DNA of 64,000 nucleotides from Sneathiella limimaris (GTDB taxonomy: Bacteria > Pseudomonadota > Alphaproteobacteria > Sneathiellales > Sneathiellaceae). The stretch covers positions 496,001-560,000 of the forward strand of contig NZ_JABBYJ010000001.1 in assembly GCF_012932565.1 (NCBI RefSeq), read 5' to 3'. Every line of letters starts with the position of its first letter. Position 1 is the stretch's first letter. The position numbers were made by a program, and so were the translations under genes. The notes beneath the pieces are model-generated. The model saw nothing but the letters and a program-made list of their open reading frames with translations, did not search any database and was not told the origin of the DNA. Positions 1 to 64,000 of the stretch are shown here, piece after piece.

Positions 1-1
1 C

Positions 2-331
2 GACGGCGACCAAACCTTGAGCTATTTTTCCATGAACCTCGTCGGAGGTCCTATACTGTTTGAGTTCTCAGACCAGAACGGAGCGGCTTTAACGGAAACT
101 AATGCAGGTAATGGTTTCTCTGACTGGCGTTTCTCAGAGTTTTCTTTGGAAGGCTTAAACGATAGCGACAAAATCTATTTTACGCTTGTTATGCCGATAA
201 ATTCAGGTGGCCGAGAACAATTCTTTGTTATTGATACGATCTCTTCTGTTCCTTTGCCGGCGGCCCTGCCTCTATTCGCTTCAGCGCTACTCGCATTCGG
301 GCTCATCAAAAAGCGGGCGATAAGAGAATGA
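2..331 (+). CDS. VPLPA-CTERM sorting-domain protein, 5' truncated
   Basis: Only the C-terminal part is present; the reading frame is open to the left edge of the window, so the true start lies outside. The last 28 residues form a sorting tail: a VPLPAALPLFASA motif, a hydrophobic helix and a basic KKRAIRE end. This is the pattern of the VPLPA-CTERM relatives of PEP-CTERM domains, which direct exported proteins to a rhomboid-like exosortase (family knowledge). The visible ectodomain is acidic and rich in Asn, Gly and Ser and has no recognisable catalytic motif. It is probably a surface or matrix protein. Confidence 0.75.
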   Translation, partial: DGDQTLSYFSMNLVGGPILFEFSDQNGAALTETNAGNGFSDWRFSEFSLEGLNDSDKIYFTLVMPINSGGREQFFVIDTISSVPLPAALPLFASALLAFGLIKKRAIRE

Positions 332-369
332 TTAGTCTACCATTCCCCCAACGACCTGCGGCCAGTCGA

Positions 370-510
370 AGGAGTGGTTCGCGGCAACTGCTACCTAGCA
401 AAGACGGCTTTGCGGGCTATCCTGCCATTCGCTGCGACTGAGCGAATGGCGGCTTTCAGCGCTGGACGCAGTAATGAAGCAACCAAACATAAACCGAACG
501 AGGTTGTGAA
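370..510. repeat. Intergenic hairpin sequence, probable dispersed repeat
   Basis: The gap between the VPLPA-CTERM gene and the methyltransferase contains a perfect 10-bp inverted repeat, 424-433 and 441-450 (GCCATTCGCT / AGCGAATGGC), with a 7-base loop. It lies in a stretch that also has short G+C-rich complementary segments (near 400-412 and 450-470). There is no T-run, so it is not a standard terminator. It resembles the short hairpin repeats scattered between genes in many marine alphaproteobacteria; that resemblance is from memory. Confidence 0.4.
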
Positions 511-539
511 TTCACGCAGGCATAATCGACGCGAGGATG

Positions 540-1331
540 CTATTTGCGTCCTGTCACGACATTCACGGCGTCAGGGTAAACAAGTCTATCTCCCACAACA
601 AACTCATCGAGTTCTTCCGCAACCTCTTGGATCAAAGCATTTTGTGCATCTTCATCGAGTGCGAGAAACGCGCCTGCAATTGGCATAGATGCTAGATGCA
701 TGGGCACAAACTTGGGCGCTAGCGGAACATCGATCATCAGCACTTGCCGCCGAACGGCTACATCCGAAAACCCTTGATCCGCAACCTGTTGTTTCAATTC
801 CTCCGCCGCTGGCGTCTGCCTTTGGGATCTCTGCTTTTCTGCAATCTCGGGGGATATGTGGCGGGCGACAGCGGCGCAGAGGGCTTTTGTGTAGGGGCTA
901 TGTCCATCCCAGATTGAGAAGACCAAACGCCCGCCTGGAACTAAAAGCCGCAAGAACTCACTCAGAGCTTTGGGCTTTTCTGGAAAGTAATGGTAGCCAT
1001 GCTGAGAAAGAATGACATCGTAAGACTGTGAAGGCAGTCCGCTACCGCATACATCGCTCTCAATCCATTGAATATCCAGATCGCCAGCTAAGTCTTTTGC
1101 CTTGGCAAGCATTGGCGTATTGATGTCCAGACCAGTGACCTTCCCGCTTGGTCCAACCTTTGACTTCACCAGTCGGGTCGTCACCCCTGTTCCGCAAGCA
1201 ACATCCAAGACGCGTTCCGAAGTGCGTGGCGAAACCTGCTCAACAAGCGCCTCAGCCCAACGGCCAAACCAAAGGGGCACCATAACTTCTTCGTAAATCT
1301 TGGGGCCGTTACCTGCCAATTGAAATGTCAT
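540..1331 (-). CDS. Class I SAM-dependent methyltransferase
   Basis: A 263-residue protein with the Methyltransf_11/UbiE-like fold. Motif I is VLDVACGTGVTTRLV near residues 41-55, the acidic residue of motif II is in GLDINTPML, and DVILSQHGYHYFPEKPKAL is the post-II region. The substrate cannot be told; proteins of this kind methylate small molecules or quinone precursors. It reads as a complete single gene with a start at MTFQLAGN. No operon partner is nearby: the next minus-strand ORF is a short unrecognised one about 290 bases upstream. Confidence 0.8.
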   Translation of the reverse strand: MTFQLAGNGPKIYEEVMVPLWFGRWAEALVEQVSPRTSERVLDVACGTGVTTRLVKSKVGPSGKVTGLDINTPMLAKAKDLAGDLDIQWIESDVCGSGLPSQSYDVILSQHGYHYFPEKPKALSEFLRLLVPGGRLVFSIWDGHSPYTKALCAAVARHISPEIAEKQRSQRQTPAAEELKQQVADQGFSDVAVRRQVLMIDVPLAPKFVPMHLASMPIAGAFLALDEDAQNALIQEVAEELDEFVVGDRLVYPDAVNVVTGRK

Positions 1332-1621
1332 GGAAAAACCCTTTTGTCGCTTGTCGTACTATGAACAGTCTATGCGTTTGCCATGTCTCAGGTCAAACAC
1401 GGTCTGCCTAGGGAACTTTGGTGACATAACTGATGGTCAAGCCGTCTAAGATCGTGTCGTGTTTTGGCTTGCTCTGTAGTTCAGACATTCGAGCATTCTG
1501 CAGCGTCGGTCACTCTGGGCTTAAAGTGGAATTAGCAAGTCTTTCTAAGGAGATGAAGAGTGTATTGCTGAACGTCTCAGTGTTGAGGATGGGGTATATG
1601 GAACCGGCGACTTGAGTTCTG

Positions 1622-1873
1622 TTATGACGTGCTCGCGAATGGCACTACAAGATCCATCACCTCTACCGCTTTTAATTTTGGATTCAATAGCTCGGCACAT
1701 TTCAGTACCCTGTTCAAACGCAAATTTGGAATGTCTCCAAGAGAAGTATTGAAGCCCTCCAGATCTGCGAAATAATTTATGAGCATTAATCTTATCAATA
1801 ATTGTAAGTGAAGACCGATTTCTTGCTCATATCGCTGGCGGGGGAAACGATTCTCATTGGCATAGGGCATCAT
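1622..1873 (-). CDS. Small hypothetical protein, possible gene remnant
   Basis: An 83-residue ORF with a plausible ribosome binding site (AGGAAG, about 8 bases before the ATG). It contains a hydrophobic helical stretch (LHLQLLIRLMLINYFADL) and no motif I can assign. It could be a small helical protein or the surviving middle of a larger broken regulator. The flanking bases 1332-1621 and 1874-2054 contain no convincing gene, which fits a decayed zone next to the denitrification cluster. Confidence 0.3.
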   Translation of the reverse strand: MMPYANENRFPRQRYEQEIGLHLQLLIRLMLINYFADLEGFNTSLGDIPNLRLNRVLKCAELLNPKLKAVEVMDLVVPFASTS

Positions 1874-2054
1874 GAGCTTTCTTCCTAGCTAAGGGAAAAA
1901 GAAGCAACGTTCCAGTCCACTGGCAAAGAGTGTATTGAATTCCTATTACTTGGGTCCCCTAAACTTCATGCTCAAAGATTACAGCCTAGCCTTGAAGCCC
2001 CTGAGTACCCAGAAACAAATTGCCTGATTGTTTCTAGTTTGCAGTTCAACCAGA

Positions 2055-2627
2055 CTATTCCCACCCGGGCACACCCGTCATATCTGGGAGCTCGTGGGCA
2101 ATCCCTTTATGACAGTCAATGCAGGTTTTCTCACCAGTAAACAGAAACTTTTGGTGAGCTGTTGCTGCTCGGGAACCTTGCGCAGTGATATCCATACTTT
2201 CCGCACTATGACAGTTCCGACACTCCAAAGAGTCATTAGCTGACAAACGTGCCCACTCATGACCAGCCAGACGTCGCCGTTGATCCAGAAATTTCTCACG
2301 AGTATTAATTGTACCAAACACCTTACCAAACACTTCTTTGGAGGCCTGCATCTTACGAGCTGCTTCAATTTTGACAGCGCATTTCTTGAAGTCTGTCTGC
2401 TTGGAAATCGGATCCGTAGCATCCAGCGTAACCTTGTTGATCAACTGGCTTGCATCAAACCAGGGAACAAAGACCAACCCGACAGGTACTCTGTTACGTC
2501 CCCGAGTTTCAACCCGCGTAACCATGCTTCCACGCCGAGATGCAGCATCCGCTGTTTTAATTCCTGCAACACCCGCCGCTATGGTTGCTGCATTGGCCTT
2601 GATGTAGTCCCGCCGTGAAAACTTCAT
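2055..2627 (-). CDS. Chimeric remnant: NapA N-terminus + NapA C-terminus + NapC C-terminus
   Basis: A 190-residue ORF assembled from pieces of the periplasmic nitrate reductase operon. Residues 1-26 are a NapA Tat signal ([11 protein letters not shown]). Residues about 30-89 match the extreme C-terminus of NapA ([26 protein letters not shown]). Residues 91-190 match the C-terminal half of the tetraheme quinol dehydrogenase NapC, with two CxxCH heme motifs (CRNCH at 136, CIDCH at 169). The NapA 4Fe-4S and molybdopterin-binding core, all of NapB and the NapC membrane anchor with two hemes are gone. All joins are in frame. It cannot be a nitrate reductase; whether the product is made is unknown. 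It lies downstream of napEFD and has its own RBS-like GGGAACAAGG. Confidence 0.85.
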
Positions 2628-2668
2628 GACCTTGTTCCCTCATATTTTAGTTAGCTCAAACTTCGATT

Positions 2669-2908
2669 TTATTCGGCATGTTGGTAAACAGGTAAGAAGG
2701 ACAGAACGCCCTGAATTCCCCGAATATCCTCTGCCGTGTCCAGCAATAGCCCCTCTGATGGAGCATCGATAACAACCACTATTTTCCCCATCTCATCCAA
2801 TGCCGGAATTTCTGCAAACTCAGTTCGCTCAATGATTTCTTTCACATGATTAAATTCTTCACGTTGGACGTGAGCGATATAGCTCGCGATAAAAAGTGGT
2901 TCACTCAT
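2669..2908 (-). CDS. napD: NapD, Tat chaperone for periplasmic nitrate reductase
   Basis: A 79-residue protein of NapD size and pattern: a short alpha/beta ferredoxin-like fold with GKIVVVIDA in the middle and GVLSFLPVYQHAE at the end, matching the family's GVLxxxLVYHxxE tail. NapD binds the NapA twin-arginine signal before export (family knowledge). I chose the start at MSEPLFIAS because it follows GGAGGGGCGAC and overlaps the napF stop by 8 bases, which implies coupled translation. Its usual client NapA survives only as a signal peptide plus C-terminus, so the chaperone is left with a decoy or no client. Confidence 0.9.
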   Translation of the reverse strand: MSEPLFIASYIAHVQREEFNHVKEIIERTEFAEIPALDEMGKIVVVIDAPSEGLLLDTAEDIRGIQGVLSFLPVYQHAE

Positions 2909-3476
2909 GTCGCCCCTCCTCGTTGGATGCCCGGAAGACTTGTTGTTCACAGTCCTTGTTCCAATCAATGTGAATAGCGTCTACTGGACAGGGCGCGACA
3001 CAGGCACCACAAGCGGTACAGTCATCAGAATTAATTGTTGGTAACGCTGAACCACCCAAGGTTGCTGGAAAGGAAATGGCTTCTTCTGGACATTGATCCT
3101 TGCAAACCTCGCAGGTAATTCCCTGACCTGATAAGCAAGCTTGACCAGCAACCGCCACCCCATCCCAGGGGTCTTTAGTTTCCCGCTGTTCTTTTTCCCA
3201 AAAAACAGGTTCCGGGCAGCTATCTGCACAAGCACCACAAAAAACACATTCACCTTTGTCAAAATCGACTGTGGCTTTTTGGCTTCTGGAAATTGTGATG
3301 ATATTTTCAGAACATTCAGAAATGCATAGCCCACACCCAGTGCAAGCGGTTTCAATAACAAAACTATCCGCCCATGGAAGTCGAATGATACATGGATCAG
3401 GCATATCTGCTTTTGCAGGGGCGGATCGAAACAACAATTCCCGGCGTGATAGCGGTTTTTCTGAAAGATCTGGCAT
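2901..3476 (-). CDS. napF: NapF, iron-sulfur maturation protein of the nap system
   Basis: A 191-residue cytoplasmic ferredoxin-type protein. It has 4Fe-4S motifs: CTGCGLCISEC, CVFCGACADSCPEP, CEVCKDQCPEEAI and CTACGACVAPCPVDAI. The N-terminus SRRELLFRSAP is typical of NapF, which helps mature NapA. The start at MPDLSEKP lies 4 bases after the napE stop; a longer reading would swallow napE. It overlaps napD. It appears intact although its target enzyme is deleted. Confidence 0.9.
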   Translation of the reverse strand: MPDLSEKPLSRRELLFRSAPAKADMPDPCIIRLPWADSFVIETACTGCGLCISECSENIITISRSQKATVDFDKGECVFCGACADSCPEPVFWEKEQRETKDPWDGVAVAGQACLSGQGITCEVCKDQCPEEAISFPATLGGSALPTINSDDCTACGACVAPCPVDAIHIDWNKDCEQQVFRASNEEGRHE

Positions 3477-3480
3477 GGTC

Positions 3481-3648
3481 CTAGCCTGTAGGGGGACCTG
3501 CAAGGATTTGATACATCCAGATACTGAAACCATAGCCCCCAACCAATACAATAGTCAGTCCCGGTATCAGGATTGCTGTTAAAAACAAAAATAATAAGAT
3601 TTCATGCTTTCGGCCGGCCTTTGCATCTCCGGCTTCTTCCTCAGACAT
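3481..3648 (-). CDS. napE: NapE, small membrane protein of the nap operon
   Basis: A 55-residue single-span membrane protein. A charged N-terminus (MSEEEAGDAKAGRKHE) precedes a hydrophobic segment (ILLFLFLTAILIPGLTIVLV) and the GGYGFSIWMYQILAGPPG-like end typical of NapE. GAGGG lies a few bases before the ATG. It is the first gene of the napE-F-D-(A/C remnant) run and sits 152 bases downstream of nnrS. NapE's precise role is not established. Confidence 0.85.
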   Translation of the reverse strand: MSEEEAGDAKAGRKHEILLFLFLTAILIPGLTIVLVGGYGFSIWMYQILAGPPTG

Positions 3649-3800
3649 GATTTTTCCCTCCAGCTCAGTTGATAGACCAAATGTGTCTCTTTTCCACTCT
3701 TACGCGCCAAATCAGACTCCCTTGGGTACCATCAGCGATAACACTATATTTTAAATCAGAAATATCAAATATAAATATTCCTATGCTCTAGCAGACTGCT

Positions 3801-4985
3801 TCAAACTATTTGTTTTGGCTTTAGGAGATATCTCCCATAGACGATGGAAAACCCGACAAAACCAACGGCCCAAAAAGCACCCGAAAACGTTATTAACCAG
3901 GTCATACTCTCTGGAAACAATGCACAAATTACTCTTGAAATAGCAGCAATGACGACCGCAGCATAAAGGACAACATCGGTTGGTTTCATGACTAACGGCT
4001 TCCCTGTATGGCCCTTACTGGCCCGCATCATTACAGCGAGGATCATGCCGCCTACAGCACCGGTTCCCAGCGCATGTATCCCTACTACAGGCAATAATTT
4101 ATCAGGATATAGGATAGAGAGCCCGATCAGCAGAAATCCAACGGGAATGAATAAATAGCTAATGTGCAAAATGAGAACCAATGGCTCTGCGAACGTTCTC
4201 CCCCCAGCCCAACGAGCTAATTGAACAAATAACAGTACAGACGCAGCCAAAAACCCATACCCAACCAATTCCTGTTCAGGCAGCAGGATCCATCCAACCA
4301 TCGTGACCATTGAAGCCATAAGATTTATCTTTTCAAAAAGACTAAAGGGAGCAGGTAATCGACCAGGATTAAACTTAACCAGCCAGTTTCGTGTGAAACT
4401 TGGAATTATCCTGCCACCGATAATAAGGATAAAGGCAATGATAGCGACAAGTGCCATTCTTCTACTGTAATCGGCAATTCCGCCAATACTTGCTTCCAGA
4501 TGAAAGAGAAGATTTGAGCTGAGCAATACGCTGAGCGGTACCAAGACCTTCAAGTTGCGCCAGTTCTGACCTCTAACAATTTCTCTCGCGACAACCAACC
4601 ATAAGACAAACAGAAACATGCAATCCAGAATAGTTGCCGCTATCCATCCGATCTGTACTGAGTAAGTTACCGCCAACCTACCAACCAGCCACAGAAGAGA
4701 CAAAAGCAATAGAGGGAAACCCTGTACGGGCAGTCTGCCTGTCCAATTAGGTACAGCAGTTAGCAGAAATCCGCAGATAACAGCTGCTGCGAAACCAAAC
4801 AGCATTTCATGGATATGCCAATCGACGGGCGCAAATGTTGAAGAGATTTCAAGATGCCCCATAAATAAGGGTATCCAAAGTAGCACTGAAGCCCCCGCAT
4901 ATATCGAAGCAATCATAAAAAATGGACGAAAGCCAAAGGAAAAAATTGCAGGTCCAGCATAATCTTTACGGGGGTTTCCAAGCAT
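3801..4985 (-). CDS. nnrS: NnrS family heme/copper membrane protein
   Basis: A 394-residue polytopic membrane protein with about 12 hydrophobic segments. It has NnrS hallmarks: FSFGFRPFFMIASIYAG at the N-terminus, DWHIHEMLFGFAAAVICGFLLTAVPNWTG, GGRIIPSFTRNW, HALGTGAVGGMILAVMMRASKGHTG. The conserved His residues are presumed heme/copper ligands. NnrS proteins accompany denitrification genes and protect against nitric oxide stress (family knowledge). ATG at 4985 has GGAG at good spacing; GTG 4994 and ATG 4991 are alternatives. It lies 45 bases after the cupredoxin gene and appears fully intact. Confidence 0.9.
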   Translation of the reverse strand: MLGNPRKDYAGPAIFSFGFRPFFMIASIYAGASVLLWIPLFMGHLEISSTFAPVDWHIHEMLFGFAAAVICGFLLTAVPNWTGRLPVQGFPLLLLSLLWLVGRLAVTYSVQIGWIAATILDCMFLFVLWLVVAREIVRGQNWRNLKVLVPLSVLLSSNLLFHLEASIGGIADYSRRMALVAIIAFILIIGGRIIPSFTRNWLVKFNPGRLPAPFSLFEKINLMASMVTMVGWILLPEQELVGYGFLAASVLLFVQLARWAGGRTFAEPLVLILHISYLFIPVGFLLIGLSILYPDKLLPVVGIHALGTGAVGGMILAVMMRASKGHTGKPLVMKPTDVVLYAAVVIAAISRVICALFPESMTWLITFSGAFWAVGFVGFSIVYGRYLLKPKQIV

Positions 4986-5030
4986 ATCCATCACTCCATC
5001 TGCTTCATCAGCATCACAATTATCGATGAC

Positions 5031-5474
5031 CTAATTCAGATCTTCAGCAGCCTTGAATAATTCTTCAAAAAGTTTTCTGGCTTTGGGTGGGTTCTTGGCT
5101 TTTTTAGCCTGCTCAGTATTTTGAGGAGTTCCCACTGAAATCAGAGCAACCATTCCCATAGGATAGTGTGGGCTGCATTTGACGCCGTAAAATCCCTCCT
5201 CCTTGGCCTCCAGAACAAACTCTTCGTTATAAGCACTCTTAAATTTCTCTACCCCTTCAGGCAGCATTCCTTTGATGGACTGAACATTGTGCCCTTTGTC
5301 TGCTGGGATAAACCGGATAACATCACCGACCTCAGCTTTCACAAAGTCCGGCTCAAAAACCATCACTCCTTTTTCACCGCGATTTAGCATTTTTACTTCA
5401 TATTCTGCTGCTTGAACTGCTGAGATTGTCATTCCGACAACAAGCAATGTGATGATGTACGCGACAATTTTCAT
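5031..5474 (-). CDS. Pseudoazurin-like type I copper protein
   Basis: A 147-residue periplasmic cupredoxin with a signal peptide (MKIVAYIITLLVVG...AVQAA). The blue-copper ligands are visible: His in KGHNVQS and the Cys-His-Met set in KCSPHYPMGM. Pseudoazurins donate electrons to nitrite and nitrous oxide reductases. The Lys-rich tail (QAKKAKNPPKARKLFEEL) is usual for the family. The start is set at MKIVAY because GGAGAATTC sits just upstream. It lies between apbE/nosX and nnrS in the same direction and is intact, though its likely nos partner enzyme is destroyed here. Confidence 0.88.
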   Translation of the reverse strand: MKIVAYIITLLVVGMTISAVQAAEYEVKMLNRGEKGVMVFEPDFVKAEVGDVIRFIPADKGHNVQSIKGMLPEGVEKFKSAYNEEFVLEAKEEGFYGVKCSPHYPMGMVALISVGTPQNTEQAKKAKNPPKARKLFEELFKAAEDLN

Positions 5475-5551
5475 TTTGAATTCTCCACATTCCGTTTGTA
5501 TTGACTGAAACATCAGATACCATCGCGGTCGAACCTGAACTCATAAGAAAG

Positions 5552-6562
5552 CTATGAAAACCAATTCGTGCCTTCTGAGCCTGATGAATAATATACAGCG
5601 TCAACCTGCTGAGACCGGGCAAGCAAACGCTCCCTTTCCGTCGGCGTCATAAGCGACAGGGCTGTAGAATACATGTCGGCTATCATCGCTCGTTTGGATA
5701 CAACAGATATCGAGCCTTTCGCGCGTGACCACTCACCGGTTTTTGGATTGAGCAGATGATTGGCACCGGTCTTCCCTGCGAATGGGCTGGCATAGGTACC
5801 CGAAGTAGCAACCGACTGATCGGTAAGCGGGATAATCAAATTGGAGATACTGTCCCCACCCTCTCCTGCCTCAAGTCCAACACGCCACGGCTTCCTTTCC
5901 GATTTTGGTCCAATAGCGGCCACTTCACCCAATGACAGCAGAACGTGTTTAAACCCAGCAGACTGTAAGACTGATTTGATATGATCCGTAATATACCCTT
6001 GAGCGATCCCATTTAAGGTGATCGCCATGCCAGGTTTCTTAAAGGCAATCCGGCTTGGGGACAGATCTAGATCCTGATAGCCAACCGTTTTCAGCACTTG
6101 CTGAATGTCTTCCTTCAGAGGCTTCTTCTTCCTATTCCCAGATTTAGCGTAATAATCTGCATAAAACTGCCAAAGTGGTTGCACTGTAACATCAAACACT
6201 CCATCGGTTTGCTGAGCGAATGATTGTGCAGATGACAGAAGTTCCAGAAACTGGAAATCCGGGTTCTCGAGTGCCCCTGTTTCATTCAAACGGCTCAGTG
6301 CCGAGTGAGGCCGATAGAGACTAAACAGGTTTTCTAATCGCTCAATTTCCTGTTCGCAATGCAAGAGTACTGAGCGAGCCTTTTCCGGATCTGTGTGGTG
6401 CAACTGAATTACACCCTCAGCACCAAGTGCCGACCCAGTCCAGCGAACAGTCTGCTCTTTCGCCGCCGCACTAGAAAAGGGCAATAGAGAAGTCGCACAA
6501 GAAGCCGACGCCATAATCAGAAACGACCTTCGAGAGGCCTTACTTGTGATGTGTGATTGCAT
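5552..6562 (-). CDS. nosX: ApbE/NosX family FAD:protein FMN transferase
   Basis: A 336-residue exported flavin transferase with a twin-arginine signal (ASRRSFLIMASASCA). ApbE features are SLYRPHSALSRLN, GVFDVTVQPLW, ITLNGIAQGYITDHI, LLSLGEVAAIGPK and ADMYSTALSLM near the end. In nos clusters this protein (NosX) flavinylates NosR, needed for N2O reductase activity. It lies 14 bases after the nos chimera, so it is in the same operon. The fold appears complete. nosR is not in this window, so its substrate here is unknown. Confidence 0.9.
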   Translation of the reverse strand: MQSHITSKASRRSFLIMASASCATSLLPFSSAAAKEQTVRWTGSALGAEGVIQLHHTDPEKARSVLLHCEQEIERLENLFSLYRPHSALSRLNETGALENPDFQFLELLSSAQSFAQQTDGVFDVTVQPLWQFYADYYAKSGNRKKKPLKEDIQQVLKTVGYQDLDLSPSRIAFKKPGMAITLNGIAQGYITDHIKSVLQSAGFKHVLLSLGEVAAIGPKSERKPWRVGLEAGEGGDSISNLIIPLTDQSVATSGTYASPFAGKTGANHLLNPKTGEWSRAKGSISVVSKRAMIADMYSTALSLMTPTERERLLARSQQVDAVYYSSGSEGTNWFS

Positions 6563-6576
6563 GTCTTAGGCTCCTC

Positions 6577-8697
6577 TTACTCACGAGTTAGGGCGACAGG
6601 GGGCATATGCGCCAAGTCCAAGTCTTCGTTGGTAATTTCCCCAAGCCGAACAACCCGGCCGCCATATTGATCAGCAAAGTTCTCGGCGGGTTCCAGCTCG
6701 CTGAATGGGACAAACTCGGGCATTCCCATCCCCCCAGGCTTACGGCTTCCAACCACAAAAAATGCTTCCTGTATGTCGATCCAAATCCCAACATTCTGGG
6801 GTTTCTCCCAGCTTTCGGCTTTCCCCATGTCATGGACATATGTCACAACGGCATCTTGGGCCTCACCCGGTAAGGTTAGATATGTAATCGCATCTTTTAC
6901 AGAACTGAACCATTGCGGTTTTGATCTATGCTTCTCAAAAACCTGGGCTTTTGGGCCTGAATGCTCTGCAAGCAGCATTCCGCAATAAGTCCCAACAGTT
7001 TCATTCGTCAGCGCCAGAGGCTCTGGCAAAACTTCCAGGTTCTCCTGGCAAGCGCTTAAGGAGAAGCCAAAAATCATAGAAATGATTACTATAAGTGACT
7101 TCCCTCTCCGATCCATGTGCATGTAGGCACCAAAAATTTCCTCAAGGCTTGGGTCAGTTATCCGAATATCATTGAGCTGAATACCAAGCGCATAGATGCT
7201 GTTTAATATTGGGATCTTACGGGCCTGCTCACAATGTATGACCAGATGTCTCTGGGTTGTTCTTTGAACATTCAGGTCATGGGCAAAAACGGTTTTGATT
7301 TGATCACAGGCTTCAGGCGTTGCCTCAATAACGATTTTTGAATGAACGGCTAGCTGTTGAGTCAGACCCGCCATGGTGCCATCTCCAACAACACGACCAG
7401 AATTAAGGATCACCGCCCGGTCAACGCGATCATCAATCTCAGTAAGAACATGTGAGGAAATCAAAATAGATGTTCCTTTTTGCTTTTCTTCCCCAAGAAT
7501 ATGATAAATTTTTTGCCGAGCCATAGGATCCAGACCAGAGGTTGGCTCGTCCAAGATGAGGAACTCCGGCTCACCCAGCAAGGCTTGAGCCAATCCAAGT
7601 TTTTGCCGCATTCCCTTCGAATAAGTTGAAATTCGGTAGTCAGCCGCGGCTTCAAGTTCAAATTTCTCAAAGAGCTCGTTTACTTGAGCTTGGGGTGCAT
7701 CTTTTAGCTTGGCATAAAAAAGTAGCACTTCTCTTCCTGTCATGTTTTTCTGAAAGAGAATTTGTTCCGGTAAAAATCCGATATGCTGTCGCGACTTCTT
7801 AAAGTGGCGTTTTTGAACATCGGCACCCATAACATGAACCATGCCGCGTGTTGGGGATATCAGCCCCAACAAAATCTTGATCAGGGTACTTTTTCCGGCA
7901 CCATTATGACCGACCAGAGCTAAGCACTCTCCCCGGTTCAAAGTTAAGGTTACATCCTGCAACGCTTTAAGATCACCAAAGTTCTTTGAAATTCCAAGAG
8001 GCCATGCAACCTTCATTTTCTCACCATCAACCGCGGAAAATACAGCGTGATATTTTGACGGATCATCTAAAACAGAGCCATCGTTCGGCAGCGGCACCCG
8101 ATGTTCGCCGTTAGCGAAAATATACTTGGTTTTCGGGTATTTTTGTGGCCGCATTCCGTGAATATCGGCTGCATTGGGGATAGAAATAATTTTGTCTACC
8201 TTCATAATATCACAGCGGATTCGAGCAATCCGGGTATTCGCTTTATCATTGACCCAGATATAACGGCCATCATAGGTTCCGTTCGTAAAAGACATATGAG
8301 GATGATGAGTATCGCCATTAAGCGGAAAACCGCCTTTGTCCTTCCAGAATTCCTTTTCCTTAGGAAGCATATTCTCGGTGAGGATCTTTATACTTTCATC
8401 TGTCTGACCCCAACCAGTTGCACTACAGCGATTAAAAACAGGGATCCTCATCAATTCCCGCATGGAGGGTATACCTAAAATCCGTACTTCGCCGGACTGC
8501 CCTCCACTCCAAAAACCGTAATATTCGTCAAGATCACCAGGTGCTACTTCTGCATTTCCCTTAGCAGCGTGGGCAATACGCGGCGAAGCCATAAAGGCCG
8601 TCGTCCCTCCAAGCGCCCCCAGACCCGCAACAGCGGCTGAACCACTCAATAATGAACGCCGGGAGACGTCTGCAATTTTCTCTGAATCGTCTTTCAT
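6577..8697 (-). CDS. Chimeric remnant: NosZ N-terminus + NosF ATPase + NosL
   Basis: One 706-residue ORF made of three nos genes. Residues 1-232 are the N-terminal third of N2O reductase NosZ: Tat signal SRRSLLSG, then DEYYGFWSGGQSGE and the CuZ-ligand region DTHHPHMSF. Residues 233-526 are almost all of the ABC ATPase NosF: GHNGAGKST at 263, signature YSKGMRQK, Walker B LILDEPTSGLDP. Residues 527-706 are NosL, the copper lipoprotein, with its lipobox Cys at 550. Most of nosZ, all nosD and all nosY are missing, yet both joins are in frame. NosL could be made alone from ATG 7116 (MDRRGKSL...). The start follows TTAGGAG. It cannot reduce N2O because CuA and most CuZ ligands are absent. Confidence 0.88.
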   Translation of the reverse strand: MKDDSEKIADVSRRSLLSGSAAVAGLGALGGTTAFMASPRIAHAAKGNAEVAPGDLDEYYGFWSGGQSGEVRILGIPSMRELMRIPVFNRCSATGWGQTDESIKILTENMLPKEKEFWKDKGGFPLNGDTHHPHMSFTNGTYDGRYIWVNDKANTRIARIRCDIMKVDKIISIPNAADIHGMRPQKYPKTKYIFANGEHRVPLPNDGSVLDDPSKYHAVFSAVDGEKMKVAWPLGISKNFGDLKALQDVTLTLNRGECLALVGHNGAGKSTLIKILLGLISPTRGMVHVMGADVQKRHFKKSRQHIGFLPEQILFQKNMTGREVLLFYAKLKDAPQAQVNELFEKFELEAAADYRISTYSKGMRQKLGLAQALLGEPEFLILDEPTSGLDPMARQKIYHILGEEKQKGTSILISSHVLTEIDDRVDRAVILNSGRVVGDGTMAGLTQQLAVHSKIVIEATPEACDQIKTVFAHDLNVQRTTQRHLVIHCEQARKIPILNSIYALGIQLNDIRITDPSLEEIFGAYMHMDRRGKSLIVIISMIFGFSLSACQENLEVLPEPLALTNETVGTYCGMLLAEHSGPKAQVFEKHRSKPQWFSSVKDAITYLTLPGEAQDAVVTYVHDMGKAESWEKPQNVGIWIDIQEAFFVVGSRKPGGMGMPEFVPFSELEPAENFADQYGGRVVRLGEITNEDLDLAHMPPVALTRE

Positions 8698-8860
8698 TTT
8701 CTTTCTCCTAATAAGAAACAGTCGGATAAACAATGTCATCCTAATAAATCCCATTTACCAAGTTAATTTGAACAGCGCATACCCCTGAATTTTCGGAAGG
8801 AGTATTTCGCTTATTAAAATTTTGTTGGAATGGACCTTAGTCGGGATCTGAACATCGTTA

Positions 8861-8876
8861 TTTGCGCTTTCGCAAA
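8861..8876. promoter_or_regulatory. Palindrome of CRP/FNR-family operator size
   Basis: TTTGCG-CTTT-CGCAAA is a perfect 6-bp inverted repeat with a 4-base spacer, about 165 bases before the nos chimera start. The geometry matches operators of the CRP/FNR superfamily that control denitrification genes, but the half-site is not the FNR consensus TTGAT. It may be the surviving control site of the old nos operon, or chance. Confidence 0.3.
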
Positions 8877-9011
8877 CTCCCAGTGGATTTCCAGCCATGA
8901 AATCATAGGAGGTGAAGCGAGTCATTTAGAGGAAAACATTATGCTGTTTTGCTCCGTATGGAAAAGTTCTGATTGACCTTTCCGTGCGCTCCTCACCCTA
9001 GTCTACAATAA

Positions 9012-9053
9012 CAAAACGTAAAAACCCGGCAATTGACGGGTTTTTACGTTTTG
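9012..9053. terminator. Strong bidirectional terminator-like hairpin
   Basis: A perfect 17-bp inverted repeat (9012-9028 and 9037-9053) with an 8-base loop. The arms carry A5 and T5 runs next to a CCCG/CGGG core, so it could stop transcription in either direction. It separates the MAPEG gene from the nos remnant. Confidence 0.65.
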
Positions 9054-9223
9054 GATGCGGGGGTGCGCAAGCAACGACAGTCAATAAAAATATCGGTCAA
9101 AATAGTGGGGGTAAACAGCCATTCCAGGCCTATTTGTATTCCTCCAAAACAGATATCCAGAAATATTTTTTACTAAATTTACTTAAACGGAAGTAAGGGG
9201 GACTTTGCAGCCAATAAGTAAGT

Positions 9224-9688
9224 TCACATAAGCACGACAAAAAGAACATGGCATGCCATATAAACCACAACTCCCGAACCAATTGTGTAAAATGTCGCAC
9301 GAACTTCGTGTGATCTTTCTGTTGAATAAGCCCAGAAATGTCCAAGGCGTGCTATCACAAATCCATACATCAGGATCTGCGCCAGCAGAACTGATGGATT
9401 AACCACAACAAAAAGCAGACCAGCTATCCAGAATGACGGAATATTTTCAAGATCGTTCCTATGTATTCTTCGAGATCGGTCGACGTATTCATTAACTTCA
9501 AGCTGAGTAGGATCAGGAGTTTTATTGATAAGACCCTGTTTCAAATCCTCACGGCTGGCGTAACCAGATCCAACTTTCAGCATCCTGTAAACTGTCACCC
9601 ACCCTTGTCCCATTACTTTGATTACCATGATTGCGGATGCTATCAAATAGGTCACGAAAACAGGGTTTTCCAAATTCATGGCATCCAT
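9224..9688 (-). CDS. MAPEG family membrane protein (microsomal GST-like)
   Basis: A 154-residue integral membrane protein with four hydrophobic segments. The MAPEG signature RRIHRNDLENIPSFW lies after the first loop, followed by RLGHFWAYSTERSHEVR. These residues form the glutathione site in microsomal glutathione transferases and prostaglandin E synthase-1. A role in detoxifying lipophilic electrophiles is inferred. It is transcribed away from a tetR gene, with twin operator-like palindromes in the shared promoter region, so it is probably repressed by that TetR protein. ATG 9688 and ATG 9679 are both possible starts. Confidence 0.85.
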   Translation of the reverse strand: MDAMNLENPVFVTYLIASAIMVIKVMGQGWVTVYRMLKVGSGYASREDLKQGLINKTPDPTQLEVNEYVDRSRRIHRNDLENIPSFWIAGLLFVVVNPSVLLAQILMYGFVIARLGHFWAYSTERSHEVRATFYTIGSGVVVYMACHVLFVVLM

Positions 9689-9735
9689 ACGGAGACCTCA
9701 TCTAAAATTGCAACGGGGTTCTGTTTCACCTTTAC

Positions 9736-9771
9736 TTACCAATGGTAAATGATGTAACTTACCATGGGTAA
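9736..9771. promoter_or_regulatory. Twin palindromic operator between MAPEG and tetR
   Basis: Two near-identical palindromes, TTACCAATGGTAA at 9736-9748 and TTACCATGGGTAA at 9759-9771, have centres 23 bp apart, about two helical turns. They lie just upstream of the tetR start and in the divergent promoter region. This arrangement suits cooperative binding of two TetR dimers. Confidence 0.7.
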
Positions 9772-9790
9772 TTAGTCAAGGGCAAACAAC

Positions 9791-10375
9791 ATGGCGCAAC
9801 AAAACACCAAAGATCAAATCATAGAAGTTACACGCGAGATTCTTACTTCAGACGGACTTGCTGCAGTTTCCTTTGATGCCATAGCCCGCCGACTCGGCCG
9901 CACAAAACAAGCCGTGCTTTACTGGTATCCCACAAAGCACGATCTTTTAGCGGCAATGTTCCTCCCTTGGCTGGAAGCAGAGGCGAACACAGCCATCCAA
10001 TCAATCTCATATACGGCCACCCGAGACGCTGCAATAGAAGCGTTCGTGGGGACCGTTGCAAATTTCCATTTTGCAGATCTCGACCGTTTTCGGATGATGT
10101 ATTTGTTGCCACAGACCATCCGACCGAACGCAGAAGTTACTCACAGTTTAGCCTTACTGGACAAGGTGCATCCAATCACCGATAGAATGTACAGTGCTCT
10201 TGCGGATAAACTTGGCTGTGGTTCCATCACTGAACGTCAGGAAGCTTTTGCAATCCACTCAGCGGTATTGGGATTGGTCGTCATGTTTGGACTTGCCGAC
10301 AGTGCAAATGATCCATTAAAGCATTCTACTTCCGAAATGGTACAGGCATTAACGACAGCGCTTCAATCGAAGTAG
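9791..10375 (+). CDS. TetR family transcriptional regulator
   Basis: A 194-residue repressor. The N-terminal helix-turn-helix is clear (SFDAIARRLGRTKQAVLYWYPTKHDLLAAM, given here as the span of residues about 27-56). The C-terminal domain is all-helical and presumably binds a small ligand. It is divergent from the MAPEG gene across a 102-base region with two matching palindromes, so it probably represses both genes until an electrophile or lipid ligand binds. It appears complete. Confidence 0.85.
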   Translation: MAQQNTKDQIIEVTREILTSDGLAAVSFDAIARRLGRTKQAVLYWYPTKHDLLAAMFLPWLEAEANTAIQSISYTATRDAAIEAFVGTVANFHFADLDRFRMMYLLPQTIRPNAEVTHSLALLDKVHPITDRMYSALADKLGCGSITERQEAFAIHSAVLGLVVMFGLADSANDPLKHSTSEMVQALTTALQSK

Positions 10376-10745
10376 CGGCTAAGATTGATCAATCTATCAT
10401 AGAACTGCCTCTTTGTAACACAACCCATCTTATGATTTGGTTTACAGTATGGTCGCAGCCCTATTTGAACCTATGACCTAAGCCACTATTATAGCTAATA
10501 TATTTCTTGATATTTTGGTTTTTTGGTTATGATTTTGCTCGGGGCGTTACCCCTCCCTGTACCTGCGCAGCATTGACTGCTTGTTGTGAACCTACAGTCT
10601 TCAGGCTATGAGCTTTATTAGACCAAAATCAAATAATCAAAATAGATAATTTTTAAAGAGCAACCTGTCTACCCACCATGTCCGAAGAACTCCAATCCTT
10701 GACGGAAACGGGTACATGCCCTAAATATAATGACGCAATTACAAC
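10376..10745. other. Non-coding gap before the RES-Xre locus
   Basis: About 370-420 bases with no credible gene, depending on the start of the next ORF. It is A+T-rich at 10490-10540 and 10610-10660. I see no clear terminator or repeat. The promoter of the antitoxin-toxin operon presumably lies in its right end. Confidence 0.5.
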
Positions 10746-10796
10746 ATGGCTGATAATATTGTAGCTATTACATCTTTTTTATGTGAGAGCAGCGTT

Positions 10797-11156
10797 ATGA
10801 CACGACAGCAGCAGGCAGTAGACATGGATGATAAAGCCATCCTCGCCAAAGCCGCCAAGAATGCAGCCTCCAATCTGGGGATCCCACTTGAGGAACTGGC
10901 CAAGATCATTGGACGGGACCGGACAGCCATCAATCGCGGTATTGACCCTGCAACCAAGGCTGGGGAGCTGGCTCTTCTCTTTGTCCGCTGCTATCGCGCC
11001 CTGCATACCCTGGTCGGTGGGGATCCGAAAAACATGAAACACTGGTTTGGAACACGCAACAAGCATCTGAACGGTGTTCCAAGAGAGCTTGTAAAGTCCG
11101 TACAAGGACTGAATAGCGTCCTCATTTACCTGGACGGCATGCGTGGAAAGATCTGA
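10797..11156 (+). CDS. Xre/MbcA/ParS-type antitoxin of a RES toxin
   Basis: A 119-residue protein with an N-terminal helix-turn-helix (GIPLEELAKIIGRDRTAINRG) and a C-terminal toxin-binding domain (DUF2384-like): LLFVRCYRALHTLVGGDPKNM followed by WFGTRNKHLNGVPRELV. The family neutralises RES-domain toxins and autorepresses the operon. It overlaps the downstream RES gene by 14 bases, as expected of a coupled pair. An upstream ATG at 10746 would add 17 residues; MTRQQQAV (10797) looks more natural, but neither has a strong RBS. Confidence 0.8.
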   Translation: MTRQQQAVDMDDKAILAKAAKNAASNLGIPLEELAKIIGRDRTAINRGIDPATKAGELALLFVRCYRALHTLVGGDPKNMKHWFGTRNKHLNGVPRELVKSVQGLNSVLIYLDGMRGKI

Positions 11157-11892
11157 GTGGAAAGAGGTTCTGAGCCAAGCTCAACCCGAAACCCTCAGGG
11201 GCCTCTTGTGGCGGGTTGTTGAGGACCAGTCAGAGATCGCCACCATGGAGCTGGTTGAAACTCTCGATGAGCAAATGCGGCTTGAAGAGTTACTGGATGC
11301 GACCAAACCTTCCTATCCAGAAACGGCGCCGGATGATTACTTACTGGCCACCCCATTCAGATACCCTCCCTTAAAATGGGGATCGCGTTTTGGGGCCCGA
11401 CATGAAATGTCCATCTTCTATGGATCTCTCCTGCAGGAAACAGCGGCGGCAGAACTGGCCTATTATCGGTTCGTATTTTTAGAAGGAGTTGAGGAGGCGT
11501 TCCCCAATCCGGTGATCCGGGCAAGCTATGATCTCTTTTCGGCCCGATTCAAGTGTGAGCCTGGTCTCGATCTGACCAAAGAGCCCTTTACCGCCTATGC
11601 AGACACCCTGCAACACAAAGCCAACTATCAGCCAACCAAGGCGCTCGGCAGTGAGCTAAGAGCAGCCGAGATCCAGGGGATTAGCTATCAGTCCGCGCGC
11701 TGCCCCAAAGCCGGGTTAAATGTCGCCATTTTTGAGCCAGCAGGGTTAATCTCCAAAAAGCCTGTTCAACTGCTCAAATGCTATTGTGAGGCCACACGAA
11801 GCCGGGTGGGCCTTAAACTTGATCGAACCCAATTCCTGGAATTTCCACGGGATCTGTTTTTGCTGGATGGAAACCTTCCTGAACCAGCTTGA
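11143..11892 (+). CDS. RES-domain toxin (NAD+-degrading type)
   Basis: A 249-residue protein with the RES family layout. It has an Arg in GSRFGARHEMSIFYGS, a Glu in AAAELAYYRFVF and a Ser in ISYQSARCPKAG; these three conserved polar residues name the family. RES toxins studied elsewhere deplete NAD+ (family knowledge). At 249 residues with an N-terminal extension it is longer than minimal RES proteins. The start is a GTG inside the antitoxin gene. A terminator follows at about 11988. The pair appears intact. Confidence 0.82.
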   Translation: MERSEWKEVLSQAQPETLRGLLWRVVEDQSEIATMELVETLDEQMRLEELLDATKPSYPETAPDDYLLATPFRYPPLKWGSRFGARHEMSIFYGSLLQETAAAELAYYRFVFLEGVEEAFPNPVIRASYDLFSARFKCEPGLDLTKEPFTAYADTLQHKANYQPTKALGSELRAAEIQGISYQSARCPKAGLNVAIFEPAGLISKKPVQLLKCYCEATRSRVGLKLDRTQFLEFPRDLFLLDGNLPEPA

Positions 11893-11987
11893 GCTCACGC
11901 TGTCTTCTCTTGAAAATCCCGATCCAAGGTTTTTTATCAAGATCGGATAAACGCAAATCCAACGTATTTGATTTCTAGATTACAAAG

Positions 11988-12022
11988 CCCTCTATCGCAT
12001 GGCTGTGCATAGAGGGTTTTTT
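11988..12022 (+). terminator. Rho-independent terminator after the RES toxin
   Basis: CCCTCTAT (11988-11995) pairs with ATAGAGGG (12009-12016) around a 13-base loop and is followed directly by six T's. It is about 95 bases after the RES stop codon. Confidence 0.75.
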
Positions 12023-12096
12023 ATGTGGGGATATAACAGCCCAGCAAACAAGACCCCGGTTGAGCCTTTAAGGAGATGACCCGCTAAAAACCCGGA

Positions 12097-12264
12097 TCAG
12101 GCAAACACGCCGGCATCAACGGCCTCCAGATATAAATAGAGTTCCTCGATCCTTCCTGCCTGAACCAGCTGCATGGCCGTCCACCCCGCAAAACCGGCGA
12201 GAGGTTCTGATCTGTACCAGGCATTAGCCATAAGGGGCGAGCCACTGAAATTGGCTTTGCCCAT
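12097..12264 (-). CDS. Stand-alone C-terminal toxin-binding fragment of an Xre/MbcA-type antitoxin
   Basis: A 55-residue ORF with an excellent ribosome binding site (TTAGGAGGTTGCT before the ATG). Its sequence (LMANAWYRSEPLAGFAGW, TAMQLVQAGR, YLEAVDAGVFA) matches only the C-terminal toxin-binding part of MbcA/ParS/Xre antitoxins; the DNA-binding half is missing. It could be the tail of an antitoxin split by the insertion of 12412-13115, or a small separate protein. It is the last gene of a minus-strand run of three antitoxin-like ORFs. Confidence 0.55.
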   Translation of the reverse strand: MGKANFSGSPLMANAWYRSEPLAGFAGWTAMQLVQAGRIEELYLYLEAVDAGVFA

Positions 12265-12411
12265 AGCAACCTCCTAACCTCATAATGAGCAAAAAGGTGT
12301 CTACAAATCGAGGAGCATCTCAATCTCCGTCTGGATGGCGAACAGAACGGTACAAAAGCCCACGGCTCCCCAGACCTCTCAAGGCGTTGTCTAAGCTGCA
12401 ATGGCCGTTCA

Positions 12412-12843
12412 TTAAACGGCAAAACCCGCCCGGGTTCTCTTGAGTAAATCTACCACCATATCTGCGCCTGCACTTGAAGAGAGTGCTAATTGTAACGGGG
12501 ATTTTCCATCCAGCATTGGGTGCGGTTTGTTGAGAAAGTACTTTGATTTTTCAACATCATCTGCATAAATTTTTCTAGTCTCTACAGCTACTTTCCATGC
12601 AGCATATAAATTTTCACTAGTTTCTTTGGATACCCGCTTTGTTGGAGCCCGCTTTAATCGGTCAACAGTAGAACGAGAGACAAGGCTTTCAACTGATTTA
12701 GAGTTGTCTTCTAGAAGGCAATATCGAGCAATTGCTTTGATGTTACTCAGAGTAAAGCCGGTCTCTACGGCTTTTACAATATCAATCGGTCTAGGGTTAA
12801 GGCTACGCAATCCAAGAGACCTGTAAGGATTTTCAATGTTCAT
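12412..12843 (-). CDS. DUF2384-type (MbcA/ParS/Xre) antitoxin-like protein
   Basis: A 143-residue protein if started at MNIENPYRS. The C-terminal half fits the antitoxin/toxin-binding domain: ENLYAAWKVAVETRKIYAD, then EKSKYFLNKPHPMLDGKSPLQLA and a final VVDLLKRTRAGFAV. The N-terminal half has a weak helix-turn-helix pattern (IKAIARYCLLEDNSKSVESL). The start overlaps the upstream ORF stop in an ATGA arrangement, so translation is coupled. No RES or other toxin gene adjoins it on this strand. It may be an orphan antitoxin or regulate another locus. Confidence 0.65.
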   Translation of the reverse strand: MNIENPYRSLGLRSLNPRPIDIVKAVETGFTLSNIKAIARYCLLEDNSKSVESLVSRSTVDRLKRAPTKRVSKETSENLYAAWKVAVETRKIYADDVEKSKYFLNKPHPMLDGKSPLQLALSSSAGADMVVDLLKRTRAGFAV

Positions 12844-13115
12844 GAATGCATGGGTAGACACTCAAAATGCTCCTTTATTGCGTCATTTGGTGCATGAAAA
12901 TATATCATGTGAAGCCGTTTGTTCAATTCATATAAATATTTTGATAGATAGCTAAGACGTCTTTGGGGGCCTGGAGCGTGTAGGGAAGATCGGCGTTTCA
13001 AGGCACTCTCATCAAGTTCAATCGTCCAAGCAATCTCTTCTGCGTCGATCCGCAGGAGTTTTGCCAGTTTGCCGGGGACGACCAGCTCTCCCTCTGTAAC
13101 CTCCTCAAGCTGCAT
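12840..13115 (-). CDS. Xre-antitoxin-like N-terminal domain protein
   Basis: A 91-residue ORF whose first 55 residues resemble the DNA-binding half of MbcA/Xre antitoxins: LVVPGKLAKLLRIDAEEIAW, then ESALKRRSS and GPQRRLSYLSKYL. After QRRL, where full-length antitoxins run into the toxin-binding domain, it ends in an unrelated stretch (HMIYFHAPNDAIKEHFE). Its expected C-terminal half seems to survive about 600 bases away at 12097-12264. It overlaps the next gene by 4 bases. The upstream in-frame ATG at 13199 gives a less natural N-terminus. Confidence 0.5.
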   Translation of the reverse strand: MQLEEVTEGELVVPGKLAKLLRIDAEEIAWTIELDESALKRRSSLHAPGPQRRLSYLSKYLYELNKRLHMIYFHAPNDAIKEHFECLPMHS

Positions 13116-13282
13116 TTCACCCTGTCCTTGCAAATACAAAATGAATATAGTGCTCCTCTTCCAAAAGAGCAGGGAAAATCGACAGTCAGGAACCGACAAA
13201 CGGCTGCAACAGAGGCGATCCGTGCCCCCACGCTTGACTTCTGGTGGGGCCGCTCTAGGTGAAGCCTCAAAGGAAGGTTCCG

Positions 13283-14293
13283 ATGCCTAAAGACCGCATC
13301 CAGAAGGGGGAGCCAACCGCACCCGAGCCCAAGGGGTGCCGTCCCGCTCTTGCGGCCCTTCCGCCCTCGCTCGAGCCCGCCTTGAAGCGCGCCCGCCGCT
13401 ATCTGAAAGCGGCCCATGCGGATACCACCCAACAAGCCTATCACGAGGACTGGACGGCTTACGAGGCCTGGTGTGCGGCGCAAGGCCTGGCGCCGATTTC
13501 CGACGGGCCCGGCGAGCCGCTGGTCGGGCTGTATCTCTCGGACGCCGCCGACCATCTGGCGCCAACCACCCTCAACCGCCGCATCTTTGGCATTGCCGAT
13601 GGCTTTTACGCCCGCGGCCGCTCCTTTGATCCGCATCATCCGCTGCTCCGCCAGGTCATGGACGGGATCTACCGCCTCGAGGGTCGCCCGGTAGCGGCGC
13701 GGAGCCCGCTCTCTTATGAGGAGCTCGCCGCCATGGTGGGTACTCTTAAGACCAACCTTCGGGATCGCCGCGATGCCGCGATATTATTGGTCGGCTTCTT
13801 TGGCGCCTTTCGCCGCAGTGAACTCTCGGCTCTCGCCGTCGCCGATCTCAGCTTTCGAGCGGAGTCTCTAAAAATCGTCATCCGCCGCGCCAAGAACGAT
13901 GCCAAGCGCCTCGGCCAGACCAAGATCCTGCCGCGCGAGACAGATCCCGCGCTCTGTCCGGTTTCCGCATTGGACATTTGGCTGAAAGACGCCCAGATTG
14001 ACGAGGGGGCCGTCTTTAGAGGTATCGATCGCTTTGAGCGGGTCGCCAAGACGGCCCTCACCCCCCGCTCCATCGCCCGCCTGGTCAAAAGCCGCTACCA
14101 GGCGATGCTGAAAGCAAAAGGTCATCCGGACGCTGATATTGCCGAAAGGAGCCAGCTGATCAGCGCCCATAGCCTTAGAAGCGGCTATATCACCCGGGCC
14201 GGCCTCAAGGGCGACAGCCTCTGGCAAATCCGCGCCCGATCCGGCCATAAAACCCTAGAAGGAGTATCGCGCTATATCCATATAACCGACTGA
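13283..14293 (+). CDS. Tyrosine recombinase/integrase, G+C-rich
   Basis: A 336-residue phage-integrase-family recombinase. The SAM-like core-binding domain covers residues about 25-125 (TTQQAYHEDWTAYEAWCA). The catalytic domain has Arg in GFFGAFRRSELSAL, Lys in IRRAKNDAKR, HxxR in SAHSLRSGYITR, His in RSGHKTLEG and Tyr in SRYIH. All catalytic residues are present. The start follows AGGAAGG. Base composition is clearly richer in G+C than the chromosome around it, suggesting recent acquisition. The MbcA-like genes are on its left and an ISL3 element on its right. Confidence 0.88.
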   Translation: MPKDRIQKGEPTAPEPKGCRPALAALPPSLEPALKRARRYLKAAHADTTQQAYHEDWTAYEAWCAAQGLAPISDGPGEPLVGLYLSDAADHLAPTTLNRRIFGIADGFYARGRSFDPHHPLLRQVMDGIYRLEGRPVAARSPLSYEELAAMVGTLKTNLRDRRDAAILLVGFFGAFRRSELSALAVADLSFRAESLKIVIRRAKNDAKRLGQTKILPRETDPALCPVSALDIWLKDAQIDEGAVFRGIDRFERVAKTALTPRSIARLVKSRYQAMLKAKGHPDADIAERSQLISAHSLRSGYITRAGLKGDSLWQIRARSGHKTLEGVSRYIHITD

Positions 14294-14339
14294 CTGACAG
14301 CCCCCGTCCCGGCACTTGTCAATTTTGGGTGGTTTTTTC

Positions 14340-14373
14340 CACGAGTCCGCTAATCCTATTTATCGGACTCGTG
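14340..14373. repeat. Inverted repeat just after the recombinase
   Basis: A 10-bp perfect inverted repeat, CACGAGTCCG (14340-14349) and CGGACTCGTG (14364-14373), with a 14-base loop. It is flanked by a second imperfect complementary pair, TTTTGGG near 14323 and CCCCCAAAA near 14374. It may be the recombinase's terminator or a recombination site; the sequence alone does not decide. Confidence 0.45.
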
Positions 14374-14503
14374 CCCCCAAAACCGGCAGAATTCCAGACC
14401 CTTCCGACGATGCGCCTTTACCGCACCGGGAGGGCAAAACCACCTGATTTTTCATCTGCGGGGCTCCCGGGTTTCGGAGCCATCTAATCTTAACTTCCAC
14501 ATA

Positions 14504-14533
14504 CAAAAAAACCCGCCCCCAGCGGGACGGGTT
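14504..14533 (-). terminator. Terminator downstream of the ISL3 transposase
   Basis: On the minus strand AACCCG (14533-14528) pairs with CGGGTT (14515-14510), with further C/G pairing inside, and is followed by a run of T's (A-run at 14505-14510 on the plus strand). It lies about 20 bases after the transposase stop. Confidence 0.6.
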
Positions 14534-14553
14534 ATTTGGTGCTTTCCAAAGGT

Positions 14554-15801
14554 TTATTGGAATTTCTCTGGCCATAAAAGAGTTGCAATCGACAGGGCGC
14601 TCAATTGATCGGTGGCTTCCAAAAGTCCCGTCGGTCGGTGGGACGGCAAAGGCAATTCACCGTCCCGAGCCTTTACCGGTCGCACCCAGATTGCAGAATT
14701 CTCTACCGGGACATGATCCCAAAGCGGCTGACGACGCTTTGGTGGTTTGGTAGGAATGCGCCCAAACGCCAAGCGGGCCTCATAGCTATGTTCTGCCCTC
14801 GCCCGCTCAATCAAGTCCTCCAAGGTCCGAACACCGCCTACAGCAACAATTTCCTTGATGCGCCGGTTATACGCTTCTGCGGGCGCGTTGGTCAGGCGAC
14901 AGGGGAAATAGGCACAGATCAAATCCAGATATTTTTTTACGGTCCGACCAACCGACCGAAACGCGGTCCCAACCGGTCCTTTTACCGGCAGAAAATCCAG
15001 CCACCGCAGCAGGGCCCGGCGCGCGTCCTGTGGTGAGAGGTCCATTTCAAACAGTTCAAAAAAGACCCGTCTGAGCTCATAGGCCTGATGTAGATCCGGG
15101 AAGCGGACAAGCCATTCCACCATCTCGCGTTTTTCTGAATCATTCAGGTTTTTAGGCGGTCGTTTCATATAGTTTCGAGCACGATGAAAACTCTGCCGCT
15201 CTTTGCGAAGTTTAAAACGTTGGTCAATTGCGACTTTTTCAAAAGCAGCTGTCACCAAATTAAGCACATGGAATTTGTCAGCAACCACAACAGCGTTAGG
15301 GCACGCCTGATAAGCCGCGCTAATCAGGGTCTGTGATAAATCCAGCGTCACATATTGCACCGCGTCACAATCAAGAGTCTGGCGAAACAGTCGAACCGCA
15401 TCTGCCCGCGTTGTCCCCGCCACCATATTCAGAAATCCGGTATCTCGTATTCCTCGCTGAAAGGCATCTTCAGTGTATCCTTCCCCCGATAAAACCAAAT
15501 GCCCCTTTAAAGCTTTACGGCCCTTTTCAACCTCGTAGGTACGCGTAGCTGAGAGATCATCGATCCGAACAATCCTTGGATTGAGCCGTCTCGGCTCGTC
15601 AAAGGACTGACTGGATTGTACTGAGTTCTCGATGGATTTCAGCCGATGACGCGACACGCCTGTCATGTTACTCAAAACTGTCAAGCCGACCAAATGCCGA
15701 TATTTGCCAACAAACTCGGCCAGTGTATTGGTGCAGCTCAGCTCGCTGGAAATTCCGGGAACTTTTGCTTTTGCATAATGAGTAAACTGATCAATGGACA
15801 T
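14554..15801 (-). CDS. ISL3 family transposase, catalytic part
   Basis: A 415-residue DDE transposase of ISL3 type. It has a Thr-Leu-Asp in VQYVTLDLSQTL, an Asp in VVVADKFHVLNL and a downstream Asn/Glu region SCRLTNAPAEAYNRRIKEI-like (near residues 306-322, with the catalytic Glu in PAEAYN). The start MSIDQFTHYAK lies 11 bases inside the upstream frame and is preceded by AAAGGAGCACAGA, a strong RBS. It lacks the N-terminal zinc-binding domain, which is encoded in the other frame. It looks otherwise full length. Confidence 0.85.
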   Translation of the reverse strand: MSIDQFTHYAKAKVPGISSELSCTNTLAEFVGKYRHLVGLTVLSNMTGVSRHRLKSIENSVQSSQSFDEPRRLNPRIVRIDDLSATRTYEVEKGRKALKGHLVLSGEGYTEDAFQRGIRDTGFLNMVAGTTRADAVRLFRQTLDCDAVQYVTLDLSQTLISAAYQACPNAVVVADKFHVLNLVTAAFEKVAIDQRFKLRKERQSFHRARNYMKRPPKNLNDSEKREMVEWLVRFPDLHQAYELRRVFFELFEMDLSPQDARRALLRWLDFLPVKGPVGTAFRSVGRTVKKYLDLICAYFPCRLTNAPAEAYNRRIKEIVAVGGVRTLEDLIERARAEHSYEARLAFGRIPTKPPKRRQPLWDHVPVENSAIWVRPVKARDGELPLPSHRPTGLLEATDQLSALSIATLLWPEKFQ

Positions 15802-16066
15802 TCTGTGCTCCTTTGCTCAGACAATTGCAACGGAAACCATGCCATTTCACCTGGAGTTCAGCAGGGTAAGCGCCAATCGGCATATCGTTAATGGTTCTCG
15901 GTCGCCAACGATGTTTGTGCATGGGACGTTCGCAATTGGGACAGTCGGGCCAATGGGTGGTCTCGGCCTCGTAGATCCAGACCTTTCTGGAATGATCAAA
16001 CTCAGGGCCAGGCGCATATCTCAATCCAGAGATTGAGTGTTGATTTTCAATTACATTAAAACGCAT
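15791..16066 (-). CDS. ISL3 transposase N-terminal zinc-binding domain in a separate frame
   Basis: A 91-residue ORF that matches the N-terminal DNA-binding region of ISL3 transposases. It has CPNCERPMHKH, then WRPRTINDMPIGAYPAEL and WHGFRCNCLSKG, the usual Cys pairs plus the R-x-R-x-x-D-x-P-like linker. It ends with TGA overlapping the start of the catalytic frame. In most ISL3 elements these are one protein, so this is either a frameshift mutation, a programmed frameshift or a two-protein arrangement with coupled translation. Confidence 0.7.
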   Translation of the reverse strand: MRFNVIENQHSISGLRYAPGPEFDHSRKVWIYEAETTHWPDCPNCERPMHKHRWRPRTINDMPIGAYPAELQVKWHGFRCNCLSKGAQNVH

Positions 16067-16437
16067 ATCAATTTAAACTTTTTTAGATCTTGATTTTTCA
16101 CGATTGAAAAATCTTCTGCAGATCTATCTATGCAAAACGACAAAAAACACTCCTAGATTTGTAAAAAATTTTGAGGCCCTTACTTCATAAATAAAAATTT
16201 AATTTAATCAATGGTTGTGGCTCTAGAATAAGAAAACAACAGAAAACTTACTCTGATTCTACAATCCTTACACACCAAATTATCTTAAAATCAACTCTTG
16301 TGTGCAGCGAAAAAATATACCAAACTGCCAAATAGTAGATTTGTGACAACGACTAATCTCCATCAAACAAATATAGTTGAGTGCTGAATAGGACCCACGT
16401 TAAAAAGATGAAGTAGAGTTTTGGGAGATACCCATTA
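16067..16437. other. A+T-rich gap between the ISL3 element and the nuclease operon
   Basis: No gene is visible. There is a 9-bp perfect hairpin, GATTTTTCA (16092-16100) and TGAAAAATC (16105-16113). The segment probably contains the IS end and the promoter of the sbcD-like gene, whose RBS (TTGGGAGA) is at about 16421. Confidence 0.5.
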
Positions 16438-17580
16438 ATGACCCTCCGCCTGATACACACGTCTGATTGGCAGATTGGCAAGGTTTTTCGCTTTGTCAGT
16501 AACGGAACTATGGGATTACTTCAAGAGGCACGTCTGGCGGCGATAACCCGATTGGGTGAACAGGCGGTAGAGCACGGTGCCTGTCATGTTCTCGTTGCTG
16601 GTGATGTTTACGACATGGAGGCATTGTCGCCGCGCTCTCTCAATCAGCCGCTCGAACGCATGCGGAAATTTGAGAAGGTGATGTGGCATCTAATGCCCGG
16701 AAACCATGACCCCAACCGTCCGCACGGTCTTTGGGATCAGCTCTTGCGTAGGGGCGTGCCGGACAATGTGATTGTTCACGTTGACTCAGAGCCACGGATT
16801 TTCGAAAGCGACGGCTTTGCCGTGCTTCCGGCTCCGCTCCAATATAAGCGCACGCTTCAGGACCCTACGGCGTACATGGATGAGGTAGATGTCCCTGACG
16901 GGTTTATCCGCATCGGGCTCGCGCATGGGACGGTCACTGGTTTCGGTTCTGATGACAAGGACGTTCCGAACTACATCAACCCGGACAGGCCGCAATCGGC
17001 AGGGCTTGCGTATCTGGCTCTGGGCGATTGGCACGGGCAAAAAAAGATCAACAATAGGGTTTGGTATAGCGGCACACACGAGACTGATGCGTTTGATGTC
17101 GATGGCGGCGGACAGGCGCTTCTTGTCGAGATTGAGAATGCTGCTGCCCTCCCAGTCGTTAGCCCGTTAGACACCGGTCATTATCGGTGGAAGACCTACC
17201 GCAAGCAGATTAACACCCGCGAGGATATCAACGCCCTTGCCACGACCCTGCGCGGCAGTGGCGATGACTTGAACCGGATTCTGGTACGCCTTTACGTCGA
17301 GGGGGCGGTCTCGCTTCAGGATCGGCAATATTTTGAAGAGCAGATAGTAGAGCAGGTCTCTGCTGCCTTCTGTTATCTCAGAGTGGATGATACCCGTCTT
17401 TTCCCAAGCCCGAGCGAAGAGGATCTAGATCAGATCGATCGGGGCGGGTTTGTACGAGCCGCCGCCGATGCTCTGAAGCAGAAGTCCGATGATACAAGCG
17501 ATCCGGATCGCGAGATTGCCGCGCTGGCGCTCCAGAGGCTGTATGTCGAGCACATGAAATTGCAGACGAGGAGCCAATGA
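16438..17580 (+). CDS. SbcD/Mre11/YhaO-like metallophosphoesterase nuclease
   Basis: A 380-residue calcineurin-like phosphoesterase. Motifs: HTSDWQIGK (residues 7-15), VAGDVYD (53-59), MPGNHDPN (87-93), LAHGTVTG (161-168), LGDWHGQKK (195-203). The first motif has Gln where SbcD has His, a variant I recall from YhaO-like members. With the overlapping downstream ATPase it should form an Mre11-Rad50-like DNA-end nuclease. The ATG has GGGAG upstream. Stop and next start overlap by 4 bases. Base composition is richer in G+C than the core genes. A defence role is inferred from the island setting. Confidence 0.8.
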   Translation: MTLRLIHTSDWQIGKVFRFVSNGTMGLLQEARLAAITRLGEQAVEHGACHVLVAGDVYDMEALSPRSLNQPLERMRKFEKVMWHLMPGNHDPNRPHGLWDQLLRRGVPDNVIVHVDSEPRIFESDGFAVLPAPLQYKRTLQDPTAYMDEVDVPDGFIRIGLAHGTVTGFGSDDKDVPNYINPDRPQSAGLAYLALGDWHGQKKINNRVWYSGTHETDAFDVDGGGQALLVEIENAAALPVVSPLDTGHYRWKTYRKQINTREDINALATTLRGSGDDLNRILVRLYVEGAVSLQDRQYFEEQIVEQVSAAFCYLRVDDTRLFPSPSEEDLDQIDRGGFVRAAADALKQKSDDTSDPDREIAALALQRLYVEHMKLQTRSQ

Positions 17581-20285
17581 AAATTCGCTCCATCGCTGTT
17601 AATCAGTTCAAGAAGTTCACGACGCCGATGTGTCTTGATGATATCGGCGACGGATTGAATGTCATTGTTGGCCCCAATGAGATGGGGAAGTCAACGCTGC
17701 TTGACGCGCTGCGTGCCTCGCTATTTGAGAAGTACAGCTCGAAGGCGCAACCGATTACGGCACTACAGAATGACCGAAACCAGGCCGCGCCCGTCGTCGA
17801 GCTGGCGTTTGAGGTCGATGACGGAATTTATCGGATCAGAAAGCGCTTCGTTAAAAAGCCGTACGCTCATCTGTTCTGTCCGGACGGGCGAAAGCTGGAG
17901 GGCGATGAAGCAGAGGACACACTTCGTGACCTTCTCGGGTTCGATGAGCCCGGTAAGTCGGGCGCCAAACCCGAAACCCTGGGCATGTGGAATGTGCTCT
18001 GGGTTCAGCAAGGCCAATCCTTCGGCGCGCTCGATCTTCCCGATAGCGCGCGTTCAAACCTCCACAGCGCATTGGAATCGGAAGTCGGTGAGGTTCTGGG
18101 GGGCAGGCGCGGCAGAGCCTTACCCGACGCGGTAGACAAGCAGCTCTCCGAGCTTGTCACCTTAACTGGCAGGCCACGAGGTGACTATAAGGAACTGATC
18201 GATGGAATTGATTCCCTGCGCGCCGAACTTGAAGGGCTGCGAACCCGCCGAAGCGATCTTTCGACCACCTTGGAGAACCTCGAAGCAGCGCAGGAGACAC
18301 TCGCCCGCCTTTCGTCGGGAGAACACGATCAGACGGACAAGGAGAACCTCGACGCGGCTCGAACCCGGCATGCCGAACTCGCCAAATTAGAATCTCGTAT
18401 CGATGCAGCGGTGACCGAAGTTGAGCTGAAAAAGCGAAATCTGGAACAGGCCGAGCAGGTCCTCACTGCGCGCCGCGATCTCAAGAAACAAATCGAAATG
18501 GAAAGCGAAGCCGTCGAGGCGGCGAAGAAAAAGCTCGACGAGGTACGCCAAACCGAACAGGACTTGCGAAAGCAGGTCGAAAAGCTTCGTAACGCTACGA
18601 AGGATGCAGAGAATGCTGTAACCGAGGCAGACAATGCCGTCTCACAGGCACGCCGCGTTCTCAACGTCGTCCAACGCGACTCTCGAATTCGCGAACTTCA
18701 GGGGCGCTACGACAAAGCGCACGCGGCTGAAAAAAAACAACGGGCTGCGCTACAGGGTGCGGCAGCCATTCTCGTAACAGACGAGAATCTCAAAGCGATA
18801 CGAGATGCAGCCAAGGAACTCGAAACTGCTCGTTCGCGCCTCTCCGCTGCTGCGACACTCGTTACGTTCGATATGGCTTCCGACCCATTGTCCAAAATCG
18901 AAGTCAATGATGCTCCGCTTACCGCCGACCAGGCTTCGGTTGAAGCGGTCGAGCCGACGACGATCACTATCCCAGACTACGGGAGTATTACTGTTCAGCC
19001 CGCTATCAAGGACCGCGACAAGCTGATCGAACAGCAGCGCGCGGGGAATCAAGCTCTCAAGGCTGCGCTTGAAGACTGCGGCGTCAAGTCGGTCGATGAA
19101 GCCGAGAAGGAGCTTACCAAGCGCGAAAAGCTGCTTCGGGATGCCGAACTTGCAAAGCAGGAAGCTGAGCTGCACGCGCCGGCAACAGACGACTACGACG
19201 CCGGCGCGGAACCTCTTGCCGACCACATTGCGGGCATGAAGGCAATCCTTGAAAGGGAGCTCAACGATCTTGGGATCGATGCCTTACCGACGGAGAAGGA
19301 GGCGGAGCATGCCCTAACTTCTGCTCAGGATGCTGCGCAGGAAGCAAGAGACACGCTCACCGCCGCCCGTGCGAGCCTTGTCGGCCCAGAAGAAGAGATT
19401 GGCCGTATCCAGACCGACTTGGGTAGCGTCAGGACGCGATATGAAGACGGGAAGGAACGTCTCGAAAGACTGAAGAACGATCTGACCGAAGCCGAAAAAC
19501 AGACTTCCGACGACGATCTGGATTCCGCCATATCCGAAGCTCGAAAGGCCCTGGCCGATCAGGAAAATGCGGTCTCCTCGCTTGAAGAACAGCGCGAGGG
19601 CGAGACATTGCCACAACTGGAGGCGCGCATCTCAAGGCTGGAAAAGGCGCTCCAGGAGAGGCGTGACAAGCGCACCGATTTGAAAGAGAACATTGCCGGA
19701 TTCCGGTCACATATTGAAGCCCTTGAGGGAGCCGGTCTCGACGAGGCCATCCAGCAGCAAGAACGCGAGTTAGAACTGGCCGAAGAACAGCTTCGACGCT
19801 ACGAGCGTGAGGTCGCTATCCTCTCACTCCTTTTAACGACTCTACGTTCTGCCGAAACTGAAGCAAAAGAGCGCTATCTTTCCCCAGTGTTGAAGCGGGT
19901 TCGTCCATACCTGCAGCTCCTGTTCCCCGGCGCGGAGATCACCATCGACGAAAACCTACATATCGTCGGTGTTGTTCGGCAAGACGGTTATGAAGAGTCT
20001 TTCCAGCACCTTAGTATGGGAACGCAGGAGCAGATCGCCGTCCTCGTGCGTCTCGCCTTTGCAGAGATGCTTGTTGAACAGGGACATCCTGCAACCGTCG
20101 TTTTGGATGACGCGCTGGTATTTTCGGATGATCGCAGGATGGACCGCATGTTTGACATTCTGAACATGGTGGGGCAGCAAGTTCAGATTATTGTACTGAC
20201 GTGTCGTGAGCAGTTGTTTGAAGGCGTCGGAGGTAAACACCTTTCGCTGAAAGCCGTAAACACAGAAGAGCTAGTTTCAGCTTGA
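17577..20285 (+). CDS. SbcC/Rad50/YhaN-like coiled-coil ATPase
   Basis: A 902-residue SMC-like ATPase. Walker A GPNEMGKST is at 32-40, a long coiled coil covers about 190-770, the ABC signature LSMGTQEQ is at 812 and Walker B VVLDD is at 841. No CxxC zinc hook appears at the coil apex; the middle (about 425-480) instead has a short globular segment rich in acidic and Thr residues. The ATP-switch region reads IVLTCREQLF, with Cys replacing the usual His. YhaN-type proteins share these traits. It is translationally coupled to the nuclease gene upstream. Confidence 0.8.
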   Translation: MKIRSIAVNQFKKFTTPMCLDDIGDGLNVIVGPNEMGKSTLLDALRASLFEKYSSKAQPITALQNDRNQAAPVVELAFEVDDGIYRIRKRFVKKPYAHLFCPDGRKLEGDEAEDTLRDLLGFDEPGKSGAKPETLGMWNVLWVQQGQSFGALDLPDSARSNLHSALESEVGEVLGGRRGRALPDAVDKQLSELVTLTGRPRGDYKELIDGIDSLRAELEGLRTRRSDLSTTLENLEAAQETLARLSSGEHDQTDKENLDAARTRHAELAKLESRIDAAVTEVELKKRNLEQAEQVLTARRDLKKQIEMESEAVEAAKKKLDEVRQTEQDLRKQVEKLRNATKDAENAVTEADNAVSQARRVLNVVQRDSRIRELQGRYDKAHAAEKKQRAALQGAAAILVTDENLKAIRDAAKELETARSRLSAAATLVTFDMASDPLSKIEVNDAPLTADQASVEAVEPTTITIPDYGSITVQPAIKDRDKLIEQQRAGNQALKAALEDCGVKSVDEAEKELTKREKLLRDAELAKQEAELHAPATDDYDAGAEPLADHIAGMKAILERELNDLGIDALPTEKEAEHALTSAQDAAQEARDTLTAARASLVGPEEEIGRIQTDLGSVRTRYEDGKERLERLKNDLTEAEKQTSDDDLDSAISEARKALADQENAVSSLEEQREGETLPQLEARISRLEKALQERRDKRTDLKENIAGFRSHIEALEGAGLDEAIQQQERELELAEEQLRRYEREVAILSLLLTTLRSAETEAKERYLSPVLKRVRPYLQLLFPGAEITIDENLHIVGVVRQDGYEESFQHLSMGTQEQIAVLVRLAFAEMLVEQGHPATVVLDDALVFSDDRRMDRMFDILNMVGQQVQIIVLTCREQLFEGVGGKHLSLKAVNTEELVSA

Positions 20286-20402
20286 TCAAAATTCGGAAAA
20301 TGAGCTGTTCGCAAATTATGACTTAAACCAATCTCGAAAGTTCGTGGTGAAAGCAATGGCAACATTCTCAAGAACGCCCTTTAAAATACTAAGGCGGTCG
20401 AA

Positions 20403-22715
20403 ATGAGTACTCCTCCGAACCCAGCCTTCGCGATCAAGGCTACTTACTTGGGACCGATATTCTCCATAGACGGAGAGCTCTCTAAGAATGCTCAAAATCT
20501 AGTCTTCGCTCGAAACGGCACCGGTAAATCCTTTCTTTCCCGAGCGTTCCGCTATCTCGATTGGCAGGGGCAAGACAAAGATGTTTCTGAAGCAGCCTTC
20601 ACTCTAGTTTCAGACGAGTCGCCAGATGCTAAAGGTTCATTTTCGTTCTCGCGTGGAACGAATGTTCTGGGAGCGCTTCAGCTAGAGAAGCCTGGCGACA
20701 AAGTCACCGCCAATGTCGCTGACACTATCTTCCACGTCTTCTCTGAAGATTTTGTTCATGAGGAACTAAGGGATCGTCAGTACGAAATTGATGGTGAGAT
20801 CGAGAATCAGATCGCCGTCGATAGTGCAAACATTGAACTCAAGGACACGCAGGAGGCGTTGCAAAAGGCGCGTGAAGCAGAGCAACAAGCCGGCTCGGCT
20901 CTTCGAACGAAACACGATACGGCCAAAATCCAAGACCTCGTAGACAAAGCGGGGATCAATAAGAATCTATCGGAATATAAGCGTCTGAATCTCGAAAGCC
21001 TTCTGGAGCGTTTTCCCGACAAGCCCGATGCACCGAAGCAGAGTTTTGCCGGTATTCTCTCTGACTTAGATAGCCTGAGGGCCATTCCAGCAGAGCCTGT
21101 CTATCCGGGAACCGTAGACGCCGTTGGAAGCGACGACATCGACTTGGATGCTCTCGAAGCGTCGCTCCAGAAGGTGACATCACCATCCAGCGTATCCGAT
21201 GAGATCAAAAAGAAGATCGATGCCCATCACAGTTTCTATGAAACTGGCATTCAGCTTGTTCAGGAAGAGCATCGCACCACGTGCCCCTTCTGCGAACAAG
21301 GAATCACAGCCCCTGATCCGAAGGCCATCATTGATGCCTATGTCAGCTACTTCGCCGACGAGGAGGAGAAACACAAAAGGGAGCTGAGAGACTACTCCCG
21401 CAAGCTCAAACAAAACGAAGCGAGACTCAAAGATATTGAGACACAGCTCACACGGCAGAAGTTGCGCTTCGACGATCTAAAGCACCATGTGCCTTCAAAG
21501 AAGGATGTCGAAGTCGCTGATGGTGAGACTGCTCTAAAAGATGCGCGCACCGCAATTTCCGCACTCAAAACGTCGTTAGAACAAAAAACACAGGCACTTG
21601 CTTCAGCACATTCGCTGTCTACTGATAATCTCGCCGTTCACATCGCTGCGCTCAAAGGGATTATCGAGGACAACAATACCAAGGTTGCTGAACTCACTAA
21701 GGCCGTAGAAAAAGCGGACGATGAGCGCAAGGCGCTACAGCGAAAAGCCTGTACCGTCTTTGAGCAAGAGTTTGCCCTCAATAGCTGGTCCGACATCGAA
21801 GCCCTGAGGAACCTCAACAAGGCCACCCAAGCCAAACAGAAGGAACTAAGCGAGCTTGAAAAGGCAGCTCCTTCAACGAATGCGAAAGAGCGCGTAGCGG
21901 AGACCTTTGCGCTGCTCCTGAAAGAGTTTTTTGCCGATAAATATGTCTTTGATCGCGAGAACTTCATCCTGAAACGGGGTGATAAGGAAATGGAAAGGGG
22001 GCCGCATCGCACACTCAGCGACGGCGAAAAAACAGCCATAGCATTTTGCTATTTTGTGGCCTGTATACACCGCAAGGTCGCATCAGACAGTGACTATAGA
22101 AAACTGTTCCTCGTCTTCGACGACCCGGTGACTTCGATGTCCTATGACTTCGTGTTCTCAATCGCTCAAACGCTTAAAAACCTGAGCATTTCAGATCAGG
22201 GAGAGGTGTCGATCAACCCAGCCAAAATAGATGGCAATAAAAACAAGAGGCCAAACCTGTTGGTGCTCACACACAGTAGCTATTTCTTCAATATATCGCG
22301 GACCAACAGCGTCATTAAAAAGGACGCGACATTCTCAATATACAAAGATGGAATTACGCATAAATTAATTCATTTACACAGCTATGTTGCCCCCTTTGAG
22401 CAACAGCTTGAACACGTATATCAAGTTGCGAACGGTGATAACCCCGATCACAGCACTGGGAATGCTATTAGACAAGTATTGGAGGCTGTTGGCCGTTTTT
22501 GCAGGCCAGATAAATCGCATGATTTACAGAATTTTATTTCATTTTTGGCAGGAGACGAAGGTTTTAAGATCAAGAGCGTTTTGATCAATTCCTTGAGCCA
22601 CGGAACCTACTATGACGAAACTCCCTCACCGGAAGACCTAAAGCTCGCTTGTGAAGAGGCAATCGCTGTTGTTGAACATTTCGCCATAGGTCAGATAAAC
22701 TTGATTAAAACTTAA
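20403..22715 (+). CDS. RloC-like AAA_13 ATPase, candidate anticodon nuclease
   Basis: A 770-residue coiled-coil ATPase. Walker A is ARNGTGKS (36-43; the first Gly is Ala). The coiled coil has a zinc-hook-like CPFC at 294-297. The signature LSDGEKTA is at 538, Walker B LFLVFDDP at 568-574 and the switch His in LVLTHSS at 622-626. After the ATPase, NAIRQVLEAV (R690, E694) and NSLSHGTYY (H733) resemble the Arg-Glu-His triad of PrrC/RloC tRNA nucleases. RloC cuts tRNA anticodons on DNA damage or phage attack (family knowledge). It follows the SbcCD-like pair by 117 bases with its own RBS (AAGGCGG). Confidence 0.72.
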   Translation: MSTPPNPAFAIKATYLGPIFSIDGELSKNAQNLVFARNGTGKSFLSRAFRYLDWQGQDKDVSEAAFTLVSDESPDAKGSFSFSRGTNVLGALQLEKPGDKVTANVADTIFHVFSEDFVHEELRDRQYEIDGEIENQIAVDSANIELKDTQEALQKAREAEQQAGSALRTKHDTAKIQDLVDKAGINKNLSEYKRLNLESLLERFPDKPDAPKQSFAGILSDLDSLRAIPAEPVYPGTVDAVGSDDIDLDALEASLQKVTSPSSVSDEIKKKIDAHHSFYETGIQLVQEEHRTTCPFCEQGITAPDPKAIIDAYVSYFADEEEKHKRELRDYSRKLKQNEARLKDIETQLTRQKLRFDDLKHHVPSKKDVEVADGETALKDARTAISALKTSLEQKTQALASAHSLSTDNLAVHIAALKGIIEDNNTKVAELTKAVEKADDERKALQRKACTVFEQEFALNSWSDIEALRNLNKATQAKQKELSELEKAAPSTNAKERVAETFALLLKEFFADKYVFDRENFILKRGDKEMERGPHRTLSDGEKTAIAFCYFVACIHRKVASDSDYRKLFLVFDDPVTSMSYDFVFSIAQTLKNLSISDQGEVSINPAKIDGNKNKRPNLLVLTHSSYFFNISRTNSVIKKDATFSIYKDGITHKLIHLHSYVAPFEQQLEHVYQVANGDNPDHSTGNAIRQVLEAVGRFCRPDKSHDLQNFISFLAGDEGFKIKSVLINSLSHGTYYDETPSPEDLKLACEEAIAVVEHFAIGQINLIKT

Positions 22716-23044
22716 AAAGCTACACTCACAAACTGATTGCCCTTAAACCATATATATTTTTTTAAGTATGTAAGTTATATTGTCTTCACAGTGATATTCA
22801 ACTAACCCAACGCTAAAACCCAAACTTCTCAAGTTGAAAACTTCAACCCCATACTTAAATAATTTTCTCACTCAGGAGTATTTTTTTTCAACCAGCATAT
22901 ATGTAGATCAACCGCTAAACTAATATGTGTTATCTATGTATTTTTACTTTTTAAAAGTCTCTCGTCATACTTCTTTAATACTCAAATGGTCATTTGAGAT
23001 TTTAAGAACAAACCTTCCAAACAGAGAACCTGATTGGAGGTTTC
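22716..23044. other. A+T-rich gap between the RloC-like gene and the integrase module
   Basis: Strongly A+T-rich with no credible gene and no clear terminator. The right end carries the RBS (GATTGGAGG) of the small HTH gene. The composition break against the preceding gene suggests a junction between separately acquired segments. Confidence 0.5.
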
Positions 23045-23278
23045 ATGGTTAGAAAACTCTCACTCTCTGAATATCCAGATTGGCCGCGCATGATGAGTAA
23101 ATCCACCGCAGCAGCTTATCTGGATGTTTCCATCGCAACTTTTGAGAAATATGTTCCGGTTGAAAGCCTGCCTTTTGGCTCCCGCGCTCTATATGACAGG
23201 GAAGAGCTGGATCAATTCGTATCCGGATTGACTAATCGCGGACCCCTTGATCTGGTAGCCACTTATATGGAGCACTGA
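23045..23278 (+). CDS. Small AlpA/excisionase-like helix-turn-helix protein
   Basis: A 77-residue protein of MerR/AlpA type. MSKSTAAAYLDVSIATFEKY fits the winged-helix DNA-binding start of excisionases, and LPFGSRALYDREELDQFV is the usual wing plus following helix. It lies two bases before the integrase, the normal place for a recombination directionality factor or integrase regulator. GGAGG precedes the ATG. The role in excision is inferred. Confidence 0.75.
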   Translation: MVRKLSLSEYPDWPRMMSKSTAAAYLDVSIATFEKYVPVESLPFGSRALYDREELDQFVSGLTNRGPLDLVATYMEH

Positions 23279-23280
23279 TC

Positions 23281-24318
23281 ATGGACGTCAAAATCCGCGG
23301 AATTAAGGCATACTGGTCAAACGGCACAAAATATTATTACCACCGTAAATCTGGCATTCGAATTAAAGAGAAGTACGGAACTCTTCGCTTTGCGCTCAAA
23401 GTAGAAGAACTCAATCACCTTTATGAGCCAGAAAAATTTAGTTCCATACCCGGAACGTGGGGAGAGCTAGTCGAAAGGTATCGTGGAAGTGAAGAGTTCC
23501 GTCGCTTGGCACCAAGAACTAAGTCAGACTACCAAAAAATATTCAGTTATCTCAGCAGTACAAGGATGGCACGCCTCGAAAGAATAACTCCTGTCTCCTT
23601 GGAAAAACTGAAAAACCATGCGCTAAAGGAAAGAAAAAGAGACTTTGCGAACAAGCTTAGGAGCGTTATGTCTCTCACATTTAACTTCGGCGTTCGAAAC
23701 GATATTTGCAAAAAGAACCCGGCAGAAAAACTCCGAAAAATTCCCAGAGACAAACACAAGCCTCCTGCAAATAGGCCCTGGACCAATGAAGAAATCACAA
23801 CGGTTCTTGAAAACGCGCAAACGGCTGAAATAGCAGCTGGGATTGGCCTGAGTGCATATACTGCACTTCGAAGTGGTGACATGTTAAGTCTCAAGTGGAG
23901 TGATTACCAGAACGGCTTCATACAATGCCAACAATCCAAAACAGGAGATTTTGTGTGGGTGCCTGTAATCGCGGAGCTCAAAGCGATACTGGATAAAATG
24001 GATAGAAAATCGCCATGGATTGTCCTTAACACACGCGGCAAGCCATACACATCTAGCGGTTTTCAAACTCAGTTTCAAAAACTGAAGCGCTCTCTTATTA
24101 AACAAGGAAAAATAGGCGAGGGGCTTACCTTTCATGGCCTTCGCGTTACTGTGGCTACGCGATTGGCAGAAGCGGGATGCACAATCAACGAGATCAGAGC
24201 CGTCACAGGTCATACCACAAATGACTCCGTTGAAAGGTATGTCAGAACGGTTGATCAAAAGCGGCAGGCTCAGACAGCTATGCAGAAATTGGAACAAAGC
24301 AAATACAAAAGTGTCTAA
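23281..24318 (+). CDS. Tyrosine-type site-specific integrase of the tRNA-Thr island
   Basis: A 345-residue integrase. The N-terminal SAM-like domain covers about 55-150. The catalytic domain shows Arg in AYTALRSGDMLSLKW, Lys in CQQSKTGDFVWVP, HxxR in FHGLRVTVATRL, His in AVTGHTTNDS and Tyr in ERYVRTV. All catalytic positions are present. The 3' end points at the 3' end of tRNA-Thr, 58 bases away, which is the usual arrangement for an element integrated in a tRNA gene. It is A+T-richer than the recombinase at 13283-14293, so the two came from different sources. Confidence 0.9.
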   Translation: MDVKIRGIKAYWSNGTKYYYHRKSGIRIKEKYGTLRFALKVEELNHLYEPEKFSSIPGTWGELVERYRGSEEFRRLAPRTKSDYQKIFSYLSSTRMARLERITPVSLEKLKNHALKERKRDFANKLRSVMSLTFNFGVRNDICKKNPAEKLRKIPRDKHKPPANRPWTNEEITTVLENAQTAEIAAGIGLSAYTALRSGDMLSLKWSDYQNGFIQCQQSKTGDFVWVPVIAELKAILDKMDRKSPWIVLNTRGKPYTSSGFQTQFQKLKRSLIKQGKIGEGLTFHGLRVTVATRLAEAGCTINEIRAVTGHTTNDSVERYVRTVDQKRQAQTAMQKLEQSKYKSV

Positions 24319-24376
24319 AACACCGTCTAAAGGTGTCTAAAAAAAATGCATGCTCTCGGCTAAGTCATTGATTTTA

Positions 24377-24452
24377 TGGTGCCGCTGGCGTGACTCGAAC
24401 ACGCGACCTACGCATTACGAATGCGGTGCTCTACCAGCTGAGCTACAGCGGC
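24377..24452 (-). tRNA. tRNA-Thr (anticodon CGU)
   Basis: The minus strand folds as a tRNA. The acceptor GCCGCTG pairs with CAGCGGC, with discriminator A and an encoded CCA. The D arm is GCTC/GAGC, the T arm is GCGTG-TTCGAGT-CACGC, and the anticodon loop TTCGTAA gives CGT (CGU), reading ACG threonine codons. The top pair of the anticodon stem (27-43) is a C-T mismatch. It marks the right border of the island, with the integrase next to its 3' end. Confidence 0.93.
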
Positions 24453-24468
24453 ACTTGCGGGTATTTAT

Positions 24469-24494
24469 ACTTGTCACGGAAGACCGTGACAAGT
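24469..24494 (-). terminator. Hairpin after dctM
   Basis: A perfect 11-bp inverted repeat, ACTTGTCACGG (24469-24479) and CCGTGACAAGT (24484-24494), with a 4-base loop, 8 bases after the dctM stop. It has no pure T-run but probably ends the TRAP operon before the tRNA gene. Confidence 0.6.
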
Positions 24495-24502
24495 AGTTGT
24501 AA

Positions 24503-25858
24503 TCAGCCGTAGACCAAGCTTGGCAACCAAGTAATAATCTCTGGAAAATACATACAGAGAGCGAGGCCCAGAAACTGCAATCCCAAAAATGGAAGTGCTG
24601 CCTTAAAGATATCGGACATGGGAATAGAGCTTGGTGCAACACCTCTCAGATAAAACAGTGCATATCCAAATGGAGGCGATAGAAAACTCATCTGCATGTT
24701 CACCAGATAGAGAACCCCGAACCACAAGACCAGATCGCCCGAACTATCCAAGCCAAAAGCGGCAGCCCCTAGTCCTTTAATAATAGGCACAAAAATTGGA
24801 ACGCAGAGAAGCAAAATTCCAACCCAGTCCAGAAACATACCCAGAATTATAAGCAGGATTTGCATCAGGATTAAAATGCCCCATGGTCCCAACCCGGTTG
24901 CTGCCAGGGATTCCGTTACAAAGGTCTGTCCCCCTTGCAACACATACAGGCCAACAAAGATTGTCGCGCCGAACATGATCCAAATCACCATGGAGGAGGC
25001 TTTGAGTGTCGTTATGACCGCTTCTCGCGCTGTTTTCCAATTTAATTGCCGATGAAGAGCCGCGACGATGAAAGCCCCAAATGTTCCGATGCCTGCAGCC
25101 TCAACCGGTGTCGCAGCACCTGAAAAGAGGACAGAGAAAACAACCAGGATCAAAATTATGGGTGCAGCCATTTGCCTCAAAAGCAAAAACTTTTCCCTAA
25201 CACTGATCCGCTCCTCAACAGGGATTGGAGGGCCTTTTGCAGGATCCAGGAACGACATGACCGACACATAAAGGATATAGAACCCGGACAGCATCAAGCC
25301 GGGGATTACGGCCCCGATAAACAGCTCTCCAACAGATTGCTCAGCAACTACCGCATAAATAATGGCCAAAATCGAAGGCGGGATCAAAATACCAAGCGTG
25401 CCGCCGGCCATAATAGAGCCCATCGCTATCTTGGTATCATAATTTCTAGCCAACATAGCTGGCAGCGCAATAATTCCCATGGTGACAACAGCTGCCCCAA
25501 TCACGCCAACCATGGCCGCAAGGATTGTAGAGGCAATAATTGTTGCGGACGCAAGGCCACCCTTCAACCCTCCAAGAAGCTTGTAGATAACATCAAACAT
25601 CTCCTTGATTAGTCCGGCTCTCTCCAGCATGGCAGCCATAAAGATGAACAAGGGGATCGCAGAAAGCTGATAATCCGTCATCAATGGGAAAATACGACTG
25701 GGCACTATGTTGAGCGTCTGAGCATCACCCAGAACAAACAAAAAGACACAGGCTAAGCCACCGGTAACAAAGGCAAGAGGTAACCCTGCCGCAAGAAGCA
25801 GCAACAAGCTGCCAAACATGATCAGGGTGAGCCAACCAATTTCAATTTCAAGACCCAT
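24503..25858 (-). CDS. dctM: TRAP transporter large permease subunit DctM
   Basis: A 451-residue membrane protein with about 12 spans of the DctM family. Typical stretches are PLFIFMAAMLERAGL, GGTLGILIPPSILAIIYAVV, ATPVEAAGIGTFGA and QMSFLSPPFGYALFYLRG. It is the ion-coupled channel of a tripartite periplasmic transporter. Its start overlaps the small subunit's stop by one base (TGATG). The solute is probably an organic acid; which one cannot be read from sequence. Confidence 0.92.
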   Translation of the reverse strand: MGLEIEIGWLTLIMFGSLLLLLAAGLPLAFVTGGLACVFLFVLGDAQTLNIVPSRIFPLMTDYQLSAIPLFIFMAAMLERAGLIKEMFDVIYKLLGGLKGGLASATIIASTILAAMVGVIGAAVVTMGIIALPAMLARNYDTKIAMGSIMAGGTLGILIPPSILAIIYAVVAEQSVGELFIGAVIPGLMLSGFYILYVSVMSFLDPAKGPPIPVEERISVREKFLLLRQMAAPIILILVVFSVLFSGAATPVEAAGIGTFGAFIVAALHRQLNWKTAREAVITTLKASSMVIWIMFGATIFVGLYVLQGGQTFVTESLAATGLGPWGILILMQILLIILGMFLDWVGILLLCVPIFVPIIKGLGAAAFGLDSSGDLVLWFGVLYLVNMQMSFLSPPFGYALFYLRGVAPSSIPMSDIFKAALPFLGLQFLGLALCMYFPEIITWLPSLVYG

Positions 25859-27078
25859 CAGACAGCTCCCCCACTTGATACATTTTCAGGATTGATCAGG
25901 GTTCGGATATCTTTGAGAACCAATGATATGCCTTGCAAAATCAGCAACAAGCTACCCACTATCATCACACATTTAACAGGCCAGTACTGAATGGCCCATT
26001 CCGTGAAGGAAACCTCATTTTGACCAATTGCGTCGACTGAGAAGATGTAGCTTGTAACGAGGAGCGTTCCCGCAAAGATAAAGAAGAAAACGGATGTCAA
26101 CAAATCGACAAAGGCTTTACCCCTCATCGAGAATTTTGCGTAAAAAATATCAACACGAACATGACTTCCAGTCAGCATGGCGTAGGCTCCTGCCACCAGA
26201 TACTGCATACCAAACATGAGAAACATGCTTTCATGCGCCCAATTGGTCGGACTGTTAAAAACATACCGGACAACGACTTCGTAGTAATAAACGAAAACAG
26301 CGATAATCGACCAAAAAGCTACAAATTCACCGGAATAAAGAGAAATACGATCCAGAATTCCTGCTACACCGGTTCCCACGAACCGGCTGTCTTCTTCAAC
26401 CTGATCACGAACAATCTCTCCTTCCGGATTTTCTGCGAGGTTCCGTTCCGCCTTTTTCATCAGTGACGGAATAAGAAACAGATCCACCAGCAAGAAAACC
26501 CCTATCAACGAGACTGCATAAAAGGCAAAATTACTCCAGTTTTCCCGTCTACTTTCAGCTGCCGCTGCCTTATCCTTTAGCCCAGCGACTTCTGATTTGA
26601 TCTGCCGAATATCTGTCTGGTTATCTTCAATCTTGGCTGTTTCTTTCTCAATACGGCTTTCATAACGTTTGTAGGAACTTGAACCGCTTTCAGCCGTCTC
26701 CAACCTTTTTCTGGAGTCTTCAATCCGATCCTGTGATTTGAGAATTGCTTTTTCTTTTCGCTCTATTGTTTTATCGACAACCTCAAGCGACGCTGTAGCA
26801 TCTGAGTATACCACCCTGGCATCTCGTTCCACGGAAGACGCATAGAGAATAAGAGCAAAAAGGGGCCAAAAAACTAACCCCAACAAGTTTCTCAGATACA
26901 AACGATGCAGCCCGAGAAAACCACCTACTAACCAAACAAAATAAGCAGTTCCTAGTGAATATTTATTTGCTGATCCAGACTTGCCTGACCGTCTGGACAG
27001 CACCATTGCTATTAATGGGAATATGATAAGCCCTGACCAATACAGCCAATGGGGCAAAACGAAGTCGACGCTTGGCAT
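25858..27078 (-). CDS. dctQ: TRAP small permease DctQ fused to an N-terminal TM2 domain and coiled coil
   Basis: A 406-residue protein, more than twice the usual DctQ length. Residues 10-80 form a TM2-type domain with GGFLGLHRLYLRN (52-64), a motif shared with TM2 membrane proteins. Residues 84-180 are a charged coiled coil. One membrane span lies at about 184-205, then a normal DctQ domain at 238-390 with FWSIIAVFVYYYEVVVRYVF, WAHESMFLMFG and GSHVRVDIFY. DctQ bridges the binding protein and DctM. The extension probably adds oligomerisation or membrane scaffolding. The gene is coupled to dctM. Confidence 0.85.
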   Translation of the reverse strand: MPSVDFVLPHWLYWSGLIIFPLIAMVLSRRSGKSGSANKYSLGTAYFVWLVGGFLGLHRLYLRNLLGLVFWPLFALILYASSVERDARVVYSDATASLEVVDKTIERKEKAILKSQDRIEDSRKRLETAESGSSSYKRYESRIEKETAKIEDNQTDIRQIKSEVAGLKDKAAAAESRRENWSNFAFYAVSLIGVFLLVDLFLIPSLMKKAERNLAENPEGEIVRDQVEEDSRFVGTGVAGILDRISLYSGEFVAFWSIIAVFVYYYEVVVRYVFNSPTNWAHESMFLMFGMQYLVAGAYAMLTGSHVRVDIFYAKFSMRGKAFVDLLTSVFFFIFAGTLLVTSYIFSVDAIGQNEVSFTEWAIQYWPVKCVMIVGSLLLILQGISLVLKDIRTLINPENVSSGGAV

Positions 27079-27116
27079 CTCTCCGTACTCCTACTTTAGA
27101 TATACAGAAAACTGAA

Positions 27117-27140
27117 AGGATCCGCCATTCAGCGGACCCT
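27117..27140 (-). terminator. Intercistronic hairpin between dctP and dctQ
   Basis: An inverted repeat with one mismatch (27117-27125 against 27132-27140, loop CATTCA) lies between the dctP stop and the dctQ start. Such hairpins often reduce read-through so that the binding protein is made in excess over the permease. Confidence 0.5.
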
Positions 27141-27159
27141 CTCGAATATGTGGATTGGA

Positions 27160-28263
27160 TCAGTATTTTAGACTGTAGTTCTCAATCATTTCCGGTGTGA
27201 CATAACCCAGAGAACCAGACATCATATAGTCCAACTGAACCTTAAAGACTTTAGCTGCATCTGCATCCTTATTCGCCCAAGCGAACCAACGCTCCACCGC
27301 AACTTCAGTCAAGGCCTCGATGTCATCTTGAGAAAGACGTGTGACTTCTGTTCCTTCTTCCTCAAACTTTTTCCAAGCTTCCTGATCAGCTTTCTGAATT
27401 TTGGCATGATGTTCAATTGAATATGATTTTACTTCCATTTCAACGAACTGTTTCATAGCAGGACTCAACGCATTCCACGCATCCATTCCAACAGTCAGAT
27501 CCATAACATCAACAGGCTGGTACACAGACATGAAGCCTGGAGGACCCATTGAAATATATTTCGTAACCTGACCAAACCCGAGAGCATGGTTAATCGCAGG
27601 ACCAACATAGTCTGCTACGTCAATTGTCCCTTTTTCAAGTGCCGGGAAAATTTCCGAACCGGGAAGAAGTGTAGTTTTAGCTCCAATCGCCTGGAACACT
27701 TCTGCAACCATGCCACCTGGCAATCTCATCTTCCGCCCGCGGAAATCATCAATAGATCTGATCGGAACCTTTGAATGAATAATGTTCGGGCCATGGTGGA
27801 TCGGGCCAACGTAATACATTCCCTGCTTAGCAAAGATATCCCGAGCCATTTGCAGGCCACCAAGCCCATAGAAAAACACATCCCATTCATGAGGGTTTCT
27901 AAGACCAAGCGGATATGATGATAAGAACACAGCCGCCGGAATACGTCCTGCCCAGTAAAGAGTAAAAGGGTTCATCGCCTGCAGAACACCGTTCTTAACC
28001 GCGTCAAACAACTGAAAATCGCCAACTACGTCTTTCGCGCCAAAGGGAATAAATTCCAGTTCCCCGCCAGACTTTTCCTTAATGGAAGCACACCATTCTT
28101 TAAAGATATTGAGACCAATACCTCCTGGCCAAGAGGTTTGAACTTTCCAACTGGTAGTTTCACCGGCTGCTGTGGCAATTGATGGAGCCGCGATCGCAGC
28201 GGCACCCGCTGCGGCAGATCCTGCCAATATTTTTCGCCTGCTGAGTTTTTGATCTTTCATCAT
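27160..28263 (-). CDS. dctP: TRAP transporter substrate-binding protein DctP
   Basis: A 367-residue periplasmic solute receptor with a Tat signal (SRRKILAGSAAAGAAAIAAP). The body follows the DctP/TAXI-like pattern: VQTSWPGGIGLNIFKEW, IRSIDDFRGRKMRLPGGMV and PGSEIFPALEKGTIDVADYVG. It resembles binding proteins for 2-oxo acids such as pyruvate-like or lactate-type substrates, but assignment is uncertain. It is the first gene of dctP-dctQ-dctM, separated from dctQ by a hairpin. Confidence 0.9.
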   Translation of the reverse strand: MMKDQKLSRRKILAGSAAAGAAAIAAPSIATAAGETTSWKVQTSWPGGIGLNIFKEWCASIKEKSGGELEFIPFGAKDVVGDFQLFDAVKNGVLQAMNPFTLYWAGRIPAAVFLSSYPLGLRNPHEWDVFFYGLGGLQMARDIFAKQGMYYVGPIHHGPNIIHSKVPIRSIDDFRGRKMRLPGGMVAEVFQAIGAKTTLLPGSEIFPALEKGTIDVADYVGPAINHALGFGQVTKYISMGPPGFMSVYQPVDVMDLTVGMDAWNALSPAMKQFVEMEVKSYSIEHHAKIQKADQEAWKKFEEEGTEVTRLSQDDIEALTEVAVERWFAWANKDADAAKVFKVQLDYMMSGSLGYVTPEMIENYSLKY

Positions 28264-28412
28264 TTCTTCCCAATTATGGTTTTTGCGCCCCTGTCTCCTA
28301 TTTTTTTATTTTAGTTTTTTCTTATTTTTTTAAGCCTACATCAGCTCATCAAAAATTTGAAATTTCAAATGACCAGAATGGAAGATTTTCCATATTATGG
28401 AATGCAATAAAC

Positions 28413-28449
28413 TAAAAAAAAGCCCCTCTCCGAAAGGAGAGAAGCTTTT
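28413..28449 (-). terminator. Terminator of the hemC-hemD/X-hemY operon
   Basis: On the minus strand CTCTCC (28441-28436) pairs with GGAGAG (28431-28426) around a TTTC loop, extended by AAGC/GCTT after a small internal loop, followed by eight T's (28420-28413). It starts 28 bases after the hemY stop. Confidence 0.8.
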
Positions 28450-28476
28450 AAATTCAATAATTTAGATTAAATTGGC

Positions 28477-29817
28477 TTAAGAACTTACAGGCAATTCAGT
28501 TACCACCTCTGCTTCAATCAGATCCGGAGTACCGCCCCGCTCCAGAGATCGCCAAACATAACCATCAAATTTATGGCAGGTAGGACAGGTTGGCTGCCAA
28601 CTCGCCTCCTGACGGCCACATCCATTACAATGCCAGGCAGGATCCGGTTTTGCTTCCACACTTTTCTGAATCCATTTTCTAGCCGCCGCCGCATCAGCGT
28701 TTGCCCGCTCCTCAAGATCTGCAAGAAGTCTGTACACTTCGGCCGTCGGATCTGTATCCACCAATTTTATAAGATAAGCTCTAGCCTCTCCCCATTCTCT
28801 CGCAGCAAGAGCCGCTTTGGCTAACGCTAAAAGGCTATCCCGATGGCCCGGGTTCACGTGATCAAACAAACGCTTCGCCCTGGCAAGCCAGTCGCCTTCA
28901 CTCTCCACAGGAACTAGCTTCTGAATAGCGTCCACCACCTCTGGGTGAGGGCATTCTGTCCAAATTGCAGAAATCAGTTTTTCACGCTTGCGATCCTCAC
29001 TTGCGAGCTGAATAGTTTTTACAGCTGCTGGGACAAATGTTTTATCCGCATTTCGCGATTGCTGAAGATATTGGCGGGCTATATCAATCTTACCAGCTTG
29101 AACCTGTTCCAATGCCAATTCATAGGTAAGTATTGCCCGCATTCTCTGAAATTCAGAAGTTCGAGACGCTTTACCTTTAAAGTGACTATCCAGCGCCTGG
29201 AGAGCGTCTTCGTATTTTTTCAACTGAATATTCAGAAGCAACAAATCCTGGGTTACCCATTCAGTACCTGGTTTTAAACGATCGGCCCGTTTCACCAAAT
29301 CCAGTGCTTTAGGTAAATCATTATTTCGCTTAGCCTGAGAAATTAACCCACGAAGTCCGAGTAGCTCTGTTTCAGGCTGCTCAGTCATCCTGCTGTAGTA
29401 AACTTCGGTTGCTCTTTCATCCTTATTCAACTCAGCGGCCTGGGCAGCCAAAAGCAAGGTGAGAGGTTCTCCTTTAAGGTGTTTCTCAGCATCAATAGCT
29501 GCTCGCCGTGCTGCATCCGGATTTCCAGAAGCAATTGCAACCATTCCATGGCTGATAGCGTCCATTCCCTTGCTTCGCTTTCGGCTAGCAAATAGTCCAC
29601 CTATCCGTCCGGGACTTGACCGAATCCATCGATAAACCAAAATCAGAAGGGATATAACAAGCGCTAAAACTGCGGCAAGCCCAACAAGGACCACCATGCT
29701 TGTTTCAACTACATAGTTCCCCCATCGCAAATTGACAGCACCTGGATTGTCTGCAAGCCAGACCCCAGCAGCAGACAAAATGGCAATGACGATGAATAAG
29801 TAAACAGCTCTAATCAT
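28477..29817 (-). CDS. hemY: HemY-type TPR membrane protein with C-terminal zinc ribbon
   Basis: A 446-residue protein with two N-terminal membrane spans (residues about 4-20 and 38-62) followed by tetratricopeptide-like helices. This is the HemY_N family found beside hemC and hemD; it is not the oxidase also called HemY. The C-terminus has two CxxC pairs, WHCNGCGRQEASW and TCPTCHKFDGYVW, a rubredoxin-like zinc ribbon similar to that of LapB/YciM. That points to a scaffold or metal/heme-sensing role. It follows hemD/X by 8 bases. Confidence 0.82.
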   Translation of the reverse strand: MIRAVYLFIVIAILSAAGVWLADNPGAVNLRWGNYVVETSMVVLVGLAAVLALVISLLILVYRWIRSSPGRIGGLFASRKRSKGMDAISHGMVAIASGNPDAARRAAIDAEKHLKGEPLTLLLAAQAAELNKDERATEVYYSRMTEQPETELLGLRGLISQAKRNNDLPKALDLVKRADRLKPGTEWVTQDLLLLNIQLKKYEDALQALDSHFKGKASRTSEFQRMRAILTYELALEQVQAGKIDIARQYLQQSRNADKTFVPAAVKTIQLASEDRKREKLISAIWTECPHPEVVDAIQKLVPVESEGDWLARAKRLFDHVNPGHRDSLLALAKAALAAREWGEARAYLIKLVDTDPTAEVYRLLADLEERANADAAAARKWIQKSVEAKPDPAWHCNGCGRQEASWQPTCPTCHKFDGYVWRSLERGGTPDLIEAEVVTELPVSS

Positions 29818-29825
29818 CTGTACCC

Positions 29826-31982
29826 CTAGTTCTCATTGCCTGTTTTATCGAGTGCCGCAGTGGATGCCTTACTAATCAAGTCGCCAAGACTTTTATCAAC
29901 CAGAAGCCTTGCTTCCGCCCCTTTGAGCCATGACGCCATCACCTTTGCTGGCTCACCTTGGAGCCCTTTTACAACATTAACCGCTGTAGCTAGGTCACCA
30001 TCAAACAGAGCCATTTCCGCTTTAGTGACTTGAAAATCAACACTATCAGCCTCTGCTCCATCGACACGGCGGAACTTCACAAGAGATGCAAGATTATGGA
30101 GAGTTTTTCCATACCAAGTTTCACTCTCGGGCAGTCGCGATGCCTGAACAGCGTCGGTTGCGAGAGAGCCAAACCCCTCTGTCAAATCACGGTAGGTTGG
30201 CGCTCCTGTCTTCGCAACATCAGAAAGAAGAGCCAAATCTGGCTGTAGTTTAGCTGGCAGCACAGCCATGGCTTGTTGCCAGGCGCCGTCGAAAGGCTGA
30301 GCTGTTTGGCTTTTCCGCTGAAGCTGCCCAAGTGCCAAGAGTGACAACGCATCACCACTATTTACTTCACTGGACCGCGATTCTTTCACTGTTTCTTCCA
30401 GCGCGGCAGATAGTGTTTCCAGTTGTGACTTCTGCGAAGCCAAATCCGTAATCGATGCCGCCTGTTCTTCTTTTAGAGATCGAATCTGTCCTGTAAGATT
30501 TTCAAGTGCACTTCTGAGTGCCGTAAGTTCGGCGACCGCCGCAGCATTCGCTGGTACCTCTCCTTCAGTCTCTCCACCAGAACCCATCAATGATATGGAC
30601 GCAACATTCTCTTGTACCCCTTTAACAGCCACATCCAACTCCTGAAGCCGCATTTCCAAGGTATCCAAACGATCTTCCAAACCTTCAGGTGCATTTGAGG
30701 TTTGGGACTTCAAGCTATTGACTTCATCTTTTAAGAGAGGAATCTCTGCAAGGGCTGCCGTCACATTCTCTGGCACCACAACCTCAGTCGTTTTTGGCAA
30801 GGCTGCTATTTTTTGATCCAACTCTGACAATCGCTGCGCCAGAACCTTTTCAAGCTCATTGGAGCTACCTTGCCCACTCAGAATTGCGCGGGTTTCTTCT
30901 GGCAGATACTTGGAGACAGAAGGATAAAGAAGTGGCCAAGCTGCCATCCCGAGGCAAAATACAAAAAATAGTCCAACGAGAGTCCAAAGAACCCGAGAGC
31001 CACCTGATTTCTTTTCTGAAACTGGTGTAGTTGCTGATCCCTTGGGTGAACTGGGTGATCCGTTTGTAACTTTAGAAGATGAACCCGAGCTTGAAGTGGA
31101 TTTTGCAGCATCGCTTGGTGGTACCGCAGTTTTTGAAGCTGATTTTGAATCTACGGATGACTTTTCAGTATCTTTTTTTACCTGCGGGTCTTTATCCCCG
31201 GTATTTGACTTCTCTGACACGGTGTGCTCCCTGGTCCCCTTCTGCTCAGCTTCTCTTTGCTGGGCGCTTTGACCAATCTTCTCATTGATCAGGTTCAGTA
31301 ATGACTTTTCTTTCGGCTGACTAGCAACATGAATTCCATGGAACCCAAGTCCGTCCAATCTATTGGCAACATTTTCGCTCAAACACCAGGCATCCATATG
31401 TGCCAACTGTGATTGAAGACCAGCCGACTGTACCAACTCACAGAATACTTCCGCTGTATAAGGGGAGAATAACAAGACTCCCTGTAATTTACCATGCCTG
31501 AATGCATCCAAGGCTTCGCTTGTAAAGCCTTCTACCTTTGCAGCATCATAAAGGATCTCACGGCGGTAAAAATAACCCGCTTTTTCCAAAACACCCTGTA
31601 AATCACCTGCTAAGCGCTTCCCGCCAACATGCAACAAAACACCTTGAGTGGGATCTACAGAATTCTGGATTAATTTTGCAAGATCGTCGATATTTCCATC
31701 AGCTGACTTAACAGTTTCAAATCCACCCAGAATAGCCGCTTCAGCAGTCTTGTTGCCGACGCAATATATAGGCAGAGATCGGTTTTGAATCAAAGGCAGT
31801 AGATTGTCTAACCCGTTGATACTGGTAACGATCAACGCCTGAACCCCTTTCAGATCAAGTGATTTCCGATCCACTGGTCTGATTTCAAGAAGCGGGGACG
31901 AAACGACAGTATGGCCCTCAGCTTCCAACTTGGCTGTCAGGGATTTTGAAACAGATATTGGTCGGGTGATCAGGAATTGCAT
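29826..31982 (-). CDS. hemD: Uroporphyrinogen-III synthase (HemD) fused to HemX/mitofilin-like domain
   Basis: A 718-residue bifunctional-looking protein. Residues 1-235 are HemD, which cyclises hydroxymethylbilane to uroporphyrinogen III in the cytoplasm: LITRPISVSKSLTAKLEAEG at the start, LLHVGGKRLAGDL and GVLLFSPYTAEVF. A Ser/Lys/Thr-rich linker (about 245-330) leads to one membrane span (about 332-352). The rest is a coiled-coil HemX/mitofilin-like periplasmic domain (LDTLEMRLQELDVAV). Sequence change across the linker is abrupt but in one frame. It sits between hemC and hemY in one operon. Confidence 0.87.
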   Translation of the reverse strand: MQFLITRPISVSKSLTAKLEAEGHTVVSSPLLEIRPVDRKSLDLKGVQALIVTSINGLDNLLPLIQNRSLPIYCVGNKTAEAAILGGFETVKSADGNIDDLAKLIQNSVDPTQGVLLHVGGKRLAGDLQGVLEKAGYFYRREILYDAAKVEGFTSEALDAFRHGKLQGVLLFSPYTAEVFCELVQSAGLQSQLAHMDAWCLSENVANRLDGLGFHGIHVASQPKEKSLLNLINEKIGQSAQQREAEQKGTREHTVSEKSNTGDKDPQVKKDTEKSSVDSKSASKTAVPPSDAAKSTSSSGSSSKVTNGSPSSPKGSATTPVSEKKSGGSRVLWTLVGLFFVFCLGMAAWPLLYPSVSKYLPEETRAILSGQGSSNELEKVLAQRLSELDQKIAALPKTTEVVVPENVTAALAEIPLLKDEVNSLKSQTSNAPEGLEDRLDTLEMRLQELDVAVKGVQENVASISLMGSGGETEGEVPANAAAVAELTALRSALENLTGQIRSLKEEQAASITDLASQKSQLETLSAALEETVKESRSSEVNSGDALSLLALGQLQRKSQTAQPFDGAWQQAMAVLPAKLQPDLALLSDVAKTGAPTYRDLTEGFGSLATDAVQASRLPESETWYGKTLHNLASLVKFRRVDGAEADSVDFQVTKAEMALFDGDLATAVNVVKGLQGEPAKVMASWLKGAEARLLVDKSLGDLISKASTAALDKTGNEN

Positions 31983-31991
31983 GTCTAATGA

Positions 31992-32933
31992 CTAAATTTG
32001 AAATGCGGCGAAATCCGGACCAGCCATCCCACGAAGTTTTTGCCCCAGCTCCTGGCCAAGAGCGACACCGTCATCCACTTGACTTTCGCCCATGACATCA
32101 AATCGATCCTTTCCGTCAGGAGAAAGAAGGCTTGCCCTAAGAACCAGTTTATTTTCCGAAGTGATTTCAGCATAACCTGCTATGGGTGTGCGGCACGAAC
32201 CATCGAGAACAGCAAGCATTGCCCGCTCAGCACTAATCCGAATATTGCTGATGGGATCGTCAATTGCAGACAGCAGCACGCGAAGATCCGAATCGTCCGC
32301 GCGACATTCAATCCCAATGGCACCTTGAGCTACAGCGGGAAGCATTTGTTCTTTCTCGAGAGCTTGAGTAATCACATTCAGTTTATCCAAGCGTTTCAAG
32401 CCAGCCATTGCCAGTAACGTCGCATCAGCCTCTCCTTCTCTCAATTTTCGAAGGCGGGTATCTACAGCGCCTCTGAAAATACAAACCTTCAAGTCTGGGC
32501 GGCGATTCAAGATCTGGGCCTGACGCCGCAAACTTGAAGTACCAACAACAGAGCCCTCAGGCAGTTCGTCCAAGGTCTTTCCCGTTGCAGAAATAAAGGC
32601 ATCCCGCGGATCTTCTCGGGGCAGAATACAGTCAATCACAAGACCATCTGGTAAAGTGGTTTCCATGTCTTTCATGGAATGAACTGCCATATCAATATCT
32701 TTGCGATACAGGGCTTCCTCAATCTCTTTGACGAATAATCCTTTACCGCCAACTTCGCTCAACGCCCGATCCTGGATTTTGTCGCCCATTGTCTTGATAA
32801 CAACAATTTCCATATCATTTTCAGAGAGCCGATCAGGATGAGCTGCCAGCAACCGATCACGAGTTTCATAAGCCTGAGCCAATGCAAGTGGACTTCCCCG
32901 TGTTCCAATTTTTAACTTTTTCTCGGTCGTCAT
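31992..32933 (-). CDS. hemC: Hydroxymethylbilane synthase (porphobilinogen deaminase)
   Basis: A 313-residue enzyme that links four porphobilinogens into hydroxymethylbilane. Visible are KIGTRGSPLALAQAYE, the Asp-containing DMAVHSMKDMETTLP, SSLRRQAQ, and the dipyrromethane cofactor Cys in DGSCRTPIAGYA. I chose MTTEKKLKIG (32933) because it gives the usual family length; the ORF opens at 32984. It begins the hemC-hemD/X-hemY operon and is divergent from tsaD. Confidence 0.95.
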   Translation of the reverse strand: MTTEKKLKIGTRGSPLALAQAYETRDRLLAAHPDRLSENDMEIVVIKTMGDKIQDRALSEVGGKGLFVKEIEEALYRKDIDMAVHSMKDMETTLPDGLVIDCILPREDPRDAFISATGKTLDELPEGSVVGTSSLRRQAQILNRRPDLKVCIFRGAVDTRLRKLREGEADATLLAMAGLKRLDKLNVITQALEKEQMLPAVAQGAIGIECRADDSDLRVLLSAIDDPISNIRISAERAMLAVLDGSCRTPIAGYAEITSENKLVLRASLLSPDGKDRFDVMGESQVDDGVALGQELGQKLRGMAGPDFAAFQI

Positions 32934-32999
32934 ATTGCGAGTTATCCTATTCAGTGATACAGCCATAGCCAATTTGCACCGCATTCAAACAGAATTCAA

Positions 33000-34055
33000 A
33001 TGATTGTCCTAGGTCTTGAAAGTAGCTGCGATGAAACTGCTGCCGCAGTCGTTACGGCAGATGGCAAGATCTTGTCAAATGTCGTTTTGTCGCAGATTGA
33101 AGAACACGCCCCTTTTGGAGGCGTGGTTCCTGAGATTGCGGCCAGAGCCCATGTCACCCAAATGGACAAACTGGCCCGTCAAGCTGTCGAAGAAGCAGGC
33201 ATAAGTTTTCAGGATCTAGATGGTGTTGCCGCAACCGCCGGACCCGGTTTGATCGGTGGAGTTTTGGTCGGACTAATGACAGCCAAGTCAATCAGTGCGG
33301 TTTGTGATATCCCGCTTATTGGTGTGAACCACTTGGAAGGACATGCGCTTACCGTTCGAATGACAGACAATGTTGCCTTCCCCTACCTCCTGTTACTTGT
33401 CTCTGGCGGCCACTCCCAAATCCTCGTTGTCGAGGGTGTTGGACAGTTCAGGCGCCTTGGAACGACTATTGATGACGCCGTAGGAGAAGCATTTGATAAA
33501 ACTGCCAAAATGCTGGGCCTCGGTTTTCCCGGAGGGCCGGCCGTTGAAAAGGCATCGAAAGAAGGCAATGCAGATAGGTTTGATTTACCCCGGCCGATGA
33601 AGGGGAAACCTGGCTGTGATTTCTCATTCTCCGGACTTAAAACAGCGGTTCGACATTCTTTAGAATCTCTTCCAGAACCTGTTTCTGATCAGGATAAAGC
33701 TGATTTGGCGGCCAGTTTTCAAAAAGCTGCCACCGAAGCTCTAATCAGTCGGGTTCAACAAGCTGTCAAAATATTTAAGGCTGATTATCCAGATGCCGAT
33801 ACATTGGTTGTAGCTGGCGGCGTAGCTGCAAATCAGGCCTTGCGGCACAAATTGAACGAACTTGCAGATAAACACCAATTGAAATTAACCGTTCCACCAC
33901 CTGCTCTTTGCACTGACAATGGCGCTATGATCGCTTGGGCAGGCGTCGAACATTTAAAATTAGGGCAAACTAGTCCTCTGGATCTTGCTGCTCGCGCAAG
34001 ATGGCCTCTCGACCCAGATGCAGAACCCGCCCCCTTCGCCGGACATAAGGCTTGA
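33000..34055 (+). CDS. tsaD: tRNA N6-adenosine threonylcarbamoyltransferase TsaD
   Basis: A 351-residue ASKHA-fold protein that completes the t6A37 modification of ANN-decoding tRNAs. The N-terminus [16 protein letters not shown] and metal-binding [11 protein letters not shown] are diagnostic, as are [10 protein letters not shown] and [12 protein letters not shown]. It is divergent from hemC with a short shared promoter region. Downstream rpiA begins 13 bases after its stop, so the two are probably co-transcribed. Confidence 0.96.
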
Positions 34056-34068
34056 GCTAGGAAAAGAA

Positions 34069-34746
34069 ATGACAGAAGACGAACAAAAACTTGCGGCGGC
34101 TAAAGAAGCCGTCACTCATATTACAGATGGAATGGTTGTTGGTCTTGGAACTGGCTCCACAGCAGCCAAGATGGTTGATCTCGTCGGTGAAAAAGTCAAA
34201 AACGGACTGGATATTATTGCTGTTCCAACTTCTGAAGCGACGGCGAGCCAGGCTAAAAAACTTGGAATTAAAGTTGTTGGCCTTGATGAAGTATCTGTCA
34301 TTGATTTGACTATTGATGGAACTGATGAAGTTGACCCCCAGATGCGCCTCATTAAGGGGGGCGGCGGTGCACACCTTAGGGAGAAGATTGTCGCATCCCT
34401 CTCCGACAAAATGATCGTAATTGCCGAAAACAAAAAAATGGTCGAAAAACTTGGCAAGTTTAAATTGCCAGTCGAGGTCATTCCCTTTGCTTCAGGTGCG
34501 TTATTGCCAAAAATGGAAGCCTTAGGCTGTCAACCATCCCTCCGCATGCAGGGAGATAAACTTTTTTACACTGACGAAAATAATCTAATTATTGACTGTG
34601 CATTTGAACAGATTGAGGATCCGGAAGAGCTCGCATTAACATTGAGTACTATCCCCGGCGTCGTCGAACACGGCTTATTTATCGACTATGCGGACCTTGT
34701 TCTCATTGGAACCGACGAGGGCGTCAAACAGTTCGAAAGATCATAA
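34069..34746 (+). CDS. rpiA: Ribose-5-phosphate isomerase A
   Basis: A 225-residue enzyme of the non-oxidative pentose phosphate pathway. Motifs: VVGLGTGSTAAKMVD, VPTSEATASQAK, LTIDGTDEVDP and the catalytic-loop region IKGGGGAHLREKIVA. The start at MTEDEQKL follows AGGAAAAG; an earlier ATG at 33985 would lie inside tsaD. It is followed within 11 bases by an acetyltransferase gene. Rpe, acting in the same pathway, is encoded at 40535-41194. Confidence 0.95.
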   Translation: MTEDEQKLAAAKEAVTHITDGMVVGLGTGSTAAKMVDLVGEKVKNGLDIIAVPTSEATASQAKKLGIKVVGLDEVSVIDLTIDGTDEVDPQMRLIKGGGGAHLREKIVASLSDKMIVIAENKKMVEKLGKFKLPVEVIPFASGALLPKMEALGCQPSLRMQGDKLFYTDENNLIIDCAFEQIEDPEELALTLSTIPGVVEHGLFIDYADLVLIGTDEGVKQFERS

Positions 34747-34757
34747 GAATAAGTTCC

Positions 34758-35249
34758 ATGCCAGAAATCACTTCAAAACGATTAAATTACCAAAATCCAG
34801 AAGACGCTATGATTTTGGTAGAGCTGTTAGATGCCTATGCTCAGGATCCAATGGGCGGAGGAGAGCCTCTTCCGCACCAAACGGTTAAAACACTTGCAGC
34901 GAAATTGGCCGAATTGCCTAATGCGCTTTCCCTCGCGGTTTTTGTTGATGGCAAACCAGCTGGCCTTGCCAACTGCTTCTTTGGATTTTCTACCTTTGCA
35001 GCGGCGCCCTTAATTAATATTCATGATCTTGCCGTGCTTTCGAAATATCGAGGTCTTGGTCTTTCTCAACGATTGCTTCAAGAGGTTGAAAAAGTCGCCC
35101 TCGAGAAAGGCTGCTGTAAAGTAACATTGGAAGTTTTGTCGGCAAATAATGTGGCGAAAAAGGCTTATTTAAAATTTGGATTTGCGCCTTACAGCTTGGA
35201 TCCTGAGGCTGGTGAAGCACTTTTCTGGCAAAAATCAATTCAACAATAA
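34758..35249 (+). CDS. GNAT family N-acetyltransferase
   Basis: A 163-residue acetyltransferase. The acetyl-CoA-binding motif A is visible as IHDLAVLSKYRGLGLSQRLL, followed by VTLEVLSANNVAKKAYLKFGF, the usual motif B region. The substrate is unknown. It ends the tsaD-rpiA-GNAT run. The A+T-rich tail after it (35250-35340) precedes a candidate small RNA promoter and terminator. Confidence 0.85.
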   Translation: MPEITSKRLNYQNPEDAMILVELLDAYAQDPMGGGEPLPHQTVKTLAAKLAELPNALSLAVFVDGKPAGLANCFFGFSTFAAAPLINIHDLAVLSKYRGLGLSQRLLQEVEKVALEKGCCKVTLEVLSANNVAKKAYLKFGFAPYSLDPEAGEALFWQKSIQQ

Positions 35250-35344
35250 AAAATTTGAATTTTTATTTTTCATAAAAAACAATAAGTTACGCAATTTTTT
35301 TACCCCAATTTTCCATTTTTTTATCATTTGCAGTTAAGAATGAG

Positions 35345-35372
35345 TTGCAATTGCAAAATACGGCGTTATGAT
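35345..35372 (+). promoter_or_regulatory. Sigma-70-type promoter
   Basis: TTGCAA (35345-35350) and TATGAT (35367-35372) with a 16-base spacer. The predicted start is near 35379, only about 70 bases before a strong terminator and with no ORF between, which suggests a small RNA. Confidence 0.5.
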
Positions 35373-35378
35373 GGGTCT

Positions 35379-35450
35379 CGAGAATAAGCAGTGCTTATCC
35401 TCTCTAGCTCAGACCTAGCCCTCCGCTTTCCCGGCGGAGGGCTCTTTTTT
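35379..35450 (+). ncRNA. Candidate small RNA, about 70 nt
   Basis: The transcript predicted from the promoter at 35345-35372 would contain two hairpins. The first is 35380-35402, GAG-A-ATAAGC with loop AGT and the complementary GCTTAT-C-CTC, one internal mismatch. The second is the terminator 35417-35443 followed by T's. About 14 unpaired bases between the hairpins could be a target-pairing region. The 3' end is antisense to the last codons of the convergent tetR gene. It matches no RNA family I can name. Confidence 0.4.
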
Positions 35451-36044
35451 TATCAGTACTCCTTCCAGCATTAAGCTCATTACATCATTCAGCTTTTGTT
35501 TCAGATCAGGAAAATCCTTACCTTTCGTAACAAACTCATTTCGAAAGGCATGTGTCGCGAGATGAAGAGTTTCTGCTACCCAAAACGGATCCTGCCGCAC
35601 GACTTCTCCGCGAGCCATTGCATGATCTAAATAGAGAGACAGTGGGCGTAAATATCTTCTCTGGGCCCGGGCGAAGGAACGCTCTCTCTTTTTGAGTACT
35701 ATCTCCATCAACGGCACATAACCCGGATACATTTTTGCAGCCTCGATTGTGAGCTCTATTTCCTGCTCAAAGCAGTTTTGTAGTACCTCTTTTGCACTTC
35801 CCTCCTGATCCAAAACTTCAGCAAGTTTTGACTGCCATTCCTCAAGGATAGACACGGCGACAGCTTCAGCTAAATCCAGTTTGCTCTTATAAAAATTATA
35901 AAGATGAGGCGCTGTAATTCCGCAGTCTTCTGCGACTTCTTCGAGGGTCGTCTTTCTGGGTGATTGCGTTAAATATCGGTGACGGGCTGCCTTTAAAATG
36001 GCGGCGCGTAATTGATTTTGACGCTCTGGATGGACTTTAGGCAT
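35415..36044 (-). CDS. TetR family transcriptional regulator
   Basis: A 209-residue repressor with a clear N-terminal helix-turn-helix (TLEEVAEDCGITAPHLYNFY, residues 33-52). The ligand domain is helical and near EIELTIEAAKMYPGYVPLMEIV resembles regulators of the AcrR/RutR type. No divergent efflux gene is adjacent: gpsA is about 170 bases away on the other strand. The last residues (KEPSAGKAEG) are encoded within the terminator hairpin of the opposite strand, so mRNA 3'-end structure and coding sequence share bases. Confidence 0.85.
   Translation of the reverse strand: MPKVHPERQNQLRAAILKAARHRYLTQSPRKTTLEEVAEDCGITAPHLYNFYKSKLDLAEAVAVSILEEWQSKLAEVLDQEGSAKEVLQNCFEQEIELTIEAAKMYPGYVPLMEIVLKKRERSFARAQRRYLRPLSLYLDHAMARGEVVRQDPFWVAETLHLATHAFRNEFVTKGKDFPDLKQKLNDVMSLMLEGVLIKKEPSAGKAEG
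35417..35450 (+). terminator. Rho-independent terminator overlapping the tetR 3' end
   Basis: AGCCCTCCGC (35417-35426) pairs perfectly with GCGGAGGGCT (35434-35443), 7-base loop, followed by CTTTTTTT. It serves plus-strand transcripts (tsaD-rpiA-GNAT and the candidate small RNA). The same bases encode the last nine residues of the convergent TetR protein. Confidence 0.85.
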
Positions 36045-36213
36045 GGCACATCCTTAATAATGAAATAAATTATAATTATTAAATATATATCCTAATTTGC
36101 TCGATTTGTCCTCATTTTCCATAGCTCCCCTATTTTTAAATAAAAGACTTCGTGCTAGTAACACTCAAAGACAGTAAGGCGCCGATTTCATTCGGTTTAG
36201 GATACAAGGTGGG

Positions 36214-37224
36214 ATGAGCTTGCAAAGAATTTCAGTGTTAGGTGCTGGGGCATGGGGAACTGCCCTAGCCATATCTATTGCACAGAAAGGGGACAAAGTC
36301 TGTCTCTGGTCTCGTCGCACTGAACTTGCTGCTAAACTCACAGGTGAGCGAGAAAACAAAACCTACTTGCCGGGGATACCCTTCCCAGAGACTTTAGAAG
36401 TCACACATGACCTTAAAAGCGCAGTAGATGCCGACATAATCCTAAACGTTACTCCTGCTCAACATTTACGTCAGAATTTAGAACAGCTAAGGCAATTCTT
36501 GAAAGAGGATGTACCACTCATCATCTGTTCAAAAGGCGTGGAGAGCCAAACAGGAAACCTGATGAGCGAAGTGATGGAAACCAGTTTGCCAGGTCAACCT
36601 TACGCTATTTTATCAGGACCAAACTTTGCATCAGAGGTAGCAAGGGGTCTTCCTTCTGCCACAACCCTCGCAACCCAAGACGAACAGCTAGGTCTTTCAT
36701 TAGCCAAGGCAATCGGAAAAAGCACCTTCCGGCCTTATGTGACAACAGACGTAATCGGAGCGCAAATGGGCGGTGCGATTAAAAATGTCCTGGCTATCGC
36801 CTGTGGGATCGTTGCAGGAGCCAATCTGGGTGAAAATGCGCGGGCGGCCCTGATAACCCGAGGCATGGCGGAGATACTCAGGCTTGGCGAAAAGATGGGC
36901 GGCCGAGCAGAGACGCTAATGGGGCTTTCGGGTCTTGGGGACCTGGTGCTGACCTGCTCCTCCACCTCTTCTCGGAACTTTTCCCTTGGGGAAGCTCTAG
37001 GGCGCGGTGAAAAACTTCAAGATATTCTAGAACGTCGTGTCACAGTGACAGAAGGCGTCCATACCGCTGCCGCTCTCAGTAAACTGAGCGCAGACCTTAA
37101 AATTGAGATGCCAATTTGCCAAGCAGTCCATAAACTGCTGAATGGCGGCGCTACTGTAACTGAAATGGTCGAGGAATTGCTGGCACGACCATTTCGGGAT
37201 GAAAAACTGGCTGGCTTTGACTGA
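36214..37224 (+). CDS. gpsA: Glycerol-3-phosphate dehydrogenase [NAD(P)+]
   Basis: A 336-residue cytoplasmic enzyme making sn-glycerol-3-phosphate for phospholipids. The Rossmann motif is VLGAGAWGTALA; downstream are ICSKGVE, LSGPNFASEVARGLP, the catalytic Lys region GGAIKNVLAIACGI and GLSGLGDLVLTCSS. The length is normal. It is followed closely by a YciI-like and an EVE-domain gene, a neighbour order common in alphaproteobacteria. Confidence 0.96.
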   Translation: MSLQRISVLGAGAWGTALAISIAQKGDKVCLWSRRTELAAKLTGERENKTYLPGIPFPETLEVTHDLKSAVDADIILNVTPAQHLRQNLEQLRQFLKEDVPLIICSKGVESQTGNLMSEVMETSLPGQPYAILSGPNFASEVARGLPSATTLATQDEQLGLSLAKAIGKSTFRPYVTTDVIGAQMGGAIKNVLAIACGIVAGANLGENARAALITRGMAEILRLGEKMGGRAETLMGLSGLGDLVLTCSSTSSRNFSLGEALGRGEKLQDILERRVTVTEGVHTAAALSKLSADLKIEMPICQAVHKLLNGGATVTEMVEELLARPFRDEKLAGFD

Positions 37225-37240
37225 AGGAATGGAAACGAAA

Positions 37241-37534
37241 ATGCTCTTCATAGCCTATTGCATCGATAAAAAAGATCATCTGCAAGTCCGTATGGATAAC
37301 CGCCCCGCCCACCTGGAATTTCTCAAAGCTAAAGGGGATGAGCTTAAAGCCGCAGGACCCACAACTACTGAAGATGGTAGTGGTATGACGGGATCTTTGC
37401 TGATCTTTGAAGCAGAAAGCCTGGAAGCCGCTCAAGAATGGGCTGCGCAGGATCCTTACGGAAAAGCAGGTCTGTTTGAACGGGTTGATGTAAAACCCTG
37501 GAAACATGTTTTGGGATCAGGTTTATCATCATGA
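37241..37534 (+). CDS. YciI family protein
   Basis: A 97-residue YCII-domain protein with an alpha/beta ferredoxin-like fold. The typical spacing is seen in LFIAYCIDKKDHLQVR, RPAHLEFLKAKGDELKAAGP, GSLLIFEAESLEAAQEW and DPYGKAGLFERVDVKPWKH, including the conserved His (RPAHLEF) and Asp (DPYGKAG). Biochemical function is unknown for this group. The start at MLFIAYC is preferred over an earlier ATG inside gpsA. Its stop overlaps the next start by 4 bases. Confidence 0.85.
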   Translation: MLFIAYCIDKKDHLQVRMDNRPAHLEFLKAKGDELKAAGPTTTEDGSGMTGSLLIFEAESLEAAQEWAAQDPYGKAGLFERVDVKPWKHVLGSGLSS

Positions 37535-37944
37535 ATTATTGGCTGATCAAATCAGAACCTAGTTCCTGGTCCTGGGATGATCAGGTCAAAGCTGGTGAAG
37601 CAGGAACCTATTGGGACGGGGTTCGCAACTATCAGGCTTCCAACAACATGAAAGCTATGAAAGTTGGAGATCAATGTTTTTTCTATCATTCCGTGAAGGA
37701 AAAACAGATCGTCGGCATCGTGGAAGTCATAAAGGAATACTATCCAGATCACACGGACCCAAAAGGTCGGTTCGGTATGGTTGACGTCAAAGCCGTAAAA
37801 GACATGCCAGCCCCTGTCACCCTTGCAGACATTAAGGCGGATGAAAGGCTTGCTAATCTGGCATTGATCCGCCAAAGTCGCCTATCCGTTGTTCCTGTAG
37901 ACGAAACCTGCTGGAACATAATCTGCAAAATGGGTGGCCTCTAG
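37531..37944 (+). CDS. EVE domain-containing protein
   Basis: A 137-residue single-domain EVE protein. It shows YWLIKSEPSSWSWDDQ, TYWDGVRNYQASNNMKAMKV, CFFYHSVKEKQIVGIVEV and FGMVDVKAV. The aromatic residues of WLIKSEP, WDGVRN and FFYHS build the modified-base pocket of the PUA-like fold. EVE domains recognise modified bases in DNA or RNA. It is coupled to the YciI gene by an ATGA overlap, and both follow gpsA. Confidence 0.92.
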   Translation: MNYWLIKSEPSSWSWDDQVKAGEAGTYWDGVRNYQASNNMKAMKVGDQCFFYHSVKEKQIVGIVEVIKEYYPDHTDPKGRFGMVDVKAVKDMPAPVTLADIKADERLANLALIRQSRLSVVPVDETCWNIICKMGGL

Positions 37945-37973
37945 CACCCGAAATCACATCCAAGGTTTCCGGC

Positions 37974-38891
37974 ATGTCTGGTTTTCCCCTTTTCTCCGCC
38001 CTTGGGCCGAGTACACGCGCCTATATATTGCTGACCCTGACCACCATGTGTTGGGGTGGAAATGCTGTGTTCAGTCGCATGGCAGTGGGTGAGGTATCAC
38101 CGCTCACTCTAGTCACCTTACGGTGGGCGAGCGTCATGGTCCTTTTACTGCTGTTTGCGCAAAAAGACCTGAAGCGGGATTGGCATGTGCTGAAACCAAG
38201 GCTGTTTTATGTGGTTTGTATGGGCGCCATCGGGTTTACAGGATTTAACGCCCTATTTTACATCTCTGCTTACTACACCACAGCTGTGAATATTGGAATT
38301 TTGCAGGGGACAATCCCAATCTTTGTGCTGTTAGGGGCATTTATTGTCTACAGAATGCCAGTAAGCATTCAACAGATCTCAGGCGTGTGCTTGACTGTCT
38401 TTGGGGTTATCGTTGTCACGTCTGGCGGCAGCCTTGAAAAACTGGCCGATCTTGCATTTAACCGGGGAGATTTGCTGCTAGTTATTGCCTGCATGTGCTA
38501 CGGCGGTTACACACTTGCCCTTCGAAATAAACCTGATGTCGGCGCTCTTGCTTTCTTCTCAGGTCTCGCGATTGCTGCTTTCATTTCCTGTCTTCCGCTC
38601 CTCACATACGAACTGGTTACGGGAACCGCGCAGGCACCCACCTTGAAAGGGTGGATCCTGATTGCTGCAATTGCAATCCTGCCCTCTTTCCTTGCTCAGC
38701 TTTTCTTTATCAACGGAGTGGCCTTGATAGGGCCGGGCCGGGCCGGGATTTTTGTAAATCTGGTCCCGATTTTCGCATCTATTATGGCAGTGTTATTTCT
38801 AGGTGAACCTTTCCACCTGTACCATGCAACTGCATTGGCACTCGTTCTCGGCGGAATCTGGCTGGCGGAGCGAAAAGGGAAAACTATCTAA
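37974..38891 (+). CDS. EamA/DMT-superfamily transporter
   Basis: A 305-residue membrane protein with ten hydrophobic spans arranged as two EamA repeats. Stretches such as [38 protein letters not shown] and [20 protein letters not shown] are typical. The family exports or imports small metabolites; the substrate is not deducible. The 3' end overlaps the convergent DUF1674 gene by four bases. Confidence 0.88.
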
Positions 38892-39073
38892 AAGTCGCTC
38901 ACAATACCTTTACGCTCCCAGTCACCGTAGCGCGTGGGTTCCAGTCCAGCCGGACCACCAATTTCACCGTCAGCCTGCTTTAGCTTATGAGCTGGTTTAG
39001 CTGCTTCGGTTTTTTCGACTTTATCTGCATCCGCATCAGTGCTTGGGATATTTGAGGGTTTTTTCTCTTCCAT
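38888..39073 (-). CDS. DUF1674 / SdhAF4-like protein
   Basis: A 61-residue protein whose C-terminus [18 protein letters not shown] and final SDF match the DUF1674 family, the bacterial relatives of the succinate dehydrogenase assembly factor SDHAF4. That factor helps flavinylated SdhA mature. The N-terminal half is charged and probably disordered. It is convergent with the EamA gene and divergent from rsmB. Confidence 0.88.
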
Positions 39074-39165
39074 CTTAACCTCGGTTATGAAATTCAGCTT
39101 TTTCCTATCATAATCCTCTAAAGAGCGCTATAGACCGCCATCAACTTTTGCCTTAGATAGCCCCA

Positions 39166-40476
39166 ATGACCGACAAAAAGCCCAACGCCCGACTTCGCGC
39201 TGTCACCATGCTGGCCCAGGTGCTGGATAAGAACCAGCTTCTGGAAGATATTCTTTTTGAGAATTTGAAAGGACTAAGCGATCGTGACCGATCCCTAGCC
39301 CGGGCGCTTGTCTCAACCACACTACGTCATCTCGGCATAATTGATGCCTTGATCGACAAAATGCTGGATCGACCCTTACCAAAATCCGTAAAGAACATCC
39401 GCCATATCCTTCGGGTTGGAATAACCCAGATCCTGTTCATGGATATCGCGGTCCATGCCGCTATTCATGACACCGTTGAACTTGTTCCAGCTAACAGTAA
39501 GTTCCGGGGGCTAGTAAACGCCCTTTTGAGAAGAACAGATCGGCAAGGACAAAAGCTGCTAACCAAAATGAACCAAAGCAAGGCCAACCTTCCTGCTTGG
39601 CTTTGGAAAAGCTGGTCCGAGTTTTATGGTGTGGAATTAACTCAACAAATTTCAGATGCCCTTCGTAAAGAGGCGCCGTTGGATATTACCCTCAAATCCA
39701 ATGAAGATCCTGAGGAAGTAAAACAATGGGCTGAAAAACTGGAAGCCATCATCTTGCCCGGAGAACAATTACGGCGCTCTGCCGGTGGGTCAGTTACATC
39801 CCTTGCTGGATTTCAGGATGGGGACTGGTGGATCCAGGATTATTCGGCAAGTCTGCCAGTGCGCCTCTTCGGTAACATAAAAGGCAAACGGGCTCTTGAT
39901 CTCTGCGCTGCGCCGGGTGGAAAAACGGCTCAACTAATTGCAAAAGGTGCCGAAGTTACAGCTCTGGATCGCTCAAAAGCTCGACTTCGGCGGTTAGAAG
40001 AAAACCTGGAGCGGCTTTCATTCAATGCAACCATTGTTGTCTCAGACGCTGCGACCTTCAAGCCAGAAGAGTTGTTCGATATTATTTTGCTTGATGCACC
40101 TTGTTCCAGTACCGGAACAATTCGCCGTCACCCAGACGTTGCCTGGCTGAAAACTCAAGAAGATGTAAAAAAACTGGCAGAGCTGCAAGAACGCCTTCTG
40201 GATGCCACAATTTCTCAGTTAAAATCCGGCGGAACACTTGTTTATAGTACCTGCTCACTCCAACCAGAAGAAGGGGAATGGCAAATCGCTAAATTCCTGG
40301 AAAAACATCCAGAAATGAAACGAAACGCCATAACACCAAAGGAACTCAATGGCCTCGAAGATGTCGTGACCAAAGAAGGTGACCTAAGGTGCCTTCCCTG
40401 TCATCTTGATGGATTAAGCGAAAACGGTTTGGGTGGTATGGATGGTTTCTTTGCTGCGCGGTTAGTTAAGGACTAA
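39166..40476 (+). CDS. rsmB: 16S rRNA m5C967 methyltransferase RsmB
   Basis: A 436-residue protein with an N-terminal NusB-like RNA-binding domain (residues about 6-135, RLRAVTMLAQVLDKNQ... ILRVGITQILFMD) and a C-terminal Rossmann methyltransferase. SAM binding is at LDLCAAPGGKTAQLI. The two catalytic Cys are in LLDAPCSSTGTI and YSTCSLQPEEGE. It methylates C967 of 16S rRNA (family knowledge). It precedes rpe and the heparinase-like gene. Confidence 0.94.
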   Translation: MTDKKPNARLRAVTMLAQVLDKNQLLEDILFENLKGLSDRDRSLARALVSTTLRHLGIIDALIDKMLDRPLPKSVKNIRHILRVGITQILFMDIAVHAAIHDTVELVPANSKFRGLVNALLRRTDRQGQKLLTKMNQSKANLPAWLWKSWSEFYGVELTQQISDALRKEAPLDITLKSNEDPEEVKQWAEKLEAIILPGEQLRRSAGGSVTSLAGFQDGDWWIQDYSASLPVRLFGNIKGKRALDLCAAPGGKTAQLIAKGAEVTALDRSKARLRRLEENLERLSFNATIVVSDAATFKPEELFDIILLDAPCSSTGTIRRHPDVAWLKTQEDVKKLAELQERLLDATISQLKSGGTLVYSTCSLQPEEGEWQIAKFLEKHPEMKRNAITPKELNGLEDVVTKEGDLRCLPCHLDGLSENGLGGMDGFFAARLVKD

Positions 40477-40534
40477 ACTGCATTTGAAGTTGATGTATAT
40501 TAAATAGTGCATGTCAAAGCACATGAGGATTGGA

Positions 40535-41194
40535 ATGCGTAAACCTGTAAGAATTGCCCCCTCCATTCTGGCGGCAGATTTTGCCAATTTGGGACCCGAA
40601 ATTGCTGCTATTACAGAAGCTGGGGCTGATTTTATCCATGTGGATATTATGGATGGACATTTTGTCCCCAATATCAGCTTTGGTCCCGCGGTCACCAAAT
40701 CCGTCCGTAACTTTAGTGACAAGCCTTTCGATTGCCACCTCATGATTTCACCAGTTGATATCTATATACCCGAATTTGTTGATGCTGGCGCTGACATCAT
40801 TACGGTCCACCAGGAAGCAGGTCCTCATCTTCATCGAACTCTGCAGGTTATTAAATCCCATGGAAAGAAGGCTGGTGTGTCACTCAATCCGTCAACACCT
40901 GCTTCAACTCTTGAGCATGTTATGGATGAGGTTGATCTTATTCTGGTGATGAGCGTCAATCCAGGCTTTGGCGGTCAAAAATTCATCCATTCGCAGCTCG
41001 ATAAAATTCGTACCCTTCGCGCCATGATTGACGCTAGTGGGCGGGACATTGATCTTGAAGTGGACGGTGGCATTAACGCGGAGACTGCAAAGTTGGTTAT
41101 CGAAGCTGGCGCTGACATGCTAGTTGCCGGCAGTGCCGTCTTCAAAGGTGGGCCTGAGCATTATAAAGCCAATATCGACGCTTTAAGAGGGTAA
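40535..41194 (+). CDS. rpe: Ribulose-phosphate 3-epimerase
   Basis: A 219-residue TIM-barrel enzyme interconverting ribulose-5-P and xylulose-5-P. It has [49 protein letters not shown] and LEVDGGIN with the metal-binding His/Asp set. The start at [10 protein letters not shown] follows AGGATTGGA; an in-frame ATG at 40511 is less likely. It is followed 23 bases later by the heparinase-like gene, an arrangement I recall from several alphaproteobacteria. Confidence 0.94.
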
Positions 41195-41217
41195 TGATGA
41201 CTAAATCTGGAGGAATT

Positions 41218-42867
41218 ATGTCCAATAAACCGTCCCCTAAACGGACGATCAAAGACATGGTTTTTTCAAGTTCCCTTTATTCAAGCAGCCTGAAAATCAG
41301 AACACCCAAGCGGCTCCTTCATACACCTGTAGATGTGATACCTGGAGTAGGTGATAAGGCGGATACCCTCTTCAAAGGTTGCTTTTTGCTGGAAGGCGTT
41401 GAGAACAAGCTCAACAATAAAGAACCTTGGCTTGCTCAAAAAATGCCGCATCACTGGCATCGTGAACTTCATCGCTTTAACTGGGTGAGGGATTTCTCAG
41501 CGAATGGCAGCGATGCCGCAAAACGTCACGTCCGGGCACTTCTAACAAATTGGGTTCACTCTTTTGAAGAATATGAACCGCTTATCTGGGATCCGGATAT
41601 TATCGCCCGACGCCTGGTCAATTGGATGCAACAAAGCCCCTTCTTGCTAACCAGCAATGATGGAGATTTTAATTACAAGTTCCTGCGCTCCTTGCGCAAA
41701 CAATTGCAACACCTGCAGAGATACTGCCGATATTTTGCTCGAGAAAAAGACCAGTTTCTGTTTTATCTTGCCCTTTACCTTGGAAATGTCTGCTTTACAG
41801 ATACACAACCGCAAGCCCACCGCTTGCTTCAGAAGCTTATGGCTGAAATTGAAAAGGTAATCCTAAGCGATGGTTGTCATGTCAGTCGAAACCCTAGTCA
41901 GCTTCTGGAAACTCTGGCAGACCTTATTAGCTTAAGAGAAACCCTAAATAGAATGGAAGCGCCGATCCCGGAAGGACTGGAGCAAGCCATTGACCGGGCG
42001 ACAACCGCAGTTCGGTTTTTCCAGCATGGCGATGGTGATCTCGCCCTCTTCAATGGGTCAAAACTCATGGGGGAGGGAACGTGCGATCAACTGCTAGCAA
42101 TCAGTAATATTCTCGGCCGTTCTCCTCACAGTATGAAAGAAGGCGGGTTTGAACGACTAAAGGCGGGCCGATCTCTCATCCTTTTTGAAACCGGGCTTGC
42201 AGGTCGCCCCCAAAATGCCCTTCCCTATCATGGCGCAGGGAGTTTTGAGTTTAGCTACGGTCGCGACCGTATTATTGTGAATTGTGGAGCTCACCCAGAC
42301 CCGGAATCACCTTGGCACAAGGCACTTGCAGCAACCGCCGCTCACTCTACCCTATCTGTGGGAGATGCGAACGCGGTCTTTCCCGCCCCAGTGAAGGAAG
42401 GAGCTGAAGGACCAATTCAGGTCAGTGTTGAAGAAGAAGGTGGAAGCTTACTTCTTGTCTATCGCAATCCCTGCTTTGAGCAATCAGCAAAAATTCGTCA
42501 CCTTCGGCGGATATATTTAAGCTCTGATGGACGAGAAATTCGCGGGGAAGATACTGTCGAAACACTAGATCCGGCTGCCGATACAACTGATTTTGCTGTT
42601 CGCTTCCATATTCATCCAGACATTAGTATCTCCAAAAGCTTAGGGGGCAGAAGCCTACTGATGATGACACGTCAGGGAACGGGCTGGCAATTCCTCACAA
42701 GCCTTTCAGAAGCCGGCTTAGAGGAAAGCATCTACTGCAGCCGTCCTGGTGAAAAACGGCATAACAAGCAAATTGTTCTAAGGGGACGTCTCCATGGCGC
42801 AGAAACCCTGACAATAAAATGGGCCCTGCACCAGAAAAGCGACTCAACAAGCGATTCGAAAGGCTAA
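41218..42867 (+). CDS. Heparinase II/III family protein
   Basis: A 549-residue protein. The N-terminal half is an all-helical (alpha/alpha)6 toroid; WVRDFSANGSDAAKRHVRAL and DPDIIARRLVNWMQ are typical. The C-terminal half is the heparinase II/III beta-sandwich: YHGAGSFEFSYGRDRIIVNCG, HSTLSVGDANAV and RIYLSSDGREIRGEDT. There is no signal peptide, so a cytoplasmic or cell-envelope polysaccharide role is unclear. The start MSNKPSPK follows GGAGGAATT. It overlaps the convergent dehydrogenase gene by four bases. Confidence 0.85.
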   Translation: MSNKPSPKRTIKDMVFSSSLYSSSLKIRTPKRLLHTPVDVIPGVGDKADTLFKGCFLLEGVENKLNNKEPWLAQKMPHHWHRELHRFNWVRDFSANGSDAAKRHVRALLTNWVHSFEEYEPLIWDPDIIARRLVNWMQQSPFLLTSNDGDFNYKFLRSLRKQLQHLQRYCRYFAREKDQFLFYLALYLGNVCFTDTQPQAHRLLQKLMAEIEKVILSDGCHVSRNPSQLLETLADLISLRETLNRMEAPIPEGLEQAIDRATTAVRFFQHGDGDLALFNGSKLMGEGTCDQLLAISNILGRSPHSMKEGGFERLKAGRSLILFETGLAGRPQNALPYHGAGSFEFSYGRDRIIVNCGAHPDPESPWHKALAATAAHSTLSVGDANAVFPAPVKEGAEGPIQVSVEEEGGSLLLVYRNPCFEQSAKIRHLRRIYLSSDGREIRGEDTVETLDPAADTTDFAVRFHIHPDISISKSLGGRSLLMMTRQGTGWQFLTSLSEAGLEESIYCSRPGEKRHNKQIVLRGRLHGAETLTIKWALHQKSDSTSDSKG

Positions 42868-44168
42868 AGCTGCCAACGCTTGATACCGTTTGAAAAAGTG
42901 ACATCTCGCCAAATTCCTTTGATGTCAGCGAGAAGACCATTTTCCGTCATCATGCCTTCCAAGGCTGGAACCGACAGGTCCTTATAGACTGAGTGAGCCA
43001 CTGCACCGATAATGGCATCATACTTGGTCAAGGAGTTCAGGTTTTCCTTGAGATCAATATCCAGAAACTGGCGTGCTTCTTCCGGATCCGCCATTGGGTC
43101 ATGGACTTCCACAAGATGACCATGCGCCTCGAGTCCTGAGATGATTTCCGTTACCTTGGTGTTTCTAAGGTCGGGCACATTTTCCTTAAATGTCAGACCC
43201 AAAACCAATACCTTGCTGGAACTGTCAATTAGGCCACTTATGGTGTTGGCAATAAATTTGCCCATATTTTCGTTAATTCGGCGACCTGTCAGGATCAGAT
43301 CCGGGTCCTGCCCAACTTCACTTGCTTTGTGGGCGAGATAAAAGGGATCAATACCAATACAATGTCCGCCAACAAGACCAGGTGTGAAGTTCAGGAAGTT
43401 CCATTTCGTGCCTGCTGTTTCTAGAACATCGTAAGCAGAAATACCCAATTTTTGAAAGATCATCGTTGCTTCATTAATGAAGGCAATGTTGATATCCCTT
43501 TGTGCATTTTCAATAACCTTGGCCGCTTCAGCAGTTTTAATATTCCGCGCTCGAAACGTTCCTCCGGTTGTTGCCGCGCCATAAATTTTTTCAAGTAAAT
43601 CAGCGACTTCTTCTGTTTGACCAGAAATCACTTTGATAATCTTATCTACAGTGTGAACCTTATCACCTGGATTAATCCGCTCAGGTGAATATCCAAGGAA
43701 AAACTCTTCACCACATTTTAAGCCTGAAATCTCTTCCAAAAGCGGGCCACATACATCTTCAGTAACACCTGGGTAAACGGTACTTTCAACCACGACCACA
43801 GCACCCTTCTTCAAGATCGGGCCCACGGCACGGCAAGCTGAGCGTAGAGGTTCCAAATCAGGTTTATCGCCCTCGTCAACAGGTGTCGGGACGGTAACGA
43901 TATGGACATCCGCATCTTTTGTTTCTGAAATATCCGTCGTAAACGTCATGCTACTCGCACGTAGAGCGGGACTATCCAGTTCAAAGGTTCGATCATATCC
44001 ACCCTTCAACTCTTTTACACGAGAGCCACTAATGTCATATCCAATTACCTTGAACTGTCGTGCTAATGCAACTGCAAGTGGAAGGCCGACGTAGCCAAGC
44101 CCTACAACAGAAACAAACAACTCTTGAACAGGTTTGTGAATAGCAAAAACATCTGAAGAGTTAGACAT
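42864..44168 (-). CDS. Nucleotide-sugar dehydrogenase (UDP-N-acetylgalactosamine dehydrogenase type, TviB/WbpA-like)
   Basis: A 434-residue UDP-glucose/GDP-mannose dehydrogenase-family enzyme that oxidises a sugar C6 to a uronic acid using NAD+. The NAD motif is VVGLGYVGLPLAVALA; VESTVYPGVTEDV, FLGYSPERINPGD, AEAAKVIENAQRDINIAFINE and the catalytic Cys in GLVGGHCIGIDPFYLAHKA place it with TviB/WbpA proteins. It probably supplies a surface polysaccharide precursor. It stands alone on this strand, between the heparinase-like gene and purH. Confidence 0.9.
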   Translation of the reverse strand: MSNSSDVFAIHKPVQELFVSVVGLGYVGLPLAVALARQFKVIGYDISGSRVKELKGGYDRTFELDSPALRASSMTFTTDISETKDADVHIVTVPTPVDEGDKPDLEPLRSACRAVGPILKKGAVVVVESTVYPGVTEDVCGPLLEEISGLKCGEEFFLGYSPERINPGDKVHTVDKIIKVISGQTEEVADLLEKIYGAATTGGTFRARNIKTAEAAKVIENAQRDINIAFINEATMIFQKLGISAYDVLETAGTKWNFLNFTPGLVGGHCIGIDPFYLAHKASEVGQDPDLILTGRRINENMGKFIANTISGLIDSSSKVLVLGLTFKENVPDLRNTKVTEIISGLEAHGHLVEVHDPMADPEEARQFLDIDLKENLNSLTKYDAIIGAVAHSVYKDLSVPALEGMMTENGLLADIKGIWRDVTFSNGIKRWQL

Positions 44169-44401
44169 ATCTCGATTTTCTTTCTTTAAAATCTGAATTC
44201 TAGTGAAGTCCTTTTAGCGCAACTTAGCAATCAATACATATACAATTAGTAAAGATCGTGACTATTTCGCGAAATAAGACAAGTTACCTGTAAATAATTC
44301 CTTATGACTGAAAAAATAAATACGGAAAGACGGTTCCTGTTTTGCGCCCATCATGCTATGACGCGCCCAGTCTGAAAGCCCAATTTTCCGCTACAGGATA
44401 T

Positions 44402-46006
44402 ATGTCAATGTCTGCTTCTGATTTGCAACCTATCACCCGTGCCCTTATTTCCGTTTCTGATAAAACTGGCTTAGTCGAACTTGGCAAAGCCCTGAACGCC
44501 CATAATGTGGAAATCCTCTCCACCGGAGGCAGTGCTAAAATGCTGGCTGAGGCCGGTGTTCCAGTGACTGAAGTTGCAGATCACACCAAGTTTCCTGAAA
44601 TGATGGACGGTCGGGTTAAAACGCTACATCCGATTATTCATGGAGGTATTTTGGCTCTTCGCGACAATGCAAACCATGTTGAAGCTATGAAAACACACAA
44701 CATTGGCCCCATTGATCTCGTGGTAGTTAATCTCTATCCGTTTGAAGAAACCGTTGCCAAAGGCGCGGATTTCCACACTTGTATCGAAAATATAGATATT
44801 GGTGGACCTGCCATGATCCGTTCCGCTGCCAAAAACTATGGCTTTGTGAACGTTGTAACCGATGCCGCAGATTATCAATTGATTATTGATGAACTCTCCG
44901 CAAACGATGGAAAGACCTCAATTGAAACCCGAAAGAAACTGGCAGCCAAAGCCTATGCCCGGACCGGTTCATATGATGCTGCAATTTCAGCATGGTATGC
45001 AGAACAGCTTGGCGAGGAATTTCCGGATCGTCTGGTTTTAGCAGGAACACGCCAACAAGTACTGCGCTACGGCGAAAACCCTCATCAGTCTGCTGCTTTC
45101 TACGCGAACTCAGAGAAGCGAATCGGTGTTGCCTCAGCAACTCAGGTCCAGGGCAAAGAACTTTCCTACAACAACTTTAATGACACAGATGCCGCATTCG
45201 AACTGGTAGCCGAGTTTAAACCAGAGGTTAGTGGTCCTGCTTGTGCGATCATTAAACACGCCAACCCTTGTGGTGTCGCCACAGGAAAAACACTGGCAGA
45301 AGCCTATCGGTCTGCTTTTGCCTGTGACACAACATCAGCATTTGGCGGCATCATTGCGACCAACCAGACTTTGGATGCGGAAACTGCCGAAGAAATCGTC
45401 AAAATCTTCACGGAAGTCATTATTGCCCCTGATGCAACAGACGAAGCAAAAGCATTGATCGCCGCAAAGAAAAATCTGCGGCTTTTACTGACCGGTGGCC
45501 TTCCTGATCCAAGTTATGGGGGAAGGCTCGTAAAATCTCTTGCTGGTGGTTACCTGATCCAAGGGCGGGACAACGCGCTGACAGCAACACCGGAGCTGAA
45601 AGTTGTCACAAAACGTGCCCCGACCGAACAGGAAATGGCCGACCTGAAATTTGCGTTCACAGTTGGCAAGCATGTTAAATCAAACGCTATTATCTATGCT
45701 CGCGATGGTGCGACTGTTGGTATCGGTGCAGGACAAATGAGCCGTGTGGACAGTTCAAAGATTGCAGCCTCTAAATCATTGGAGGCAGCGCAAAATGCGG
45801 GCGAAACAGAAGCTTGGGCAAAAGGATCTGTCGTTGCTTCCGACGCATTCTTCCCATTTGCAGATGGTTTGCTTGCTGCAGCAGAAGCTGGAGCGACAGC
45901 CGTGATCCAACCCGGTGGTTCCATGCGTGATGATGAGGTCATTCAGGCCGCAGACGAGGCCGGACTTGCAATGGTCTTTACTGGTATGCGTCACTTCCGC
46001 CATTAA
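44402..46006 (+). CDS. purH: Bifunctional AICAR formyltransferase / IMP cyclohydrolase
   Basis: A 534-residue enzyme for the last two steps of IMP synthesis. The N-terminal MGS-like cyclohydrolase domain ([46 protein letters not shown]) is followed by the formyltransferase domain ([55 protein letters not shown]). ATG 44402 is chosen after AGGATAT; MSASDLQ at 44408 is equally possible. Confidence 0.96.
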
Positions 46007-46030
46007 TCCTGAAACTAAAGGGGTCTAGAC

Positions 46031-46345
46031 ATGATCGTTACAACAACAGGTTCTATTGAAGGTAAGAAAATCACTCAGTATCACGGCGTTGTTGCGGGTG
46101 AAGCCGTAATGGGTGCAAACTTTATTCGGGATTTCTTTGCCCGTGTCACTGACGTATTAGGAGGACGCTCTGGCGCGTATCAGAAAGAACTTCGTAAGGC
46201 CCGGGAACTCGCTGTTGAAGAGCTAATGGAAGAAGCTCAGTCCCTCGGAGCCAATGCTGTTGTTGGCATTAGCCTGGATACAGAAGTCATGGGCGAAAGC
46301 ATGCTGATGATGGTGGCAACCGGGACGGCTGTAACCGTCGAATAA
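46031..46345 (+). CDS. YbjQ/UPF0145 family protein
   Basis: A 104-residue protein of the heavy-metal-binding YbjQ family. It has [40 protein letters not shown] and [16 protein letters not shown], with [11 protein letters not shown] at the end. These small proteins form pentamers of unknown function. It follows purH by 24 bases and is closed by a shared terminator. Confidence 0.9.
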
Positions 46346-46360
46346 GAAAAATCGCTGAAA

Positions 46361-46396
46361 AGAAAGAGCCGGGAAATTATCTTTCCCGGCTTTTCT
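46361..46396. terminator. Bidirectional terminator between ybjQ and the MFS gene
   Basis: AGCCGGGAAA (46367-46376) pairs with TTTCCCGGCT (46382-46391), 5-base loop, with a T-run after it and A's before it, so it can serve both convergent genes. Confidence 0.8.
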
Positions 46397-46401
46397 TATT
46401 C

Positions 46402-47736
46402 CTAGTCTGCCTCTGCTTCACGAACAAAGCTCATCAAAGCAGCTCCAATAATCAGCAACAAGAAAATCACAATCATCGCAGGTCGCTGCTGACCGGTGAT
46501 ATCGGTAACCACACCGATCAAAAATGGCGCCACAAAAGCTGTTGCCTTCCCGGAAAATGCGAAAAGCCCAAAAAACTCACCCATCTTGTCGGGCGGAGAT
46601 AGTCTAGCAACCAGGGTTCGGCTTGCCGCTTGAGCAGGTCCAAAGAAAAAACCCATAATAAATGCAAAACCAATAAAAACGAGCTCTGCAGGACTGGAAA
46701 GCATCGCACTGTCTTCTGTAGGCATGGCCGCTGGCAAACCAAACAACACTTCTCCATCGCTGATGGACAAAACCCCCATAGAGGCCACAGCCAAACCCAG
46801 AACAGAGATGACAATTGTCGGTTTGGAGCCTAATCGATCATCCAAAGCCCCGCCAACAAACGATCCGGCAATCGCGAAGACATTGATCAGGATCCCAAAG
46901 ATCCCCAAGGTCATTGTCTCCCAGCCAAAAAGGCCTGCTGCATAAATCCCGGAAAAACCGATCAAAGCAAGAATGCCATCATTATAAAACATGCGGGCAA
47001 ACAGGAAAAAAAGGATGTTCCGGTAGTCTTTTAAGGATCGGAACGTTGCGATTAGTTGGGAAAGCCCAACCCGAACCGCTTTCCCTTTTGCAATGCCTGA
47101 AGGTTTCGCATCTGGCGTAAAAAGCATCATCGGAATGATGAAAATGACAAACCAAACGGCAGATAAGGGCCCTGTAATCCGGTCATGTTCATGAGCGGCC
47201 TTATCCAGTCCAAATAGCGGTGTATCCGGCAATGAAAACCCAAGCAGTACAATAAAGAGGGCTGTTAATCCCCCCAGATACCCCATTCCCCAACCCAGAC
47301 CAGATAAACGGCCTATCCGGTCCCGTGAAGTCAGAGATGGTAACATGGCATTGTTAAACACCAGAGAAAACTCGACCCCAACGGTGCCAACGACCAAGGC
47401 TGCAAGGATCAGATAGATACCTGTTGTTTGCCCAGGAACCGCCCACCAAAGCGCAAAACTCCCTAGTGCACAGAGAACTACAAATACTAAAATCCAAGGT
47501 TTTCGGGGGCCCCCTGCATCTGCAATTGAGCCAAATACTGGACTTAAAATCGCAATAAGAAACCCTGCTATCGCTTGCGTGTAAGCCCAATAGGCTTGAC
47601 CCTCAGCCGGATTACCGATCACAACTGACGTGAAATAGGGCGCAAAGATAAAAGTCGTAATGACCGTGAAGTAGGGCTGGTTTGCCCAGTCAAACATGGC
47701 CCATGAAAATTTACCGAGTTTAGACGCTTCCTGCAT
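46402..47736 (-). CDS. MFS transporter, UMF1/Atg22-like
   Basis: A 444-residue 12-span carrier. The start LGKFSWAMFDWANQPYFTVI is typical of the UMF1 family, and the first loop motif reads GSIADAGGPRKPWI, close to the MFS G-x-x-x-D-R-x-G-R-R pattern. FGPAQAASRTLVARLSPPDKMGEFFGLF is another family marker. The relatives in fungi export amino acids from the vacuole; the bacterial substrate is unknown. It lies 79 bases after NAD-glutamate dehydrogenase on the same strand, which fits an amino acid link. Confidence 0.87.
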   Translation of the reverse strand: MQEASKLGKFSWAMFDWANQPYFTVITTFIFAPYFTSVVIGNPAEGQAYWAYTQAIAGFLIAILSPVFGSIADAGGPRKPWILVFVVLCALGSFALWWAVPGQTTGIYLILAALVVGTVGVEFSLVFNNAMLPSLTSRDRIGRLSGLGWGMGYLGGLTALFIVLLGFSLPDTPLFGLDKAAHEHDRITGPLSAVWFVIFIIPMMLFTPDAKPSGIAKGKAVRVGLSQLIATFRSLKDYRNILFFLFARMFYNDGILALIGFSGIYAAGLFGWETMTLGIFGILINVFAIAGSFVGGALDDRLGSKPTIVISVLGLAVASMGVLSISDGEVLFGLPAAMPTEDSAMLSSPAELVFIGFAFIMGFFFGPAQAASRTLVARLSPPDKMGEFFGLFAFSGKATAFVAPFLIGVVTDITGQQRPAMIVIFLLLIIGAALMSFVREAEAD

Positions 47737-47815
47737 AACTGCGCTCCCCTCCCACGCTTTTCGACAGTCTACGCGAAAAGCGGGAGAGGAGAAGCAAAAT
47801 TGCAGGACAGTTTTA

Positions 47816-50800
47816 TTAACTAATCATGGATCTAAACTGACGGTTGGCGAATGCCAGTTTGGAAATATCCACTCCGCCACTGGTTTTAAACTCTTCAATC
47901 AATTCACGAGATCGCCTGATTGGGCTGGAGTGAATTTCTTCCCAGTGTTCAAGTGCCTTAATGCCCTTATGGCCGTTGGCATCCGCAAATACGGAATTCG
48001 TCAATGCTCTCTGTTGACCATAGAGGTCATCAATAATGGCAGTAATTGCCAGACGCTCCCAATGGTTTTCTGGGTCTATGGCTTCCGCTGCGTTCCGCAA
48101 CCAATCCAGATTCAGATTAGCACCCACGGCATAATAGACTTCACCAACCTCTGCAATTGGTCGCGAAGACAAACGGCCTACTTGCACCACATCCAGCGAT
48201 GAGCGAAGAGGTGCAAAGGCAGAAATACGGTGCGATAAAACATCTGGCACATTGTTGCTCGTCAGATATTTCACCCGATCCTGATAAAGTTTGCGGCCAG
48301 CCTCGCTTAAGAGACCTTCTAGCTCTTTTTCGAGCTCCTTCATTGCCGGGGCCAATTCCTTAATCTGAGTTGAGATATCAAATGGAAGTGGTAAATGGCG
48401 AAGACACCAAAGTGTAGCCCGCCGGAGCAACATCTGCGTTGCATCAATCATATGCCCCTGAACAACTGTATCTACTTTATTGTCGTGAGATTCAATCTCT
48501 GCCCAAACTTTCTCCAGATCGAACACCTCGACTATCAAGGCATAGGCCCGGGCAACATCATCAACACTAACTCCCTGCTCCTCGACCATCTGCATCACAA
48601 AAGTGATCCCAGCCCTGTTGATCAAAGAGTTGATCACGACGGTTGTGATGATTTCCCGACGGAGTCGATGGGTAGAGATATATTTAGCGTATTTCGCCCG
48701 AAGTTGGGGTGGAAAATATTCTTTCAACCAACTTTCAAAAAACGGATCGTCCGGCAAATCAGTCTCAAGGATATCTGAATAGAGTGTCATCTTTGCATAG
48801 GCTAATAGAACACACATTTCTGGACGTGATAAGCCAACACCAGCGCTAGCGCGGCGATCCAGTTCCTCATCATCAGGAAGGTTTTCAACAGTGCGGTTTA
48901 AGCGACCTTGCTTTTCAAGTTCTCTCATAAACCGGATCTGCTCATTAAAATTAGCAATGCTCTGACGAGTGGCGGTTGTTAATGCCTGTGTTTGCAGATA
49001 GTTATCCTCCAAAACATGTTCTGCAACATCATCAGTCATATCTGCCAGCAACCGATCTCGCTGCTTGTCGGTCATCTCCCCATCGTCAAGGACGGTGCGA
49101 AGCAGGATCTTGATATTAACCTCATGGTCAGAACAATCCACACCGGCAGAATTATCGATGGCATCGGTGTTAAGGCGGCCACCTTTCAACGAATATTCGA
49201 TACGGCCATTTTGAGTTACCCCGAGATTACCACCCTCTCCAATCACCTTGGCCCGAACTTCCTTACCATCAATCCGGATAGCGTCATTGGCTCTGTCACC
49301 CGCAGCACTATGACTTTCATGAGAAGCTTTGATGTAGGTTCCGATACCGCCGAACCATAGAAGGTCAACTTCGGACTGCAGAATAACTGAAATCAATTCG
49401 TTAGGAGTTAGCTTGGAGGCCTTTAATCCAAGTAGTTTTTTAATCTCTGGCGTTAATTCTACGGACTTAGCCTGACGGCTAAAAACCCCACCTCCTTTAG
49501 AGATCAGTTTAGGATCATAGTCCTCCCACGAAGAGCGCGGCAACTTGAACATCCTTTCCCGCTCTTTAAAAGATTTAGCCGGATCTGGATCAGGATCCAG
49601 GAAGATGTTTCGGTGATCAAAAGCTGCGACCAATTTGATATGTTTTGACAGCAGCATACCGTTGCCAAACACATCGCCAGACATATCGCCGATACCAGCG
49701 ACAGTGAACTCCTCTTCCTGAATGTTTTTGCCAAGCTCTCTAAAATGCCGTTTCACAGATTCCCATGCACCACGGGCAGTGATACCCATTTTCTTATGGT
49801 CATAGCCAGCCGCGCCACCAGACGCGAAAGCATCACCGAGCCAAAAGCCATAGCTAATCGCAACTTCATTTGCGATGTCAGAGAAAGTCGCAGTTCCTTT
49901 ATCTGCAGCAACAACGAGATATGGATCGTCTCCATCATGACGCACCACATCTTTCGGCGGTACGACTGAGCCCGCAACCAAATTGTCAGTTACATCCAAC
50001 AACCCGGAGATAAAAATTTTATAGCATTCAATGCCTTCCTGCTGCACTTCTTCTCGGGTGCCGCCAACTGGCAGACGTTTCGGATAAAATCCACCTTTAG
50101 AGCCCACAGGAACAATCACTGTGTTTTTGACCATCTGGGCTTTCATCAGCCCGAGAACCTCAGTTCGGAAATCTTCACGCCGATCGGACCAACGAAGACC
50201 GCCGCGAGCCACCGTGCCACCTCGAAGATGCACACCTTCAACGCGCGGGCTGTAGACAAAAATCTCCACATGAGGTCTTGGCAGAGGTAACTCGTCAATT
50301 TTCTGACTGTTAAGCTTAAAGGAGAAGTATGGTTTCTCTTCCTCCCCAACATCTTTTTGATAGAAGTTGGTCCGCAATGTGTTTTCAATCAGATTAAGAT
50401 ACCGTCTCAGAATTCGATCTTCATCCAGGCTCGCGACCTGCTCCAATGCCTCAATGATTGAACCTCTAGTTTCCTTGAAAGCCGCTTTTCGGTCCTTTTT
50501 CATTTTGGGGTCGAAACGAATTTCAAAAAGCTTGACCAAAAGCCTGCTAATCTGGGGGTTCGCTGCAAGGGTATTCGCCATATAAGACTGCGAAAATGTA
50601 ATACCGGCTTGTCGGAGATATTTCGCATAAGCCCTTAGCACAGCAACATTTGACCAGCTTAATCCTGCCAGCATAACAAGCCGGTTAAACCCATCACTCT
50701 CAGTTGTTCCTCTCCAGACGCGTAAGAATGTTTCTTCAAACTTGGCCTTGAGTTGATGCAAATCCAGCTCAACCCCACCTGGCTCAATTAACTCAAAATC

Positions 50801-52651
50801 GTGGATCCAGATGGAGGTATCTAGTTTTTCTCCGTTTACTTGATAAGGGTTCTCCGCCAGTACCTTAAGCCCCATGTTTTCGATCATTGGCAGGCAATCT
50901 GAAAGTGGAAGCGGCTCATTTGGACTGTAAACCTTAAAACGGACTTTGCTTTCAGGATCTTCAACCCACCGATAGAGGTTCAAGCCTACCTGCCCATTTT
51001 CCAGGACCTCTTCCAATTTAGCAATATCTCGGAGGGCCAGATTGGCATTGAAGCGGGCGCGATATCCCACGGGGAAGGCTTCCCCATACTTTGCGTTCAA
51101 CTTGAGAGCTTTTTCTTCTCCCCATCGCTCGAGCAGCGCATCGCTCAAGTCATCTGACCATTCACGGGCAGCCGAAACGAGCCGATTTTCCAAAACCGTC
51201 TCATCTACATCCGAATTACTGGTTGCTGAAAGCTCAATTAGAAAATGAATACGTGCTAGTGCATCATCCCCGACTTGTGAATAATGAGCGGAAATCTCTC
51301 CGCCATGCATTTCAGCGAGAATGCCACCAAACTTACGCCGAAGATCCGTATTAAACTTTTCTTTCGGCACATAAACCAGCGCCGAGACAAATCTTTGAAA
51401 GCGGTCTCTTCTGAGGAACACACTGATCTTTGGCCGCTCTTGTAACGCGAGGATTTTTTGAGAAATCTCATGCAGTTCTTCAACATCAATCTGGAATAAT
51501 TCATCCCGTGGGTAGGTTTCCAGAATATGCGCAAGAGCTTTTTGATCGTGACTACTTTTGGTCAGGCCAGATAGTTCAAGTGTTTTCTGAACCTTCCGGC
51601 GGAGATACGGAATATCGCGGGGAATGCGGTTATATGCTGCAGATGTAAAAAGACCAGTAAAGCGGTACTCCCCAACAACCTGCCCTTTACTATCAAATTT
51701 TTTGACCCCGACATAATCTAGATAAACTGGTCGATGAACGGTAGAACGGGCATTTGCCTTCGTGACAATAATCAATTCAGGGCGATGGAGGAATTCGCGC
51801 ACTTCAGGCGACATCTCTGCCTTACCGGTCATGATCCGGCGCTTGGAATCTCTTAAGATCCCGAGCCCTGAACCTTCTACTACTTCCCAGTTTTCAACTT
51901 TACGTTTACCGGAGCTGGTGAAAGTATATTCCCGAAACCCCAAAAACGTGAAGTGATCATCTGCCATCCATTCAAGCAGAGCTCTACCTTCATCGATTTC
52001 TTCTGGTTCAACAGGCGGAGGAGATGATTTCAACTTCTTAACAATCGTGTCGACCTGACCAAGAATGTCTTTCCAGTCAGTCACAGCGAGTCGCACATCG
52101 TTGAGGACCGCAACCAGCTCATCCTCTATTTCCTTCAAAATTACGGGATCACTTACCTCATCGACTTCCAGATGCATGAAGGATTCAGCATTTCCTTTTT
52201 GCTTTCCAGATTTGGGGGCTGGATGAAACTTGATGTGTTGTCCGGCCTTGTCCCGCTCAGAATAGAAAATTGGGTGAATAACCAGATGAACATTTATCCC
52301 ACGTTGGGTGAGCGCTGCCGTAACACTATCAACGAGGAAGGGCATATCATCATTGACGATTTCAATAACGGTATGGGACGTCCGCCAACCATGCTCTTCT
52401 AACGTGGGGCTAAAGGCACGAACCTTTGCTGAACCAGGTTTTCGGCTAGCGGCGAATTTATAGAGAGACAGGGCCGAGCCATATAAATTCTCCAGCTGGA
52501 TACCCAAAACATCGTCAGGCGCAAGGCGCTCATATAATTTTCCGACAAAATAGCGGACATCTGATGCCTGCGATTTTTCCAATCGACTGTCAATCACAGC
52601 CAGAACTTCTGCTATTTTCTCAGTTTTGAGCTCTTGTGCACTCGCCGCCAT
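47816..52651 (-). CDS. gdhB: NAD-dependent glutamate dehydrogenase, large bacterial type
   Basis: A 1611-residue enzyme of the 180-kDa class that deaminates glutamate to 2-oxoglutarate. The N-terminal third holds ACT-like regulatory domains ([20 protein letters not shown]). The catalytic core has [33 protein letters not shown] with the catalytic Lys, and [20 protein letters not shown]. NAD binding is near [20 protein letters not shown]. The C-terminus is helical. The length is normal for the family. Allosteric control by amino acids is known in relatives. Confidence 0.95.
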   Translation of the reverse strand: [1611 protein letters not shown]

Positions 52652-53175
52652 GATCAGTACCCCATTCCCTCATATTCAAGTATTTTAGCTGATCTCAAGT
52701 AATAACATGCAAGATGAGTGTTAAATATTTGTTGTCGATATCAAATATTTACCAAATCAATATTGCAGCGCAACATAACAAATACATGACTCAACATCTA
52801 ACGAACTGGAAGTAATCGCCGCTAAACCCGGTTCAACTGTTTTTTCAATCGACACCTTACTAACAGCCCTCACCCTACAACCTTACCAAAAGGATAGATT
52901 GACTATTAGGCCTGCCAGCAGGTGACTTCAACCGTAAAATTTAAAATAAATCAAATAGTTACCAAACAACCGTTTGCTTAATGGTTACATTAGATTAACC
53001 ATGATTAATACCTTAGGTCAACAGAAACGCCCCTGCCCGAAATGACATGCGCCCAAGAGAAGAAACTGGGTTGCGAATTTATATTGGTATCAAACAATTA
53101 TCTTGAGCCGCCGCTTTTTCTCGCGCTAATATTCCGGCCAGTTATTTACCAACCCCCAAACGTAGAGAGTAAAGC
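52652..53175. other. Intergenic region between gdh and the M20 gene
   Basis: About 520 bases without a credible gene, between two divergent transcription units. It is A+T-rich. The palindrome at 52981-53002 is listed separately. It probably holds both promoters. Confidence 0.5.
52981..53002. promoter_or_regulatory. Palindromic operator-like site
   Basis: ATGGTTA (52981-52987) and TAACCAT (52996-53002) form a 7-bp inverted repeat with an 8-base spacer, extended by flanking TTA/TAA-type bases. It lies about 175 bases before the M20 gene, in the shared promoter region. No regulator can be named. Confidence 0.3.
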
Positions 53176-54348
53176 ATGCCAATTTATAACAGTGTCGCCG
53201 AGTTACAGAATGATATGCAGACTTGGCGTCGGGATATTCATCAACATCCAGAACTCTGCTTTGAAGAAGTTCGAACCGCTCAAATTGTCGCAGAGAAACT
53301 GAGAAGCTGGGGAATTGAAGTTACAGAAGGCATTGGGAAAACCGGTCTGGTCGGTACATTAAAGTGTCAGGGTAATAGCGGGCGCTCCATCGGCATCCGG
53401 GCTGATATGGATGCTTTGCCCATGCAGGAACTCACCGGCTTAGAATATCAGTCCGTATACGAAGGCAAGATGCATGCCTGCGGACATGATGGACATACTG
53501 CCATTCTATTGGGGGCCGCCAAACATCTTTCAGAAAATCCAAATTTTGATGGAACGGTTCACTTTATCTTCCAGCCAGCCGAAGAAGGCGGCGGAGGCGG
53601 AGATGCCATGGTCAAAGACGGCCTCTTTGAGCGCTTTCCATGTGACGGTGTCTATGGTCTTCACAATATGCCAGACCAGCCCAAAGGTACTTTTCACATC
53701 AAAACAGGACCGCTAATGGCCTCTGCAGATGCAGCTTATGTCACTATCAAAGGAAAAGGTGGGCATGCAGCACATCCCCAAAGGTCAATTGATCCACTGA
53801 TGGTCGGAGTGCAGCTTCATACAGCGCTTCAAACGATCGTTTCGCGAAATGTGAGCCCGATTGACAACGTGGTGGTTTCCGTTACCGAATTCCATGCTGG
53901 CACTGCTCAAAATGTCATAGCCCACGATGCAAAACTGACAGCATCTATTCGGACGACAACACCAGAGCTTCGGGACATGGTCGAAAAGCGTTTCAAGGAG
54001 ATCTGTGCGGGTCATGCTGCGAGCTTTGGCGTGGAAATTGACGTTGAGTATCAACGGAATTACCCTTGCACCGTCAACCATGAGAAAGAAACAGAAATTG
54101 TCGCCCGTGCTGCTAAAGCGATTGTTGGTGCAGAAAATGTCAATACCAATGCGCCGGTCCGCATGGGAAGCGAGGATTTCTCCTTCATGTTGGAAGCCTG
54201 TCCTGGTGCCTATATCTTCCTTGGTCAGGCAGACGAGGATCATACTCACAGTGTTCACCACCCCAAATATGATTTTAATGATGAAATTCTGAGTATCGGA
54301 GCAAGTCTTTGGGTAAAACTGGTGGAACAGGAACTTCCCAGGAGCTGA
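53176..54348 (+). CDS. M20 family amidohydrolase (hippurate hydrolase type)
   Basis: A 390-residue dimetal aminoacylase. The N-terminus WRRDIHQHPELCFEEVRTA, RADMDALPMQE, metal-binding MHACGHDGHTAILLG, catalytic FQPAEEGGGGGDAM and the late His in DHTHSVHHPKYDFND are diagnostic of the HipO/AbgA-like group. It hydrolyses N-acyl amino acids. There is no signal peptide. An AlkC-like gene follows 24 bases later. Confidence 0.93.
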   Translation: MPIYNSVAELQNDMQTWRRDIHQHPELCFEEVRTAQIVAEKLRSWGIEVTEGIGKTGLVGTLKCQGNSGRSIGIRADMDALPMQELTGLEYQSVYEGKMHACGHDGHTAILLGAAKHLSENPNFDGTVHFIFQPAEEGGGGGDAMVKDGLFERFPCDGVYGLHNMPDQPKGTFHIKTGPLMASADAAYVTIKGKGGHAAHPQRSIDPLMVGVQLHTALQTIVSRNVSPIDNVVVSVTEFHAGTAQNVIAHDAKLTASIRTTTPELRDMVEKRFKEICAGHAASFGVEIDVEYQRNYPCTVNHEKETEIVARAAKAIVGAENVNTNAPVRMGSEDFSFMLEACPGAYIFLGQADEDHTHSVHHPKYDFNDEILSIGASLWVKLVEQELPRS

Positions 54349-54372
54349 CAAAACCTAATAAAGGAAAAACCA

Positions 54373-55476
54373 GTGGCAGCCGAACTCAGGTCGTTTTACT
54401 CAGAAGATTATATTCACCTGATAGCTGCAGAGCTATCCACCCTTCTCCCTTTGAATGTGGATAGCTTCAAAACCCATGTACTGGCAGAGCCATGGGAAGA
54501 TCTTTCCTTGAAGGAGCGCTCTTCCCGCCTCACCGATGCTCTGGTTACTTTTCTGCCTGCTGATCCGGAACCAGCAATCGAAATTCTGAAGCAACTGCTG
54601 CCAAGAGTAAGCGGGGACGCCCAAAAATATGCAGATATGCTGTCGATTTTCATTCCGGATTACATTGTAAGACGAAAAAACGACATATCCCTCAACCTTG
54701 CACTTGAGGCCCTTACATTTTTTACATGCAAGGGGACCACATCTGAACTGGCTATTCGACCCTTCCTAATTGACTCCCCTGCTGAAGTGATGAGCCGTTT
54801 CTATGAACTGGCAAAACATCCTCATCCTCATGTCCGCAGGTGGGCTTCTGAAGGATGTCGGCCACGCCTACCTTGGGCCATAGGCTTACCAGAATTTAAA
54901 AAAGACCCAAATCCAATTCTTCCAATTTTGGAGACACTTTGCAAAGACGACAGCAAATTTGTCCAAAAAAGTGTCGCGAACAATCTAAATGATATCGCCA
55001 AGGATCACCCCTCAATTGTTTTGGCTTTTGCTGAGAAATGGCGGGGAACACACCCGAACACGGACTGGATCTTAAAACATGGCCTTCGAACGCTCCTCAA
55101 ACAGGGCAACCCCAACGCACTGGCCCTATTTGGAGCGACACCTGTTGAAATTTCTACGCCAGAATTAAAACTGAACAGAGCGACCATAGGAATTGGGGAG
55201 ACACAGGATTTTAGCTTCACGGGCATGATAAAGGGAACGCTTCCCCAAAAACTTCGCATCGAATACGCGGTGGATTTTGTCAAATTCAACGGGACGACCT
55301 CACGAAAAGTCTTCATGATTAGTGAAGGGTTGCCCAAACACGGGGAAATTTTAATTCGAAAATCCCACCGATTTACCGATTTCACCACCCGAAAACACTA
55401 TGCAGGCGATCACCAAATTTCCGTCCTGGTAAATGGTGTAGAAATTACATCCGCCAATTTTCAACTTTTAGGCTAA
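54373..55476 (+). CDS. AlkC-type DNA alkylation repair protein (HEAT-like plus Ig-like domain)
   Basis: A 367-residue protein that starts with GTG after AAGGAAA. Residues 1-255 are helical HEAT-like repeats (HPHVRRWASEGCRPRLPWA, KFVQKSVANNLNDIAKDHP, FAEKW) like those of AlkC and AlkD 3-methyladenine glycosylases. Residues about 260-367 form a beta-rich Ig-like domain (IEYAVDFVKFNG, ending VEITSANFQLLG), a feature of AlkC. It removes alkylated bases from DNA (family knowledge). It is probably co-transcribed with the M20 gene. Confidence 0.85.
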   Translation: MAAELRSFYSEDYIHLIAAELSTLLPLNVDSFKTHVLAEPWEDLSLKERSSRLTDALVTFLPADPEPAIEILKQLLPRVSGDAQKYADMLSIFIPDYIVRRKNDISLNLALEALTFFTCKGTTSELAIRPFLIDSPAEVMSRFYELAKHPHPHVRRWASEGCRPRLPWAIGLPEFKKDPNPILPILETLCKDDSKFVQKSVANNLNDIAKDHPSIVLAFAEKWRGTHPNTDWILKHGLRTLLKQGNPNALALFGATPVEISTPELKLNRATIGIGETQDFSFTGMIKGTLPQKLRIEYAVDFVKFNGTTSRKVFMISEGLPKHGEILIRKSHRFTDFTTRKHYAGDHQISVLVNGVEITSANFQLLG

Positions 55477-55631
55477 ACCGCCAACATTCCTTCTGAAGCG
55501 TCAAGTCACCAGCAATTGGCTTAAAACATAATATGTTAATACTTCTAATGTATCGTCGATAGAATGAGGAGCATCGCATCTTGCAGGCGGCTGTTACTTT
55601 GATACCACGTAAAAATCGTTAGGGGATTTCT

Positions 55632-57635
55632 TTGAAAAACTCAGTTTGGTTGCCAGCGATTGTTTTTATTATTGGTCTGTTCTCTAGCGTCTTAGTCTGG
55701 CTTTATCTCGATAACCAGCGAACCACAGCCCAAGCCAGACAAATTATCAGTCAAACTTCATATGTCACCGACTTATTAGCTGCAAATATTAACTCTGGAC
55801 TTCCTGCTCTCCAGAGAATTGTTGGGCGCTGGGCGGCCAGCGGCGGTACCCCCAAACACGAATTCTTAAGCGATGCAAAGGCATACACGGTCGATTTCGA
55901 AGGCCTTCATGCGGTAGGCTGGGTAGACAAAAACTTCTACGTCCGCTGGATAGCACCCGAAGAAGGGAATGAAGCGGCGATTGGCTTTTATCTTGGGCAG
56001 GAACAAAGAAGAAGACAAGCCCTGGAAACAGCAAGAGATGAAAATAATACAACCATGACATCACCAATAAATTTGGTGCAAGGTGGCAAAGGCTTCATCG
56101 TATACTTGCCAATTTATCTGAATGGAAATTTTGACGGTTTTGTCTCGGCAGTCTATCGCATTGAACCTTGGCTTAGGCACATTTTCCAGCAATCTGACCG
56201 TCGAGAAGAGTTTTCCTACTCCGTGAAAATAGACGATGAAGCGGTTTTTAACGAAGCTTCTGCCAACTCAAGTAGTACTTCTTCCGGCCACACCGACTAT
56301 GTGGAGATGATGGGACACAGGATCGCCGTCAAAACAATACCGACAGCACAATTTTATTCCTCTCAAACCAACAGTGTGCCCGAGATTGCAATAATAATCG
56401 GATTTATTCTAACTCTCTTACTCACCGCCATAACGCATCTATACTTAAAAGCCAGAGCAGCAATAAATACAGCCCTTGCCGCAAAGGAAGAAGCAGATCT
56501 GGCAAACAAAACAAAATCAGAATTTTTGGCAAGTATGAGTCACGAGATCAGAACTCCGATGACAGGAGTGATTGGTTTTGCTGACCTCTTGCTGAATGAA
56601 AACTTAAGTAAAGACATCAAGCTAAAAGTCGAAAACCTAAAACAGGCATCAACATCCTTACTCACAATCATCAACGATATTTTAGACCTATCTAAGTTAG
56701 AAGCTAACAAGCTCGAAATTGAAGACGTCAGCTTCGACCCCTCTTTGATAGCAAAAGAAGTCGTTCAGCTTTTCTCTGAGACTTGTCCACCGGAAAAGAA
56801 GTCGCGGCTATCAATCGCAGTAAAGCTCGATCCCAATCTACCTGAGAGAATTTCTGCAGATCCGACAAGACTAAAGCAAGTCCTCATGAATTTAGTCGGG
56901 AATGCGATTAAGTTTACAGATCGTGGTTCTGTTACGCTCCATTGCACTCAAGAAGCAGAGGATAACTTGCTCAAATTCAGTATCGTGGATACGGGTATTG
57001 GTATCGATAAGAATATCCAAGAAAAGTTGTTTGATGACTTTATCCAAGCGGACGCTTCTATCAGCCGTAAATATCAGGGGACGGGTCTGGGACTTTCCAT
57101 ATGCAAGCGTCTAGTTGAACTTATGGGTGGAAAAGTTGGTGTAGACAGCGTTCCTGGGAAAGGAAGTACTTTTTGGTTCACATTCCCTTACTATCAACCT
57201 CGCGAAGTTGCGGAAATAGAAGATAGCTCATCACGCGTAGAAGAAATACCTCAGTCAGTTAAAGAACTTTCCATCCTTGTTGCAGAAGACAATGAGTTTA
57301 ATCGAACCATCATCCAGGCAATCTTAAACAACATGGGTCACCAAAGTCGTTTTGCGATTAACGGAATGGAAGCAGTCGATGCAGTTAGGAATAATGATTT
57401 CGACCTTATCTTAATGGATGTCCGCATGCCTGAACTTTCAGGTCCGGATGCCACGCGACAAATCCGTCTTCTGCCTGGCTTAAAATCTCAAGTTCCAATC
57501 ATTGCATTTACTGCAGATGTGATGGCGGAGAATATTCAGTCTTATTTTGACGCCGGCATGAACGGGTTTGTCAGTAAGCCGATTAACCGCGAAGAACTCG
57601 CAATGGCAATCAGTAGTGCGATCAAAGAAACTTAA
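55632..57635 (+). CDS. CHASE-domain hybrid histidine kinase
   Basis: A 667-residue membrane sensor kinase. Order: membrane span (8-25), extracytoplasmic CHASE-type domain (about 40-235, with [20 protein letters not shown]), second span (about 252-272), HisKA with phosphorylated His in [11 protein letters not shown], HATPase with [16 protein letters not shown] and GTGLGLSI, then a receiver (540-667) with Asp in [13 protein letters not shown] and Lys in VSKPI. The start is TTG after AGGGGATT. The receiver suggests a phosphorelay to an unlinked partner. The ligand is unknown. Confidence 0.92.
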
Positions 57636-57685
57636 AATATGTTTGCAAATTAAGACACTGCTTCAGACCATTATCCGCACCTCGC

Positions 57686-58153
57686 TTAACTCCGGCGGAG
57701 TGTTCCAGTAATAACATAGTCCAATGCATCAACAACCTGCTCTGGCTCCCGCGCCATACCACGTGCACCCGCATCCACTTCTTTCAACGCGTGATCATGC
57801 TCCTCGGGATGTAATGTGATATAAGGAATGCCAAGTGCCGCCGCTTGGCCAGCGTCAAAGGCAGCGTTCCATTGCTTATATTTTTCACCAAACCTTACAA
57901 TCACTAAATCAGACTCTTTCAAGAGTGTCTCGGTGCGCACACTATTGAGCAGAGCTCCTTTGTGATCGAACCAGTATTTCTGGTCTTCTGATCCCAAGAT
58001 TTCTGATCCACAATCATCACTGTCCGCATGAACAGTAACCGGACCATGGAAAACAACAGGTAAGTTTCTGTCTTTCGCACCGTTGATAATTCTTTCGCGC
58101 CAATCGGTGTGGATTTCACCTGACAGATACACAATCCAGGTTTTCTCGCTCAT
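57686..58153 (-). CDS. YtoQ family protein
   Basis: A 155-residue protein matching the YtoQ family: WIVYLSGEIHTDWRERII, FHGPVTVHADSDDCG, SDLVIVRFGEKYKQWNAAFD, AGQAAALGIPYITLH. The fold is nucleoside-deoxyribosyltransferase/TIR-like, so a nucleotide-handling role is possible, but no function is established. The start MSEKTWIVY is preferred over an ORF extending to 58285, which runs through promoter-like sequence. Confidence 0.87.
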   Translation of the reverse strand: MSEKTWIVYLSGEIHTDWRERIINGAKDRNLPVVFHGPVTVHADSDDCGSEILGSEDQKYWFDHKGALLNSVRTETLLKESDLVIVRFGEKYKQWNAAFDAGQAAALGIPYITLHPEEHDHALKEVDAGARGMAREPEQVVDALDYVITGTLRRS

Positions 58154-58343
58154 ATTTTCTCTCTTCGCTCTAAATGGGAATTCTTTTGTACAATTCTCTG
58201 TCGCCTCTGTCATTCCATGATGTGAAATTACGTGCCAGAACCTATCTTGCTTTGACAATTTTAAAGAATGTCTTGAAAGCGCCATTTTCTTCGCAAAGAT
58301 AAAGATAAATCAGGTTGGGGATTCAACGAAAAGGAGCATTCCG

Positions 58344-58880
58344 ATGAAAATACTCAAGGGCTTGGTCATACTGTGCGCCTTTGCTAGCTGGGGAAACAAT
58401 GCTTTAGCAGCCGAACTTGAGGAACACAGCCTTCGCGGTTTTCCCAAAAGCTTGGATGGCACAAAAACATATGACGGCAACACCTTAACCCCAGAACAAC
58501 TTAAGGCGTGTTTACAAGCTTCCCGCAAGCTTGATTTGTTGAGTAACATTCTGGATAGTCAGGCAAATGGGTTCAATAAAACTGTTGCCGACCTGAATGA
58601 CCTGGCCGCAAAAATCAAAGCTTCTCAAGCTTATTTGGATGCCAACCCAACGAAGGGCATCAATGATGATGCAGCGATGGAAGCCCGAAATGAGAGAGTG
58701 AAAAACCACAACCAAATGGTATCAGATTACAACTCTCGAACAGCTGCCTATGAAAAAGAGACAGCAAGCTATGAGCAAAACACAGTTCGATATGCGGAAC
58801 TCAGGGAAGATTTTTCAGAAAACTGTGCAACCAAACAGTTTTACAAAGAAGATATGGATGCAGCCCTGATTGAAAACTAA
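58344..58880 (+). CDS. Secreted coiled-coil protein of unknown function
   Basis: A 178-residue exported protein. A signal peptide (MKILKGLVILCAFASWGNNALAA, cut after ALAA) is followed by a mostly helical, charged domain with heptad-like spacing (KVADLNDLAAKIKASQ-like and YEKETASYEQNTVRYAEL regions). Two Cys lie in it (LKACLQ and ENCATKQF), perhaps a disulfide. RBS AAAGGAGC precedes the ATG. I do not recognise the family. It is followed by a separate MBL-fold gene. Confidence 0.75.
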   Translation: MKILKGLVILCAFASWGNNALAAELEEHSLRGFPKSLDGTKTYDGNTLTPEQLKACLQASRKLDLLSNILDSQANGFNKTVADLNDLAAKIKASQAYLDANPTKGINDDAAMEARNERVKNHNQMVSDYNSRTAAYEKETASYEQNTVRYAELREDFSENCATKQFYKEDMDAALIEN

Positions 58881-58930
58881 GATAGTATTCGTTAACAATA
58901 AGGGCCCCTATTTGCTTTAAGTGTCAGCCA

Positions 58931-59740
58931 ATGCCCTTATTTAAACGATACAAATATGATTGTGTGGATGGTGCCCGCTTCGGCCGGTTTAAGGGCGGCG
59001 TAAACACGACTTTTATTATTTACCGGATTGGCAGCACTGTGATTGATACGGGACCTTCCAATCAATGGAGATATGTAAAAAGATTTTTAGATGAAAAGCC
59101 AGTCGAGCAGGTCTTGCTCACCCATCATCATGAGGATCACAGCGGCAATGCCGGCCGAATATCTGAGTATTTTAATCTCAAACCGCTCGCCCCTTCGCTT
59201 AGTCAGGACAAACTGCGTAAGGGATATAAAACGCCCCTTTTGCAAAAACTGATTTGGGGATCTCCAAGAAAAGTTGAGACCAATCCACTACCGCAAAGTC
59301 TGACTCTTTCCAACGAATTGCACCTGACGGCCCATCATACCCCAGGACATGCAAAAGACCTTCATGTGTTTCATGTTCCAGAACGAGGTTGGCTCTTTTC
59401 TGGGGACCTCTATATCTCAAAATCTTTGAAATACCTAAGAAGTGATGAAGACCTTAGTCTTCTGATGAGCAGCATAGAAAAGGCGCTTAAGCTCGATTTT
59501 GATCGGCTATTCTGTCCGCACCGTGGTATTTTGGAAAATGGCAAGGCTGAGCTCCAACAAAAACTGACCAATATGCAAGAGCTGTGTGAAAAAGTTCATG
59601 AGCTTCATACAAATGGAGCTGAAGTGGAAGAAATCGTGATACGCCTGTTGGGTCCAGAAGACCATATGGCCAAGGTCACCCGATATAATTTTTCCAAACG
59701 CAATCTGTTCACCGAGGCCCTAAAAGTAAAAGCAGCTTAA
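58931..59740 (+). CDS. Metallo-beta-lactamase-fold hydrolase
   Basis: A 269-residue MBL-fold protein. The zinc motif HHHEDHSGN, the second His in AHHTPGHAKDLHVF and Asp in WLFSGDLYIS are visible, with a later His in CPHRGIL. The first motif reads TH-H-HEDH, the form of glyoxalase-II-like hydrolases. The N-terminus starts directly with the fold, so the protein is cytoplasmic. The substrate is unknown. Confidence 0.85.
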   Translation: MPLFKRYKYDCVDGARFGRFKGGVNTTFIIYRIGSTVIDTGPSNQWRYVKRFLDEKPVEQVLLTHHHEDHSGNAGRISEYFNLKPLAPSLSQDKLRKGYKTPLLQKLIWGSPRKVETNPLPQSLTLSNELHLTAHHTPGHAKDLHVFHVPERGWLFSGDLYISKSLKYLRSDEDLSLLMSSIEKALKLDFDRLFCPHRGILENGKAELQQKLTNMQELCEKVHELHTNGAEVEEIVIRLLGPEDHMAKVTRYNFSKRNLFTEALKVKAA

Positions 59741-59741
59741 A

Positions 59742-60107
59742 CTAGATCTTCGGCATATCAGAAACCTCAACTCGGATCTCGCTTTCCGTATCACCCGTGT
59801 GGGAAGTCTCTGCTTTCGTAATATTGATCAAATATACTTCCTCTTTTGCCTCGGGCATATGCTCTACACCCTTTGGAATCACTAACATCTCGCCGGCTTG
59901 AACAGTTTCCACCCGATCTCGAAAATTCACTGTTAAAGTCCCTTTGACAACTATGAACAATTCATCTTCATCCTGATGAGCATGCCAGACAAATTCATCC
60001 TTCAACTTTGCCAATCGCACATGCTGGCCATTTGCTTCTGCGACGATATGAGGCGTCCAATATTTTGAAAATTGATCAAATTTCTGGTCCAAATTAATTG
60101 TTTGCAT
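59742..60107 (-). CDS. Cupin-domain protein
   Basis: A 121-residue single-domain cupin. The two metal motifs are seen in FVWHAHQDEDELFIVVKG and GEMLVIPKGVEHMPEA. The start MQTINLDQ follows AGAGGAAAA; the longer ORF to 60146 runs into the shared promoter region. It is divergent from a LysR gene about 110 bases away and is therefore the likely target of that regulator. Function: possibly a small dioxygenase, isomerase or ligand-binding protein. Confidence 0.85.
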   Translation of the reverse strand: MQTINLDQKFDQFSKYWTPHIVAEANGQHVRLAKLKDEFVWHAHQDEDELFIVVKGTLTVNFRDRVETVQAGEMLVIPKGVEHMPEAKEEVYLINITKAETSHTGDTESEIRVEVSDMPKI

Positions 60108-60215
60108 GTTTTCCTCTTTAGCAAATCCCGAAATAAAACTTGTCAATCTTTACCCGTCATTAGATAATTAGAGAATGTAATTATATTAATTTGTATCATT
60201 AGAATATATAATACC

Positions 60216-61082
60216 ATGAACCGAAATATTGATATCCAACTGCTCAGAACCTTTAGAACCGTTGCAGCAACCGGGAACATGACCCAGTCAAGTGCACTTC
60301 TCAATCTCACGCAGGGTGCTGTTAGTCAGCAGGTTCGAAGACTTGAAGATCAATTAGGCTGTCAGCTTTTCAAGCGTCAAAAGGACGGAATGCACCTAAC
60401 CGCGGAGGGAGATCGGCTTTTTGCCCGATCACAGGATCTAATTCGTCTTAACGATCAGATCTGGAACGATATGACAGAACCAGAGTTTAAGGGAGAGCTG
60501 ACTTTAGGCGTTCCCTTGGATTTGGTTGAAGGAAGCCTACCGCAAACTTTGAGATTATTCGCCGACCAGTTTCCAGATGTGAATATTACCCTAATTGCCG
60601 CGCCAACACTGGAACTACAAAGACATTTTCAGGATGGAAAACTCGATATTACCTTGATGGAAGAGCTACCTTCAGCCCTAACCGGTGAAACTCTCTTTAA
60701 GGACCAGCTTGTCTGGATTGCGGCGAGAGGCAGTAAAATCAGGCAACAGAACCCGCTCCCGCTCTCCATTGCCAGCAATGACTGCGTTTTTCGGTTACCA
60801 ACAATTACTGCCCTGGATCAGGCGGGTAGAAAATGGAAACGAGTCTATGAAAGCAACAATATCGATGCCGTACAAGCAATGATCCAGATGGATATGGCCG
60901 TCGGAATCTTTTTAAAAACCCTGGTTCCACCAAAACTTGATTGGTTTAAAAGCGGAGACGGATTTCCGGTGCTTCCTGAGTTTCATATCACGTTATCCGT
61001 TGCAGAAAGTCGGCAAAAAGACCTTGCCAATCACCTTGCCGACTTTATTCGCCGTGGATTTACTCTCAAGCAAGCTGCCTGA
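60216..61082 (+). CDS. LysR family transcriptional regulator
   Basis: A 288-residue LysR regulator. The N-terminal winged helix reads TFRTVAATGNMTQSSALLNL followed by TQGAVSQQVRRLEDQLGCQLF. The C-terminal part is the periplasmic-binding-like effector domain (LTLGVPLDLVEGSLPQTLR). It is divergent from the cupin gene, the usual arrangement in which the regulator controls its neighbour and itself. The effector is unknown. Confidence 0.9.
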   Translation: MNRNIDIQLLRTFRTVAATGNMTQSSALLNLTQGAVSQQVRRLEDQLGCQLFKRQKDGMHLTAEGDRLFARSQDLIRLNDQIWNDMTEPEFKGELTLGVPLDLVEGSLPQTLRLFADQFPDVNITLIAAPTLELQRHFQDGKLDITLMEELPSALTGETLFKDQLVWIAARGSKIRQQNPLPLSIASNDCVFRLPTITALDQAGRKWKRVYESNNIDAVQAMIQMDMAVGIFLKTLVPPKLDWFKSGDGFPVLPEFHITLSVAESRQKDLANHLADFIRRGFTLKQAA

Positions 61083-61097
61083 AAGTTTTACGAACCC

Positions 61098-62549
61098 TTA
61101 AATCGGGAAATGTAACGGCCCATCCTGAATGGTCATCCAGCGAAGCTCCGTAAACTGATCAATTCCAGCCTTACCCCCAAAACGACCATAACCAGACTCC
61201 TTCATACCACCGAAAGGCATCTGAGCTTCATCATGTACAGTCGGACCATTGATATGACAGATCCCGCTTTCAATGCGCTGAGCTACCGACATAGCCCGCA
61301 TGGCATTTTGACCAAAAACAGAGGCTGACAATCCATATTCGGTGTCATTGGCAATCCGAACGGCTTCATCGACACTGCCCGCCCGATAGATACAGGCAAC
61401 TGGTCCAAAGGTTTCCTCACGATAAATTCTCATGGAGGGAGAGACCCGATCCAGCAAGGTAGCCCCAATAATCGTTCCATCCACAACACCGCCGGCCAGC
61501 ACAACAGCACCTTTGTCCACCGCATCAGTAATCAGTTCCTGAATACGTTGTGCGGCCGTTTTGTCTACGACAGACCCAAGAGGTGTTTTTCCTTCACGTG
61601 GATCGCCAGCTTTCAGGGTTCGGACTTTTTCGGTTAGTTTTTCGACAAAGGGATCAGCAATGGCTTCATCCACAATAACCCGTTCGGTAGACATACAAAT
61701 CTGACCCTGGTTCATGTAAGCGCCAAACGCCACTGCCGCGACAGCATGATCCAGATCTGCATCGTCCAGAATAACGGCAGGCGCCTTACCGCCCAGCTCC
61801 AACAAAGCAGGCTTGAGATGACGACCTGCTGTTTCAGCAATCAATTTTCCAACACGGGTTGAGCCCGTGAAATTTATCCGTCTTACTGCCCGGTGTGCAA
61901 TCAATGCTTCAACAATTTCGGATGCTGTCTCAGGTGCATTCGATATCCCGTTAAGCACACCGTTTGGAAGACCACCTTCCGTCAAAGCCTCCAGGATCTG
62001 CATATGAGTATTCGGGCAAATCTCAGAAGTTTTCATCACCACGCTATTTCCGCAAGCCAGCGGCATGGCGATGGATCTTACCCCAAGGATCACAGGTGCA
62101 TTCCATGGTGCAATGGACAGAACAACCCCAACGGGCTGACGAACAGCCATAGCGAGACTTCCCGGGCGGTTCGACGGAATAATCTCCCCGGAAATCTGGG
62201 TGGTCATAGCAGCTGCTTCAACCAGCATATCAGCTGCCAGTCCAACATTGAACATGGCCCAAGCGGTGGTAGCCCCAATTTCGTTGGCCATAGCCTCGAC
62301 AATTTGGTCGGATCTGGACTTTAAGGCGTCAGCTGCGCTCAACAAAACTTCCCGACGGCCTTTTGGTGATGTTTCTGACCACTCTGGAAATGCCATGGCT
62401 GCAGCGTCGGCTGCTTTTAAGGCATCTTCCACCGTCGCGGCTGCGGCTCGCGTCGCCACCTCGCCAGTGATTGGGTTTTGGCGCTCAAAAAACGCACCGC
62501 CAGCTGCTTCCTGGGAGGAGCCATTAATTAAGAGATCAACGTTTTTCAT
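61098..62549 (-). CDS. NAD(P)+-dependent aldehyde dehydrogenase (vanillin/salicylaldehyde type)
   Basis: A 483-residue aldehyde dehydrogenase. Motifs: SIAPWNAPVILGVRSIAMPLA, FTGSTRVGKLIAE, the catalytic Glu in LLELGGKAPAVILDDADLD, the catalytic Cys in NQGQICMSTERVIVDE and ETFGPVACIYRA. It resembles enzymes oxidising aromatic aldehydes such as vanillin or salicylaldehyde; exact substrate is inferred. It is transcribed with the livF/livG genes that precede it (14 bases), which suggests uptake and oxidation of an aromatic or branched-chain compound. Confidence 0.88.
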   Translation of the reverse strand: MKNVDLLINGSSQEAAGGAFFERQNPITGEVATRAAAATVEDALKAADAAAMAFPEWSETSPKGRREVLLSAADALKSRSDQIVEAMANEIGATTAWAMFNVGLAADMLVEAAAMTTQISGEIIPSNRPGSLAMAVRQPVGVVLSIAPWNAPVILGVRSIAMPLACGNSVVMKTSEICPNTHMQILEALTEGGLPNGVLNGISNAPETASEIVEALIAHRAVRRINFTGSTRVGKLIAETAGRHLKPALLELGGKAPAVILDDADLDHAVAAVAFGAYMNQGQICMSTERVIVDEAIADPFVEKLTEKVRTLKAGDPREGKTPLGSVVDKTAAQRIQELITDAVDKGAVVLAGGVVDGTIIGATLLDRVSPSMRIYREETFGPVACIYRAGSVDEAVRIANDTEYGLSASVFGQNAMRAMSVAQRIESGICHINGPTVHDEAQMPFGGMKESGYGRFGGKAGIDQFTELRWMTIQDGPLHFPI

Positions 62550-62563
62550 GAATATATTCCTGA

Positions 62564-63283
62564 TTAAATTTCAGCAGAGGTTCCGAGATAGGCTTTTTCC
62601 AAATTTGGATCTGAGAGAAGCTCTTGCGCACTCCCCTCTCCGACAATGCGACCTGTTTCCATGACATACCCTCGATCCGCAACACCAAGACTGGCTTGGA
62701 CATTTTGTTCGACGATGAGCATGGAAACCCCGGACGCACGGATTGATTTCAAGGTTTCGAACAATTCGTTCACAACGATAGGAGCAAGACCAAGGCTCGG
62801 TTCATCCAGCATTAGAAGCTTTGGAGCAGACATCAGCGCACGTGCAATCGCAACCATCTGCTGCTCACCGCCAGACATAGTCCCAACCAGTTGACTTGCC
62901 CTTGCTTTCAGCTTGGGAAACAAGTCAAACACATAGGCTTTATTCTCTTTTTCACGTGCTCGACCATTGCGGGTATTCGCGCCGAGTAAAAGATTGTCTT
63001 CTACGGAAAGAGCTGGAAATAACCCCCTTCCCTCAGGCACTAGGGAGAGCCCGAGATCCACTCGCTGATGAGCTGCCATATTCGTTAAGTCTACCCCATC
63101 GAACGATATACGAGTATTGTCGGAATAGGCTTCCAGCCCGGATAACGCTTTTAGAAGTGAACTTTTTCCAGCCCCGTTTGAACCCAGGATCACGATGGTT
63201 TCACCTACCGCCAGCTCAAACGACACATTGTCCAGCGCCAAATGCTTTCCATAGGATAAGGATAAACCTGAAAGATTAAGCAT
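62564..63283 (-). CDS. livF: Branched-chain amino acid-type ABC transporter ATP-binding protein (LivF family)
   Basis: A 239-residue ATPase. Walker A GSNGAGKSS, signature SGGEQQMVAIARAL and Walker B LLMLDEPSLGLAP mark the LivF group. Its start MLNLSGLSL overlaps the livG stop by eight bases, so the two are coupled. A longer ORF reaching 63370 would lie inside livG. With LivG it drives uptake of a branched-chain amino acid, amide, urea or aromatic acid; the membrane and binding subunits lie beyond the right edge. Confidence 0.93.
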   Translation of the reverse strand: MLNLSGLSLSYGKHLALDNVSFELAVGETIVILGSNGAGKSSLLKALSGLEAYSDNTRISFDGVDLTNMAAHQRVDLGLSLVPEGRGLFPALSVEDNLLLGANTRNGRAREKENKAYVFDLFPKLKARASQLVGTMSGGEQQMVAIARALMSAPKLLMLDEPSLGLAPIVVNELFETLKSIRASGVSMLIVEQNVQASLGVADRGYVMETGRIVGEGSAQELLSDPNLEKAYLGTSAEI

Positions 63284-64000
63284 GGTGCGGGGCTCCCAGA
63301 TACGCTTCGATAACATCCTGCTGTCGCAGAACCTCATCTGTCGGGCCATCAGCGATTTTCTCGCCCGCATTCATAACTATGCAGCGGGGGCAAAGTTCTC
63401 TGATGGCACTCATAATATGTTCGACGATCAGTATGCTGGCGCCAGCATCGCGAATGGATTTGATCAGCTCAATCCCTGTCTTCAACTCTTCCGGTGTCAA
63501 ACCAGAGAGCCATTCATCCAACAATAAAAGGTGCGGATCAGCTGCAAGCGCCCTTGCAAGCTCAAGTCTCTTGCTATCAATATAGGTGAGGGAAGCTGCT
63601 GGTAATTCGGCTTTGTCCGCAAGTCCGACCAAATGCAATTTCTCCATAGCCTTACTTTCAGCCTCATGACCCCATTTGGGATTTGACCCAAAAGCCAGCC
63701 CACTGACTGCATTTTCCAGCACAGTCATGGATGGCAATACCTTTACAAGCTGAAAGGTTCTAGCGATCCCACGTTTGGAAATCTGATCAGGTCGGAGATT
63801 TTGAATTTGCAGACCTTCAAATTCAATCTGTCCTGAGGTTGCCCGGTGTGCCCCAGAAATCATATTCAACAAAGTGGTCTTTCCGGAACCGTTTGGCCCC
63901 AGCAAGCCGATCACCTCACCGGCTGAAAGGGTAAAACTCACATCCCGTACTGCCGTCAGGCCACCGAAGCGTTTTGTCAGGTTTATGGTTTGCAAGAGTT
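63276..64000 (-). CDS. livG: Branched-chain amino acid-type ABC transporter ATP-binding protein (LivG family), 5' end at window edge
   Basis: At least 240 residues. Walker A is GPNGSGKTTLLNMISG; the LivG-specific Q-loop region is RTFQLVKVLPSMTVLENA. The ABC signature is degenerate, LTYIDSKRLELARAL, where LSYGxQR is usual, and Walker B is LLLLDEWLSGLTPEE. A TTG at 63995 could start the protein, but the frame is open to the window edge, so the true start is probably outside. It pairs with LivF. Confidence 0.88.
   Translation of the reverse strand, partial: LLQTINLTKRFGGLTAVRDVSFTLSAGEVIGLLGPNGSGKTTLLNMISGAHRATSGQIEFEGLQIQNLRPDQISKRGIARTFQLVKVLPSMTVLENAVSGLAFGSNPKWGHEAESKAMEKLHLVGLADKAELPAASLTYIDSKRLELARALAADPHLLLLDEWLSGLTPEELKTGIELIKSIRDAGASILIVEHIMSAIRELCPRCIVMNAGEKIADGPTDEVLRQQDVIEAYLGAPHHA

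Follow-up and report, generated by a model that had tools for sequence, protein, structure and literature searches.

In-frame remnants of neighbouring nos and nap operons in a Sneathiella genome

In the Sneathiella lineage represented by the 64,000-nucleotide stretch of S. limimaris DNA analysed here (the window), two neighbouring respiration operons appear to have been dismantled recently by six deletions, as read on a single genome assembly. The deletions would have removed NosR, most of NosZ, NosD, NosY, a crp/fnr-type regulator, most of NapA, NapB and the head of NapC. Core subunits are among the losses, and the strain should therefore be unable to make either N2O reductase or periplasmic nitrate reductase. 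The explanation that accounts best for these remains, given about an even chance of being correct, is that Nap and Nos were lost recently through illegitimate deletions, of which those that left translation uninterrupted persisted.

The nos remnant is a single open reading frame, nosZ'-'nosF-nosL (6577-8697; this and all other nos and nap features below lie on the minus strand), encoding 706 amino acids without an internal stop. It starts at the ATG at 8697 (another in-frame ATG lies upstream, at 8754) and stops at 6577. A previous sequence-only reading of this DNA had proposed such a frame, and three profile matches bear it out: TAT-dependent NosZ over residues 10-243 of the fused protein (profile positions 1-238 of 627), ABC ATPase over residues 246-387 (PF00005, 8.9e-36) and NosL over residues 560-691 (PF05573, 1.3e-40). 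Alignment to the intact proteins of relatives yields, in minus-strand order, NosZ residues 1-232, NosF from approximately codon 11 and then NosL, in agreement with that reading, as is the absence of a stop or frameshift at either join. (Its statement that all of NosL is present is nearly right; the NosL start codon and first few residues are gone.)

The NosZ segment (8002-8697, from alignment to relatives) carries the Tat motif RRSLL at 8661 and DTHHPH at 8313. The NosF segment (7102-8000, from sequence comparison) extends from about codon 11 of the gene in the relative G015 to near its end, and its Walker A, signature and Walker B motifs (GHNGAGKST, YSKGM and LILDEPT) are all intact; its partners NosY and NosD are both missing. 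The NosL segment (6577-7101) has a lipobox, LSAC, at 7059, preceded by in-frame ATGs at 7122 and 7116 that could start a lipoprotein signal. A functional clade I NosZ combines the propeller and a C-terminal CuA domain in one protein of ~630-650 residues and has nosR, nosD and nosY as accessory genes. In the fused frame, checked downstream of the NosZ head, the CuA domain and its motif are absent, the NosZ profile score is 348 bits against a cut-off of 625, and the three accessory genes find no match in the window's own genome (G000). A Tat-exported NosZ head followed by a cytoplasmic ATPase may fairly be predicted to be a topologically odd protein, as had been remarked.

What has been lost is defined by comparison with G015, a genome of the same genus in which a single 29-kb contig (G015:C48) carries, in order, nosR-Z-D-F-Y-L-apbE-crp(-)-pseudoazurin-nnrS-napF-D-A-B-C (most of these names being assigned from sequence and order). 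The window aligns with it as collinear blocks separated by six gaps on the window side, such that ~9.4 of 16.1 kb is missing: (1) the whole of nosR (~2.2-2.3 kb); (2) the C-terminal part of nosZ, nosD and the first ~10 codons of nosF (2,517 bases); (3) nosY (~0.9 kb); (4) the opposite-strand crp/fnr-type gene (~0.74-0.76 kb); (5) the middle of napA (2,221 bases); and (6) the tail of napA, napB and the head of napC (781 bases). The disappearance of about two thirds of nosZ and the whole of nosD and nosY, claimed from the sequence without a reference, is thus confirmed by the G015 gene order. The two deletions originally counted are both real; the total in the neighbourhood is six, including nosR, crp and two in nap. 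The closest named loci are those of S. chinensis and S. chungangensis, and comparison with S. chinensis gives the same gaps for the nos part and for crp.

The missing blocks were not found elsewhere in G000 when the 16-kb G015 locus was used as a DNA query: it gives eight matches, all of them kept blocks of this region, and napB is not found by the same search. (A DNA search of this kind is blind to diverged paralogues; a crp-family gene of 28% identity is present elsewhere in the compared part of G000.) Protein searches of G000 for NosR, NosD and NosY, run without a positive control, returned empty results, and protein search finds no second copy there of the NosZ head or of NapA. Programmed or reversible excision is disfavoured because the missing pieces are not found elsewhere in G000.

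The nap remnant is a second chimera, a 190-residue ORF (2055-2627) composed of the NapA Tat signal (residues ~1-29), the NapA C-terminus (NapA profile positions 768-829) and the C-terminus of NapC, which matches NapC/NirT and contains two CxxCH sites; both of its joins are in frame. A functional NapABC takes a full NapA and NapB, and at this locus the profile finds positions 769-828 of NapA alone. Among the matches listed, the NapA cut-off is passed by at least 5 genomes of the 24 in the genus, whose frames span 841-868 residues; G000 fails it, and the other long ORFs matched elsewhere in its genome score far lower.

The joins were placed by two-sided alignment, with homology counted as the bases that can be assigned to either side. 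Three can be placed closely: nosZ|nosF at 8000-8001 (0-2 bp of homology), napA|napA at 2541-2543 (~2 bp) and napA|napC at 2361-2362 (~1 bp). The others are placed only within ~10-100 bases because the relatives are ~70-80% identical: nosF|nosL lies within 7054-7102, the join left by excision of nosR within 8715-8813 and that left by excision of the crp/fnr-type gene within 5531-5542 (the last two also by alignment to relatives). Of the positions given in the sequence-only reading (near 8001 and 7117), the first therefore stands, and the second becomes a point somewhere in 7102-7054 rather than exactly 7117. All four of the in-gene joins, nosF|nosL included, keep the frame; the other two cuts, at nosR and crp, take out whole ORFs.

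Around the cuts, the upstream palindrome, apbE, pseudoazurin, nnrS, napF and napD are retained on the same strand. An ApbE-type FAD:protein FMN transferase in the position of NosX (5552-6562) is open, begins 14 nucleotides beyond the end of the fused ORF, and matches its NCBIfam profile below the curated cut-off. Next come pseudoazurin (5031-5513; open, above the curated cut-off, with the start that matches relatives at 5474), NnrS (3801-4994; open), a NapF-like ferredoxin (2901-3551; open, NCBIfam score just below the curated cut-off) and a NapD-like chaperone (2669-2968; open, NCBIfam score below the curated cut-off). Both G015 and S. chinensis have the crp/fnr-type gene where apbE meets pseudoazurin; its absence here leaves the whole block on one strand.

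The palindrome TTTGCGAAAGCGCAAA (8861-8876), upstream of the lost nosR, is a candidate operator. It is identical in G015 and differs by two bases in S. chinensis (in a global alignment with scattered gaps that was used for this upstream block only). The CRP/FNR-type FixK2 consensus TTGA/C-N6-T/GCAA, as given in PMC6710368, is matched by the core of the palindrome. The paper also lists putative FixK2 boxes, TTGCGCTATCGCAA being the one before nnrR, and states that NnrR has no defined consensus; assignment of the palindrome as an NnrR site was dropped on that account. The 14-base core TTGCGNNNNCGCAA has one match in the window against 0.19 expected, and the match is only suggestive because 16 of 100 shuffles also had at least one. 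G000 contains the 16-base form twice (and a backwards control pattern once), and its other copy lies in what reads as leuB-like coding sequence.

Elsewhere in the window, an Xre/MbcA/ParS-type antitoxin and an adjoining RES-domain protein (10746-11892, plus strand) are likely to be a toxin-antitoxin pair. A phage-type integrase adjoins an ISL3-family transposase (13259-16066), the latter in two overlapping frames, a zinc ribbon (15791-16066) and a DDE part (14554-15801). An SbcCD-like nuclease/ATPase pair and, after it, an AAA_13 protein (16438-22715, plus strand) lie beside an integrase-like ORF at 23281, and this region could be a defence-type island. A TRAP transporter DctQ subunit (25858-27078, minus strand) has an extra N-terminal TM2-like domain (its TM2 match falls below the Pfam cut-off), and the stretch between its TM2-like and DctQ parts looks coiled-coil.

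The remnants are open and co-directional and are followed by five open downstream genes, which suggests selection against deletions that break translation, that is, against polarity. Selection against polarity was one of three causes that the sequence-only reading had offered for its joins, and it is the one that fits best, short of proof, with four of four in-gene joins in frame and with apbE, pseudoazurin, nnrS, napF and napD open. Once the two enzymes were no longer needed, many deletions might arise, and the survivors would be those that keep ribosomes moving along the mRNA; out-of-frame cuts would expose the mRNA to Rho-dependent termination and starve the downstream genes. This frame filter is put together from the framing statistics and the known polarity of operons. 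It predicts that the downstream genes are still needed, for which the support so far is their open frames. Both chimeric proteins would be by-products, probably unstable and devoid of enzymatic function. NosF without NosD and NosY, and NosZ without CuA, should be incapable of their known roles.

The framing statistics come from a model of random cuts on the G015 map, in which a join is called tidy if both ends are intergenic or if it keeps the frame. Six tidy joins of six are produced with a probability of 7.2e-4 at the observed deletion lengths (three of which are estimates) and 5.3e-4 with lengths left free. Two of the in-frame joins came to notice through the long ORF that they made; without these two, the value is 0.008. 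The four in-frame joins alone have 1 chance in 81. The probabilities for tidy joins are suggestive only, because what counts as tidy was defined with the data already in view.

Plain luck is the main rival of the frame-keeping account: after disuse, ordinary neutral decay might have brought six deletions, with four in-gene joins in frame by accident and no time for stops or frameshifts to accumulate. No stop or frameshift, the marks by which a pseudogene in ordinary decay is recognised, is present in 2.7 kb of remnants (706 + 190 codons). Single changes creating a stop amount to 4.0% in nosZFL and 3.4% in napAC, and the probability that 2.7 kb would come through 30 neutral changes free of lesions is 0.021 (at an assumed indel:substitution ratio of 1:10).

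Non-synonymous distances in the remnants are low and synonymous sites are near saturation. Branch dN was compared between the window and a sister, with G011 as outgroup throughout and with G010, another genome of the genus, as sister for nos and G015 as sister for nap. Values for window/G010 are 0.025/0.009 for the nosZ head, 0.030/0.037 for nosF, 0.054/0.041 for nosL and 0.081/0.054 for the intact apbE; values for window/G015 are 0.011/0.023 for the napA remnant and 0.008/0.030 for the napC remnant. The nosZ head is the exception, its dN being raised 2-3x on the window branch (0.016-0.025 vs 0.006-0.009 in relatives). With the sisters exchanged, G015 and G011 give 0.093/0.046 for nosF and 0.116/0.087 for the intact apbE; G010 and G011 give 0.105/-0.006 and 0.072/0.051 for the two nap pieces, the nap genes of G010 being plainly more distant. 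For most remnants, then, conservation is similar to that in relatives. Either the deletions are young relative to the split from the relatives or their products remain under selection, and these substitution data fit both.

The remnants thus look young, as neutral decay would have it (some 30 neutral changes would already make the absence of lesions unlikely), a chance of 1 in 81 is not very small for a finding picked from a scan of many windows, and genomes of the genus often lack NosZ: a match is missing from 12 of 23 other genomes, 7 of the 12 being at least 90% complete. Neutral decay does not account comfortably for six large deletions without one small lesion in 2.7 kb, nor for six joins that are all tidy (P 5e-4 to 8e-3), and is judged possible rather than probable.

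To what extent the damage is confined to these operons was assessed by comparing 860 kb of G000, or roughly one fourth of it, with a 1.2-Mb part of G010. (A smaller preliminary run used a match limit of 55%.) In the G000 part, 274 of 1073 G010 ORFs are matched at >=60%; 263 of these are covered over >=85% of their length and 11 less. The 11 consist of five that are >=180 residues long and <70% covered, one of 463 residues (coverage 0.78, only its ends missing) and five of <170 residues. The five long partial ORFs are nosZ, napA, napC and those at 93938 and 200069, which are taken, from their sequence and overlap, to be putative antisense or spurious frames; the convincing long partial genes are thus nosZ, napA and napC. 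In the reverse direction, 317 of 776 G000 ORFs are matched and 312 are covered over >=85%; among the other five, only the fusion falls into two separate pieces. Generalized genome decay is accordingly not seen in the compared part, in a control that rests on coverage of matched ORFs and is blind to loss of whole genes. (A count of internal deletions, 0 in both directions, is insensitive because it missed the known napA and fusion cases.)

A possible third collapsed operon, nor, was considered and set aside: the COX1-family hit at C1:1653928 is a 122-residue ORF that reads as one piece. The corresponding membrane protein (L137, 1381-1749; G000:C1 near 1653928) resembles a piece of haem-copper oxidase subunit I. 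The COX1-family search found no NorB-like match in G000; it found two full-length family members, which are taken to be aerobic oxidases. Weaker long COX1-family matches in three genomes of the genus, G004, G006 and G017, could be NorB.

As to how the deletions arose, repeat-mediated recombination, the second of the causes offered previously, finds no support: a search for direct repeats at the three placeable joins gave 0-2 bp of homology (as judged from relatives 70-80% identical, so that short repeats that have since vanished could escape it). A Ku gene was not found in G000, and non-homologous end joining is rejected on that ground. With no Ku gene found and no repeats at the placeable joins, slippage or template switching at minimal homology is the likely route. 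The same two observations would suit a single complex replication accident, in which a stalled fork switched templates at microhomology, produced several or all of the deletions in one event and preserved the order and orientation of the segments; so would the occurrence of six apparently young deletions in one neighbourhood of a genome whose compared part shows no other convincing long partial gene. Such an accident leaves the frames unexplained, as it does the several cuts close to gene ends, and no intermediate is seen; it is considered unlikely.

Collapse in assembly, the third cause offered, is unlikely. An artefact of assembly or consensus, with intact operons in the real genome, would accord with the intact loci of the other nosZ-bearing genomes of the genus and with the fact that the support here is one assembly (the identical fused ORF at C1:502580-504697 of G000, in which the NosZ head is matched nowhere else, is not independent support because G000 is the window's own assembly). 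Against this, the assembly has three contigs and is rated 100% complete, 312 of the 317 matched ORFs in 860 kb align over >=85%, the convincing long partial genes are all Nap or Nos, and the placeable joins are free of repeats, the usual cause of collapse.

The fused frame stands alone among the loci sampled. A NosZ-head match is present in 11 of 23 other genomes of the genus, each in an open, full-length frame of 637-657 residues, and in 32 of 385 genomes of an even draw from the class (which includes G000, itself one of the 32). The frame downstream of the NosZ head was checked in 118 loci, some of them sharing a genome (the class matches G352 and G218, which had no locus, were left out): in 109 the frame continues to the CuA region at full length (recognised by pattern in 94 + 11 and by eye in 4 that have variant motifs), 7 run off a contig end, one stops early and one belongs to the window itself. 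The locus with the early stop (L210, G088:C56) has a NosZ head with one premature TAA, a point-mutation lesion or a sequencing error. None of the 110 other loci that could be judged has a similar fusion. Gonococci carry decayed nos genes. A literature search found nothing on nosZ pseudogenes formed by in-frame deletion, and, in titles and the beginnings of abstracts, nothing alike on Sneathiella, decay, polarity or nos decay.

That the chimeras are new working proteins under selection (for example NosF-NosL acting in copper handling behind a NosZ head that carries the Tat signal, or a small Tat-borne dihaem protein, NapA'-'NapC) is highly improbable, the intact ATPase and haem-binding motifs of the kept parts and the low dN notwithstanding. 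Youth explains low dN equally well, NosF is without NosD and NosY and NosZ without CuA, and none of the other judged loci has such a fusion. From what is known of these families, moreover, neither an ATPase placed after a Tat signal nor a lipobox in the middle of a protein would be expected to function.

Loss by deletions filtered for translation can be thought of, tentatively and with a sizeable minority chance of being right, as frame-keeping dismantling of operons: as a disused respiratory locus of several operons is reduced by illegitimate deletions, whether one after another or together, only those would survive that leave one unbroken translated transcript, no classical pseudogene would form, and the window would be a young snapshot of the process. 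If the framing is selected, this is a direct test of transcription-translation polarity shaping the death of operons. Whether a bacterium is able to respire nitrate, or to remove the greenhouse gas N2O, depends on its having kept or lost Nap and Nos. Remnants kept in frame may be annotated automatically as NosZ, NosF, NosL, NapA or NapC, and a survey that targets 5' nosZ might list the strain among N2O reducers.

The intact counterparts are the nosRZDFYLX operons of S. chinensis LMG23452 (L024) and G015, with which the window shares the order and strand of the kept pieces, the upstream block and apbE-pseudoazurin-nnrS, and from which it differs in lacking nosR, about two thirds of nosZ, nosD and nosY and in having nosZ', nosF and nosL in one frame. 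From the napFDABC operon of G015 it keeps napF and napD in the same place beside nnrS, and it differs in lacking the napA core, napB and the head of napC, the remains being the one 190-residue ORF. Ordinary denitrification pseudogenes, with their stops and frameshifts (the premature TAA in NosZ of G088 is an example), share the end result, enzyme loss; the window, in contrast, shows large deletions alone, with the frame kept and no stop or frameshift. Gene fusion by deletion is familiar in operons, where loss of intervening DNA joins two coding regions, normally two complete domains in one working protein. In the window, by comparison, the partners so joined are mostly truncated or without their complex.
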